A stretch of DNA of 52,683 nt from Nitrosomonas sp. (GTDB lineage Bacteria; Pseudomonadota; Gammaproteobacteria; Burkholderiales; Nitrosomonadaceae): assembly GCA_028577615.1 (NCBI GenBank), contig JAJSDU010000020.1, positions 1 through 52,683 of the forward strand, written 5' to 3'. Positions 1 to 52,683 of the stretch are shown here, one piece after another. How positions within the stretch are numbered: position 1 is the first letter of the stretch; each line of letters starts with the position of its first letter. The translations under genes and the position numbers were made by a program. The notes under the pieces were generated by a model, which was not told where the DNA came from, ran no database searches, and saw only the letters and a list, made by a program, of their open reading frames with translations.

Positions 1-3000
1 CCAGCGCACCGGCTGGCTTTACGTTGACCGGTTCAATGACAGGATAGAACGTTACGATGCGGCTGGAAAACTCGTTTCAGTTGAAGATCGAAGTGGATTG
101 ACGCATACGCTCTCCTATAACGCTCATGGAAATCTCGCCAGCGTTACCGACTCCTTTGGGCGGCAACTCCAGTTTACGCATGATATTCAGGGCAATTTCG
201 CTGACCTGGTCGATCCATCAGGCAGCATTTATCAGCTCAACTATGAATCCACCGGCAATCTGACCAGCATCCGTTATCCCGACGGCAATAAGCGAATCTA
301 TCATTACAACGAGCCTGCCTATACCAGCGGCATCAATCTGCCGCATGCATTGACCGGCATCACCGACGAGAACGGCGTTCGTTATGCGACGGTTACTTAC
401 GACACGAAAGGCCGGGCGATCATGACCGAGCATGCCGGCGGCGTCGATCGTTACCAGATCAGCTATAGCGGAGACGGCACGGCGCCCGCATCGACAACGA
501 CAGTGACCGATCCGCTCGGCAGCCAGTACACGCATAACTTCCAAACGATTCTGGGCATGGCTAAAAGTGTCGGCCAGACCCAGCCTGCGGGATCGGGTTG
601 CAGCGCAGCATCTTCCGCGACAACCTACGATAGCAATGGCAATGTCGCGAGCCGCGCCGATTTTAACGGCAACAAGACCTGCTACGCCTATGACCTGAAC
701 CGCAATCTCGAGATTGCGCGGGTTGAAGGCTTGTCTTCCGGCAGCAGTTGTCCGGCCGATATGGCGAGCTATACGCCAGCACCCGACACGAGTGAACGCA
801 AGATCGTGACTAACTGGCATGCGAATCTCCGTCTGCCGGTCCAGTTGACAGAAGATGGCCGCGAGACGACGATCAGTTACGACGACTACGGCAATGTCAC
901 GCAACTGAGCATCCGCGACACCGCAAGCAACGAAACGCGCACGTGGACGACCCGCTACACTTACCATGCCACGGTGCCGGGCGTCATCGTGCAGCGCATC
1001 GAAGACGGCCCGCGCACCGACGTAAACGACATCACCACGATCGATTACTACGCGCCTGATGCAGTCTGTGACGGCGGTCATTTCGGCTGTCGTGGGCAAG
1101 TGATGCGCATCACCAATGCGCTCGGCCATGTTACCGATATCCGTCGCTATAATGCGCATGGTCAGATCGAGCAGATGATCGATGCCAACAACCTCGCCAC
1201 GACGTTAATCTACGATAGCCGTCAACGACTGATTTCACGTGCTGTGGGCGCCGAATCGACCAACTATCGGTATAACGCTACCGGTCAACTCGCTCAACTG
1301 ACCCGCCCCGATGGCAGCAGCATGGACTACGCCTATGACGATGCGCACCGGCTGATCGCGGTCAGCGACAACCTCGGCAACACCATCCGCTATACGCTCG
1401 ATGCCGCAGGCAACCGCACCAGGGCAGAAATCTTCGACGCCACCAATACACTCGCGCAATCACGTCAGCAGGAATTCGATGCATTGAACCGGCTGTGGAA
1501 AATCGTGGGCGCACAGAATCAGATCACTGAACTCGCCTATGACGCCAGCGGTAATCTGAAACAGACCATCGATCCGCTACTGCATACGTCGACGCGTCAA
1601 TTCGACACACTCGACCGGTTGATTCAGGCGAACGATCCAATGAGCGGCCGGGCATTGCAATCATACGATGCGCTCGGCCAGATCACCCGGATCATCGATC
1701 CTGAAGGCATTACCACGCAGTACGCCACCAATGCGTTTGGTGATGTCACTCAGGAAATCTCGCAAGACCGGGGAACAACCACATACACCCATGATGCCGC
1801 AGGCAACCCGCTGACGAAAACAGATGCCCGAGGCGTGGTGCAGACCACGGCGTATGATGCGCTGAACCGCCCGATATCCCGGTCTTACACGACCGTTACC
1901 GGTGTGCCGCAAACCGGCGCGATCACATGGACGTACGATACTGGCGCTAACGGTACCGGGCGCTTGACGCAAATGAGCGATGAATCGGGCAATGTCAGTT
2001 ATCAGTACGATCAGTATGGACGACTGACGAGCAAGACCCAGACTGTCGATCACTACCGGGAAAAATTCATCCACACGCTGAGTTACCAATACAACGCCAG
2101 CGGCCAGCTGATACGCATGACCTATCCGTCCGGCACACAAATTGACTATGTCTATGGTATCGACGGACGCCCCTCACAGTTGCTCGTCAACGGCAGCAGC
2201 CTGATGCAAAACATCGCCTACCGTCCTTTTGGCGAACCGGAAAGCTGGAACTGGGGCAACGGTCAGCCGCACAACCGCAGTTTTGATCTCGACGGCAGAC
2301 TCACGCAGCACCCATTGGGTGCAGATACCCAAACGCTGACTTACGACTCGGCAAGCCGGATTGTCGGCATCACGCACACCAACCCGGTCAACAACCGCAA
2401 CTATGCCTACGACGCGCTCGACCGCCTCACCAATCAGTCGGACAGCACCAGTTATCGCGTCTGGAATTATGACGCCAACGGCAACCGCATCAGCGAACAA
2501 TCGGGCGCCACAGTGTACCCGTACACCATCGATGCAAACAGCAACCGCCTGCTCCATGTCGCCGGACCGGTGGCTAAAACGTATACCTACGATGCGGCGG
2601 GCAATCCGCTTGGCGATGGCGCGCTCACCTTCAGCTGGAATGCGGCCGGGCGCATGGTGCAGGCAGCCTCTGCGCGTAACAGCATCACCCATTATTTATA
2701 CAACGGCCACGGCGAGCGCGTGATCAAACGCAGCGGCCGGAACGCGCGAAGCGATCCCCGGCTGTATGTCTACGACACCAATGGACAATTGGTGGGCGAA
2801 TATAGCCAAACACATGGCGCCAGAAAAAACGCTAACTGGACTGTTGCGCAAGAAACCGTCTGGTTTGGCGATATCCCGGTCGCCGTGATTAAACAGCCAT
2901 CGCCAGCCGAATCAATCGAGGTTTACATGATCCATGCCGATCACCTCGGCACGCCACGGATCATTGTTGACTCAACTCACACGCCGGTATGGCGCTGGCA

Positions 3001-3796
3001 GAACCAGAATGCCTTCGGCAGCAATCCGCACGACGAAGACCCCGGCGGCGACGGCAACCTGTTCGAATATAACCTGCGATTCGCCGGACAGTATTTCGAC
3101 ACGGAAACCGGGCTGCATTACAATTACCACAGGAATTATGAACCACAAACCGGTCGATACCTGTCCCCGGATCCGATCGGGTTGGCTGGCGGTCTCAATA
3201 CCTACGGGTATGCACTGCAGAATCCGGTGAGTTTTAACGATCCGACAGGCGAATACGTCCCTCCCTTGTTACTGTGGGCATTTGGCGGCGCGCTGACCCT
3301 GTGGGACATGATGGCGCCCATAAAGCCCCATCCGGTCTACCCCGATGCCATTGAATCGGTGGTAACGCTGCCGGGTCCTTTGGGTAAAATCGGGAGTGCC
3401 AGGAAGTCTTGTGAGATTGCACAGGGGGTACGTTATGGACCAACGAATCCTGGACCGCTGGACGATGCTACAGCTGCCACATTTAGAAGCGGGTCTTATA
3501 CGGCTACGACGGTATCTAAAACCACTACTCTACACAGGGTTTATGGCGGTAGTGCCGGAAAGCTCGGTCATTATTGGACTAGAACAAAACCAAGTGGGCC
3601 GCTTCAATCTCAATTAGATTCCGCACTTGCACCGCAATGGGGAAATACTGCACAACATGTTGTTAACATTCGAGTGCCCAAAGGCACAACAATTTTTGAA
3701 GGTGCCGCTGCTCCGCAGTCTACTGGCGTTGGTCAAATTCTGGGGGGTGGTAATCAAGTCTACATTCCCCGCGTAGATCCCAAGTGGATTCAATAG
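1..3796 (+). CDS. Rhs/YD-repeat polymorphic toxin, 5'-truncated by window edge
   Basis: The frame is already open at base 2 and runs without a stop to TAG at 3794-3796, so the true start lies left of the window; the TTG at 98 is not a start. The body is a long series of YD repeats (motifs such as YDANGN, YDALNR, YDAAGN) that build the Rhs cocoon. The Rhs-associated core follows at about 2926-3260, with HADHLGTPR, the GQYFDTETGLHYN block and DPIGLAGGLNTYGYALQNP. The last ~175 residues (about 3250-3793) are the variable toxin tip, with HRVYGG, YWT and GGGNQVYIP motifs. These resemble the R-S/T-E/Q layout of ADP-ribosyltransferase-type Rhs tips such as TreTu; this is an inference from motif memory. 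Rhs proteins deliver such tips to competitor cells, often through type VI secretion, but no secretion gene is visible here. A probable immunity gene follows 11 bp downstream. Confidence 0.93.
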   Translation, partial: QRTGWLYVDRFNDRIERYDAAGKLVSVEDRSGLTHTLSYNAHGNLASVTDSFGRQLQFTHDIQGNFADLVDPSGSIYQLNYESTGNLTSIRYPDGNKRIYHYNEPAYTSGINLPHALTGITDENGVRYATVTYDTKGRAIMTEHAGGVDRYQISYSGDGTAPASTTTVTDPLGSQYTHNFQTILGMAKSVGQTQPAGSGCSAASSATTYDSNGNVASRADFNGNKTCYAYDLNRNLEIARVEGLSSGSSCPADMASYTPAPDTSERKIVTNWHANLRLPVQLTEDGRETTISYDDYGNVTQLSIRDTASNETRTWTTRYTYHATVPGVIVQRIEDGPRTDVNDITTIDYYAPDAVCDGGHFGCRGQVMRITNALGHVTDIRRYNAHGQIEQMIDANNLATTLIYDSRQRLISRAVGAESTNYRYNATGQLAQLTRPDGSSMDYAYDDAHRLIAVSDNLGNTIRYTLDAAGNRTRAEIFDATNTLAQSRQQEFDALNRLWKIVGAQNQITELAYDASGNLKQTIDPLLHTSTRQFDTLDRLIQANDPMSGRALQSYDALGQITRIIDPEGITTQYATNAFGDVTQEISQDRGTTTYTHDAAGNPLTKTDARGVVQTTAYDALNRPISRSYTTVTGVPQTGAITWTYDTGANGTGRLTQMSDESGNVSYQYDQYGRLTSKTQTVDHYREKFIHTLSYQYNASGQLIRMTYPSGTQIDYVYGIDGRPSQLLVNGSSLMQNIAYRPFGEPESWNWGNGQPHNRSFDLDGRLTQHPLGADTQTLTYDSASRIVGITHTNPVNNRNYAYDALDRLTNQSDSTSYRVWNYDANGNRISEQSGATVYPYTIDANSNRLLHVAGPVAKTYTYDAAGNPLGDGALTFSWNAAGRMVQAASARNSITHYLYNGHGERVIKRSGRNARSDPRLYVYDTNGQLVGEYSQTHGARKNANWTVAQETVWFGDIPVAVIKQPSPAESIEVYMIHADHLGTPRIIVDSTHTPVWRWQNQNAFGSNPHDEDPGGDGNLFEYNLRFAGQYFDTETGLHYNYHRNYEPQTGRYLSPDPIGLAGGLNTYGYALQNPVSFNDPTGEYVPPLLLWAFGGALTLWDMMAPIKPHPVYPDAIESVVTLPGPLGKIGSARKSCEIAQGVRYGPTNPGPLDDATAATFRSGSYTATTVSKTTTLHRVYGGSAGKLGHYWTRTKPSGPLQSQLDSALAPQWGNTAQHVVNIRVPKGTTIFEGAAAPQSTGVGQILGGGNQVYIPRVDPKWIQ

Positions 3797-3807
3797 GAGG
3801 AATAGAT

Positions 3808-4104
3808 ATGAAGACATTGATTCAACTGCTCATGACTTGCGAAGCTTTGTTACGCTCTGTTGGGGAGGTTTTTTGGGCGGACAAAATTCAAGCTGTTTTG
3901 AAAAGAGGCGGAAACCATTTAGAATTTTATTTGCTTGAAGAGATTTTATCGTGGTATGGAGGCATGGGATCATTTACTGATCTCATGATCTCTGAATATA
4001 ACGATCATTTAGTAGAAGGAAAAAATGAAGAAAAACTAAATGATGACCTGAATCGATTGAGAAACGAGATTTATCAGGAGGCGGTGCGTCTAAAGCGGAA
4101 CTAA
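3808..4104 (+). CDS. probable immunity protein for the Rhs toxin tip (DUF6966-like)
   Basis: A 98-residue cytoplasmic protein with no signal peptide. I chose the ATG at 3808 over an earlier in-frame start at 3784 because AGGAGG at 3795-3800 sits 7 bases upstream and overlaps the rhs stop, so the two genes are translationally linked. The protein is helical, with LLRSVGE, FWADKI and a YGGMGSFTDL motif. The last recalls the MGSFND signature I associate with DUF6966, a small family often found behind polymorphic toxins; I could not verify the match. Position, size and spacing are those of a cognate immunity gene that neutralises the toxin tip in the producing cell. The gene is visibly more AT-rich than the Rhs core, as is usual for exchangeable toxin/immunity cassettes. 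Confidence 0.75.
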   Translation: MKTLIQLLMTCEALLRSVGEVFWADKIQAVLKRGGNHLEFYLLEEILSWYGGMGSFTDLMISEYNDHLVEGKNEEKLNDDLNRLRNEIYQEAVRLKRN

Positions 4105-4123
4105 AGTTTTGACGTCGCAAATA

Positions 4124-4260
4124 GAACAAGTATCTGGATTTGCCAGGGAGGCATTCACCTATATAGGCTGAATGACTTCACAATGGGCCGATTCGGACAA
4201 AAAACGAGGAATGAATGTGCCTGTCCAACCCCATTGAAACACTATTTTATAACTCACACG
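4124..4260 (+). repeat. dispersed repeat, copy A (inverted relative to copy B)
   Basis: This 137-base stretch matches the reverse complement of 7986-8121 at roughly 80% identity, with almost no gaps. Exact shared words include TTCGGACAAAAAACGAGGAA and TTGAAACACTATTTT. Both copies can be read as a short peptide with FGQKTRNE and TPLKHYF, but neither has a credible complete gene. The two copies face each other and bracket the accessory genes between 4261 and 7985. It may be a non-autonomous mobile element or a remnant of an insertion sequence; I do not recognise the family. Confidence 0.8.
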
Positions 4261-4274
4261 CGCGCAGTTAGTCC

Positions 4275-4520
4275 CTATGCTCGTTTGATGAGGCGCAAGA
4301 TGAAAATGAGCACGATTGCGCCAATGGTTGCAACGACGATCGCGCCCAGCAGACCTCCACCCACGGACACACCAAGCAGGCGAAATAGAAAGCCTCCAAG
4401 CAATGCGCCTACCACACCCACGACGATGTCTCCGATGACACCAAAGCCGCCGCCCCTCACGAGTTGCCCTGCTAGCCACCCGGCCACCAACCCGATCAAA
4501 ATAAACCAGACAAATTCCAT
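4275..4520 (-). CDS. GlsB/YeaQ/YmgE-type small membrane protein
   Basis: An 81-residue, glycine-rich protein with three hydrophobic helices: around residues 4-20, 27-48 and 54-77. The motifs GLVAGWLAG, GDIVVGVVGALLGG and IGAIVLIFIL are those of the transglycosylase-associated (PF04226-type) family, known as GlsB, YeaQ or YmgE. The family is induced by stress in several bacteria and sits in the inner membrane; its biochemical function is not established. The ATG at 4520 has a strong GGAGG-type ribosome site just upstream. It stands alone between repeat copy A and the BrnT/BrnA locus, so the neighbours do not add functional information. Family assignment is firm; role is only a general link to stress. 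Confidence 0.9.
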   Translation of the reverse strand: MEFVWFILIGLVAGWLAGQLVRGGGFGVIGDIVVGVVGALLGGFLFRLLGVSVGGGLLGAIVVATIGAIVLIFILRLIKRA

Positions 4521-4618
4521 GACTTCCTCCTGGTACGAATGACTCCACTATACGACCCCCTAAGGAATGGGGTCTAACGGCGTAAATCAGCCGCGCTATT
4601 TTTTGGCGTCGGCTGGAT

Positions 4619-4852
4619 TTACTTGCTGGAAGCCAATTGCTCGAGACGTTCGGCCAGCCAAATCTTGATGATGGACTGGCGTGTTACACCCAACCGTCTG
4701 GCTTCCTTGTCAAGGGATTCGATCATCCAGTCTGGAAAATCGACATTTACCCTTCTTTGTTTTTGCAGAGGACGCTGTGCCTTGGCAATGTCCAAGACCG
4801 CGCTCACGTCCTTGCCACTGTCAAAATCGGAATCAAATTTCTTCGCTTTCAT
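4619..4852 (-). CDS. brnA: BrnA-type antitoxin (CopG/ribbon-helix-helix)
   Basis: A 77-residue protein ending in a ribbon-helix-helix DNA-binding domain. The beta-strand segment RRVNVDFPDWMIESLDKEA is followed by RRLGVTRQSIIKIWLAERLEQL, typical of BrnA/CopG antitoxins. Its start ATG at 4850-4852 lies inside the end of the upstream brnT frame, an overlap standard for brnTA operons. BrnA binds and inactivates the ribonuclease BrnT and represses the operon through its ribbon-helix-helix fold. The antitoxin frame is intact although the toxin is broken. A perfect inverted repeat at 5103-5123, over the brnT start, is the obvious candidate for its operator. Confidence 0.85.
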   Translation of the reverse strand: MKAKKFDSDFDSGKDVSAVLDIAKAQRPLQKQRRVNVDFPDWMIESLDKEARRLGVTRQSIIKIWLAERLEQLASSK

Positions 4853-5104
4853 ACAGATTTACCTCCTCAGGCCACTCCCGGCGAACAGAGATGATGCGGA
4901 TGTTTTTGCTGCGGTGTGCGATGACCGCAGCCCAGTACTTACCTTTGATTCGGCCAATTACCATGAACGGGGTTCATCAGTCGTTTTTGCCGGAATCTCA
5001 ATCAGATATGGATCATTCCAAAGATCCTGGGCTTGAACAAAATCAATCCCATGTTTTTCCAGGTTAATTCGGCTTTTCTGTTCATCGAATTCAAACGATA
5101 ACAT
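4833..5104 (-). pseudogene. brnT: frameshifted BrnT-type ribonuclease toxin
   Basis: On the minus strand the ATG at 5102-5104 opens a BrnT-like frame (MLSFEFDEQKSRINLEKHG, then FVQAQDLWNDP) that reaches a stop after RSW near 4960. Reading on in the next frame restores the family sequence: VIGRIKGKYWAAVIAHR, then RIISVRREWPEE, ending at TGA 4833-4835. The span is 272 bases, one short of 91 codons, so one missing base near 4959-4963 explains the break. BrnT is a RelE-fold ribonuclease, and the lost register separates the N-terminal half from the second half that contains the conserved RRE-type arginines. The product is therefore most likely inactive. A sequencing error is the alternative. Confidence 0.8.
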
Positions 5105-5123
5105 GGTATAGAAAATATACCAT
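5103..5123. promoter_or_regulatory. palindromic operator candidate at the brnT start
   Basis: A perfect inverted repeat, ATGGTATA, five bases GAAAA, then TATACCAT, overlaps the brnT start codon. RHS antitoxins such as BrnA bind short inverted repeats near the start of their own operon, so this is the probable autoregulatory site. The inverted repeat is seen directly; binding is inferred. Confidence 0.55.
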
Positions 5124-5444
5124 TATTGGAGATAAATCAAGAACTGGGTATGGATTATGCGGCTTCTAACGCCACGCTCTACGGCAATTCTGGAGCGCAA
5201 CGGAAAAATTGCCCGATAGCAGCGCATTGTTATGTAGTGCTGTTTTATGTGTTCAAATGCGTTGCGTAGCAAATCGATTTACTCGACTAATGGCCGATTG
5301 GTCTTGCGTTCGGCAAAATTGACCATAAAAAAACAAGGAACCTCCGGGGAAATATGGGTACGCCGATATTCTATCGTTATTTCGCTTGTTTTCCTGTTTT
5401 TAAACTATCTCTTGATTGATGCGCCTCCTTGCGGTCGGCGCATC
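5105..5444. other. 340-base non-coding stretch between brnT and the Mrr-like gene
   Basis: I see no convincing gene here. An open frame on the plus strand (5247-5477) has no family resemblance and runs antisense into the end of the nuclease gene. The stretch holds the upstream region of brnTA, including the operator palindrome, and at its right end a REP-like hairpin. Confidence 0.6.
5418..5444. repeat. REP-like hairpin
   Basis: GATGCGCC (5418-5425) and GGCGCATC (5437-5444) form a perfect 8-bp stem with an 11-base loop, followed by CTACCGGG. The GC-rich stem in an AT-rich spacer, with a GTAGGATGCGCC-type tail on the opposite strand, is typical of bacterial repetitive extragenic palindromes. 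It lies just past the stop of the Mrr-like gene and might also act as its terminator, though there is no U-tract. Confidence 0.5.
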
Positions 5445-6041
5445 CTACCGGGCTATACCGAAACACAATTCTTTTAGCTTATGCAGTTGATCATGATGCA
5501 GAAGGAAAACATCATTTGCTTTGGCTAGTTGAATCGCTGAATGCGTGAACTTCGCATTTGTAACCACTGCGGCAAATTGAGCCTGTTCATAGGCTTTTCC
5601 AGCAACAATTTCTTGTACAGCAGCATTGCCCACATTAGATGAATATAATTTGCATTGAATAACCAACTTCTTACCATTCATGGTCGCAATTACATCAATG
5701 CCTTGATCACCTGAATCCTTCGTAGTTCTCGTTTTCCAGCCCAATTCTTTTAACGTGTCTGCAACTAAATGCTCATACTGAACTGGATCCATATCATTTG
5801 AAAAGTTCGATTTTTGATCATAATTTGACGTTAAAACATATATATAATCAACCAATTCTTCTTTGAATCTAACAACCTCATCAACGGTCGCAAGATTAAA
5901 AATCTTGTTTCTTTTCAAATAATCATCTGGACGATCATATTCTCTGTAATAACCAATAGTTCTTTCAAACTCTTTAATTTTATCATCGAGAACTTCATTA
6001 AAAAAAGTTGACAGCTCTGCAATCCACTTCGACTCATCCAC
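5445..6041 (-). CDS. Mrr-like restriction endonuclease domain protein
   Basis: A 198-residue protein with an N-terminal helical region (about 1-100) and a C-terminal Mrr_cat nuclease domain (about 105-190). The catalytic PD-(D/E)XK-type residues are visible: TKDSGDQGIDVIA supplies the aspartate and KLVIQCKLY supplies the QxK. Helices EIVAGKAYEQAQFAAVVTNA and SAIQLAKAN complete the fold. Mrr-type enzymes cleave foreign or modified DNA (type IV restriction). No modification enzyme or specificity subunit lies beside it. The frame begins at GTG 6039-6041 without a clear ribosome site, and the open frame continues upstream without an ATG, so the start is uncertain. The gene directly upstream encodes a small membrane protein on the same strand; the two may be co-transcribed. 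Confidence 0.8.
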   Translation of the reverse strand: MDESKWIAELSTFFNEVLDDKIKEFERTIGYYREYDRPDDYLKRNKIFNLATVDEVVRFKEELVDYIYVLTSNYDQKSNFSNDMDPVQYEHLVADTLKELGWKTRTTKDSGDQGIDVIATMNGKKLVIQCKLYSSNVGNAAVQEIVAGKAYEQAQFAAVVTNAKFTHSAIQLAKANDVFLLHHDQLHKLKELCFGIAR

Positions 6042-6109
6042 TTTACCATACTTACTTGTAACTGTTAGCCTTTTCCTCTCTAAAGACAGATCTTGGGCAT
6101 GTAAAGATA

Positions 6110-6370
6110 TTAAATCTTTAGTCCTTTTTTTATTTCTTCGATACGTTTAGGTCGCATTTTTTCTGCGTACTGCTTTGCTTTCTCAATTGATTTTTTTTCT
6201 TCTTTTTCTTCTTTTGATAAAAATACGTCAGCACTATAAAGCACAACATATATTAACGCGATAACTACAAGTACAACAATGCCTATCGCAGGGTATGAAA
6301 TCCATGGGTTTGGATTAGCCATCGAACCAATAACAACCAAAGCCAAAAAAATCCAAACAGCCTTTTCCAA
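6110..6370 (-). CDS. small two-helix membrane protein of unknown function
   Basis: An 86-residue protein that I do not recognise. It has two hydrophobic helices (about residues 4-17 and 27-47) followed by a highly charged, lysine- and glutamate-rich tail, with EEKEEKKSIEKAKQYAEK likely to form a coiled coil. The frame starts with TTG at 6368-6370, preceded by an AGGGAGA ribosome site at a good distance; a later ATG at codon 17 would remove the first helix and is less likely. It lies 68 bp upstream of the Mrr-like nuclease on the same strand. The pairing could be a membrane-linked defence module, but nothing in the protein proves this. Confidence 0.55.
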   Translation of the reverse strand: MEKAVWIFLALVVIGSMANPNPWISYPAIGIVVLVVIALIYVVLYSADVFLSKEEKEEKKSIEKAKQYAEKMRPKRIEEIKKGLKI

Positions 6371-6429
6371 AAAATCTCCCTTTACTTATTGACTACCGCA
6401 GTCATTAGAAAAATAAAATTTTTCAACTC

Positions 6430-7179
6430 GAATTACGGTAACAGTTTACTAAATACACTTAATTCCTAGCCTTTACTTTCTTTTGCGGCCACGTTTCTTC
6501 GCCTTAAGTTCACGGCCGGTCATTGCCGTTAACTGTTCGATCCAATCCTCCGAGCCCAAAGGTCGTCCCGTTGTTTCCGACTGACGAAGCCTTTTAAATG
6601 CCTCGGTAACATCTTCCTGAGCAAGAAAGGTGGCGAAGTCACCATAACGATCCAGCACAGGCGCAACCTTGACCAACTCGTTGTCCTGCGCTGACAGGTG
6701 ACTGGCAACACTTGACCAGCGCCACTCTTCTGCCCGCTCAACCAACCCGGCACGAACCGGGTTCATCGAGACATATCGCACAGCATGAGCCAGATGCTCC
6801 TCATCCATCACAACTGAGCCAAACCGCCCTTGCCATAAATGCCCTGTCACTCGCAGGCGGGCATTTATATATCCAGTATAACGCTTATGTGCATCGGCAA
6901 AAGTACGGCGCAATCCATCCTCATCTGAAGAAACGATAATGATATGCACATGATTGGGCATCAGGCAGTAACACCAAATCTCAGCCTCGGCCTTTCGGGC
7001 TGCCTCCCCCAGCAATACCCCATAAAGCTCGTAGTCGCCATCCTCAAAGAATGTTCGAGCGCGGCGATTACCACGTTGTGTCACATGATGTGGATAGCCG
7101 GGAATTACAATACGAGGTAAGCGAGCCATGCTGACAACAGGGCATAATTAGTGCATTTAGTAAACTGTCACCGTAATTT
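6430..7179 (-). mobile_element. RAYT unit with flanking inverted repeats
   Basis: The transposase gene at 6473-7129 is framed by near-identical inverted sequences: 6430-6464 and the reverse complement of 7146-7179. They share the exact core ACAGTTTACTAAAT and the outer block AATTACGGT, with only a few differences over ~34 bases. This is the arrangement expected for a transposase acting on repeats at its own borders. No target duplication is evident. Confidence 0.7.
6473..7129 (-). CDS. REP-associated tyrosine transposase (IS200/Y1 family)
   Basis: A 218-residue Y1-type transposase. Motifs in order: PGYPHHVTQRGNRR near the N-terminus; YCLMPNHVHIIIV carrying the HxH metal site; KRYTGYINARLRVTGHLWQGRF with the candidate catalytic tyrosine; and RYVSMNPVRAGLVERAEEWRWSS. 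The lysine/arginine-rich C-terminus (KKRGRKRK) is common in RAYT proteins. These enzymes cleave and join single-stranded DNA at palindromic repeats and are usually single-copy genes that spread REP sequences. ATG at 7127-7129 is the natural start, since MARLPR is the usual family N-terminus. The gene is intact and the catalytic motifs are present, so it may still be active on the flanking inverted repeats. Confidence 0.9.
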   Translation of the reverse strand: MARLPRIVIPGYPHHVTQRGNRRARTFFEDGDYELYGVLLGEAARKAEAEIWCYCLMPNHVHIIIVSSDEDGLRRTFADAHKRYTGYINARLRVTGHLWQGRFGSVVMDEEHLAHAVRYVSMNPVRAGLVERAEEWRWSSVASHLSAQDNELVKVAPVLDRYGDFATFLAQEDVTEAFKRLRQSETTGRPLGSEDWIEQLTAMTGRELKAKKRGRKRK

Positions 7180-7216
7180 CACCGTAATTTGCGTAATTTG
7201 TAATTTCTTCAGTAAT
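7169..7216. repeat. degenerate short repeat around GTAATTT
   Basis: The unit GTAATTT recurs about five times between 7172 and 7216, with CACCGTAATTT appearing twice in direct tandem. The first unit forms the end of the right-hand RAYT inverted repeat, so the array looks like local slippage or repeated end duplication next to the element. Confidence 0.5.
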
Positions 7217-7387
7217 TTCCTTCAGGGATTTATTGGTGAATTTATCATAAGAAAAATGAGATGAAACATGAATTTCCCCAACCTTTTGCTCAGCAGAAGA
7301 CGAGTAAAGTTAGGCTGTATGCGATATTGAAAGACCCCCATCTTTTAGTGGACGTCCGGCGCCACGGGCGCGAAGTTGATGACTTGG

Positions 7388-7792
7388 TTAGCTGCGAACT
7401 TCAGCAAGTATTTCATTAGCCAACGACTCCATTTTTTCAAGGCCTATATCTGCTTTTTCTAACTCTTCACTTTCAAATTTACCAGGATCCGCCCAATGCC
7501 TTCCCGTCATCCTACAACGTTGTGCTAACGCGTCGAGATCTAGATCCTCCAGCTTAAAACTGAGCTCAGTCCAAGCTGTGCTTAATTCAGCCTCTGTATT
7601 GTGATCTTTGCGGCCAGTTTCATTGATTTGACGGACATATACAGATGTTTTCCGTGCTGCAAGAATAACCTGTCGCAGTGCGTGTACAGACTCTTCTTTA
7701 CGCGCTGCGCCTGCACGTTTAAGGTTCACAACCCAACTTACAGCGTGCTTGATCAGCTCCCAAAGAGAAACTGATGTAACCAGATCTACCAT
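7388..7792 (-). CDS. conserved-looking helical protein of unknown function
   Basis: A 134-residue soluble, charged and mainly helical protein that I cannot place in a named family. There is no signal peptide or membrane segment. Visible landmarks are ALRQVILAARKTSVYVRQI, STAWTELSFKLEDLDLDALAQRC and TGRHWADPGKF, which look like conserved helical blocks rather than a random frame. The start ATG at 7790-7792 is clear, but the ribosome site is weak. It stands alone, between the RAYT unit and repeat copy B, within the region bracketed by inverted repeats, and so belongs to the accessory gene set. Confidence 0.55.
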   Translation of the reverse strand: MVDLVTSVSLWELIKHAVSWVVNLKRAGAARKEESVHALRQVILAARKTSVYVRQINETGRKDHNTEAELSTAWTELSFKLEDLDLDALAQRCRMTGRHWADPGKFESEELEKADIGLEKMESLANEILAEVRS

Positions 7793-8217
7793 ACTTGTTC
7801 CTCAGATGATCCTCGTAGCAACTAACAAATAGCGATTATCCGCCGCCTTCCCAAAGTTTGCCAGACCCCAAGCTCTTCTGGCGGCGGATAAACCTTGTTG
7901 AACTCAACCAGCAGGGAACGGCACTTATGAAGATTGTAAGACTGCGGAAGTGAAAGTCAACTGACAACTGCGGCGAGCAGATATCGTGTGAGTTAAAAAA
8001 TAGTGTTTCAACGGAGTTAGGCAGGTATATTCATTCCTCGTTTTTTGTCCGAACCGGTCCATTGCGGAGTCATTCAGCCTGTATAAGCGAAGGAATCCCT
8101 GGCAAGTGCAAACACTTGTCCGCCAAGTGGCGGTGCAAGCGAGGAGTAGCATGTTTCATGAAGGAAAGGTGTCATCAGCCCTATGGATCAACAATATTAA
8201 CATCCACAAACCTGCCG
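7793..8217. other. 425-base intergenic region containing repeat copy B
   Basis: No gene is supported. The stretch contains the upstream region of the unknown gene at 7388-7792, the second copy of the dispersed repeat (7986-8121), and a hairpin CCGCCA-AG-TGGCGG at about 8120-8133. The rest, up to the end of tex at 8218, shows nothing I can identify. Confidence 0.6.
7986..8121 (-). repeat. dispersed repeat, copy B
   Basis: This is the minus-strand counterpart of 4124-4260. Alignment of its reverse complement to copy A is nearly gap-free, from GGACAAGT through TTGCCAGGG, GGCTGAATGACT and TTGAAACACTATTTT to AACTCACACG. It lies in the spacer downstream of tex and upstream of the accessory genes. 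Confidence 0.8.
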
Positions 8218-10623
8218 CTACTTCTTCTCCCTGGCGCGCGCCAGCGCCAGTGCAAGTGCGCTGACCGGTTCGGTTTTACGCGCGGTTGTTTGTTTATCCG
8301 GTGAGCGTCGTTTGCGCGCATCGTGGGAGCGGGATGGGCGGGTGTCGGCGCTGGGGGATGGGGAAGGGGTCGCCGCTTTTTCCTCCAGCCGCATGGTCAG
8401 GCTGATACGTTGCCGGGCGGCGTCGACTTCCAGTACTTTGACTTTGACGATCTGGCCGGGTTTGACGATTTTGTGCGGATCCTTGACGAAGGTGTTGGCC
8501 AGGGCGGATACATGCACCAGGCCATCCTGATGCACGCCGATGTCGACAAAGGCGCCGAAGGCCGCCACGTTGGTGACCACGCCTTCCAGGATCATGCCGG
8601 GTTGCAGGTCGGCCAGCGTTTCGACGCCTTCCCGGAAGGTTGCCGTTTTGAATTCCGGGCGCGGATCACGGCCGGGTTTTTCCAGCTCGGTGAGAATATC
8701 CTTAACGGTCGGCAGGCCGAAGGTGTCGTCGATAAACGTTTCCGGAGAAAGCTCCTTCAGCACTTCCGGGCGACCCATGACCTGTTCGATCCCTTTGTTC
8801 AGGCGCGCCAGGATGCGTTCGACCACCGGATAGGCTTCCGGATGAACGGCGGAGCGGTCCAGCGGGTTGTCGCCGTCATTGATGCGCAAAAACCCGGCGG
8901 CCTGCTCGAAAGTTTTTTCGCCGACTCGCGGTACTTTGAGTATGGTTTGACGATTCATGAACGGGCCATGGCTGTCACGGTATTCCACCATATTCTGCGC
9001 CAATACGCGGTTCAGGCCGGAAACCTGCGCCAGCAAGGGCGCCGATGCGGTGTTGACGTCCACGCCGACCGCGTTCACGCAGTCTTCGACGGTGGCGTCG
9101 AGCGAACGCGCCAGGATGCGTTGATTGACATCGTGCTGATACTGACCGACACCGATCGATTTGGGTTCGATCTTGACCAGCTCGGCCAGTGGATCCTGCA
9201 GGCGCCTGGCGATCGATACCGCGCCGCGCAGACTGACATCCAGATCGGGAAACTCGGCTGCGGCAAAGGCCGAAGCGGAATAGACCGAAGCGCCCGCTTC
9301 GCTGACGACGATTTTGGTCACTTTCAGTTCCGGCTTCTGTTCCGCGGCGAGCCTGACGACCTCGGCGGCCAGTTTATCCGTTTCACGGCTGGCGGTGCCA
9401 TTGCCGATCGAAATCAGTTCGACGCCATGCTTCAGCACCAATTGCGTGAGGGTTGCCAGCGATCCCTGCCAGTCATTGCGCGGCTGGTGGGGATAGATCG
9501 TGCCGGTTTCCAGCAGTTTCCCGGTGGCATCCACCACCGCCACTTTGCAGCCGGTACGGTAGCCGGGATCGAGGCCGAGCACGGCCTTGGGGCCTGCCGG
9601 CGCAGCCAGCAGCAACTCACGCAGATTGCGGCTGAATATTTTGATGGCTTCCGCTTCGGCCGCTTCGCGCAACTGCATCAGCAGTTCGGTGCTGAGATGC
9701 AGGTGCGCCTTGACACGCCAGGTCCACTGACAGACATCCGCCAGCCATTGATCCGCGCCGCGTCCCCGGTTTTCGATGCCGAAATGGGCGGCAATCATGG
9801 CGACGCAGGGATGCGGCATGATCGCTTCCGAGGCTTCATCCAGACCGAGTTCGATTCTGAGCACGCCCAGGGCGCGGCCACGGAACAACGCCAGCGCGCG
9901 GTGAGAGGGAATGGTGCGGATCGGCTCCGCATAGGCGTAATAATCACGAAATTTTTCCTCTTCCGCCATTTCCTTGCCCGCGACCACCGTGGAAGTCAGG
10001 ATGCCTTCATGCCAGAGTTTATTGCGCAAGGCGGCGAGCAAACCGGCCGTTTCCGCGAAACGTTCGGCCAGAATGTCGCGCGCGCCTTCGAGTGCGGTTA
10101 TGACATCGGGTACGTTGATCGCCTCCACGCCTTCGGCAGCGGGCTGCACTTTGATATATTTCGCGGCTTCCTGCTCGGGAATCAGAGCAGGGTTGTTCAG
10201 CAACGCATCAGCCAGCGGCTCCAGTCCGGCCTCCCGGGCGATTTGCGCGCGCGTGCGGCGTTTGGGCTTGTAGGGCAGGTAAATATCTTCCAGAAGCTGT
10301 TTTGTCGCGGCCTGTTCGATCGCGCCGCGCAGTTCATCGGTCAGTTTGCCCTGCTCTTCTATCGAAGCCAGGATCGTCATGCGGCGTTCTTCCAGTTCGC
10401 GCAGATATTGCAGGCGTTCTTCTATGCTGCGCAGATGCGTGTCGTCCAGATTGCGGGTGACTTCCTTGCGGTAACGCGCAATGAAAGGCACCGTCGCGCT
10501 GCTGTCGAGCAGATTGACTGCCGCCGCCACCTGCTGCGGCGTGACGGAGAGCTCGGTGGCGATCAATTGCACAATTTTCTGCTGTGCAGCATCTGAAATC
10601 GTTTGTGTCGGTAAAGAAGTCAT
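8218..10623 (-). CDS. tex: Tex RNA-binding transcription accessory protein
   Basis: An 801-residue protein of full family length. The N-terminal helical Tex domain (about 1-330) contains [12 protein letters not shown] and [21 protein letters not shown]. The YqgF/RNase H-like domain begins near residue 340 with [17 protein letters not shown]. Helix-hairpin-helix segments follow ([29 protein letters not shown]), and a C-terminal S1 RNA-binding domain at about 669-740 contains [18 protein letters not shown] basic, serine-rich tail closes the protein. Tex is a cytoplasmic nucleic-acid-binding protein that affects transcription and toxin gene expression in several pathogens; in most bacteria its exact role is unclear. 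ATG 10621-10623 gives the expected N-terminus. It is divergent from the mrp operon. Confidence 0.96.
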
Positions 10624-10872
10624 AGGTTTAATTGCGCCGGAGCGTTACCAAGGCAGTGCGGTACTGTTCTGTGATTATGGATGTTTTCTTGAAATTGAAA
10701 ACCTGGATTATTTGCTTAAGCTGGCGTTTCAATCGGCAAACGTTTATCAAGCTCAGCTGCGCTTTATACCATTTCAGGCCATGCTTTTCCACCTGTGACT
10801 AATGATCAGCCGGAAGCGACTGTGTTTCCCCGCTTTTTTGCCGAAAAATTTTTTTAAGCTGGTGACATCGCT

Positions 10873-10878
10873 TACAAT
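10873..10878 (+). promoter_or_regulatory. weak promoter candidate for the mrp operon
   Basis: TACAAT at 10873-10878 resembles a -10 element; a T-rich block 17 bases upstream is a poor -35. It would give a leader of about 40 bases before the mrpA ATG at 10922. This is the best candidate in the 298-base divergent spacer between tex and mrpA, but it is weak. Confidence 0.25.
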
Positions 10879-10921
10879 AGAGCCTTTTTTATAGCCTTCT
10901 GCTTTCAGCATTTCGTATTGT

Positions 10922-13732
10922 ATGAATTTATCGCTCATTGCGTTAACACCATTTCTGGGCGCTGCGTTTGTCGCGGCCATTTCGCGCATGGGTCGTCTGC
11001 ACGCCGCCTGGGGAGCGGGCCTAATCACTTTGATTGCACTGGCTTTCCTGTTTCCGTTCATTGCCGGGGTTTTTTCAGGTCAGGTTGTGGTGCAAAGCGT
11101 CAGCTGGATTCCGCTGCTGGGTCTGGACTTTGCTTTCCGGCTGGATGGGCTGGGGCTTTTGTTCGTGCTTCTGATCCTGTGCATCGGTCTGCTGATCATT
11201 CTTTACGCGCGATATTATCTTTCCGAACGCGATGACATGGGGCGCTTCTACGCGTACCTGCTGATGTTCATGGGCTCCATGCTGGGCATCGCCACGTCGG
11301 AAAACATCATACAGCTGCTGATTTTCTGGGAATTGACGAGCCTGTCGTCTTTCCTGCTGATCAGCTACTGGCAGACGCGCCATGAATCGCGCATGGGCGC
11401 GCGCATGGCGCTGGCTGTCACCGGCGGCGGCGGACTGGCGCTACTGGGCGGATTCATCCTGCTCGGCGAAATTGTCGGCAGTTACAATCTGACGGATATT
11501 CTGGCGTCCGGCGACCTGATCCGCGCGCACGACCTGTATCTGCCCATGCTGATTCTGGTGTTGCTGGGCGCATTTACCAAGTCGGCGCAGTTTCCTTTTC
11601 ATTTCTGGCTGCCCAATGCCATGGCCGCGCCGACTCCGGTCTCCGCTTACCTGCATTCGGCCACCATGGTCAAGGCCGGTGTATTTCTGCTGGCGCGACT
11701 GTTTCCGGCGCTGTCGGGTACTTCGGCATGGTTCTGGCTGGTCTGCATTACCGGACTGGCGACGCTGGTTATAGCCGCCTATATCGCGATGTTCAAGCAC
11801 GACCTGAAAGGACTGCTCGCTTATTCAACCATCAGCCATCTGGGCCTGATCACGCTGCTGTTTGGCATTGGCACGCCAATGGCTGCTCTCGCCGGCACTT
11901 TCCATATTATCAATCACGCAATTTTCAAGGCTTCACTGTTTATGGCGGCCGGGATTATTCATCATGAAACGGGCACGCGCGATATGCGCATCCTGAGCGG
12001 CCTGTGGAAATACATGCCGTACACCGGCCTGCTCGCGATGGTTGCCGCCGCGTCCATGGCGGGCGTGCCGTTGTTCAACGGCTTTCTGTCCAAGGAAATG
12101 TTCTTCGCCGAAACCTTATCGGTCGCCGGTCAGCCCTGGGATTGGCTGTTACCGGCGACAGCCACGCTGGCCGGAATATTCGCCGTAGCCTACTCTCTGC
12201 GCTTTATTCACACTGTTTTTTTTGGTGAAATATCCCCCGACTTGCCCAAACAACCGCATGAACCGCCGCGCTGGATGAAGGTACCGATTGAAATCCTGGT
12301 CGCGCTATGTCTGCTGGTTGGCATTTTTCCGGCGCTCACTGTCGAACCCATCCTCGATATTGCCGCCTCCAGCGTCCTGCAAAGCCCTGTTCCGGATCAT
12401 GATCTGGCGATCTGGCATGGGTTTAATACCGCCTTATACATGAGTATCACCGCGCTGGTCGGTGGCATAATTCTCTACTTGATTCGAAGACCGTTATTCG
12501 TGTTGCAGGAGCGGCTGGACAAATGGCTGAGCTTCAAAGACCTGTATGAGCTGCTCCTGGCGAAACTGTTTTATCTGGCCAACGCCGCCGTGCATTTCCT
12601 GGACAAGCAATCCCTGCAACGCATGGTGCTGATATTCATACTTTTTATCCTGGCACTGGGCTTATCCGGCGTGTCGGGAATGGATGCCGGTTACAGTCTG
12701 ACTGGCGGACGCGCGACACTACCGATTGATGGCGTCAGCCTGCTGGTTGCGCTGGTTATCGCGGCTGCCGCCGTGGCGACCGCCGTCATGCACCGGCAGC
12801 GGCTTGTCTCGCTCATTTTATTGGGCACCGTGGGACTCGGCGTATCGCTGGTTTTCGTGAAATTCTCCGCGCCTGATCTCGCGCTGACGCAGCTCTCCGT
12901 CGAAGTGGTCACCATCGTGCTGATGCTGCTGGCTTTATATTTCCTGCCGCAGGAATCCCCGAACGAATCGGGCGGATGGTTGCGCAGCCGGGATGCAATG
13001 ATTGCCTCGGCAGCCGGTGGCGGCGTGGCGCTTCTGGTCTGGGCGGTTCTGACGCGACCTTATGAAACCATTGCTGACTATTTTCTGGAAAACAGCCTGC
13101 CAGCCGGGGGAGGCACCAATGTTGTGAATGTGATTCTGGTCGACTTCAGAGGCTATGATACGCTGGGCGAAATCACCGTACTGGGATTGGCCGGTCTGGG
13201 TATCTACGCCATGCTGGAGCAGCTGAAACTGGCCGGATCAAGTCATGACGGCCAGGGACGCGCCTGGGATACGGACATGCATCCTGTCATTATGGCTTCT
13301 TTTGCACGCCTGCTGCTGCCGCTGGCGCTGCTGGTATCGCTGTTCATACTGCTGCGCGGTCATAATTTACCCGGCGGTGGCTTTATCGCCGGTCTGATCA
13401 CCGCTGTCGCTCTGGTGATGCAATACCTTGCCAACGGCGTTGTCTGGACCCAGGAGCGTATACCCTTCAATCTGCATGCCATTATCGGTTACGGCCTGCT
13501 GATCGCCACCGCCACCGGACTGGCGAGCTGGTACTTTGGCTATCCTTTCCTGACGTCGACATTCAGTCACATCCACTGGCCGGTCATCGGTGAATTTGAA
13601 CTGGCTTCGGCAATGGCATTCGATCTGGGCGTTTATTTGGTTGTAGTCGGTGCCACATTACTCATTTTGGTTTATCTGGGACTGGTGCATCACCAGAGCC
13701 ACCAGATGAAAGTCAGGAAGCGGATACGCTGA
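10922..13732 (+). CDS. mrpA: Mrp Na+/H+ antiporter subunit A with fused subunit B domain
   Basis: A 936-residue polytopic membrane protein. The N-terminal two thirds is the NADH-quinone oxidoreductase ND5-like proton-translocating core, with the key acidic site in [13 protein letters not shown] and the lysine-containing segment [31 protein letters not shown] split across helices. The C-terminal part (about residues 770-936, from [16 protein letters not shown] through [14 protein letters not shown]) is an MrpB domain fused to MrpA. This is the fused layout seen in many proteobacterial seven-subunit systems, so no separate mrpB should be expected. The complex exchanges cytoplasmic Na+ for H+ and supports pH and sodium tolerance. 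The TGA stop shares its final base with the ATG of mrpC, indicating coupling. Confidence 0.95.
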
Positions 13733-14061
13733 TGGAACTGCTGATCTCTTTAATCATAGGCGTGCTGACGGCAAGCGGCGTTTATCTGTCGCTGCGCGGC
13801 CGCACATTTCCCGTTGTGCTGGGTTTGACCTTTTTATCGTATGCCGTGAATTTGTTTCTTCTGGTCATGGGGCGGCTGACCATCGGCAGCCCGCCGATTA
13901 TCACCGATGGCATAATCCAGTACGCCGATCCCTTGCCGCAGGCACTGGTATTGACGGCGATTGTGATCAGTTTCGGCATGACGGCATTTGTCATCGTGCT
14001 GGCGCTGAAAGCGTTTTCTGAAATGGGCAATGATCAGGTGGACGGCCAGCATAAACCATGA
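13732..14061 (+). CDS. mrpC: Mrp antiporter subunit C
   Basis: A 109-residue protein with three transmembrane helices, homologous to NuoK. ASGVYLSLRGRTFPVVLGL and SYAVNLFLLVMGRL are typical MrpC segments, as is DPLPQALVLTAIVISFGMTAF with the conserved PQALVLTAIVI block. It forms part of the inner-membrane antiporter complex, next to subunit D. The gene overlaps mrpA by one base and mrpD by four bases (ATGA), so the operon is translationally coupled. Length is normal for the family. Confidence 0.95.
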   Translation: MELLISLIIGVLTASGVYLSLRGRTFPVVLGLTFLSYAVNLFLLVMGRLTIGSPPIITDGIIQYADPLPQALVLTAIVISFGMTAFVIVLALKAFSEMGNDQVDGQHKP

Positions 14062-15599
14062 TGAATCATATGACTATCTTTCCGGTAATATTGCCGCTGG
14101 TAGCGGGTATTCTGCTGCTGTTATTGCCCGGCCGCCTGCTGGCATTGAAGCGCGGCGTCAGTCTGATTTCGGTTCTGCTGCAACTCATTGTTGCAGGGTT
14201 ACTGCTGAACACGGTCAACAGCGGTGAAATACTGGCTTATGCCCTGGGTAACTGGTCGCCGCCTTTTGGCATTGTGCTGGTCGCCGACCAGCTGGCGGTA
14301 TGGATGCTGACGATCACAGCGCTGGTCGCCATCTGCGCGCTGTTCTATGCTGCGCGTGGCACGGACAGCAGCGGCGCGCATTTCCACACCCTGTTTCAGT
14401 TGCAGTTATTCGGCCTGAACGGCGCTTTTCTCACCGGCGATCTGTTCAACCTGTTTGTGTTTTTCGAAATCCTGCTGCTGGCGTCTTACAGTCTGTTGCT
14501 GCACGGCGGCGGCCGTTTGAAAACCAGAGCCGGCCTGCACTTTGTTGTCATCAATCTGGTCGGCTCAACATTGTTTCTGTTTGCAGTGGGTACGCTGTAT
14601 GGCCTGCTGGGTACGCTGAACATGGCCGATCTGGCGGTAAAAGTGGCTGCCGCACCGGCGGATGACGCTGTGTTGATTCATATCGCCGGTTTGCTGCTGT
14701 TTGCCGTTTTTGCCCTGAAAGCCGCGCTGGTGCCGCTTTATTTGTGGCTGCCGGCGGCTTACGCGCATACCAGTGCGCCGGTTGCCGCGTTGTTTGCGAT
14801 CATGACCAAAGTCGGCGCATACAGCATTCTGCGCGTTTATACCCTGATTTTTGGCGCTCAGGCAGGCGCTGCAGCGAATCTGATCGAAGCCTGGCTGTTG
14901 CCCATGGCCATGCTGACACTGATCATCGGCGTACTCGGCGTACTCGCCAGCACCCGGTTGCGCCAGCAGGTAGCTTATCTGGTCATCGTCTCCATCGGTA
15001 CGCTGCTGACCGCGATCGGCATCAATTCAACCGCGGGAATCACTGCCGCGCTGTATTATCTGCCGCACTCGACTTTCGCGGCGGCGGCATTTTTCCTGCT
15101 GTCCGACAGCATCGCGCAGCGGCGCGATGTGATGGACGACCAGTTTGAACCCGGTCCGATTATCCAGCAGCAAAGATTGCTGGGCAGTCTGTTTTTTATC
15201 ACTGCAATTCTGATCGCCGGTTTACCGCCCTTATCGGGCTTCATCGGTAAATTTCTGATCCTCAACGCCGCTTTGCCACATTCGGCCTTTTTCTGGATCA
15301 TCGGCGTCATCCTGATCACCAGCCTGTTCACGTTAATCGCGCTGGCGCGTAGCGGCAGCATGCTGTTTTATCGCGCGAAGGCGCCGCATAGCTGCAACAT
15401 CACACCCGGCGCAGAACCGCGCAGCGCGTTTGCGCTGACCATCGAACTGACACCGGTGGCCTGCCTGCTGTTATGCTGCATCGGTCTGGTTATTTTCGCT
15501 GGCGTGGTTACCGGATACACTGCCGCCACTGCGAATCAGCTGCTGCAACCCGAAATGTATATCGAATCAGTATTGCGCATGGAGGTCATCAAACCATGA
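14058..15599 (+). CDS. mrpD: Mrp antiporter subunit D
   Basis: A 513-residue membrane protein of the ND2/ND4/ND5 proton-channel family. Visible family segments include GDLFNLFVFFEILLLASYSLL with the essential glutamate, ALKAALVPLYLWLPAAYAHT with the conserved lysine, and APVAALFAIMTKVGAYSILR. MrpD and MrpA are thought to form the ion-translocating parts of the complex. The start ATG at 14058 overlaps the mrpC stop; a second ATG at 14061 is possible. The gene ends in an ATGA overlap with mrpE at 15596-15599. Confidence 0.95.
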   Translation: MMNHMTIFPVILPLVAGILLLLLPGRLLALKRGVSLISVLLQLIVAGLLLNTVNSGEILAYALGNWSPPFGIVLVADQLAVWMLTITALVAICALFYAARGTDSSGAHFHTLFQLQLFGLNGAFLTGDLFNLFVFFEILLLASYSLLLHGGGRLKTRAGLHFVVINLVGSTLFLFAVGTLYGLLGTLNMADLAVKVAAAPADDAVLIHIAGLLLFAVFALKAALVPLYLWLPAAYAHTSAPVAALFAIMTKVGAYSILRVYTLIFGAQAGAAANLIEAWLLPMAMLTLIIGVLGVLASTRLRQQVAYLVIVSIGTLLTAIGINSTAGITAALYYLPHSTFAAAAFFLLSDSIAQRRDVMDDQFEPGPIIQQQRLLGSLFFITAILIAGLPPLSGFIGKFLILNAALPHSAFFWIIGVILITSLFTLIALARSGSMLFYRAKAPHSCNITPGAEPRSAFALTIELTPVACLLLCCIGLVIFAGVVTGYTAATANQLLQPEMYIESVLRMEVIKP

Positions 15600-16087
15600 C
15601 ACGACTGTTACCGCATCCCTTGCTGACACCCGCGCTGACAGGCATATGGCTGTTGCTGAACAACAGCATCGAACCGGGCCACATCCTGCTCGGTTTGCTG
15701 CTCGGCTGGATCATACCCGTGCTGACGATCCGTTTCTGGCCGGATAAGGTAGTCATCCGCAAACCGGCTGTTCTGCTGCGTTTTGGTTTCATCTTTTTGT
15801 ATGATATTGTCGTGGCGAACTTCACCGTTGCGCGGCTGATTCTCGGCAGCCCGGAAAAACTGACGCCCGCGTTTGTCAAGCTGCCGCTGGATTTAACGTC
15901 CGATGTCGCGATCAGCCTGCTGGCCAGCAGCCTGACCTTGACGCCCGGCACGTTGTCGGCGCGGCTTTCGGAAGATCACAGCTATCTGCTGGTGCATGCC
16001 CTGAATGAAACCGATCCCGATACACTTATCGCAACCATCAAACAGCGTTACGAAAGACCATTGAAGGAGATTTTTGAATCATGTTAG
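15596..16087 (+). CDS. mrpE: Mrp antiporter subunit E
   Basis: A 163-residue protein with N-terminal membrane helices and a cytoplasmic C-terminal domain. The start is ATG 15596, inside the mrpD stop (ATGA), giving MTRLLPHPLLTPALTGIWLLL. An open frame begins further upstream, but it would overlap mrpD by more than 120 bases. Typical MrpE features are RFGFIFLYDIVVANFTVARLIL, SLTLTPGTLSA and the conserved VHALNETDPD near the end. It is needed for assembly or full activity of the antiporter rather than for transport itself. It overlaps mrpF by seven bases. Confidence 0.93.
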   Translation: MTRLLPHPLLTPALTGIWLLLNNSIEPGHILLGLLLGWIIPVLTIRFWPDKVVIRKPAVLLRFGFIFLYDIVVANFTVARLILGSPEKLTPAFVKLPLDLTSDVAISLLASSLTLTPGTLSARLSEDHSYLLVHALNETDPDTLIATIKQRYERPLKEIFESC

Positions 16088-16350
16088 CGGTCACCATTCA
16101 AATCGCATTCGCACTGGTCACCATCGCAGTGATCATGAGTTTTTTCCGCCTGCTGCGCGGCCCGGATATGCCGGACCGGATTCTGGCGCTGGATACCCTG
16201 TATATCAACACCATCGCCTTGCTGGTTTTACTGGGCATCTATCTGGGCAGTGCGCTTTTTTTTGAGGCGGCGCTGCTGATCGCGCTGATGGGTTTTATCG
16301 GTACGGTAGCATTATGCAAGTATCTGTTGCGCGGCGATATTATCGAATAA
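16081..16350 (+). CDS. mrpF: Mrp antiporter subunit F
   Basis: An 89-residue, three-helix membrane subunit. The conserved core FFRLLRGPDMPDRILALDTL, followed by a hydrophobic helix and ALMGFIGTVALCKYLLRG, is diagnostic of MrpF/PhaF. The start ATG at 16081 overlaps the end of mrpE by seven bases, continuing the coupled layout of the operon. Within the complex MrpF contacts subunits E and G. Length and sequence are entirely ordinary. Confidence 0.95.
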   Translation: MLAVTIQIAFALVTIAVIMSFFRLLRGPDMPDRILALDTLYINTIALLVLLGIYLGSALFFEAALLIALMGFIGTVALCKYLLRGDIIE

Positions 16351-16353
16351 GTC

Positions 16354-16791
16354 ATGCTGGAATATTTCTTATCCTTTTTAATTCTGACCGGCGCGTTGCT
16401 TACATTTATCGGCTCGCTCGGACTCGTCCGGCTCAAGGATTTGTACACGCGCCTGCATGGTCCCACCAAGGCAACGACGCTGGGCGTCGGCTGCCTGCTG
16501 ATCGCATCGTCCATCTATTTCAGCACGTATACGGAAAACATCAGCCTGCATGAAGTGCTGATTACGTTGTTTCTGTTCATCACCGCGCCGGTGAGCGCGC
16601 ATTTGCTGGCCAAGGCGGCGCTGCATTTAAACCTGCATTCCATCGCGAAAACACCGGAAAACGACATTGAAGCGGAAAGCAGCGCGGCGGATAATACAGA
16701 ATTGTCAGGCAATACGGAAAATACCGGATCCGGCGGATCCGGAACAGCACAGGGCAATCCGCAGAAAGCGCCAGATCAAATCCGGCAATAA
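16354..16791 (+). CDS. mrpG: Mrp antiporter subunit G
   Basis: A 145-residue protein whose first ~100 residues form the standard three-helix MrpG domain: IGSLGLVRLKDLYTRLHGPTK with the invariant YTRLHGPTK region, then GVGCLLIASSIYF and FITAPVSAHLLAKAAL. The last ~45 residues are a polar, low-complexity tail rich in E, N, S and G (ENDIEAESSAADNTEL, then GSGGSGTAQG) that is not part of the core fold and is probably disordered on the cytoplasmic or periplasmic side. It starts three bases after mrpF and is the last gene of the operon; no strong terminator hairpin follows before the convergent gene at 16844. Confidence 0.94.
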   Translation: MLEYFLSFLILTGALLTFIGSLGLVRLKDLYTRLHGPTKATTLGVGCLLIASSIYFSTYTENISLHEVLITLFLFITAPVSAHLLAKAALHLNLHSIAKTPENDIEAESSAADNTELSGNTENTGSGGSGTAQGNPQKAPDQIRQ

Positions 16792-16843
16792 CACCCGTGG
16801 CCAGGAATAGGGCTTAACGCCGAATGCGGTAAAGTCAGTAACA

Positions 16844-17215
16844 TCACTGATATTCATCGGGCTTATACACATGGATACGGCTGATGAAGCCGTCCGGCTC
16901 GAAGTAAATACGCTCCCGTCCGCGCCTTCTGACCGGTTCGTTCGCTGCCGCATCGGTTCCTGTCATCAGAAAATCGAATTCGACACCGTTATCATCCAGC
17001 GCGCGGTACTCGGTTACTTCCCAGTGCGCATCCGGATAACGCGCGAAAAAACTGGCCATCATTTCGCGAATGGCAACGCTGCCCTTGTATTCTCCGAAAT
17101 AGTCCGAATGATAGATTGCGCTGCCCAGAAACATGACTTCCAGTTCCCTCAGATCGTGTTTATTGGAAAGCGCGACATAATTTCTTGCCCATTCAATATA
17201 CAGTTTACTGTTCAT
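16844..17215 (-). CDS. SnoaL-like (NTF2-fold) protein
   Basis: A 123-residue soluble protein with the cone-shaped NTF2/SnoaL pattern: a helix YIEWARNYVALSNKHDL at the N-terminus, AIYHSDYFGEYKGSVAIREMMASFFARYPDAHWEVTEYRAL in the middle, and the beta-strand end RERIYFEPDGFISRIHVYKPDEY. Members are small isomerases, hydratases or simple ligand binders; the active site cannot be assigned from the sequence alone, so no reaction is proposed. ATG at 17213-17215. The gene is convergent with mrpG and lies upstream of yaaA's stop in the same orientation as yaaA, with 94 bases between. Confidence 0.75.
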   Translation of the reverse strand: MNSKLYIEWARNYVALSNKHDLRELEVMFLGSAIYHSDYFGEYKGSVAIREMMASFFARYPDAHWEVTEYRALDDNGVEFDFLMTGTDAAANEPVRRRGRERIYFEPDGFISRIHVYKPDEYQ

Positions 17216-17282
17216 CGATCGTTCCTGCCACTATCCATTAAGAACATCTCTAAAATAAATCGGTGTGTTGTTCATGATCCAC

Positions 17283-17303
17283 CGCGCAGCGCAGCGCAGC
17301 GCG
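17283..17303. repeat. short GCGCA tandem repeat/hairpin
   Basis: Four consecutive copies of a 5-base CGCAG-type unit lie between CCGCGC and GCGCGG, so the stretch can also fold into a GC-rich hairpin. It sits just beyond the yaaA stop codon and may help end yaaA transcription, although no U-tract follows on the minus strand. Confidence 0.4.
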
Positions 17304-17309
17304 GTTCAG

Positions 17310-18089
17310 TCATGTTTTTGACGCTTCACGCAGAAAAACCCATTCATCTGCACTGCTCACTATCGGATCGAAATGATAGCCCGCCACATCGAAATCCTTG
17401 ATCGCTTCCGGATCGGACAATTTATGCTGAATGATGTAGCGGCTCATCAAACCGCGGGCTTTTTTGGCGAAGAAGCTGATAATTTTATAGATGCCGTTTT
17501 TCTGATCCTTGAAAACCGGTGTAATGATTTTTCCCGCAAGTTTCTCCGGACGAACAGACTTGAAGTATTCATTCGAGGCCAGATTGATCAGCGTATCTGT
17601 TTTCTGCCGTTTCAGTTCACGGCTGATCGCGCCGGTAATCCGATCGCCCCAGAAATCGTACAGATTTTCACCACGCACATTCGCCAGCTGCGTTCCCATC
17701 TCCAGGCGATAGGGCTGCATCAGATCGAGCGGCCGCAGCACGCCGTAAAGGCCGGAAAGAATGCGCAAATGATCCTGCGCAAACGCGATATCCTCTTCCC
17801 CCAGTGTTTCCGCGTCCAGTCCCGTATACACATCGCCTTTGAATGCATACAGCGCCTGCTTGGCATTGGCGGGCGTGAACGGTCTTGTCCATGTGCGGTA
17901 GCGATCGGCATTCAAAGCCGCCAGTTTCGGACTGATCGACATCAGCGCGCCGAGCTGGTCCGGCGACAGTGTTCTGAGCTGATCAATCAATACAGCCGAT
18001 TCATCCAGAAAATCGGGCAAGGAATATTGACCGGTTCCCGCAGGCACTTCGAAATCCAGCGTTTTGGCCGGAGAAATCACAATTATCAT
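17310..18089 (-). CDS. yaaA: YaaA-family peroxide stress protein (UPF0246)
   Basis: A 259-residue cytoplasmic protein that begins with the family signature [14 protein letters not shown]. Further hallmarks are [86 protein letters not shown] and the C-terminal FDVAGYHFD. In E. coli, YaaA lowers free iron during hydrogen peroxide stress and binds DNA; whether it has the same role here is inferred from family membership. Length is normal and the start ATG at 18087-18089 is unambiguous. It is divergent from the cyclase gene, with 158 bases between. Confidence 0.95.
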
Positions 18090-18247
18090 GCAGTATCATC
18101 CTGAAAATTTCCGATCGAATAGCATTTTTCGCCTTAAGTATACTAAAATCTGGCCTCATCAGCCTACTGAACCCGTAACGGTATCCGGCGGTACGGGCGA
18201 AACGCGCGCAGCGCATAACACAAATAACTTTTCTTACCCGCCACCCC

Positions 18248-20515
18248 ATGTCGAAACGCGTCCGGCAGATACTCCTCGGTATCTTTACAGGCCTGCTTGG
18301 CTGCTTTATCTATCTGACGCCGCAGGGCTGGGCGCTTGAGGAGAGATACGGTCTCTACTGGCTGTTTCAGTTTCGCGGCGCGATACCCCCACCCGATGAA
18401 GTCATGGTTGTCGCGATTGACCGGCCGTCGGCAAACCAGCTGGGATTGCCGGTTTCGCCGAATTTCTGGCCGTGGCCCAGGGACATTCATGCGCGCCTGA
18501 TTGATCGCCTGGCCAGCGCCGGCGCTCAGATCATTGTACTGGATCTGATCTTTCATACGCCTGGCGCAAATCCCGGGCACGACCGGCAACTGGCGCAAGC
18601 CATCAGAAATGCGGGCAATGTCATCATCGTCGAACGATTGCACAGTGAGCTGCTCGCTTTAACCGATAACCAGACCGATGCATTGCAATTCAGGCTGATC
18701 AAGGAAGAAAGCATACCGCTGTTGCCCGAGTTCACGGATGCAGTCTTTGCGCACGCGCCTTTCCCGCTGCCGGACAAGCCGCGCATCAACGCCTACTGGG
18801 CGTTCAAACCAGGCATGGGCGATGCGCCGACGATTCCCGCGATTGTATTCCAGACTTACGCGTTGCAGATTTATGATGACCTGGTGGCGCTGCTGCGCAC
18901 AATCCGGGCGCCGGACATTGATCAATTACCGCAGCAGCGCCATCAGATCAGCGACATGGAAACCGTTATATTTTTTCTGCGGCAGTTGTTTACCGATCAT
19001 CCGGATATCAGGCAACGCATCGTTTCAGAACTGCACGCAAGCCGCCTGGATGACCGGAAAAAACAGCTGATCGCGTCACTGATGAAGGTATACGCCAGCG
19101 ACGGTGCGCATTACCTGAATTTTTACGGTCCGCCGCGCAGTATCCACACTGTTCCGTATTATCAGATCGTGCAATCCGCCGAAGGTGATGAAGCATCACT
19201 GAACACGCTGCGCGCACATGTCGCGGGTAAAGTCGTTTTTGTCGGCCTGTCCGCAACCACGCAGTCGGAAAACGAACTGATCCGGGATGCCTATCACACT
19301 GTATTTACCGACCCGGAAGGCGTGAAAATCAGCGGTGTGGAAATCGCCGCCACAGCCTTTGCCAACCTGCTTGAAAACAAACCCGTCAAACCTTTTCCTT
19401 ATGGCGGCAGCCTGGGATTGCTGTTCAGCATGGGATTGATGCTGGGCATGATCCTTCCCGCGCTGACCAATCGTGCGCTGATCGCCATCAGCGCAGCCCT
19501 TGCCGGAACCTATGCGTTGTCTGCCGGGCTGCTCTTCACGCAGACCGACATCTGGCTGCCGCTGATCACGCCGCTTTTCATCGTCATTCCCGGCGCAACC
19601 GCGGGCGCGGTTCTCCTCAAATATCTCGCCGCCCGGCAGGAACGCGATCAATTGCTGGCGCTGTTCGGCCAGTTTACGCCTGGACGTGTCGTCGCAGACA
19701 TGACCCGGCATATGGATTCCATACAGCATAAAGACCAGATCGTTTCTGGCGCATGTTTGCTCACCGATGTGGAAGGCTATACCACGCTCGCCGAAGAGAT
19801 GGACGTGCGGCAACTGAAAACGCTGCTGGATGATTATTTTGCCATCCTGTCCCGCTCCGTGCGGGAAAACAATGGCGTTGTTTCCGAAAAAACCGGCGAT
19901 GCCCTGCTGGCAGTCTGGGAAGCCGCAAAAAACGAAGCAGCCAGCAGGATCCTGCGCGAACAGGCCTGCGCGGCAGGGCTTGCCATACTAAACAATGTCA
20001 ACCGGTTCAATCGTGAAGGCAGCCATCCCGCGATGCCGACACGTATCGGCATTCATTTTGGCGAATTGCTGATCAGTAAATTCGGTTCCAGCGCACGCGA
20101 AAATTATATCTACCGTACGGTCGGCGATCTCGTCAACACGACCAGCCGCATCGAAGCGATCAACAAGCGCCTGGGTACGAGGCTGCTGGTTACGCATGAA
20201 GTACTCGACGGGATCAATCGCTTTCTGACGCGCCCATTGGGCGTTTTTCGATTCGCCGGCAAATCCTTGCCGGTTCAACTGCACGAACTGGTCGCCCACA
20301 GACAGACCGCCAGCGAAGCGCAAATGCTACTGTGTGAAATGTTCGCGGCGGCGTTGACCGCCTGGACACAGCAACGGATTGACGCGATCGAAAAATGGCA
20401 GAACATTCTCGCGCGTTTCCCGAACGATGGCCCCACACGATTTTATCTTGATATCTGCCGGCAATCCCCGCCAGAACAATGGAATCCGGTTATCAGACTG
20501 TCAGAAAAATCTTGA
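18248..20515 (+). CDS. CHASE2-domain class III adenylate/guanylate cyclase
   Basis: A 755-residue inner-membrane signalling protein. An N-terminal helix (about 6-29) leads into a periplasmic CHASE2 sensor (about 30-360; DEVMVVAIDRPS, WPWPRDIHARLIDRL, QIIVLDLIF). Three membrane helices follow at about 388-455, and the C-terminal class III cyclase domain lies at about 495-690. The two metal-binding aspartates are present in LLTDVEGYT and EKTGDALLAVW, and the transition-state asparagine and arginine in VGDLVNTTSRIE, so it should be active. Whether it makes cAMP or cGMP cannot be read with confidence. The gene precedes a FecR-TPR-barrel gene by 238 bases, an association that I know from related bacteria. 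ATG at 18248. Confidence 0.92.
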   Translation: MSKRVRQILLGIFTGLLGCFIYLTPQGWALEERYGLYWLFQFRGAIPPPDEVMVVAIDRPSANQLGLPVSPNFWPWPRDIHARLIDRLASAGAQIIVLDLIFHTPGANPGHDRQLAQAIRNAGNVIIVERLHSELLALTDNQTDALQFRLIKEESIPLLPEFTDAVFAHAPFPLPDKPRINAYWAFKPGMGDAPTIPAIVFQTYALQIYDDLVALLRTIRAPDIDQLPQQRHQISDMETVIFFLRQLFTDHPDIRQRIVSELHASRLDDRKKQLIASLMKVYASDGAHYLNFYGPPRSIHTVPYYQIVQSAEGDEASLNTLRAHVAGKVVFVGLSATTQSENELIRDAYHTVFTDPEGVKISGVEIAATAFANLLENKPVKPFPYGGSLGLLFSMGLMLGMILPALTNRALIAISAALAGTYALSAGLLFTQTDIWLPLITPLFIVIPGATAGAVLLKYLAARQERDQLLALFGQFTPGRVVADMTRHMDSIQHKDQIVSGACLLTDVEGYTTLAEEMDVRQLKTLLDDYFAILSRSVRENNGVVSEKTGDALLAVWEAAKNEAASRILREQACAAGLAILNNVNRFNREGSHPAMPTRIGIHFGELLISKFGSSARENYIYRTVGDLVNTTSRIEAINKRLGTRLLVTHEVLDGINRFLTRPLGVFRFAGKSLPVQLHELVAHRQTASEAQMLLCEMFAAALTAWTQQRIDAIEKWQNILARFPNDGPTRFYLDICRQSPPEQWNPVIRLSEKS

Positions 20516-20753
20516 ACCGTGATAACACCGCGCCATGTGATAATTCTCACCGACAACACAGTCGCATCAAGCCAGACTTTTAAATCAGCGGGGATTCCAC
20601 CGGTAAATATGCGCTCGCAGCATTCCTGCATGAATTATAAAAAATTCATCAAAATCAGGTTATTACATATTTTTGAATCAGATTGCCAAAATTTTTTTTT
20701 GTTAAGCTATTCTTTAAGGTGCTGTATTAATCGAAAGCTGTGCTTATGACACG

Positions 20754-23700
20754 ATGAATATTCAGCAAACGCCACTCATTCGAGCAGCAGGTAACCGGAT
20801 TTATTTTCTGGTTCTCGCCGCTATTGTCCTCGCGCCATTCATGCTGATACGCAGCGCGCTGGGAGCCGACGCCTGTACTGTACGCGCTGCGCAGGTGGTA
20901 TCCGTTCAGGGGATTGTCGAAGTGCGCCGCCATCAGTCCGCATCCTGGGAGCCTGCCGTGCTCGAGACGCAGCTCTGCGCCGGGGATTCGCTGCGGGTAC
21001 GCACGCACAGCCGCGCCGCCATCCGCCTCAATAACGACAGTGTCATGCGGCTTGATCAGCGTACGACGATCACCATCCCTGAAAGCGAAGAAAACAAAAT
21101 CACCGCGCTGATCGACCTGATCAGGGGCGCGATGCATATTATCACGCGCACGCCGTTGCCGTTCAAAGTCAGAACCCCCTTTCTGAACGCGGGCGTGGAA
21201 GGCACGGAATTTTCCGTTGAAGTGGAAGCCGATCATGCGCGGGTGGTCATTTTCGAAGGCCGTGTTTCCGCCAGCAACGAGCATGGCGACGTGATGCTGA
21301 CCGGCCATGAAACGGCAATCGCATATCAACACCGGCCGCCGCTGAAAGCAATCATCGCCAGACCGCTGGACGCCGTGCAGTGGGCGCTTTACTACCCGGC
21401 GATTATCGGCTATCACCGGAATCAAGGCAGCGCTGACCCCGGCGATGCGATGCAACAGGCTGAGTACCTGTTGTCCGTCGGTCAGGCGGATGAAGCTGCG
21501 GTTGTCATCAATCGCCTGCTCGCCGATAACCCGGCCGATAGCGCGGCCACCGCGCTGCTATCCATTATTGCTGTTGTCCGGAACGACAGGGATCGCGCGC
21601 TTGAACTGGCGCATCAGGCTGTCCGGCATGACAATTTATCCACACCCGCCCGACTTGCGCTTTCCTACGCGCAACAGGCCGCTTTCGACATTGACGCGGC
21701 GCTGGCCAGCCTGAAACAGGCGGTCAGCCTCGATCCGCTGAATGCATTGATCTGGGCAAGGCTGTCCGAGTTGCAGATGTCCGTCGGCGAACTCGATCAG
21801 GCGCTGGCGTCGGCTCAGGAGGCCGTCAATTTGAATCCGGTCATCGCCAAAACACAGACCGTCCTGGGGTTCGCTCACTTGTTGAAGATAAACACAAATG
21901 AAGCCGAATCGATTTTTCATGAAGCCATACTGCTTGATCAGGCCGATCCCATGCCACGGCTTGGCCTGGGACTGGCGCTCATCCGCGAGGGACAGCTGGA
22001 AGCGGGGCGTATTGAGCTCGAGATTGCCGCCAGTCTCGATCCTGGCAACGCACTGATCCGCAGTTATCTGGGCAAGGCGTATTTCGAGGAAAAACGGTAT
22101 TCACTCGCCGAAACGCAATTTGAACTGGCCAAAGCATTGGATCCACGCGACCCGACACCCTGGTTTTACGACGCCATACAGAAACAAACGCAGAACCGGC
22201 CGGTAGAAGCGCTGCAGGATATTCAGAAATCGATCGAACTGAACGATAACCGCGCCGTTTACCGTTCCAGATTGCTACTGGATCAGGATCAGGCCGGACG
22301 CGGATCGAGTCTGGCGCGCATTTACGACAACCTCGGCTTCGACAAACGCGCCATCATGGAAACCGCCCAATCGCTGAGTCACGACCCATCCAATCATTCC
22401 GCGCATCGATTTTTGTCTGATACTTATGCCAGAATTCCACGGCACGAAGCCGCCCGCGTCAGCGAATTGCTGCAAGCCCAGCTGATGCAGCCGATTAATG
22501 TCAATCCGGTTCAGCCCCGCCTGGCTGTCGCGGATCTGAACATCATCACCAGCACGGGACCCTCCGGAGCCGGTTTCAATGAATTTGCGCCGTTGATGGA
22601 ACGCAATCGTTCACAATTTGTAGCGTCCGGCTTTGGCGGTAATAACAGCACGTTCGGTAACGAAATTGTCTTTTCAAAACTCTATGAACGCACATCGGTC
22701 AGCCTGGGTCAGTTTCATTACCAGAGCGATGGCTTGCGAACCAATAATGACCAGAACCACGATATTCTCAATGCGTTTATACAGCATGCCGTCACGCCGA
22801 AACTCAATATTCAGGCGGAAGTGCGGACACGATCGACCGATCAGGGCAATTTATCGCTCGATTTTGACAGAAATACGGACAATCCACGCGCGCCGCAAAA
22901 TCGGTTTCGTAGAAACATAGACGAAAATACTGCGCGGATTGGTGCCAGATATGATCTGGCGGTTAACCAGCATATCCTGTTATCCGGACAATATCTCAAC
23001 AGAAAAAGTGAGAATATCGACCCTTCGCCTATAAATCCTTCACCACTCATCAATGATTTCAGCAATTTCGAAACGCTGGCAAGAAATGAAGGATATCAGA
23101 CAGAAGCACAGTACCAATTGCGCAATACTGGTTTTAATGTCATCGCCGGGGGCGGGAATTATGACATTTATGTCAATCGCAGTGTCACAGACAGAAATTT
23201 AACCAATGACCTGGTTTCCAATGCCGCAAAACAGCATTTTAATATCGACAGAACCAATGGATACCTATACTCAAACCTGAACTATGGTTCAATTCTGACT
23301 GCAACGCTGGGTTTTAGTTATGATGCTTATATGGAAAGAGATTTATCGATTAACCGATTTAACCCAAAAATCGGCCTGCAATGGAATATGGCTGACAACT
23401 TAAGACTGCGAGTGGCCTGGATCGAAGCTGTTAAAGCACCGCTAACCGCTAGCCAGACAATTGAACCCACGCAGGTTTCCGGTTTTAATCAATTATATGA
23501 TGATATCAACGGTACGCAGTCACGCCGGATTGGAATAGGGTTGGATGGACATTACAGGAAAAGAATATTCAGTGGTTTTGAAATATCGAGCCGCGATCTG
23601 CAGGTTCCTTTGTTTTTTCAAAACAGGGCTTTCCTGAATGATCAAAAGGAAAAACTTTATCGTGCATACTTATATGGTTTGCCTGATAATAAATGGGCGG

Positions 23701-24080
23701 TAAAAAGTGAAATTCAGTACGAGCAATTTTCTCGAAATGAAACAATAACAGGGCCACGCACCATAGATACGCTCAGCATACCTGTCAACCTCAGCTATTT
23801 TAATTTTCATGGATTGTTTTTCAGTTTGACCGGCACATTTGTACGGCAGGAAATCGATCGCCTGGATAATGTCAACAATAGAACCGAAAATTTTTTTCTC
23901 TTTGACGCATCTCTGGGCTATAGACTACCCAACCGAAGAGGCATTATCAGCCTGGATGCCAGAAATCTGTTCGATCAATCTTTTTTATTCAGAAACCTGC
24001 ATTTTCAGACCGCGGAACCCATCAATCCGATCTACCTGCCTGCAAGAACAATTTTCACACGCTTCACTTTAAATTTTTAA
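20754..24080 (+). CDS. FecR domain - TPR - outer-membrane beta-barrel fusion protein
   Basis: An 1108-residue protein with three parts. A signal sequence (about 15-37, ending near ALGADA) leads to a periplasmic FecR domain at about 45-200 (VVSVQGIVEVRR, LCAGDSLRVRTHSRAAIRLNNDSVMRLD, VEGTEFSVEV). Then comes a TPR array at about 225-560 with many A-x-x-L-x-x-A helices and DP-type turns, such as ALDPRDPTPWFY. The C-terminal ~500 residues alternate polar and hydrophobic strands as in outer-membrane barrels, with GYRLPNRRGIISLDARNLFDQ resembling TonB-dependent receptors, and end in a terminal phenylalanine. There is no plug domain or TonB box. It is probably an outer-membrane protein with a large periplasmic sensing or scaffold arm. 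The lipoprotein 13 bases downstream is likely co-expressed. The substrate is unknown. Confidence 0.85.
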   Translation: MNIQQTPLIRAAGNRIYFLVLAAIVLAPFMLIRSALGADACTVRAAQVVSVQGIVEVRRHQSASWEPAVLETQLCAGDSLRVRTHSRAAIRLNNDSVMRLDQRTTITIPESEENKITALIDLIRGAMHIITRTPLPFKVRTPFLNAGVEGTEFSVEVEADHARVVIFEGRVSASNEHGDVMLTGHETAIAYQHRPPLKAIIARPLDAVQWALYYPAIIGYHRNQGSADPGDAMQQAEYLLSVGQADEAAVVINRLLADNPADSAATALLSIIAVVRNDRDRALELAHQAVRHDNLSTPARLALSYAQQAAFDIDAALASLKQAVSLDPLNALIWARLSELQMSVGELDQALASAQEAVNLNPVIAKTQTVLGFAHLLKINTNEAESIFHEAILLDQADPMPRLGLGLALIREGQLEAGRIELEIAASLDPGNALIRSYLGKAYFEEKRYSLAETQFELAKALDPRDPTPWFYDAIQKQTQNRPVEALQDIQKSIELNDNRAVYRSRLLLDQDQAGRGSSLARIYDNLGFDKRAIMETAQSLSHDPSNHSAHRFLSDTYARIPRHEAARVSELLQAQLMQPINVNPVQPRLAVADLNIITSTGPSGAGFNEFAPLMERNRSQFVASGFGGNNSTFGNEIVFSKLYERTSVSLGQFHYQSDGLRTNNDQNHDILNAFIQHAVTPKLNIQAEVRTRSTDQGNLSLDFDRNTDNPRAPQNRFRRNIDENTARIGARYDLAVNQHILLSGQYLNRKSENIDPSPINPSPLINDFSNFETLARNEGYQTEAQYQLRNTGFNVIAGGGNYDIYVNRSVTDRNLTNDLVSNAAKQHFNIDRTNGYLYSNLNYGSILTATLGFSYDAYMERDLSINRFNPKIGLQWNMADNLRLRVAWIEAVKAPLTASQTIEPTQVSGFNQLYDDINGTQSRRIGIGLDGHYRKRIFSGFEISSRDLQVPLFFQNRAFLNDQKEKLYRAYLYGLPDNKWAVKSEIQYEQFSRNETITGPRTIDTLSIPVNLSYFNFHGLFFSLTGTFVRQEIDRLDNVNNRTENFFLFDASLGYRLPNRRGIISLDARNLFDQSFLFRNLHFQTAEPINPIYLPARTIFTRFTLNF

Positions 24081-24093
24081 AAGGAGAACCTCA

Positions 24094-24510
24094 ATGCATA
24101 GCATCAGAAAAATGGTATTGTCTTTCACTGTTCTGCTGACAGCGCTTACACTGGTCAGTTGCAAAAGCGGTGAATATGATAGAGATCATCGGCAGTCGCG
24201 TGACGCTACGACGCTGATCGCCGTCGATCGATTACCCCCTGAAATTGCAAAAAGACTGGAAGAAAAAGGGGACGACGTCGGTTTCCTGATCGTTCACGAC
24301 ATAAAAACAGGCAATGTGCGGCTGCTGCTGCGCGAGGACGATGAATATAACGTGCTCAATGATGAGGAGAAAAGAGCGTTTTTCTCAAAACCGAGAACAC
24401 ATATCAAAACTACAAAAGTCATGATAGAAACAGTGGAAGTAAATCCAAAATGCCAGATTATCTATATCGATGGATCGGCCGAGGTTGTGTGCAAACATTC
24501 CAAGCTGTAA
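24094..24510 (+). CDS. small lipoprotein of unknown function
   Basis: A 138-residue protein with an N-terminal signal peptide ending in the lipobox LVSC (Cys about residue 23), so it should be lipid-anchored. The residue after the cysteine is lysine, not aspartate, which favours transport to the outer membrane. The mature part is charged (RDHRQSRDATTLIAVDRL, LREDDEYNVLNDEEKRAFF) and contains cysteines at about 120 and 133 that could form a disulfide. I do not recognise the family. AAGGAG lies a few bases upstream of ATG 24094, and the gene follows the FecR-TPR-barrel gene by 13 bases, so the two are almost certainly one transcript. Confidence 0.75.
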   Translation: MHSIRKMVLSFTVLLTALTLVSCKSGEYDRDHRQSRDATTLIAVDRLPPEIAKRLEEKGDDVGFLIVHDIKTGNVRLLLREDDEYNVLNDEEKRAFFSKPRTHIKTTKVMIETVEVNPKCQIIYIDGSAEVVCKHSKL

Positions 24511-24528
24511 CGTTCATTTAAAAAGGCC

Positions 24529-24562
24529 ATTATCATAGGCGCGTTTGGGCGTCTATGATAAT
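24529..24562. terminator. hairpin after the lipoprotein gene
   Basis: ATTATCATAGGC and GTCTATGATAAT pair over 12 bases (one G-T) around a 10-base loop. It lies 18 bases beyond the lipoprotein stop and between convergent genes. There is no run of T after it, so it may be a weak or factor-dependent terminator. Confidence 0.55.
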
Positions 24563-24619
24563 TCGATTGAAAGCAGCAAGACTTCAGGTAGTGATCATCA
24601 ACATGATTTCGTAATCTTA

Positions 24620-25381
24620 TTAATGGATTACCAGTGCATCGCCCAGATAACTGGAATCGAATAATCCTACCGTAAAATCATCCTGTATGAAGTGATTATG
24701 CAGATACACGGCCTCATCAATGACTAAATCCAGTAATTCCTCATCGGTCCATGCAGGCGTTGGTGGCGCATCGTTCAAGGCGACAGAAAGCAATGCCCGG
24801 AAATCATCCGGGTTGCCGCTTTCCGGAAATGCTTTGATCTGACTCAGTTCCACTTGATCAAAGCGAGAAAACATGTTGATCAACGTACCATAGAAAATGG
24901 ATTCTATATTCTCATCGGTCGCAGGTATATCACCTAATCGGGATATGCCCAGTTCATCAGCATCATAGACGCCATCAGCAGGCTGGAAATCGTATCTGGC
25001 TGTAAATGGAAAATCATATACATCCGGAAACTCGGTCAGCGGTTGAACTTGCTCCCTGAGCGAGTCTGTCGATAAAACACCTGTCTGACTGTTAAATCCA
25101 ACCAAATCTTCCAACAAACCGATATCGGTATTGAAAAGAATGCTCGTATGATCCAGTCTTCCTGGGTCAAAATCAGCGCCCGCAAAATAATCATCAATAA
25201 CAGAGACAGGAGCATCGGTAATTTCATGCAACATCGCCTGAGTTACGCCATATTCCCGCGCCGTGACATAGATGACTTCCGGTTGATCGATATTGGCGAA
25301 AATAAAATCCAGAGCCTGCTGTACTGTCACTCCAAATTTAGCCAGATGTGCTTCTGCTGATATAAACTGCTTTCTCGACAT
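24620..25381 (-). CDS. acidic protein of unknown family, paralogue 2 of a tandem pair
   Basis: A 253-residue acidic protein without signal peptide or membrane helix. It is clearly related along its length to the protein encoded just upstream (25416-26159). Both share an N-terminal module HLAKFGVTV-Q/E-QA-DFI-ANVDQPE, then A-EY/F-VT-AML-EIT and a VI-DYFA segment. They also share a central Y-DGVYDADELG-type block, with aspartates that could bind calcium, then ESI/LFYG-LI-MFS and a C-terminal V-DEAV-L-N-F/L-ED. I do not know a named family. The absence of a signal peptide with high acidity is seen in type I secretion substrates, but no RTX repeats are present. ATG at 25379-25381. Confidence 0.65.
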   Translation of the reverse strand: MSRKQFISAEAHLAKFGVTVQQALDFIFANIDQPEVIYVTAREYGVTQAMLHEITDAPVSVIDDYFAGADFDPGRLDHTSILFNTDIGLLEDLVGFNSQTGVLSTDSLREQVQPLTEFPDVYDFPFTARYDFQPADGVYDADELGISRLGDIPATDENIESIFYGTLINMFSRFDQVELSQIKAFPESGNPDDFRALLSVALNDAPPTPAWTDEELLDLVIDEAVYLHNHFIQDDFTVGLFDSSYLGDALVIH

Positions 25382-25415
25382 GAACCCTTTTCCTTACTCT
25401 AATTAAAAACCGATT

Positions 25416-26159
25416 CTAAGCGACGGCCAGTCCCAGGAAACTCTGATCGAGCACGCCGACAATGGTGCTATCTTCGACAAGTTCATTAATTAGAATCACT
25501 GCCTCGTTGACAACCAGTCTCACCATCACATCGTCCGGCCAAGGAACTATTGCCGGGATATCTTTAAACGCTTCGAGGGCAAATGCCTGGAAATCATCAG
25601 ATTCCCGCCTCTCAGTAACTGGAAACGAAACGATGGGTGTTAATTCTGACGTATCCAGCGCAGAAAACATTTTAATTAATGAACCATAAAACAGCGATTC
25701 GATGCTCGCGATGGTGGCCGATACATTACTCAACGTGGCTACGCCCAATTCTTCCGCATCGTAAATGCCATCGTCATCCTGAAACGGAAATTGCGGACCA
25801 AACACAGCATCATATTGTGAAGGATCGTTGAGTGCCTGCTGTACAAACCCCCTTAATGATTCATTCGACAGAATGCCGGTTCGCGTGTTAAGTGTGATTA
25901 AAGAACTTAAAGCACCCGGATCCGAATTGATCAGAATATGCGTATCATTCAGTTCGCCGGTATCCAGATTGAAGGACGCAAAATAATCATTGATTACCGC
26001 GGTTGAGAATTGGGTTATTTCGCTGAGCATTGCGGTGGTTACCGCGAATTCCTCGGCTGTGTCGAATATTATTTCAGGCTGATCGACGTTGGCAATGATA
26101 AAGTCATAGGCCTGTTCAACGGTTACGCCAAATTTAGCCAGGTGCGTTGCTGCTGACAT
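25416..26159 (-). CDS. acidic protein of unknown family, paralogue 1 of a tandem pair
   Basis: A 247-residue acidic protein, tandem paralogue of the next gene downstream, with 34 bases between them. The N-terminal module (about residues 3-75: HLAKFGVTVEQAYDFII, TAMLSEITQFSTAVINDYFA) is the best conserved part. The central block DDDGIYDAEELGVATL resembles an EF-hand-like acidic loop, followed by SIESLFYGSLIKMFSALDTSEL. There is no signal peptide. The start ATG at 26157-26159 has a strong GGAGGAA ribosome site, better than that of its paralogue. The function is unknown; the duplication suggests recent expansion of a lineage-specific family. Confidence 0.65.
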   Translation of the reverse strand: MSAATHLAKFGVTVEQAYDFIIANVDQPEIIFDTAEEFAVTTAMLSEITQFSTAVINDYFASFNLDTGELNDTHILINSDPGALSSLITLNTRTGILSNESLRGFVQQALNDPSQYDAVFGPQFPFQDDDGIYDAEELGVATLSNVSATIASIESLFYGSLIKMFSALDTSELTPIVSFPVTERRESDDFQAFALEAFKDIPAIVPWPDDVMVRLVVNEAVILINELVEDSTIVGVLDQSFLGLAVA

Positions 26160-26289
26160 GCTGTGTTCCTCCGATCGCGTTTACAGGATAGTGTTGCAAT
26201 TATAGATATAGCGCGTATATCAAAATCGGTTTCCATTATTCATCAGCTTTTTCCAGCACATAAACCAATGAATATTTGAATTTCTGCTG

Positions 26290-26727
26290 TCAATCCGTCG
26301 CCCGCGCCAGACTGAAATTATAAACCAGGAAATACCCCCCGCGTTCAACCAGCGTAATGTTAAGACTCACCGGTCCCGTCGAATAATCCGCAATGCCGGA
26401 ATAGTTGATGCGTTTATCGCCAAACAGAGAAAAAACGCTCGCAGTGCGTGAAAAGTTGAGTTCGTTGATGGAATAAAACCAGCCAAATTCCCGATACCGG
26501 TCAAGTAGCTGTTTTAACTGTTCATCGGTAGTGGTTTCTCTGGCTTCGGGGGCCAGATGCCGCAACAGCGGTTCTTCCTGCCAGGTGGATATCTCTGTCA
26601 GAATTTGCGCCACCGCGGGTTCGGCTGTCTTGCTGTAGAAACGCTGCTCACTGTTGGTGTGAACATACAGCATAAAGACAATAATCACTAATACCGCTGT
26701 GATAAGACGTAGTGTTTGGATTTGCAT
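26290..26727 (-). CDS. membrane-anchored periplasmic protein of unknown function
   Basis: A 145-residue protein with one N-terminal hydrophobic helix (about 6-24, LRLITAVLVIIVFMLYVHT) and no lipobox or clear cleavage site, so it is probably anchored in the inner membrane with a periplasmic domain. That domain has an alpha/beta pattern: a helix LLRHLAPEARETTTDEQLKQLLDRYREFG, then strands NELNFSRTASVFSLFG and PVSLNITLVERGGYFLVYNFSLARA. This resembles small NTF2-like domains, but I cannot name a family. It lies 32 bases after the ruvB stop on the same strand, so it may be the last gene of the yebC-ruvCAB transcript. Confidence 0.65.
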   Translation of the reverse strand: MQIQTLRLITAVLVIIVFMLYVHTNSEQRFYSKTAEPAVAQILTEISTWQEEPLLRHLAPEARETTTDEQLKQLLDRYREFGWFYSINELNFSRTASVFSLFGDKRINYSGIADYSTGPVSLNITLVERGGYFLVYNFSLARATD

Positions 26728-26759
26728 AATTCACAGAATCAAGGAAATTGATCAACAAA

Positions 26760-27806
26760 TCAGGAATGGCTCTCTTCCCACAACTCACCCGGCAGGCCAT
26801 TTCCGGGCAGGGGAATATCGAAATGACGAAACGCGATGATCGTTGCCATTCGTCCGCGTGGCGTCCGTTTCAAATACCCTTGCTGAATAAGGTATGGCTC
26901 CAGTACATCTTCGATGGTATCGCGTTCCTCGCCGATAGCCGCCGCCAGATTGTCAACGCCGACCGGACCGCCACCAAATTTTTCCATCACAGCCAGTAAT
27001 AATTTGCGATCCATGATATCCAGCCCGATCGCATCGACATCGAGCATGTCGAGCGCCGCATCGGCGATCTGGCGATTGACCTGTCCATCCGCACGAACTT
27101 CGGCAAAATCGCGCACACGGCGCAGCAGGCGGTTGGCGATACGCGGAGTGCCACGCGATCGCCGTGCAATTTCAAACGCGCCTTCCGGCGTCATTTGCAC
27201 ATTCAACAATCCCGCTGAACGCATGACTATCCGACTGAGTTCCTCCGCACTGTAAAACTCCAGCCGCGAAACGATGCCAAAACGATCCCGCAGGGGATTG
27301 GTCAACATGCCGGCGCGTGTGGTGGCGCCCACCAGTGTAAAAGGCGGCAGATCCAGTTTTACTGAACGCGCGGCAGGCCCCTCGCCGATCATGATATCCA
27401 GTTGATAATCTTCAAGGGCGGGATAGAGTATTTCTTCAACCACGGGAGACAAACGGTGTATCTCGTCGACAAAGAGCACATCATGCGGCTCCAGATTGGT
27501 CAGCAACGCCGCGAGATCGCCGGGCCGTTCAAGTACCGGTCCGGAAGTATGGCGCAGACTGACACCCATTTCTCGGGCAATGATATGCGCCAGTGTTGTT
27601 TTTCCCAGACCAGGAGGACCGAACAGCAGCACGTGATCAAGCGCTTCTTTACGGCGCCGGGCCGCTTCGATGAAGATCTGTAATTGCCCCCTGATTTTTT
27701 CCTGGCCAACATATTCATCAAGCTGCTTGGGACGCAGCGCGCGCTCCAGCAATTCCTCCTGAGAAGAGGCGGCAGAAGCGGTAATCAAACGGTCTGTTTC
27801 TATCAT
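26760..27806 (-). CDS. ruvB: RuvB Holliday junction branch migration helicase
   Basis: A 348-residue AAA+ ATPase. The N-terminal [16 protein letters not shown] is followed by the Walker A motif GPPGLGKTT, Walker [13 protein letters not shown], sensor 1 [10 protein letters not shown], the arginine finger region LRDRFGI, and the winged-helix domain with [12 protein letters not shown] near the C-terminus. RuvB forms hexameric rings that pump DNA through the RuvA-bound Holliday junction. I chose ATG 27806 (MIETDRL) over a TTG two codons earlier. It lies 8 bases after ruvA and belongs to the yebC-ruvCAB operon. All motifs are intact. Confidence 0.97.
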
Positions 27807-27814
27807 TGTCAATG

Positions 27815-28399
27815 CTATTTATCCCTGGACAGCCGCTGCAACGCCTGACGTATGCCTTCTGCAACCGTTGTCTCCGCCGGTATCTGCTGCACAGCCCAAT
27901 CAGCCTCGCGCTCATTATAGCCCAAAGACAGCAGTGCATTGAAAATGTCGTTTGTCTGATGTAATGCGCCTGGCACTTGAATCGCATCGAGTTTCTCTGT
28001 CTTGAGCTTGTCGCGCAATTCAAGCAAAAGCCGCTCGGCTGTTTTTTTGCCAATTCCCGGAATTTTGACCAGCCGCGAACTGTCATGCGCGCTGACAGCC
28101 TGATGCAGTTCGGCGACATTCATGCCGGACAGTAACGCCAGTGCCGTTCTTGAACCGACACCGGTTATTTTGATGAGCTGCCGGAACGTCTGGCGCTCCG
28201 GTTCGGTGGCAAATCCGAACAGAAGATGCGCATCCTCGCGTATAAGCAAATGCGTATGCAGCGTTGTCTGCTCGCCCACGGCGGGCAGGACAAAAAAGGT
28301 GCTCATGGGCACGTCGATTTCATAAGCGATACCTTTGACATCCAGCAACACCTGCGGCGGCTGCTTTTCGAGAAGGGTACCGCTCAGTCGTCCGATCAC
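27815..28399 (-). CDS. ruvA: RuvA Holliday junction binding subunit
   Basis: A 194-residue protein starting at GTG 28397-28399 with the family N-terminus (M)[11 protein letters not shown]. The GTG overlaps the ruvC stop as GTGA, which strongly supports this start over a longer reading. Domain I is the OB-fold ([19 protein letters not shown]). Domain II has two helix-hairpin-helix motifs, [18 protein letters not shown] and [19 protein letters not shown]. Domain III, the flexible RuvB-binding end, contains [24 protein letters not shown]. RuvA tetramers hold the four-way junction flat and recruit RuvB. Confidence 0.97.
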
Positions 28400-28914
28400 A
28401 CCAGCCGTCCCCGTTTCATGCGCATGTTCATTCTGCCGATTTCGACCAATCCCGATCCGCTGTGCGCATGGCATATCGCGCAGGCCAGCGCATCCGCAGC
28501 GTCCGTGCCAGGCTTGCTCGCCAGGTTTAGTAGCCGTATCACCATTGCCTGCACCTGACTTTTATGCGCATGCCCATTGCCAACCACGGCCTGCTTGATC
28601 TGTAGCGCAGTATATTCGGTCACCTCAAGATCACCAAGCACTGCGGCGCAAATGGCGGCGCCTCTTGCCTGTCCCAGCAGCAGGGTCGATTTTGGGTTAA
28701 CATTGAAGAAAACCTGCTCGATAGCAACCTGATCAGGGCGATAGCGCAGAATGATTTCACGCAAGCTATCCATGATCAATTTCAAACGGGAGGGCAGAGA
28801 ACCTTCGGCTGTTCTGACACAGCCACTGCCAACATAAGCCAATTGATGGGCATGGTGATCAATGACACCAAATCCGGTGATACGCAAACCGGGATCTATG
28901 CCGAGTATCCGAAT
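28396..28914 (-). CDS. ruvC: RuvC Holliday junction resolvase, probable ATT start codon
   Basis: A 172-residue RNase H-fold endonuclease that nicks Holliday junctions symmetrically. The essential first aspartate lies in [18 protein letters not shown]. The first standard-type start in this frame is TTG 28885-28887, the leucine after DPG, which would delete that aspartate. Upstream of it there is no ATG, GTG or TTG in frame. The codon at the right place for a family-length protein is ATT 28912-28914, preceded by AAAGGTGA, a plausible ribosome site. Other catalytic residues are in IEQVFFN and the final [12 protein letters not shown] block. It sits 17 bases after yebC and overlaps ruvA by four bases. 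Confidence 0.94.
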
Positions 28915-28931
28915 AAAATCACCTTTTAAAT

Positions 28932-29657
28932 TTATTCTTCAAGTACTGCGGTGGTATAAACGGCCTGCACATCATCGAGACTCTCCAGTGCGTCCAGCAG
29001 TTTCTGCATTTTGATTGCGTCATCGCCAGCTAAAACCGTTTCATTGGCCGGTTTCATGGTCACTTCGGCGATTTCGGCGATGAATCCCGCTTTTTCCAAA
29101 GCTTCCTTCGCGGTTACGAATTCATACGGCGCGGTGATGACTTCTATACTCCCGTCCGCGTGGGTAATAACATCCTCGGCGCCCGCTTCCAAGGCGGCAT
29201 CTATGAGTTTTTCCTCGCTGGTACCCGGTGCAAAAAGAAATTGCCCACAATGCTTGAACAAAAAGGCGACTGATCCGTCGGTTCCCAGATTACCACCATA
29301 TTTGGTGAAGGCATGCCGCACATCGGACACTGTTCGCACGCGGTTATCAGTCATGCAATCAACCATGACTGCCGCACCCGAAACACCATAGCCTTCGTAA
29401 CGAATTTCTTCATAATTCACGCCGTCAAGATCACCACTGCCACGTTTGATGGCGCGTTCCACATTATCTTTCGGCATGTTGTGGCTATACGCCTTGTCCA
29501 TTGCCAATCGTAAGCGAGGGTTACTGTCCGGCTCAGCGCCACCCAGACGGGCTGCTACGGTAATTTCCTTGATAAGCCGGGTAAAAATCTTGCCACGCTT
29601 GGCATCCTGCGCCGCTTTTTTATGCTTGATATTAGCCCATTTACTATGACCAGCCAT
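28932..29657 (-). CDS. yebC: YebC/TACO1-family protein
   Basis: A 241-residue cytoplasmic protein beginning with the signature [22 protein letters not shown] cut here to [14 protein letters not shown]. Further family blocks are [64 protein letters not shown] and the C-terminal [20 protein letters not shown]. The family has been described both as DNA-binding transcription regulators and, in recent work, as ribosome-associated factors that relieve stalling at proline stretches. Its place directly upstream of ruvC is a widely conserved arrangement. Length and sequence are ordinary. Confidence 0.96.
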
Positions 29658-29787
29658 GGATATCTTTCTCTTTGATGTGGAATAACTTATCTTACCACTG
29701 CATCAGTCCGGGATAAAGTAGTCGTCCAGTGCTCCAGCGGGACAGTCTGCCGATCAGCGCTAAAATGGAAAAACTCTAAGATATTCA

Positions 29788-31635
29788 TCATTCCACTGTT
29801 ACCGCTTTGGCGAGGTTACGCGGTTTATCCACATCAGTGCCCTTTACCAGCGCTACATGATAGGCCAGTAATTGCAGTGGAATCGTATGCAGAATCGGGC
29901 TCAGAATGCCTGCATGTTCTGCAAGCCTTATGACGTGAATCTGATCGCTTTCTTCGATCTGCGTATCGGCATCCGCAAACACATACAACTCTCCGCCGCG
30001 CGCATGTACTTCCTGCAAATTTGATTTCAGTTTACTCAGCAACTGATCATTCGGTGCTATGGCGACCACGGGCATTTCTTTGTCTACCAGCGCCAGCGGT
30101 CCGTGCTTCAATTCACCTGATGCGTAAGCCTCGGCATGAATATATGAAATCTCCTTAAGTTTCAATGCGCCTTCCATGGCTATCGGGTAATGCACGCCGC
30201 GTCCGAGAAATAACGCATGCCGCTTTTCCGAAAATCGTTGCGACCATTCCTGCACTTCCGGTTCTATCTGCAAGGTTGATTGCAACGCTGCGGGCAAATG
30301 GCGCAGCGCCGCGATCACAGATGCTTCCTTCTCAGGGGGCAATTTATTTCGCATTTTCGCCAGCACAGTGGTCAGCAAGAGTAATGACGCCAGTTGCGTG
30401 GTGAATGCCTTTGTTGAAGCCACGCCGATTTCAGGCCCGGCGCGAGTCAGAAAACGCAGATCGGTCTGCCTGATCAGTGCGCTTTCAGCCACATTACAGA
30501 TCGCCAGATTATGCAGATGGCCAAGCGTTTTCGCATAGCTCATGGCTGCCAGGGTATCCGCTGTTTCACCAGATTGCGATATACCCACCACAAGTGTATG
30601 CGCATCGGCTATCGGGTTGCGGTAACGATATTCACTGGCTATTTCTACAGTACAGGGTAATCCTGCTATGGTTTCGAGCCAGTAGCGGGCCACCAGTCCG
30701 GCATGGTAGCTGGTGCCACAGGCCAATATTAACAAGCCTTTAGTTTGCGAAAAAATCTTCTCTGCAGCGCTGCCAAATAATCCAGGTGAAATAGCTTGCG
30801 CATTGAGCACCATTTCCAGCGTGTTGGCCACTGCGCCGGGTTGCTCAAAAATTTCCTTTTGCATGAAATGGTCATACGGCCCTAAATCAATTGCATCGCT
30901 GGTCAAATCACTTTGATGCACAGGGCGATTAATCTCCGGACCGAGAATTCCATTTTTACACTCATAAACAGCGTAGTGGTCTTTGTAGAGTTCAGCGATA
31001 TCGCCATCCTCCAGATATACCATGTTTCGCGTCGTTTTCAATAAGGCTGAAGCATCAGATGCAGCGTAATTGCCATCTTCTCCCAGTCCGAGCAGCAGCG
31101 GTGCGCCGTTACGGGCAACGACAATTCGTTCCGGATGGCTCTCTTCTATTACTGCTATAGCATAGGCGCCCTGCAATTCCGAAATTGACTGACTCACCGC
31201 TTTCAGCAAGCTGTCTGATTTTCTTAAATTAAATGCGATCAAATGTGCGATAACTTCGGTATCCGTATCAGAGTCAAATTGAAAACCTTCATTCTGCAAA
31301 CGCTTTCGCATGATTTCATGATTCTCGATAATACCGTTATGAACCACGGCAATTTTCGATTCTCTGCTGGAAAGATGTGGATGAGCGTTACGTTCTGAAG
31401 GCTCTCCATGCGTGGCCCACCGTGTATGCGCAATACCTGCAAACCCATTGGTTTTCTGTTCGGCAACTTTTTTTTCCAGCTCCGCCACACGACCGGCTGT
31501 GCGGAGTCTTTGCAGTCCGTTACTGGTAATCACCAAACCTGCGGAATCATAGCCTCGATATTCCAGGCTGAATAATCCATCCAGCAGAACCGGAACTATA
31601 TTTTTTTCAGCAATTGCGCCCACAATACCGCACAT
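29788..31635 (-). CDS. glmS: GlmS glutamine-fructose-6-phosphate aminotransferase
   Basis: A 615-residue enzyme that makes glucosamine-6-phosphate from fructose-6-phosphate and glutamine, the first step to UDP-GlcNAc for peptidoglycan and LPS. The N-terminal nucleophile cysteine is in MCGIVGAIAE, and the glutaminase domain contains GIAHTRWATHGEPSERNAHPH and VVHNGIIENH. Two SIS sugar-isomerase domains follow, with LACGTSYHAGLVARYW, ISQSGETADTL, TRAGPEIGVASTKAFTTQ and the C-terminal DVDKPRNLAKAVTVE. It lies 42 bases after glmU in the same orientation, so precursor synthesis and activation are co-expressed. I saw no glmS ribozyme, which is mainly a feature of Gram-positives. Confidence 0.97.
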   Translation of the reverse strand: MCGIVGAIAEKNIVPVLLDGLFSLEYRGYDSAGLVITSNGLQRLRTAGRVAELEKKVAEQKTNGFAGIAHTRWATHGEPSERNAHPHLSSRESKIAVVHNGIIENHEIMRKRLQNEGFQFDSDTDTEVIAHLIAFNLRKSDSLLKAVSQSISELQGAYAIAVIEESHPERIVVARNGAPLLLGLGEDGNYAASDASALLKTTRNMVYLEDGDIAELYKDHYAVYECKNGILGPEINRPVHQSDLTSDAIDLGPYDHFMQKEIFEQPGAVANTLEMVLNAQAISPGLFGSAAEKIFSQTKGLLILACGTSYHAGLVARYWLETIAGLPCTVEIASEYRYRNPIADAHTLVVGISQSGETADTLAAMSYAKTLGHLHNLAICNVAESALIRQTDLRFLTRAGPEIGVASTKAFTTQLASLLLLTTVLAKMRNKLPPEKEASVIAALRHLPAALQSTLQIEPEVQEWSQRFSEKRHALFLGRGVHYPIAMEGALKLKEISYIHAEAYASGELKHGPLALVDKEMPVVAIAPNDQLLSKLKSNLQEVHARGGELYVFADADTQIEESDQIHVIRLAEHAGILSPILHTIPLQLLAYHVALVKGTDVDKPRNLAKAVTVE

Positions 31636-31677
31636 TTCAAGCTCCTCTCACCCGTGTATAACCTGAATCCTGATTTC

Positions 31678-33051
31678 TCATTTATGCTTTGACGGCCGTT
31701 TCCATCCTGTCAATGTCACTTGCCTAGTCCTTGATAAGGTCAATTCATTTTCCGGCGTATCCTTGGTAATTGTTGAGCCAGCGCCGATAGTTGTCCCCCG
31801 GGAAATTTTTACCGGTGCAACCAGCTGTGTATCTGAACCGATAAATACATCATCTTCAATAATGGTCTGATGTTTGTACGCACCATCGTAATTACAGGTA
31901 ATCGTACCTGCTCCAACGTTGACATTGCTTCCCATAACTGTATCGCCGATATAACTCAAATGATTAACCTTGCTGCCTTCAGCTATAACACTTTGCTTGA
32001 TTTCCACGAAGTTTCCAATGTGCACATTGTCATTAAGATTCGTGTCAGGACGTATTCTTGAATAAGGACCGATTCTGCAGTTCGTACCTATTGCTGAGTT
32101 TTCAATATGCGAGAAAGGATGAATAGTCGTGCCATCCGCGACCGTGACATTCTTTAATACACAGTTTGCCTTTATTTTTACCCTGTTACCCAGTTTTACA
32201 TGGCCTTCAAACAGACAATTGACATCAATCTCCACGTCATTGCCGCATTCCAGCCGCCCACGAATGTCAATGCGCGATGGATCATATAACGTCACACCGT
32301 CTTCCAGTAATCTGCCCGCGTTTTCTTTCTGATAAATGCGCTCTAGTTCTGCCATTTGGGCGCGGCTATTCACGCCTAGGATTTCCCAGTTATGATCCGG
32401 TTGCGCAGATAGAATCGGAACATTTTCATCGACAGCCATTTTAATCAGATCGGTCAGGTAGTACTCTTTTTGCGCATTATCATTTTTGAGTTTTGGCAAC
32501 CATGCATGTAATTTTCGATTAGGAATGTACATTATTCCCGTATTGATCTCATTAACTGACCGTTGTGTTTCAGTGGCATCCTTCTGCTCAACTATACATG
32601 CTATCGCACGCGTGTCCTCATTCCTGATAATTCTCCCGTAGCCGTAGGGATTTTCAAGTTCGGTTGTGAGTATCGCGCACTTTTCTTCCGAGCCTTCCTG
32701 AACGAGTTTGCTGAGTGTCCCCGTACGTACTAATGGAACATCACCATACAAAACCAGAGTCGCGCCGTCTTCATCAAGTTCCGGCAAGGCTTGCAATAGC
32801 GCATGACCAGTACCAAGCTGGGGTTCCTGTTTAATCCAAATAAGATCATTTGTACAAAAGCGTTCGATGACCTGCTCGCCGCCGTGACCTATCACCACAC
32901 AAATCCGATAAGGCTGCAGCGCCCTCGCCGATTCTAATACATGCGAAAGCATCGGTCTTCCGGCCAATTCATGCAGTACTTTCGGCAATGAAGACTTCAT
33001 GCGCTTACCAATTCCAGCTGCCAGTATCACTATATGTAGTTTCGATCCCAT
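31678..33051 (-). CDS. glmU: GlmU bifunctional UDP-GlcNAc pyrophosphorylase/GlcN-1-P acetyltransferase
   Basis: A 457-residue two-domain enzyme. The N-terminal uridyltransferase (about 1-230) has the nucleotide-binding motif LAAGIGKRMKSSLPKVLHELAGRPML, then EQPLGTGHA-like QEPQLGTGHALLQALP and YGDVPLV. The C-terminal left-handed beta-helix acetyltransferase (about 250-457) shows hexapeptide repeats, GPYSRIRPDTNL, GNFVEIKQS, KVNHLSYIGDT and GAGTITCNYDG. It acetylates glucosamine-1-phosphate and then couples it to UTP, giving UDP-GlcNAc. It is the first gene of the glmU-glmS pair and is separated from atpC by the atp terminator. Confidence 0.97.
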   Translation of the reverse strand: MGSKLHIVILAAGIGKRMKSSLPKVLHELAGRPMLSHVLESARALQPYRICVVIGHGGEQVIERFCTNDLIWIKQEPQLGTGHALLQALPELDEDGATLVLYGDVPLVRTGTLSKLVQEGSEEKCAILTTELENPYGYGRIIRNEDTRAIACIVEQKDATETQRSVNEINTGIMYIPNRKLHAWLPKLKNDNAQKEYYLTDLIKMAVDENVPILSAQPDHNWEILGVNSRAQMAELERIYQKENAGRLLEDGVTLYDPSRIDIRGRLECGNDVEIDVNCLFEGHVKLGNRVKIKANCVLKNVTVADGTTIHPFSHIENSAIGTNCRIGPYSRIRPDTNLNDNVHIGNFVEIKQSVIAEGSKVNHLSYIGDTVMGSNVNVGAGTITCNYDGAYKHQTIIEDDVFIGSDTQLVAPVKISRGTTIGAGSTITKDTPENELTLSRTRQVTLTGWKRPSKHK

Positions 33052-33152
33052 TTGCGTGATTCAGTAGGTAAAATCAATATTCTATAGCTTTCCTGAATTA
33101 ATCTGAAATCGATGTGATAACAAAAATCAGGGTATTTCTCAATCGTTTCTTA

Positions 33153-33187
33153 TAAAAAAAAAGGCGACTTTGATTGTCGCCTTTTTT
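33153..33187 (-). terminator. intrinsic terminator of the atp operon
   Basis: Read on the minus strand, GGCGAC, a 7-base loop and GTCGCC form a stem (33163-33181) followed by a run of about nine T residues. It lies 20 bases beyond the atpC stop. A-rich sequence on the other side lets it act in both directions, but no plus-strand gene needs it. Confidence 0.9.
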
Positions 33188-33206
33188 AATTTACTTTGAC
33201 AGTGTA

Positions 33207-33629
33207 CTAATGTCTCCGTCTTCTCAATTTTTCAATAGCTGCCAACTGAGAAACAGCTTCCATCAATTCAGCCTGTGCTTTTGCGTAATCCAATTCTGAA
33301 GCTTTGTCCTTCATGGCCTCTTCGGCTGCGCGTTTTGCTTCTATGGCCTTTGCTTCATCCAAGTCATGACTCCGTATTGCAGTGTCTGCAAGAATCGTCA
33401 CAACATCAGGCTGTACTTCAAGCATGCCGCCTGAAACATAAACCAGTTCTTCTTCTTTTAATTGCGCTTTTATACGCACCATGCCGGATTTTATTCGGGT
33501 TAGCAAAGGTGTATGGCGTGGATAAATACCCAACTCCCCCATTTGCGCAGGTGCGACCAGAAATTCAACTGGCCCTGAGTATATCGACTCCTCTGCACTG
33601 ACGATATCGAGATGAAAAATGGTACCCAT
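33207..33629 (-). CDS. atpC: ATP synthase F1 subunit epsilon
   Basis: A 140-residue subunit of the central stalk. The N-terminal beta-sandwich has [45 protein letters not shown] and [24 protein letters not shown]. The C-terminal two-helix domain (from about residue 90, with [16 protein letters not shown] and the final AIEKLRRRR) can inhibit ATP hydrolysis by inserting into the catalytic head. It is the last gene of the operon, 15 bases after atpD, followed by the intrinsic terminator. Confidence 0.96.
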
Positions 33630-33644
33630 TAATTTTGATCCGTT

Positions 33645-35928
<2,284 letters not shown>

Positions 35929-35931
35929 AGC

Positions 35932-37473
35932 CTAGTATGTTCCGTTCTTTTTAAATTCTTCAATTGCAGCTTTGAGGCTTTTCTCTGTTTCCGCATCCAG
36001 ATCTTTTGTGCTTTCTATTTTATCCAGAATTGCGCCGTGCTGTCCGCGAATATAACTCTTTAAAGCTGCCTCAAAGGCCAGCGCTCGATTTACTTCAACA
36101 TCGTCATAATAACCATTATTAATCGCAAACAACGTCAACGCCATCTCGGAGACACTTAATGTTGCGTATTGCGGTTGCTTCATCAATTCTGTCGCCATTT
36201 TCCCGCGATCAAGCTGTTTTCTCGTCGCATCGTCCAGATCTGATGCAAATTGTGCAAACGCAGCCAGTTCACGATATTGAGCCAGTGCTAAACGAATACC
36301 ACCACCCAGTTTCTTGATAACCTTTGTCTGTGCAGCGCCACCAACACGGGAAACTGATACACCCGCATTGATCGCCGGGCGTATACCCGCGTTAAATAAA
36401 TCCGTCTCCAGGAAAATCTGTCCATCCGTGATCGAAATCACATTAGTTGGTACAAATGCCGTCACGTCTCCAGCTTGTGTTTCAATGATCGGCAACGCGG
36501 TCAGCGAACCCGTTTTACCCTTCACAGCGCCATTTGTATTTTTTTCCACATACTCTGCATTAACACGAGCGGCACGTTCCAATAAACGTGAATGCAGATA
36601 AAATACGTCTCCAGGATACGCCTCACGCCCCGGCGGTCTTCTTAAAAGAAGTGAAATTTGCCGATAGGCCCAAGCCTGTTTCGTCAAATCATCATAAACA
36701 ATCAGTGCATCCTGTCCTTTATCGCGAAAATATTCACCCATTGTACATCCGGAATAAGGTGCGATAAATTGCATCGCCGCAGACTCAGATGCAGTCGCTG
36801 CAACAACAATGGTATATTCCATTGCGCCAAATTCTTCCAGCTTACGCACAACGTTTGCAATTGATGAGGCTTTCTGACCAATTGCCACATAGATGCATAG
36901 CATGTTCTGCCCTTTTTGATTGATGATCGCATCAACCGCAACGGCGGTTTTTCCGGTCTGCCGGTCGCCAATAATCAGTTCGCGCTGCCCCCTGCCCACC
37001 GGCACCATTGAATCGACTGACTTCAGACCTGTTTGCACTGGCTGGTCTACTGATTTACGCCAGACAACCCCCGGAGCAATTTTCTCGATGGGTTCAGATC
37101 TATCAGCCGTGACAGGTCCCTTTCCGTCTATAGGTTGGCCTAGCGCGTTAACAACGCGCCCGAGCAATCCCTCTCCTACCGGCACCTCCAGAATTCTTCC
37201 GGTACACTTTACCGTATCCCCTTCGGAAATGTGTTCGTAGGACCCCATAATAACAGCGCCCACCGAATCTCTTTCCAGATTGAGCGCGAGTCCGAATGTA
37301 TTGCCCGGAAACTCAAGCATCTCGCCCTGCATCACATCAGACAAACCATGTATGCGTACAATACCGTCTGTAACTGATACGATAGTCCCCTGCGTACGAA
37401 CCTCTGCTGTATCAGCAAGTCCTTCTATCCTGTTTTTAATCAGTTCGCTGATTTCGGATGGATTTAACTGCAT
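35932..37473 (-). CDS. atpA: ATP synthase F1 subunit alpha
   Basis: A 513-residue non-catalytic nucleotide-binding subunit. The Walker A motif [15 protein letters not shown], the region [47 protein letters not shown], and the arginine finger in VSRVGGAAQ are all present, as is the N-terminal [11 protein letters not shown] segment that contacts delta. It alternates with beta in the head and contributes the arginine finger to the catalytic sites. Spacing to atpH is 12 bases and to atpG 3 bases. Confidence 0.97.
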
Positions 37474-37485
37474 TTCATTTAACTC

Positions 37486-38022
37486 CTAGCTTTTAAGGGC
37501 ATTTGCCATCGCTTCAAGCTTACCACGTACAGAAGCGTCGAATATTTCATCTCCGATCTCGACTATAACGCCGCCGATTAATCCGGAATCTATTTGAACT
37601 TTAGCTTCAACTCTACGCTTGAATTTTTGCTCTAATGCGCCGATCATTTTTTTTAGCTGATTACTGCTTATTTCAAAGGCAGACACAATATTTGCTTCGA
37701 GAACGCCATCATGTTGAGCTTTTAGTTGCTCAAATAAATATCGAATTTGCGGCAACAAACCTACACGGCCGTTTTCTGCAAGTATGCGCAAAAACTTGCG
37801 CCCATCTTCATTGAATTGTTTTTTGCCAATCTCGAGTAGCAATTCGCTTAACTGCTGCGAGGTTACTATCGGATTACCTATCAGCGCTTTAACATTTTCG
37901 TTATCTGTTATATCTGTTGCATCGCGCAACATCTCAGACCATTCAACCAATGCATTTTTAGCTACCGCCAGCCTGTATACTGCATCAGCATAGGGCCTTG
38001 CTACTGTAACTGCTTCAGCCAT
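37486..38022 (-). CDS. atpH: ATP synthase F1 subunit delta
   Basis: A 178-residue peripheral stalk subunit. The N-terminal six-helix domain begins with [25 protein letters not shown]. The C-terminal part contains [44 protein letters not shown], the conserved signature with GLIGG and D-S-V-R-G-L. It links the b-subunit stator to the top of the F1 head. Its start overlaps the end of atpF by eight bases, so the two are coupled. Confidence 0.96.
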
Positions 38023-38494
38023 TACTCAGATCTTCCTCAATTGACGCCAACATATCCGCATGCACTTTTGCGTCCACTTCTCTACGAAGTATTTTCTCAG
38101 CCCCTGCCACTGCTAATTTTGCAGCATGTTGCCGCAACGCTTCTTTTGCACTGAAGATTTCATGATTGATCTCGGCTTTCGCTCCAGAAATGATGCGATC
38201 ACCTTCTTCCTTAGCTGTACGTTTAGCCTCTTCTACAATTTCCGAGGCACGTTTCTCTGCCTGGAGAATTACATCAGATGCCCGTTGCTTTGCTTCTTTC
38301 AAGATATCTGCGGCGCGCTGACTTGCCAAGTCCAATTCATGTCGACCACGCTCACCCGCCGCCAAACCATCAGCGATTGTTTTCTGACGCTCCTCGATAG
38401 CACGCAGCAATGGTGGCCAGACAAACTTAACGGTAAACCAGATAAACGTTGAAAATGCTAATGCCTGAGAAATTAATGTAAAATTTATATTCAT
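38015..38494 (-). CDS. atpF: ATP synthase Fo subunit b
   Basis: A 159-residue stator subunit with one N-terminal membrane helix (about 3-25: [25 protein letters not shown]) and a long charged coiled coil, with the typical [24 protein letters not shown] 38492-38494 gives the standard MNINFTLI N-terminus; a TTG two codons earlier is less likely. Two copies form the peripheral stalk that holds the F1 head against rotation. Only a single b gene is present (no b'). Confidence 0.96.
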
Positions 38495-38525
38495 AACCAA
38501 CCCATATTGGTTCTTAGATTTTGTT

Positions 38526-38810
<285 letters not shown>

Positions 38811-38848
38811 TTAGTTAAGATTAATGACTTGTTGTAACAAAAAACAAA

Positions 38849-39658
38849 TTAATGTGACTCATGCGCCATTGATATATACACGACAGCCAGCATCATAAAT
38901 ATGAATGCCTGCAAAGTCACGATCAATATATGAAATATTGCCCAACCAGCACCGAGTATTGCACCAAAAAACACACCCGCCACGCCTGTTGCAGCCCACA
39001 TGCCTATTAGCAGGAATATAATTTCACCTGCATAAATATTACCAAACAAACGCAGTGAATGAGAAAGCGGCTTTGAAACATATTCAATGAAATTGAATAA
39101 CAGATTCAATACCCACAACAACGGATTTTTGCCAAATGGAGTGCAGAACAACTCGTGCATCCATCCACCCAGCCCTTTAACTTTCACGCTAAAGAAAATC
39201 ATCAGGAACCAGATTGTTAATGCCAATGCAAAAGTGGTATTGACATCAGTTGTCGGAACTATCTTCCAGTAGTGCAGGCCAAAGACGTTTTCCGTGACCC
39301 AGGCTGTAATATCAATGGGCATAATATCCATGGTATTCATTAACAACACCCAGACAAATATTGTCAACGCCGTCGGCGCAACAAACACATGCCGATTACC
39401 GTGAAATGTATTTTTTACTTCATTATCGATGAATTCAATCATTAATTCGACGAAGGCCTGACGCCTGCTTGGAACACCCGAAGTCGCTCTGCGCACCACT
39501 AACCACACACAGCCCATTCCGATAATTCCCAAAATTATTGACGTCACCAGCGTATCCAGATGCAATGTCCAGAACGCGCCTTCTCTGACCTGTACGGTCA
39601 TGTGCGTCAAATGATGATCGATATATTTAGTTGGGGTAAGCTCTGTATCCGCTGCCAT
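38849..39658 (-). CDS. atpB: ATP synthase Fo subunit a
   Basis: A 269-residue membrane subunit with five or six helices. The essential arginine that faces the c-ring is in [16 protein letters not shown], and the C-terminal helix ends with [21 protein letters not shown], the standard end for proteobacteria. The half-channel residues around helix 5 and 6 ([15 protein letters not shown]) are present. It forms the proton path with the c-ring. It follows atpI by 50 bases. Confidence 0.96.
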
Positions 39659-39708
39659 CGCTGCCTACTTATCTATAAGATATATTATTTATATTTATCT
39701 GATTAACA

Positions 39709-40092
39709 CTAATTCTTGTTTATTTTTTCTGACACAAACAATGCCATGCTATGCATGATGACCGTCAAAATAAACATTCCTATGAATGCGAAAGCATTGA
39801 CGTCTTCATACACCTTAAATACCAGCCAGAGCAAAAGAACAATCAGCGTAATTTTCACTGCCTCGGCTCTCAATGCAGTTCTGATTGTCCCGCCAGCCGT
39901 AAATCCTTGATGACGAGAAACAATCACCGCAAATACCGCCGAAGAGATTACGCTTACCATTCCTCCCAGCAATGCTGATACAGCAACCTCAGCACTGCAG
40001 CACGCTGTCAATCCAATCGTAATGATTACTGTACTCAATAGCTGCCAGCACAGAACCGTCTGTAATGGCTTAACTGTTATCCAAGACGACAT
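39709..40092 (-). CDS. atpI: ATP synthase accessory subunit I
   Basis: A 127-residue protein with four hydrophobic helices, typical of the AtpI family that precedes atpB in many operons. Family-like segments are SALLGGMVSVISSAVFAVIV, TIRTALRAEAVKITLIVLLLWLVFKVY and the end FILTVIMHSMALFVSEK. AtpI helps assemble the c-ring and is not part of the mature enzyme core. It is the first gene of the operon, with a well-formed promoter about 50 bases upstream of the start codon. Confidence 0.9.
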   Translation of the reverse strand: MSSWITVKPLQTVLCWQLLSTVIITIGLTACCSAEVAVSALLGGMVSVISSAVFAVIVSRHQGFTAGGTIRTALRAEAVKITLIVLLLWLVFKVYEDVNAFAFIGMFILTVIMHSMALFVSEKINKN

Positions 40093-40143
40093 CGGCTTTA
40101 TCCTGGAACAAAAACGACCTTCTCTACGCCATGAAAAGGCGGA

Positions 40144-40172
40144 ATTCTAAACTGATATCTATGACCAGTCAA
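40144..40172 (-). promoter_or_regulatory. sigma70-type promoter of the atp operon
   Basis: On the minus strand, TTGACT (40167-40172) and TAGAAT (40144-40149) are separated by exactly 17 bases. Both are within two bases of the consensus and lie 52 to 80 bases upstream of the atpI start codon. No other element in the 182-base spacer is as good. Transcription start would be near 40137. Confidence 0.7.
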
Positions 40173-40274
40173 TGCAAACATTAGTATCCCGTCATTAGCA
40201 TGGCTATTTATTTTGCTTTGATATTAAAATCATACCGGAACTCAATGCGATTTCTTATGCTTTTGAACGAAGCT

Positions 40275-42038
40275 TTACGTCAATTTGAATTGCAGGGAAG
40301 CCAACTGAAAATACAATTGATTTGTCGTCATCAATTCGGCATGCGTACCGACTGCTTCCAGCCGACCCTGATTGAGCACTGCTATTCGGTCTGCTGCCTG
40401 CACTGTAGACAATCGATGCGCTATAACAATCGTGGTTCTATTATTCATTAACCGCTCAAGTGCCTCTTGTATACAGTACTCACTCTGCGCATCCAGCGCA
40501 CTGGTCGCCTCGTCCAATAATAGGATCGGAGCATCTGCCAGAATGGCCCGGGCAATCGCTAACCGCTGCTTTTGTCCGCCTGACAGGCCTTGCCCCATAT
40601 CGCCCAGTTGGGTCTGATAGCCCTGCGGCAACCCAAGGATAAAATCATGGGCGTAAGCCAGTTTTGCGGCCGCTTCAACTTCAGACTGCATTGCATCCGG
40701 ACGCGCGTACTGGAGGTTTTCATAAATTGACCCATAGAATAGCGCGGGTGTTTGCGATACCAGAGCATAGCATCTGCGTAATGCAGAAAGATCTACCCGC
40801 CGAATATCAACGCCATCCAGCTTGATATTTCCTGACTGGCAGTCATAAAAACGTAACAGTAAATCGAGCAAAGTCGATTTACCCGCACCCGAAGGCCCAA
40901 CCAATGCCAGGGTTTCACCTGAATGTATCCGTAGCGTAAGCCGATCTATTGTGCGCACATCCGGGCGCGATGGATATGCAAAGGATAAATTGTCGATGGT
41001 TATAGCGCCCGATACTTTGGGCAGCGCCTGCGCAACCAGAGGGGACCGTATTTCACTGGGTACCCGCAGAAGTTCCATGGTACGCTCAGCCGCACCAGCA
41101 GCACGCTGCAATTCACCGATCACCTCCGAAATGGAAGCCACCGCAGAACCCACGATAACACTATAAAATACGAACGCAGCCAACTCACCTCCGCTAATGC
41201 GGCCTTCGATCACATCGACACCACCGACCCAAAGCATGACACCTACGGCGCCCAATACCAGAATGATGACCAGTGTTACCAGCAGTGCGCGTTGAATAGT
41301 GCGGCGTTTGGCAACCACAAAAGCATCTTCAACATAGTCATGGAATTTTTGCTGATCTATCGGTTGATGATTGTATGCCTGAACTGTCTTAATCTGACTC
41401 AATACTTCACCCACATACGCGCCTACCACGGCCACCTTGTCCTGACTTTCCCTGGACAGCCCGCGCACACGCCGCCCGAAAATCAAAATCGGTGCAACCA
41501 CCAATGGCACACAAATTAAAACAATGACTGTCAGTTTCGCATTGGTAACAAATAACCAGATGATGCCGCCGACCATCATGATTAAATTGCGCAGCGCGAA
41601 CGAAATTGAAGAACCAATGACCGACTGCAGCAGCGTCATATCAGCCGTAAGCCGGGATTGGATTTCCGCACCGCGGTTTTTCTCAAAAAAACCTGGATGG
41701 AGATGAATCAAATGATTAAACACACTGCAACGTATATCCGCGATCACACGCTCACCTAGCCAGGTTACCCAGTAATAACGCGTAAATGTACCTGCCGCAA
41801 GCGCCAGCACCAGACATAAAAAAATCACTACATACTGGCCTAGCAGCATTCTGGATTGTGTTGCAAATCCATGGTCAATCAGCAGGCGAATACCTTGTCC
41901 GATTGACAATGTTATTGCCGCCGTAAATAACAACGCCATCAGGCTGTAGATAATCTGACGCTGATAAGGCAAAACAAAACCCGATAACACTTTAACAAGC
42001 TGCCAGCGTGCTTTTCTATCAGACACTTGATGCCGCAT
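40275..42038 (-). CDS. MsbA-type ABC exporter (fused permease and ATPase)
   Basis: A 587-residue half-transporter. Six membrane helices occupy about residues 25-310 (type IV ABC exporter fold), with HPGFFEKNRGAEIQSRL at the coupling helix and EVLSQIKTVQAYNHQ. The ATPase domain shows Walker A GPSGAGKST, the signature LSGGQKQRLAIARAI, Walker B ILLLDEATSALD and the H-loop IVIAHRLSTV. It should work as a homodimer that flips lipids or other amphipathic molecules out of the inner leaflet. The sequence is closest to the MsbA-related proteobacterial subgroup rather than to MsbA itself, so the substrate is open. It stands alone, between the atp operon and a strong terminator. Confidence 0.9.
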   Translation of the reverse strand: MRHQVSDRKARWQLVKVLSGFVLPYQRQIIYSLMALLFTAAITLSIGQGIRLLIDHGFATQSRMLLGQYVVIFLCLVLALAAGTFTRYYWVTWLGERVIADIRCSVFNHLIHLHPGFFEKNRGAEIQSRLTADMTLLQSVIGSSISFALRNLIMMVGGIIWLFVTNAKLTVIVLICVPLVVAPILIFGRRVRGLSRESQDKVAVVGAYVGEVLSQIKTVQAYNHQPIDQQKFHDYVEDAFVVAKRRTIQRALLVTLVIILVLGAVGVMLWVGGVDVIEGRISGGELAAFVFYSVIVGSAVASISEVIGELQRAAGAAERTMELLRVPSEIRSPLVAQALPKVSGAITIDNLSFAYPSRPDVRTIDRLTLRIHSGETLALVGPSGAGKSTLLDLLLRFYDCQSGNIKLDGVDIRRVDLSALRRCYALVSQTPALFYGSIYENLQYARPDAMQSEVEAAAKLAYAHDFILGLPQGYQTQLGDMGQGLSGGQKQRLAIARAILADAPILLLDEATSALDAQSEYCIQEALERLMNNRTTIVIAHRLSTVQAADRIAVLNQGRLEAVGTHAELMTTNQLYFQLASLQFKLT

Positions 42039-42068
42039 AAATCAATGTTGCATGCAAATCAAAACTTT

Positions 42069-42114
42069 GGACAAACAAAAGGGAGCTGTGCACACAGCTC
42101 CCTTTTGTTTGTCC
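42069..42114. terminator. perfect 22-bp inverted repeat, strong terminator
   Basis: GGACAAACAAAAGGGAGCTG followed by TG, the two-base loop CA, and the exact complement through CAGCTCCCTTTTGTTTGTCC. The GC-rich core flanked by A- and T-rich arms makes an intrinsic terminator in both directions. It lies 42 bases past the ppiC stop and 30 bases before the ABC exporter start. Confidence 0.85.
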
Positions 42115-42156
42115 AGCATTGACAGCACAATAAAAACTATACGATTAACCGTGTAG

Positions 42157-42438
42157 TTATTCCTTACGCTCAGTCACTTCCACCAGATGATATCCGAATT
42201 GAGTTTTTACCGGTCCTTGCACTTCATTGACAGGCGCACTGAAAACGACCGCATCAAACTCCTTCACCATCTGTCCCGGACCGAACTCTCCAAGTTCTCC
42301 ACCTTGCTTACCTGATGGACATAAAGAATGCTGTGCAGCAATCTCAGCAAAATCTGCGCCATGCGTAATTTCATTTTTCAATTGCTTACATTCTTCCTCG
42401 GTTTTAACCAAAATATGACGTGCGCTTGCTCTAGCCAT
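42157..42438 (-). CDS. ppiC: PpiC-type parvulin peptidyl-prolyl isomerase
   Basis: A 93-residue single-domain parvulin, the size of E. coli PpiC. Family motifs are ARASARHILVKTEEECKQL, FAEIAAQHSLCPSG, GGELGEFGPGQMVKEFD and the C-terminal TQFGYHLVEVTERK. It catalyses cis-trans isomerisation of peptidyl-prolyl bonds and has no signal peptide, so it is cytoplasmic. ATG 42436-42438 has an AGGAG ribosome site; a TTG codon before it is not needed. Transcription should end at the perfect hairpin downstream. Confidence 0.93.
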   Translation of the reverse strand: MARASARHILVKTEEECKQLKNEITHGADFAEIAAQHSLCPSGKQGGELGEFGPGQMVKEFDAVVFSAPVNEVQGPVKTQFGYHLVEVTERKE

Positions 42439-42603
42439 CAAATTCTCCTGATCGAATTAAGAAATATTTATTTGTCTCATCGTTACATTTAATCACAAAT
42501 CAACGTAATTAACGAGCTTTTCTATTTCATTTAACAACCCGTTTCTACAGGACAAAAGAACCCAACATCACATTCTCGTTGCAATTCTTTGTTATTTGTA
42601 ACT

Positions 42604-43418
42604 TCAGGCACGGAAACGCAATTTACTCAATTCAAGCATACTGACCAGCGGAATACTGTCAAAAAAATGAAAACTGAACTGTCGAGTCTGATAACCTGTT
42701 TTTCTTCTGACAGACACAGCGATTCGATGACTATTATTGGGATAAAATAGCCAGCTGCGCCAAGATTCGGCATAATCAACTCGAACTAAAGGCAGTTCGA
42801 GTCTTATATTGTCATTCATAAATTCCGATCTGCTCGTTCCTATATGAAAGCCGAATTCACGCAAGGATAAGGATAGTCCTAATCCATGGGCTTTGATATG
42901 CGATTCTTTTTAGTGTCCAATAATCAAAGAAACGACTGCGCTGCTCATTTTCAGGCGTTTTGAGCAGCTCTGAAAATTCCTCTGGAGAAAAATAATTTTC
43001 AGCAATGGAAAGAATACACAGCTTCTGTGAATCATTTCCACATCACAACCGATATCATCATTCACCGTAACAGCGCCGATGATCACGTCATCTGCATGAC
43101 TGATACTAAATCGCAAGGGTAACGGTGGATTAATCATTTCCGGCTTGCCATGTGAATTCTGCCTAAATCGCCAAGAATGGGCGACATATTTACATAACGT
43201 GACAGCAAATCACGCACAAAGACTCGTGTTATCAGCGTATAATGGCGCTTCTTGGGACAAAGATAGGCAATTTGCTTCAACCGCTCATCTTCAGTCAGTA
43301 AGTCTTGATAACGCCTCAACAAGTCAGTTTGGCGTATTCTGTTTGCCCTCGAAATCCAAATATGGATGTCGTTGCTTTCCAGCGGCAAAATCGAAAACAA
43401 ATCGGCAAAACCACGCAT
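42604..43418 (-). pseudogene. Sfp-type 4'-phosphopantetheinyl transferase with three frameshifts
   Basis: Three consecutive frames together spell a complete Sfp-like enzyme. The first (43418 to ~43150) has IHIWISRANRIRQ, TEDERLKQIAYLCPKKRHYTLITRVFVRDLLSRYV. The second gives HGKPEMINPPLPLRFSISHADD and GCDVEMIHR, the substrate and Mg-binding core. A third stretch reads AENYFSPEEFSELLKTPENEQ and RFFDYWTLK, and the last continues as HIKAHGLGLSLSLREFGFHI. Joins need single-base changes near 43150-43155, near 43020-43024, and in the T5 run at 42907-42911 (plus-strand numbering). Intact enzymes attach the phosphopantetheine arm to carrier proteins such as the ACP of the PKS in this operon. It begins 10 bases after the outer-membrane protein gene, so it was part of the operon. 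Confidence 0.85.
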
Positions 43419-43428
43419 CCGGGATTGA

Positions 43429-44676
43429 TTAAAAAAAACGAATTATCCGGATTTGGACGTAATCATCATTTCGCATACCGGTCAGAATGTCTTTTGATTG
43501 TCCCCTGGTGAAATCATTGGCGGTTACATTCAGGAAAAGTGTTGATTCTGCCTCTATTTTCCATTTTTCCTGCAGACGACGGCTCGCATTCAGTCTGAAA
43601 ATCGACGCGCGCGTCTCCAGATCAATTGTATTACCGACAACAAGCTGCGTATCGGGGGCATCATTAAAATTTAATCGAATCCCAAAGAATAAGTCGTTAT
43701 TAAAAGGCGTGGGAGGCGCGGTCCGGTCTCGCCCATCATATAAATATTCAAGCATAACGCCCATATCTGTACCGCTGTTTAAAACACCATAAAAGGTATA
43801 TTCAAAACCCGCCACAACTGCGGCAAAGCGATTTTCGCCCTGGCCGCTTCGCGTCAGGGCTTCAAGCTTCCACAGCCAATTGTCAACGGCACCCTGAATA
43901 TCGATACTTGTCTGATGGATCAGTTCATAAAAAGGCGTTAGCACACTCGTGTTTTGATTAGGCAATACGCCGCCTTCATCCAGAAACCTGAGGCTCGGCT
44001 CACGACCAACACCCCAGAAATGCGACAACCCGATATCCCAAAGACCGAAAGTATGATTCCAGCGACCGGCAAAACTGGGATGCCAGCGATCGAATCCGTC
44101 AAATAGCGGATCTTTACTATCTACCGGCAATTCAAAACGCAGGCGGCCACTTCGTGCCGGAAAAGTCCGATCCCGGAAATAAGGCAGGTAAAACAAACTG
44201 AAATTACCATAATCCGTCGAATAATTCAGATTAACCATAGGCTGACCCAATTTTTCCTGGCCATTCAAATTTTCCACCAGATCAACCTGATTGATCACAT
44301 CAATCAAATGCCGGGATTCCGTTGCTCCCCAGAAAATTTTACCCACGCCCACTCTTAAATCCCAGTTTCTGCCGAGATGAAGCCAGTTAAGTTCACGAAT
44401 ATCAAAATGTGTTCTGTTTTTATCCTGACTGTCTACACGCCCGAACGGTATAAAGGTTATACGATCCGAACCGGAATTCCATTCACGCCGGAATTCCGGT
44501 TGAAGCATGATTGAAGGATTTAGCGTATTGTCATTTTGCACCGCATACGAAGGAGATTGCGTATAAAGTCTGAAATCCAGCAATCCATGCCCCGATATTT
44601 CCACTGCGGATAATACGGCCGAGAAAAATGTGGCCAGTGTTGCAATGATGCAGTTAGCCACATAACGAAACCTCAT
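43429..44676 (-). CDS. outer-membrane beta-barrel protein of the PKS operon
   Basis: A 415-residue protein with a signal peptide (MRFRYVANCIIATLATFFSAVLSAVEI) and alternating amphipathic strands up to a C-terminal phenylalanine (VQIRIIRFF), as expected for an outer-membrane barrel. ATG 44674-44676, four bases after the stop of the LolA-like gene, gives the signal peptide directly; an upstream open extension would overlap that gene. A conserved-looking block VGKIFWGATESRHLIDVINQVDLVEN recurs in outer-membrane proteins that I associate with RND/MMPL and LolA-like genes. The role is probably as the outer-membrane end of the export path; channel activity is not shown by sequence. Confidence 0.8.
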   Translation of the reverse strand: MRFRYVANCIIATLATFFSAVLSAVEISGHGLLDFRLYTQSPSYAVQNDNTLNPSIMLQPEFRREWNSGSDRITFIPFGRVDSQDKNRTHFDIRELNWLHLGRNWDLRVGVGKIFWGATESRHLIDVINQVDLVENLNGQEKLGQPMVNLNYSTDYGNFSLFYLPYFRDRTFPARSGRLRFELPVDSKDPLFDGFDRWHPSFAGRWNHTFGLWDIGLSHFWGVGREPSLRFLDEGGVLPNQNTSVLTPFYELIHQTSIDIQGAVDNWLWKLEALTRSGQGENRFAAVVAGFEYTFYGVLNSGTDMGVMLEYLYDGRDRTAPPTPFNNDLFFGIRLNFNDAPDTQLVVGNTIDLETRASIFRLNASRRLQEKWKIEAESTLFLNVTANDFTRGQSKDILTGMRNDDYVQIRIIRFF

Positions 44677-44680
44677 TCTC

Positions 44681-45463
44681 TTACCTGATATTTCTAAGGG
44701 CATCAACAGAAAAATCCCTATCGCTGAAACCATTCCTGAATTTGTAGTTTTTTCGCAATAATTCGGTACTTTTCCCATTCTGATGATTCGTCATTACCAA
44801 TTTCCCCGCTTTCCAGAAACGGTCGATATGCAATTCATAATCACTGAAAATGAGCGTTTTAAGTAATTCGTTTTTACGATCATAGAAATCGATTCTGCGC
44901 GGCTGATAAATCGTTTTATCAATCCACTCAACTTGGCGGGTATAGCCTGAATACTCATACGCAGGGATATTTTCGACAACAAAGGTATCGTATTCACCCA
45001 GCATTTCATCTCTCAGGTATTTATAGGTATATTTTTCCAGCTCCCACGACGCGATATCTTCAAATGCAAATTCACTGCCCACAAACGGGCCCGATTTGTT
45101 GACCGTTGATATACGCTTCACCCTTTTTAAGGAAGGCAGGTAAAGCCATTGATCGTCAGGTTCCAAACCATGCGAATGTGTCAGAACTGCCGTACCCCTG
45201 ACGTCAGCCGGACTCTGAAAAACACCGATTTCCTTATCACCGTCACCTTCGACTTCAAGCGTTTTAACCATGAACAAACGCGTGCTTTCTTCACCCCGGG
45301 CATTCCGTAGCGTCATATAGGCCTCATGCATACTGTCGACAAAACCATTGTCCCGCCGGTTAACTTCTGCTTGAATGGCATATCCTTTTTCTTCCGGGGT
45401 CTGCGCAAACCCGTCAATACTGATTAGTAACACTGACACAATAATTAAAATTATATTTTTCAT
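44681..45463 (-). CDS. LolA-like periplasmic lipoprotein-sorting family protein
   Basis: A 260-residue protein with a cleavable signal peptide (MKNIILIIVSVLLISIDGFAQ) and the fold of the LolA-like outer-membrane lipoprotein-sorting family (PF17131 type). Characteristic segments are AVLTHSHGLEPDDQWLYLPSLKRVKRISTVNKSGPFVGSEFAFEDI, cut across here, and the late block FYDRKNELLKTLIFSDYELHI. The start is ATG 45461-45463, with GAGGAG upstream. Proteins of this family lie next to MMPL/RND transporters and are thought to carry hydrophobic molecules across the periplasm. It lies 39 bases after the MMPL gene and 4 before the outer-membrane protein gene. Confidence 0.88.
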   Translation of the reverse strand: MKNIILIIVSVLLISIDGFAQTPEEKGYAIQAEVNRRDNGFVDSMHEAYMTLRNARGEESTRLFMVKTLEVEGDGDKEIGVFQSPADVRGTAVLTHSHGLEPDDQWLYLPSLKRVKRISTVNKSGPFVGSEFAFEDIASWELEKYTYKYLRDEMLGEYDTFVVENIPAYEYSGYTRQVEWIDKTIYQPRRIDFYDRKNELLKTLIFSDYELHIDRFWKAGKLVMTNHQNGKSTELLRKNYKFRNGFSDRDFSVDALRNIR

Positions 45464-45502
45464 GAATATTCTCCTCGTATGAATAATAGAAAGGCCCATG
45501 CG

Positions 45503-47845
45503 CTACTTCAGTAAAGTTGTTGCACTCTGAATGCGTAAAGATTTTTTGTTCGCCGAACAAGCTTTTGATTTTTCGATGAACATGAGTATAGGGGGGAGTA
45601 ACAGAAAATCAGCCAGCAGTCCCAGGGCAAAAATAATCGCAGTCAGCATTCCCATCTCCTGATTAATCTTGAAGCTCGATAATGCCAATATCAGGAATCC
45701 AAGAATCAGCACCACAGAAGTAATCCACAATGCGGCGCCAACCGTTATGAAGGTATATCGCACCGCATCCTCCGGAGATAAGCTCAACTGTTCGCGCGCA
45801 TACTGATACCGGCTTAAGAAATGCACCGTGTCGTCAACCAGAATGCCAAGCGTCATGGCGATAACCACCGAAGAAGCCATGCCAACCTGCCCGACCAGCA
45901 ACGCCCAGACTCCAAAGGCCATACCGGCCGGAATTAGATTGGGAATCAGACTGAGCGAACCGATTGACGCCGATTTCAGTACAAACATTAACAACACTGA
46001 AATCAAGCCAATGGCAAATAACACACCGCCAATCATGCTGACGATATTTCTTTGCCCGATATGGGCAAACAAAAGCGTTGTACCCGTACCGTCGCTATGC
46101 GCGAATTCCGGCGCATACGTGTCCAGCCATGACTGCGCCCTCTTTTCCAGATCAATAACCTGCTGGCTTGAAATACTGTGCAGGGAAGCCGTGACACGTG
46201 TTGCCGATTTTGCAACATCGATACGGTCATTAAGATCAAGGCCGTAAGGTAGCGACATTTCAAAAACGAGCAAATATTGCGCGGCCATTTCCGAAGTCTC
46301 GGGCAGCCGGTACCAGGCCGGGTCGTCACCATGCATATTCTGGTTTAAACGTTTAAGAATGTCTGTAATAGCAAATACATGAATCGTTTCCGGCTGCTGG
46401 CGATACCATTCAGCGAAAGCATCGACTGTTCTGAGAAACCCGGGATCATTGATTCCGCCTTCCGCGCCGGATTTCAGCGAATAGTCAATCCTGTAAATGC
46501 CGGTCAGATGATCGGTCGTATAATCCGTATCCTGTCTGAACTGCACTGACGTATCAAAGTACTTTACATATTCATCATCCAGTGTATTCAAAGGAATGCA
46601 CGCAATCAGCGCCATGACCAGAACTGACAGCAGAATGAAATATTTTTTCCCATGAAGCAGAATATTATTTGCCAGTCTTTCCCATAGTTGATTGCTTCTT
46701 GCAGAAAATGCGTTTTTTGGCGCCGGCAGCGATACAACCAAAGCCGGCAGCAGGCTGATGGCAAACATAAAAGCGATTCCCACACCCATCGCCGTGATAT
46801 TACCGAGGTCACGAAACGGCGGTGATTCACTGAAATTCATGGAAAGAAAGCCAATGGCTGTTGACAGATTGGTAAAGAAGATTGCTTTAAAATTGCCACT
46901 CAAGTTATCCGCCATGGCTTGAATTTTTTCCTTCCCCTTCGCCAGCAATTTGTAGTAACCCGTTAAAATATGGACAGTATTTGCCACAACCAATGTCAAC
47001 AGGATTGTTGGCGCCGGAATACTGGAGGGCGAAAATGCAATATCCAGCCAGCCAGCCAGGCCAACCGCTGCAACAAGCGATACCGTAATCATCACAGTCG
47101 CAGCCAGAACACTCCATGCTGATTTAAGCAGAAACCATAAGACAACAATGATGACCGCCAGCATAGCCGGTGTGAGCGTACGCATATCCAGCTCCGAGGC
47201 TTCCGCAAACGCAGTATCCATCATCACCGAACCTGTTATGCGGATATCCAGGTCAGGGTATTGCAATTTCAACTGATCGGCTTGTTTCCGGACGAAACGG
47301 GTGACATCGCGGGTTTCAGTATCCAGATTGACGCCCGGCCGCTGAATAACCACATTAAAGCCCATCACTCTCGAATCCGGCGAAACCAGCCGGTTTACAA
47401 GAAGCGGTTCATTTAATGCATATTCTCGAATCTGCGCGATTTCCGCATCCGATAACTTTGCAGCATTGATCACCAGATCCTTTACGGTAAGGTCATCGCC
47501 GTCTGCGTAACTGTGCTGGAAATTGGTAATTGAATCAACGCGCGTTGAATGCGGTGTTTGCCATAAATTACGCGTGAGTTGTTCGGCTACCGCCAGGTTG
47601 CGGGATGTGAAGACATTGCCGTCAGCCGGCGTAATCACCAGCAATACGTTGTCATCCCTGGTGTACGTTTTCTGCAAGCTTTCATAAGCCATTAACTGCG
47701 GATTATCTTCACTGAAAAACATGCGGTAATCACTTTTAAAGTGAAGATACTGAATCCCATAGCCCGCCAGAGCTGTCAATGACAGACATAAAACGACAAT
47801 CAACCAGCGCTGCTGGAGAATATATTGCGCATAAGCTTGTACCAT
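45503..47845 (-). CDS. MMPL/RND-superfamily lipid-type exporter
   Basis: A 780-residue inner-membrane transporter with the two-fold RND layout. A first helix (about 13-30) and a large periplasmic domain (about 35-220, starting with FKSDYRMFFSEDNPQL) precede helices at about 225-400. A second helix, a second periplasmic domain (about 430-610) and the last five helices follow, with AMTLGILVDDTVHFLSRY in the canonical RND helix 10 region (G-x-x-x-D-x-x-x-x-x-x). MMPL proteins export lipids, polyketides and similar hydrophobic molecules using the proton gradient. Immediate neighbours are the AOS (12 bases upstream) and the LolA-like protein. No membrane-fusion protein or TolC gene is in the operon, consistent with a LolA-like periplasmic carrier instead. 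Confidence 0.92.
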   Translation of the reverse strand: MVQAYAQYILQQRWLIVVLCLSLTALAGYGIQYLHFKSDYRMFFSEDNPQLMAYESLQKTYTRDDNVLLVITPADGNVFTSRNLAVAEQLTRNLWQTPHSTRVDSITNFQHSYADGDDLTVKDLVINAAKLSDAEIAQIREYALNEPLLVNRLVSPDSRVMGFNVVIQRPGVNLDTETRDVTRFVRKQADQLKLQYPDLDIRITGSVMMDTAFAEASELDMRTLTPAMLAVIIVVLWFLLKSAWSVLAATVMITVSLVAAVGLAGWLDIAFSPSSIPAPTILLTLVVANTVHILTGYYKLLAKGKEKIQAMADNLSGNFKAIFFTNLSTAIGFLSMNFSESPPFRDLGNITAMGVGIAFMFAISLLPALVVSLPAPKNAFSARSNQLWERLANNILLHGKKYFILLSVLVMALIACIPLNTLDDEYVKYFDTSVQFRQDTDYTTDHLTGIYRIDYSLKSGAEGGINDPGFLRTVDAFAEWYRQQPETIHVFAITDILKRLNQNMHGDDPAWYRLPETSEMAAQYLLVFEMSLPYGLDLNDRIDVAKSATRVTASLHSISSQQVIDLEKRAQSWLDTYAPEFAHSDGTGTTLLFAHIGQRNIVSMIGGVLFAIGLISVLLMFVLKSASIGSLSLIPNLIPAGMAFGVWALLVGQVGMASSVVIAMTLGILVDDTVHFLSRYQYAREQLSLSPEDAVRYTFITVGAALWITSVVLILGFLILALSSFKINQEMGMLTAIIFALGLLADFLLLPPILMFIEKSKACSANKKSLRIQSATTLLK

Positions 47846-47857
47846 TTTAAAACCTCT

Positions 47858-49231
47858 CTACTTAATCACCGGAGGACATTCCGCACTGGCCAGTACGTTC
47901 ATTTCCCTGGCGAGGGTATTGACCGTAAAAATTACATCGTCTTCCGTTAAATTGCTTGTAATAAAAAAACGCAGCCGCGCTGCGGACTCGGGCACGGCCG
48001 GATACAGGATGGGATGGACGCATATACCCGCACGCATGAGCCGCTGGCCCAGTTTCAAGCAGGCAACGGAATTTCCGGTAATGATCGGCACAACCCCCGT
48101 TCCTTCGGCCAGCCCCGTATCCAGACCATTCCTATGCGCATGTTCCAGAAAAAGTGAAGCACGATCGCGAAGACGCGCCGATCTTTCCGGCTCCTGCTGC
48201 ATAATTCTGGCGGCGGCAAGCGCGGCGGCGGTATTCGCCGGAGATATTCCGACACTGAACAATATTGCACCTGCCACGTTGTACTTGATATTCTCAATCA
48301 GCGCATTTGAGCCGCAGATATATCCGCCGCAGCTTGCAAATGCTTTGCTGAGGGTGCCCATCCAGATATCCACGTCTTTTCCGCTGACAGCAAAATGATC
48401 ATGGGTTCCCAAACCACGCGATCCGATCACACCGGCCGCATGCGCCTCGTCAACCATGAGCAGGCAATGATATTTTTTCTTGATCCTGATAAATTCAGGC
48501 AGATCGGCGATATCGCCATCCATGCTGTAAACACCCTCGATCACGATCAGAACGCGCTCATAGCGGCCTCGGTTCGCGGCCAGCAGTTGATCAAGCGATT
48601 GCCAGTCATTGTGCGGGAATGCCATCCTGCGCGCCCCCGAAAGAATACAGCCGGTGATGATGCTGTTATGCGCCAGACTGTCATGCAGCACAAGATCTTT
48701 CGGTCCGAACAAGTGGCCGATTACCGACACATTGGTCGCATAACCACTGACAAGGACAACAGCATCTTCAGTATCGTGCATTTTTGCCAGTTCTTTCTCC
48801 AGTTCTCTGTGCAGCGGGATTTCGCCGGAAACGATCCTGCTGGCCGATACAGAAGTTCCATACCGATCAATTGCATCCTTGGCCGCTTTGCTGACATCAG
48901 GGTGCCCGGACAAACCCAGATAGTTATAACCTGAATAATTAATGTACTCCTTGCCGCCAAAACCGGTAACATGGTCACTTACGCTGTCATGCACTGAAAA
49001 ATAGGGATTGTCGAGTTTTAGCGCCGCAAAAGTTTTAATCTGCTCTTTGATCAGGGAAAACCCCGGGAACTTATCAAATTGGTAAAACTCGTCCGGTATC
49101 TTTTTCTTTGCACCCAGTCGATTGGCAGCCTGATCAACGCCGCTGTTTTTCCCTGTTTCCGCACTCGCCAGCAACTGCCGGAGAAATTGGCGTTTTTCCT
49201 CACTGTTCATACCTGCAACATCTTTTTGCAC
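47858..49231 (-). CDS. alpha-oxoamine synthase family PLP enzyme
   Basis: A 457-residue fold-type I PLP enzyme of the KAPA synthase/5-aminolevulinate synthase/serine palmitoyltransferase family. Key blocks are YINYSGYNYLGLSGHPDV, RYGTSVSASRIVSGEIPLHRELE, LVLHDSLAHNSII with the cofactor-stacking histidine, EGVYSMDGDIADL, MVDEAHAAGVIGSRGLGTHDHF and GTLSKAFASCGG with the PLP lysine. It is ~60 residues longer than KAPA synthase at the N-terminus (MNSEEKRQFLRQLLASAE, then FYQFDKFPGF), which could dock to the PKS. Such enzymes condense an acyl thioester with an amino acid and lose CO2. Placed 15 bases after a PKS without thioesterase, it is probably the chain-releasing enzyme, giving an alpha-aminoketone. 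It is unlikely to serve biotin or haem synthesis. Confidence 0.85.
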   Translation of the reverse strand: MQKDVAGMNSEEKRQFLRQLLASAETGKNSGVDQAANRLGAKKKIPDEFYQFDKFPGFSLIKEQIKTFAALKLDNPYFSVHDSVSDHVTGFGGKEYINYSGYNYLGLSGHPDVSKAAKDAIDRYGTSVSASRIVSGEIPLHRELEKELAKMHDTEDAVVLVSGYATNVSVIGHLFGPKDLVLHDSLAHNSIITGCILSGARRMAFPHNDWQSLDQLLAANRGRYERVLIVIEGVYSMDGDIADLPEFIRIKKKYHCLLMVDEAHAAGVIGSRGLGTHDHFAVSGKDVDIWMGTLSKAFASCGGYICGSNALIENIKYNVAGAILFSVGISPANTAAALAAARIMQQEPERSARLRDRASLFLEHAHRNGLDTGLAEGTGVVPIITGNSVACLKLGQRLMRAGICVHPILYPAVPESAARLRFFITSNLTEDDVIFTVNTLAREMNVLASAECPPVIK

Positions 49232-49246
49232 TTTATAATCGCTCCT

Positions 49247-52200
49247 TCAAGACATCAGTTGTTTAATTAGCGCATCGACATCTTCTTCAGATAGCCGGTC
49301 GACCAGCGAATCCTTCTGCTCTGCACTCTCCGCCATGGCATTGCCTGCCAGCTTTGTCTTTTCAAAAATCGCCTCGACGATCAGACTTAAGCTTTGTCCG
49401 CGCAGCAGTTCCAAAGTGGAAATTCTCACGCCAAATGTCTGGAAAATCGCAGCCTGTAGCTCGGCTGCCATCAGTGAATCCACACCAAGCTGGGTTAAGG
49501 AGTGCTGCATCTCGATTTTTTCAACGGGTATACGCAGCGTTTTGCCGATTTGCACCTGGAACGCCGTTGACATCGCAGCAATCCGCTCATGCGCCGGTAA
49601 CCGGCTGATCTCCTGGCAAATACCGGTCATTTGCGAATCTGCAGCGCCAGATGACGGCATCAGCTCTGAGAAACGGGGTGAGTTACCGCCCATCGGCTCA
49701 AATTCCCGCCAGCGAGACCAGTCAGTGTTCATTAACCCGTATTGCGCCAGTTTCATATTTCTCATGCTCGCCCATAGATCCAGCGATTCCCCTGCATCCA
49801 GCGGCGTTATGCCCATATTCTCCAGATGTTTGCTGACTTCCTCGCTTTCCAGCGCCATACCGGTCGCAATAGCGCCCCAGTTGATGCTGGTTGCGGGCAA
49901 TCCATTCGCCTGGCGATGGCAAGCCAGCGCATCAAGAAAAGTATTTGCGGCTGAGTAATTGGCCTGACGGCCATTTCCGATCAAAGCAGAAACCGATGAA
50001 AACAATACGAAGAAATCCAACGCCATGCCGGCGGTCAATCGATGAAGATTCCATGCTCCGATCGCTTTAGCCTGCATCACGGTGGAAATCCGGTACGGAT
50101 TCAAATCACGGATCGGCGCATCGTGCAATACCGCTGCTGTATGCAGAATTCCCTTAAGCGGCGGAAACGTTTGCCTGATCTTACTCAATAATTGTGTAAC
50201 CTGAACTTCATCAGCAATGTCAACCAGCGCTTCCATCACCTGTACGCCTTGTTTTTTCAGCGCCGCCAGCACTGTTTTTGCTGCATCTGTAGTCGCGCCG
50301 CGCCTGCCTGCCAGAACAAGATGCCGCGCGCCATGCTTGACCAGCCAGTTGGCAGTTTCCAGACCAAATCCGCCAAAACCACCGGTGATTAAATAAGAAG
50401 CGCCAGCATCCAATCTATATTCGTCATCGCCCAGCGAAACTGAGATTTCCGTTATATCGCTGAAAGATATCACCGGTGTTTGAAAATGACTTAATGCAGG
50501 CTCTGCAGACAGCTGCTTTGGCGAAAGCGGATACGAAACAGCGCAGGACAGCGGGTTTTCGCCCAAATAATGCGTGATTTCAGATAACATTCCGGCAAAC
50601 AGCGCGGGTGATGACAATGCCATAGCTAATCCATCCGGCTGGAAGAGAATCGTACCCAACTTATTTGAAGATGCTCTCGGGAAAACTGAATTCCGCGTAA
50701 TCACGATTTCACGCATCGCAGAAAAACCTGATCGGGGAAAAACGGCTTCCTCGCTATCCGCGTGAATCCATGCGCCAATTTCAGCAGATTGTCCTTTTTT
50801 TCTGAATGAATCAGCGAAATCAACTTTACGGGCATCCAGAACAGTCAAACCATGCCGTGATTCCAGCGCCCTGATTTGCGCGTCATCAGCGCTATAGAAC
50901 GTCAGATCTGCGTTCAACCATTTTGAGATCTCCAGCAGCGCAGATATGCTCAACCCGGACTGCGCATCAACCAGCAGTGTTTCCCCGGATGAAATGTTCG
51001 TCAGATACCTGAGCAGGTAGTAGGCTGGAAGCAGGGAAGCAGCCAGCGCGACCAGATCTGCCGGAGCCATCTCTTTAAGCGGTCCCGTTACAGTGAGTAC
51101 CTGCGTCACGGGCAGCGTGCAATGCGAGGCGGGCATGCCCTGAGCAGCGATAATGACGCGATCATTTTTGTTCAGCTGCGATACATGCCTGCCTGTCCTG
51201 CATACACGTCCTGTCGCCAGGTACCCATTGACCATGTTTTCCCCGCCAGGATCTGCTGCCGCAGCACCATCAAGGCATACATGGTCGACGGCAATTTCCA
51301 CTTCATGTGCTTTTGGCCGGACACGGAAGGTTGCTTTGAATGCAAAATCATCACTCAGCTGGAATGCTTCCACCTGCGCGGCATTGATCGATAAAGTCTG
51401 ATCACGGAAATCATCATCCGGTATTTCCACATGCGCCAGACGATGCACAAATCGCTGTGCATCGCGGAATGCCACGTCGTCCTCGGTATTGTCTGACAAC
51501 AGCTCGGTTATCAGTTGCGCAACAGATGACTCAACATGGCGGCCATCGAGATCGATCAAAGAACATTTAAACGCGGGAAATTCATTATGCGCAACCCGTG
51601 CCAGTCCTACCAGAGACGATTGCGCCAGATTGTTCAATCCGTCATCTTCTTTTACCAGATGCGCATCCTGTGTCACAAAATACAACCGGGGTGAAGCCGG
51701 AGTTAATACCGCTTCAACAATCTGCAAAATCTGCAACGCAGCGGATGTCTGCCCGACTCCTGCCGGATCGCCCGCAGCGCCAGACGCGTTTAAGCCCCAC
51801 AAGTAGACTATTCCGGCGCAGTTCCTGTCTTTTACGTATTCAAGAATCGTCCTGAGATGATGAATTTGATCGCAGTCCAGCGCGCGAATAGCGGGATCAC
51901 CCGTCTGATATATATCTGCAGCTTTGATCTGAAATACGTTGTTACCCGGTTCCGCTTCGAGCTGCGCGCACAGTGCATTGCAGGCATCGCTGTTATTCGC
52001 GAAAACAACCCACGCGCCGCTGCGATTATTTTCGGCTTCAATCGCCTGCTGCCGCCACTTCCATGCATAAGCATATTCTGCAAGCCGCGCCGCGGATTCT
52101 TCCTGCTTTGTCTGCAATGCCCTGCAGAACAAATTGTCTATCTCTACGCATAAATCCCCTGACGCGTCATACAGAAACAGCGAACCCCTGATGCCTGTTT

Positions 52201-52683
52201 TGTCTTTCTGCACCAGCTGCCCATGACACCAGAGCAGCTTCCCCGGAGGATTATGGTAGGTAATTTTTCCAATCGACACGGGCATATAGAAACAGGCATC
52301 ATCTTCAACCAAAGTAATGAGTGATTGGAAACAGCCGTCGAGCAAACAGGGATGCAGATAATAAGCGGACAGGTCGTCATGCAGATGATCATGCAGCTCG
52401 ATTCGCGCCAGCACTTCATTTTTCCCCCGATTTATCTGGCGAATGGTCTGGAAACAGGGGCCATATGCCAGACCTCTTGTTGCCAGACTGCTGTAAAGCA
52501 GACCGGTGTCTACGTGTTCGTCACATCGTCTGGAAATTTTTTCAAGCCTGTTCGCAGCCTGTCTACCGTTGCCTTTATTATTGCCGCCAGACTTCCATTC
52601 CTTCACTACCCCTGAGGCGTGCAACTGCCAGTTAGCCGAATCTTCCCGTTCTTTGCTGAAAAAAGAATACTTTCCGTTTTCAC
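49247..52683 (-). CDS. type I polyketide synthase, 3' part: DH-psiKR-(degenerate ER)-KR-ACP
   Basis: The frame is open to the right edge (window begins inside it with [20 protein letters not shown]); the TTG at 52624 is not a start. The KS-AT part must lie beyond the window. Order: DH C-terminal half (about 52130-52683) with the conserved YGPCFQ and the catalytic aspartate in [10 protein letters not shown]; a structural psiKR; an ER-like domain (about 50430-51360) whose NADPH loop reads QSGLSISA instead of GGVGxAA; KR (about 49850-50420) with [28 protein letters not shown] and the B-type LHD; ACP (about 49390-49580) with LGVDSL, serine at 49475-49477; and a C-terminal tail [15 protein letters not shown]. 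No thioesterase follows. Substrate choice and product cannot be told from this part. Confidence 0.92.

What the first reader, a model, noticed from the sequence alone, without database searches (positions are those of the whole stretch)
42604..52683. PKS - alpha-oxoamine synthase - MMPL - LolA-like - outer-membrane protein operon: a possible aminoketone-lipid synthesis and export system
Six genes on the minus strand with gaps of 15, 12, 39, 4 and 10 bases run from a type I PKS to a PPTase. The PKS ends in an ACP with no thioesterase, and the next gene is an AOS-family PLP enzyme able to release the chain by decarboxylative condensation with an amino acid. The following three genes cover inner membrane, periplasm and outer membrane. 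The set reads as one path that makes a hydrophobic amino-ketone (sphingoid-like or prodigiosin-precursor-like) and moves it to the outer membrane. I do not know this exact combination as a described system.
Basis: partly seen in the sequence, partly recalled or inferred. Interest (0 to 1): 0.8.

Follow-up and report, generated by a model that had tools for sequence, protein, structure and literature searches.

The report
Polyketide aminoketone operon with own exporter
An operon in a bacterium from an ammonia-oxidising genus joins a lipid-chain factory, an enzyme that caps the chain with an amino acid, and three envelope-transport proteins; it is a variant of a recently described sphingolipid pathway whose chain-saturating step looks dead, so it probably makes a polyunsaturated aminoketone and ships it to the outer membrane.

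Summary
The operon is real. Five genes (PKS C-terminal half, AOS, MMPL, LolA-like, outer-membrane barrel) are open; the sixth, a PPTase, is broken here, and the contig ends inside the PKS. The five-gene set occurs in 10 further same-genus genomes (in one the PKS lies on the other strand) and in one genome of another family. The genus is ammonia-oxidising. The PKS-AOS core is known: SgaAB of Pseudomonas fluorescens (PMC12134224), whose AOS has serine palmitoyltransferase activity and whose products are C24-C28 sphinganines. The variant is what is new. The enoylreductase (ER) motifs are present in 42 of 42 full-length PKSs of SgaAB-type loci and absent in 11 of 11 readable MMPL-linked ones, though the ER fold is still predicted. 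MMPL-linked PKSs form one group (100/100), and a close SgaC-like reductase is found in 0 of 12 of their genomes against 4 of 4. Of 53 SgaAB-type loci, 39 show a kps capsule gene and none MMPL. Best reading: an ER-dead iterative PKS makes a conjugated polyene, the AOS releases it as an alpha-aminoketone, and MMPL-LolA-OMP exports it, as proposed for aryl polyenes. Product and export are inferred.

The parts
49247..52681 (-). PKS, C-terminal 1144 aa (5' end cut by the contig end): DH part - pseudo-ER - KR - ACP, no thioesterase
   Evidence: complete relatives L071 and L075 are KS-AT-DH-(no ER match)-KR-ACP
52103..52558 (-). PKS dehydratase (DH), part inside the contig; HPCLLDGCF motif with the Asp kept, the His lies beyond the contig end
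   Evidence: PF14765 residues 42-193; motif alignment
50414..51439 (-). degenerate enoylreductase domain: ER fold predicted, NADPH loop and NFRD motif lost
49865..50401 (-). PKS ketoreductase (KR), TGGFGGFG loop and S/Y motif intact
   Evidence: PF08659 220 bits
49367..49549 (-). PKS acyl carrier protein, GVDSL motif
   Evidence: PF00550
47858..49231 (-). alpha-oxoamine synthase (AOS), PLP enzyme, 457 aa; motif TLSKAFAS (PLP lysine by family knowledge) from residue 293
45503..47845 (-). MMPL/RND-family inner-membrane transporter, 780 aa
   Evidence: PF03176 116 bits; weak PDB matches to MmpL4/5 and HpnN
44681..45463 (-). periplasmic LolA-like carrier (260 aa from the internal ATG)
   Evidence: PF17131 194 bits; PDB 3bk5 285 bits
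43429..44676 (-). predicted outer-membrane beta-barrel protein, no Pfam family
   Evidence: model pLDDT 70.8, barrel; closest PDB folds AlgE then porins
42604..43418 (-). broken 4'-phosphopantetheinyl transferase gene (pieces in three frames)
   Evidence: intact in L071

Best explanation
An SgaAB-like, AOS-terminated iterative type I PKS pathway with its own envelope export line. Steps: (1) the single-module PKS extends and processes a chain with KS, AT, DH and KR; its ER has lost the cofactor site, so double bonds stay and the chain is a conjugated polyenoyl-ACP (inferred from sequence). (2) The AOS condenses that chain with an amino acid, most likely serine, with loss of CO2, and releases a 2-amino-3-ketone (inferred by homology to SgaB). 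(3) No close SgaC-like reductase is found, so the product probably stays at the ketone stage or is changed by flavoenzymes that some relatives add. (4) MMPL lifts the lipid from the inner membrane, the LolA-like protein carries it across the periplasm, and the beta-barrel receives or inserts it at the outer membrane (inferred from families and the aryl-polyene precedent). In this strain the cluster PPTase is broken, so the pathway may be silent unless AcpS serves the PKS.
For: Gene set, order and spacing conserved. ER motifs in 42/42 full-length SgaAB-type PKSs, in 0/11 MMPL-linked PKSs with the region readable. ER region 77-85% identical in four SgaAB-type pairs but 27-52% in five MMPL-type pairs, while KS is 76-93% in the four MMPL-type pairs where it can be compared. 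The ER fold is still predicted for the window (CurK and MAS ER best). MMPL-linked PKSs one group, 100/100. AOS split from seven BioF/Kbl/ALAS/SPT/ThAOS references at 100/100, on the side of the SgaB-type enzymes. Close SgaC-like SDR 0/12 against 4/4. Three relatives insert a flavoprotein nearest to carotenoid isomerase/desaturase models (133.5 bits, below the cut-off of 586.9, L075 scanned), which fits a conjugated chain. The aryl polyene cluster has LolA-like ApeL and RND ApeM (PMC8253772).
Against: No product is known. An inactive ER can be helped by a separate ER, as in fungal LovB/LovC (recalled), and unmatched frames near the operons were not all scanned. The window's own KS, AT and DH His are not in the assembly. 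In four relatives (L076, L077, L082, L084) the Gly of the DH motif HxxxGxxxxP is Glu, so DH activity there is less sure. Serine as substrate is untested, and this AOS lies outside the SgaB-type group. The trio also occurs without the AOS in eight genomes. The PPTase is broken here. The ER loss may be a single event (one PKS group), so the many sequences are not independent evidence.
Confidence: 0.55

Rival explanations
1. The operon makes ordinary saturated long-chain sphingoid bases like SgaAB; a separate enoylreductase acts in trans and the ketone is reduced by an unrelated SDR.
For: PKS-AOS core homologous to SgaAB; three relatives carry an added flavoprotein that could act as a saturase; SDRs at 30-35% identity exist in eight of the 12 MMPL-type genomes.
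Against: No ER-like gene was recognised between the mapped genes (not every unmatched frame was scanned); ER dead in 11/11 readable MMPL-linked PKSs; no close SgaC-like SDR in 12/12 such genomes.
Confidence: 0.2
2. In this genome the pathway is a decaying relic: the PPTase is a pseudogene and the product is not made.
For: Frameshifts near 43185/43174, 43017 and 42914; the only ACPS-family hit over the cut-off in the own genome is a 136-aa frame of AcpS size.
Against: The other five genes have no internal stop; AOS, MMPL, LolA and OMP stay 78-90% identical to L071, the PKS part 57%; indels may be assembly errors; AcpS or an unassembled PPTase may serve.
Confidence: 0.3
3. MMPL-LolA-OMP is a general efflux line that happens to be co-transcribed and does not carry the PKS-AOS product.
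For: Relatives of the trio stand without the AOS in eight genomes, with a TetR-like gene upstream in L107, L108 and L111 (L107 scanned; the others by N-terminus).
Against: All 11 same-genus genomes with this AOS type, and G344 from another family, keep the trio directly downstream of the AOS; MMPL is seen in 0/53 SgaAB-type loci.
Confidence: 0.15
4. The aminoketone is a precursor of a small heterocycle (pyrrole or prodigiosin-like) or of a CAI-1-like signal, not a lipid.
For: AOS enzymes also serve such pathways (recalled: PigH, CqsA).
Against: The alpha-hydroxyketone autoinducer synthase model scores 172 against a cut-off of 428; no prodigiosin-type genes were recognised in the scans made, though none was specifically searched for; LolA and a barrel suit an envelope lipid.
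Confidence: 0.1

Closest known systems
SgaAB sphinganine cluster, Pseudomonas fluorescens MYb115 (PMC12134224)
   Same: Monomodular iterative type I PKS followed by an AOS; AOS release.
   Different: MYb115 itself was not in hand; its homologues here have an intact ER (42/42), kps neighbours (39/53), an SgaC-like SDR in the locus in 13/53 and no MMPL. The window type has a dead ER, no close SgaC-like SDR and the MMPL-LolA-OMP trio.
Aryl polyene cluster of E. coli CFT073 (ApeL LolA-like, ApeM RND, ApeN) (PMC8253772, passages)
   Same: RND transporter and LolA-like protein next to a polyene pathway; polyene lipid of the outer membrane.
   Different: Separate KS, KR and DH proteins and a thioesterase there; a type I PKS and an AOS here, with a beta-barrel OMP.
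WcbR and AOS genes of the Burkholderia capsule I locus (PMC4275268, passages)
   Same: Type I PKS WcbR close to a gene annotated 8-amino-7-oxononanoate synthase.
   Different: Set among capsule genes (SDR, KpsS); no kps match over 80 bits in the 11 MMPL-type loci.
Fungal PKS + AOS pairs such as Fum1/Fum8 (recalled; FUM13 is named in PMC12134224)
   Same: AOS releases a polyketide chain as an aminoketone.
   Different: Fungal; different chain processing and no MMPL-LolA-OMP line (recalled).
Mycobacterial Pks-MmpL lipid export (recalled)
   Same: A PKS lipid coupled to an MMPL transporter.
   Different: No AOS, LolA-like protein or OMP of this kind (recalled); PDB matches of this MMPL to MmpL4/5 are weak.

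Membership tests
SgaAB-type PKS-AOS sphinganine cluster | Single-module type I PKS directly followed by an AOS, no thioesterase | tested here: met
   (PKS N-half seen in relatives only)
SgaAB-type PKS-AOS sphinganine cluster | AOS falls inside the SgaB-type group | tested here: not met
   SgaB-type 27 rows one group (99/96); window in a separate 11-row clade (100/97); both split from 7 references (100/100). SgaB of MYb115 was not in the tree; Pseudomonas L052 and L056 stand in.
SgaAB-type PKS-AOS sphinganine cluster | Intact ER in the PKS (saturated chain) | tested here: not met
   42/42 SgaAB-type against 0/11 MMPL-linked
SgaAB-type PKS-AOS sphinganine cluster | SgaC-like ketosphinganine reductase in the genome | tested here: not met
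   54-58% identical match in 4/4 SgaAB-type genomes of the genus; 30-35% in eight and none in four of the 12 MMPL-type genomes, G344 included (query was the SDR of L052, not SgaC itself)
SgaAB-type PKS-AOS sphinganine cluster | AOS uses L-serine (SPT activity) | not testable with these tools
   shown for PfSgaB in PMC12134224 section 8
BioF / Kbl / ALAS / SPT / autoinducer synthase equivalogs | Score above the curated NCBIfam cut-off | tested here: not met
   BioF 354 (426), TIGR01825 308 (535), SPT 295 (640), 254 (500) and 188 (670), glycine C-acetyltransferase 300 (460) and 247 (493), ALAS 236 (339), autoinducer synthase 172 (428)
Aryl polyene cluster | RND transporter plus LolA-like protein beside the synthase | tested here: met
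   precedent
Aryl polyene cluster | Separate KS, KR, DH and thioesterase proteins | tested here: not met
PF17131 LolA_like | Score above Pfam gathering cut-off | tested here: met
   193.9 bits against 30
MMPL (PF03176) | Score above Pfam gathering cut-off | tested here: met
   116.3 bits against 20.5

The most novel reading that the evidence does not exclude
A previously undescribed class of bacterial lipid: a conjugated-polyene alpha-aminoketone ('polyenyl sphingoid') made by an ER-dead iterative PKS plus AOS in ammonia oxidisers and delivered to the outer membrane by an MMPL-LolA-barrel line, where it could act as an aryl-polyene-like shield against oxidants. It would mark a split of the PKS-AOS family into a capsule-linked saturated branch and an RND/LolA-linked polyene branch.
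Probability: 0.4. Interest if true: 0.75.

Novelty: new variant of a known kind. Interest (0 to 1): 0.6.

Why it matters
It ties a recently found sphingolipid-type PKS route to a dedicated envelope export line and gives a simple rule in the loci examined: the export module beside the PKS-AOS pair (capsule genes against MMPL-LolA-OMP) goes with an intact or a dead ER. That makes two open questions directly testable: what RND/LolA/barrel trios carry in Gram-negative bacteria, and whether ammonia oxidisers make polyene aminoketone lipids.

Tried and rejected
BioF, Kbl, ALAS, SPT or autoinducer-synthase identity for the AOS: rejected. Thioesterase: no match in the window part or in L071 and L075. 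Missing KS-AT half elsewhere in the own assembly: not found. AMO in the own genome: none, though 34 of 61 genus genomes carry it; the family rang in none of the 14 control genomes. Capsule genes beside MMPL-type loci: none over 80 bits in 11 of 11. Promoters and terminators: promoter-like sites 9 against 15.2 expected, terminator-like 16 against 11.8 expected; not used. One short tandem repeat and no tRNA in the window: no bearing.

Trees. Two AOS trees were set aside because wrong reading frames had been taken for ALAS references (L132 and L135 in 53, L135 in 57); the reference rows and the SgaB-type rows did not each form one group. One search is the tree used; L086 and L065 (dropped from then on) and L135 are not in it, and one ungrouped row (L085) lies among its references. 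In one search the MMPL-type AOS including L138 form one group at only 48/79; the 11 of the genus do so at 100/97. In the PKS tree L029, L037, L039 and L066 failed my KS pattern and were left out, SgaAB-type rows were thinned to 23, and the window (no KS-AT) is not in it. The label 'Kps' in the trees means SgaAB-type; some of those loci (for example L040, L065) show no kps gene in reach. The ER pattern was slightly looser than that.

Models. The OMP model is of middling quality (pLDDT 70.8), so AlgE likeness says barrel, not function. A methyltransferase domain does not separate the two types by Pfam: L078 has one, L052 shows none.
Full report
What is there. The window is a whole contig (52683 bases) of a 2.6 Mb, 58-contig genome. 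On the minus strand lie, in order, the C-terminal 1144 aa of a type I PKS, an AOS, an MMPL transporter, a LolA-like protein and a protein predicted as an outer-membrane barrel. The sixth gene is not intact: the PPTase lies in pieces in three frames. The contig ends inside the PKS, and no matching KS-AT half was found in the assembly.

Who carries it. Of 149 close genomes searched with the AOS, the own genome included, 20 match at 1e-60 or better, 16 of them in the same genus. Wide stretches of 16 of these 20 were fetched; of the other four, one is the own genome, G017 and G037 were seen only as 4 kb loci, and G144 was not mapped further. In the genus, 11 genomes (own included) have the window type with MMPL-LolA-OMP; four (G017, G021, G037, G044) have an SgaB-type AOS beside kps genes, the PKS of G017 not being recognised in its short locus; one (G048) has a more distant AOS that groups with SPT references. 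In G076 (L083) the PKS start lies on the opposite strand at a contig end, so the order is unsure there. G003, 76% complete, has a 3.9 kb contig with MMPL, LolA and OMP at 57-69% identity to the window's; no AOS was found in it and its PKS side is not on the contig. A class-wide search gave 12 of 369 genomes, own included, at 1e-90; one of them, G344 of another family, has PKS-AOS-MMPL-LolA-OMP tightly packed; the rest were seen with 1.5 kb flanks only, apart from three wider stretches of G152 and G436. In 34 of 61 genomes of the genus an AMO gene is found, so the genus is ammonia-oxidising (Nitrosomonas-like, recalled); the own draft shows none.

The PKS. Complete relatives L071 and L075 are KS-AT-DH-KR-ACP by Pfam, with no ER, methyltransferase or thioesterase match; SgaAB-type L078 and L052 have a recognisable ER, L078 also a methyltransferase domain, L052 none. 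In an alignment of 20 PKSs the KS Cys/His/His, AT GHSxG, DH His and Asp, KR and ACP motifs are kept in the MMPL type wherever readable (L084 has unread bases in its ACP); the Gly of the DH motif is Glu in L076, L077, L082 and L084; the ER motifs NFRD and GGxG are absent. Counted over all loci, 42 of 42 full-length SgaAB-type PKSs (from 53 loci) have both motifs; 11 of 11 MMPL-linked PKSs with the region readable (window, L071-L077, L082, L084, L138) lack them, L083 not being readable. In four SgaAB-type pairs the ER region is 77-85% identical, level with or above the KS (68-77%); in five MMPL-type pairs it is 27-52%, the lowest of the regions compared in four pairs and within one point of the lowest in the fifth. 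A model of the window's region from 11 sequences (pLDDT 77.4) still takes the ER fold, best matches CurK and mycocerosic acid synthase. So an ER was there and has decayed or been reused. The KS-AT tree puts 11 MMPL-linked PKSs (L083 and G344 included, the window not) on one side at 100/100, so the change may have happened once.

The AOS. It scores below every curated cut-off of the BioF, Kbl, ALAS, SPT and autoinducer-synthase models, as does the Pseudomonas enzyme L052. In the tree (50 rows) the window lies in an 11-row clade (100/97), outside a 27-row SgaB-type group (99/96); both are split from seven references at 100/100. L138 (G344) is a long branch and its place is unsure (48/79 for one MMPL-type group).

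Precedent. PMC12134224 (abstract, sections 8, 9 and 15 and passages read) shows that SgaA (iterative PKS) and SgaB (AOS with serine palmitoyltransferase activity) of P. fluorescens MYb115 give C24-C28 sphinganines, proposes that SgaC, an SDR, reduces the ketone, and counts 6101 homologous clusters; the terms MMPL, LolA and export do not occur in its text. The core of the finding is therefore known. An SDR like that of Pseudomonas L052 (taken here as SgaC-like) is found at 54-58% identity in 4 of 4 SgaAB-type genomes of the genus; of 12 MMPL-type genomes eight have matches of 30-35% and four none at 1e-15.

Export. MMPL and LolA-like are clear family members; LolA-like is close to PDB 3bk5 (285 bits). 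The OMP model is a barrel, closest to AlgE and porins. PMC8253772 (passages) describes the aryl polyene cluster with LolA-like ApeL, RND ApeM and ApeN as a proposed dedicated transport line, the nearest precedent for a polyene with this kind of exporter. Against exclusivity: seven same-genus genomes and G135 carry MMPL relatives at 42-44% identity without the AOS at 1e-60. In six of the seven LolA and OMP relatives follow; L113 (G070) is cut by its contig end; in L114 (G135) LolA follows and an OMP relative lies about 7 kb away.

Tailoring. Three loci (L075, L077, L084) insert a 534-535 aa flavoprotein between PKS and AOS; that of L075 is closest to carotenoid isomerase and CrtD/CrtI models but far below their cut-offs. 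L076 has an FMO-like gene upstream of the PKS; similar starts are seen in L082 and L083 (not scanned). The window is cut before any such upstream gene. A PPTase follows the OMP intact in L071, L072, L074 and L077; L073 has a similar 230-aa frame at that place (not scanned); it is split in L076, L082 and L084 by one base beside an A9 run; none was recognised in L075 and L138, and L083 ends before it.

Mechanism and confidence. Shown: gene order, domain content, ER motif loss, grouping in trees, no close SgaC-like SDR in the genomes searched. Inferred: polyene chain, aminoketone release, serine as partner, route to the outer membrane. I put 0.55 on the whole reading. Whether this strain makes the product is doubtful because of the broken PPTase.

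Novelty. Eight literature searches in the open library returned no paper that I recognised as describing PKS-AOS with MMPL-LolA-OMP; of most hits only titles and abstract starts were seen, and most subscription papers are not held. I rate it a new variant of a known kind.

Noticed in passing
L022-L070, L078-L081: SgaAB-type PKS-AOS loci lie beside kps capsule genes (KpsC, S, M, T, D or E relatives over 80 bits) in 39 of 53, two or more such genes in 31; PMC4275268 passages list WcbR, an AOS, an SDR and KpsS together in the Burkholderia capsule locus. The PKS-AOS lipid may be the lipid anchor of these capsules; the word capsule was counted 0 times in PMC12134224.
   Followed up: partly
L076:14747-15441, L082:15045-15752, L084:135-826: The PPTase is split at the same place by one base beside an A9 run in three genomes, two of them single-contig, while the near relative L077 is intact with A8: a shared frameshift or a transcriptional-slippage site.
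   Followed up: partly
L107-L114: MMPL-LolA-OMP relatives (31-52% identical by gene) stand without PKS-AOS in these loci; TetR gene upstream in L107, similar frames in L108 and L111; a Crp-like gene in L107 and an alcohol-dehydrogenase-like gene in L111.
   Followed up: partly
L139, L140, L141: AOS relatives (46-54% identical) with no PKS recognised directly beside them; L141 has an SgaC-like SDR (40%) next but one, with a 193-aa gene between (not scanned).
   Followed up: no
L038, L059, L125: The AOS match lies in long open frames (1175, 1332 and 902 aa), perhaps fusions with another part.
   Followed up: no
L083:1-4959: PKS start and an FMO-like frame lie on the strand opposite to AOS-MMPL-LolA-OMP, at a contig end.
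   Followed up: no
window 10922-15599; 26760-37473: Monovalent cation/H+ antiporter subunits A and D, then ruvB, glmS, atpD and atpA: a housekeeping neighbourhood.
   Followed up: no
window 42068-42115: A 20-pair stem-loop followed by a T-rich stretch, minus strand, between the peptidyl-prolyl isomerase gene and the next ABC transporter gene.
   Followed up: no
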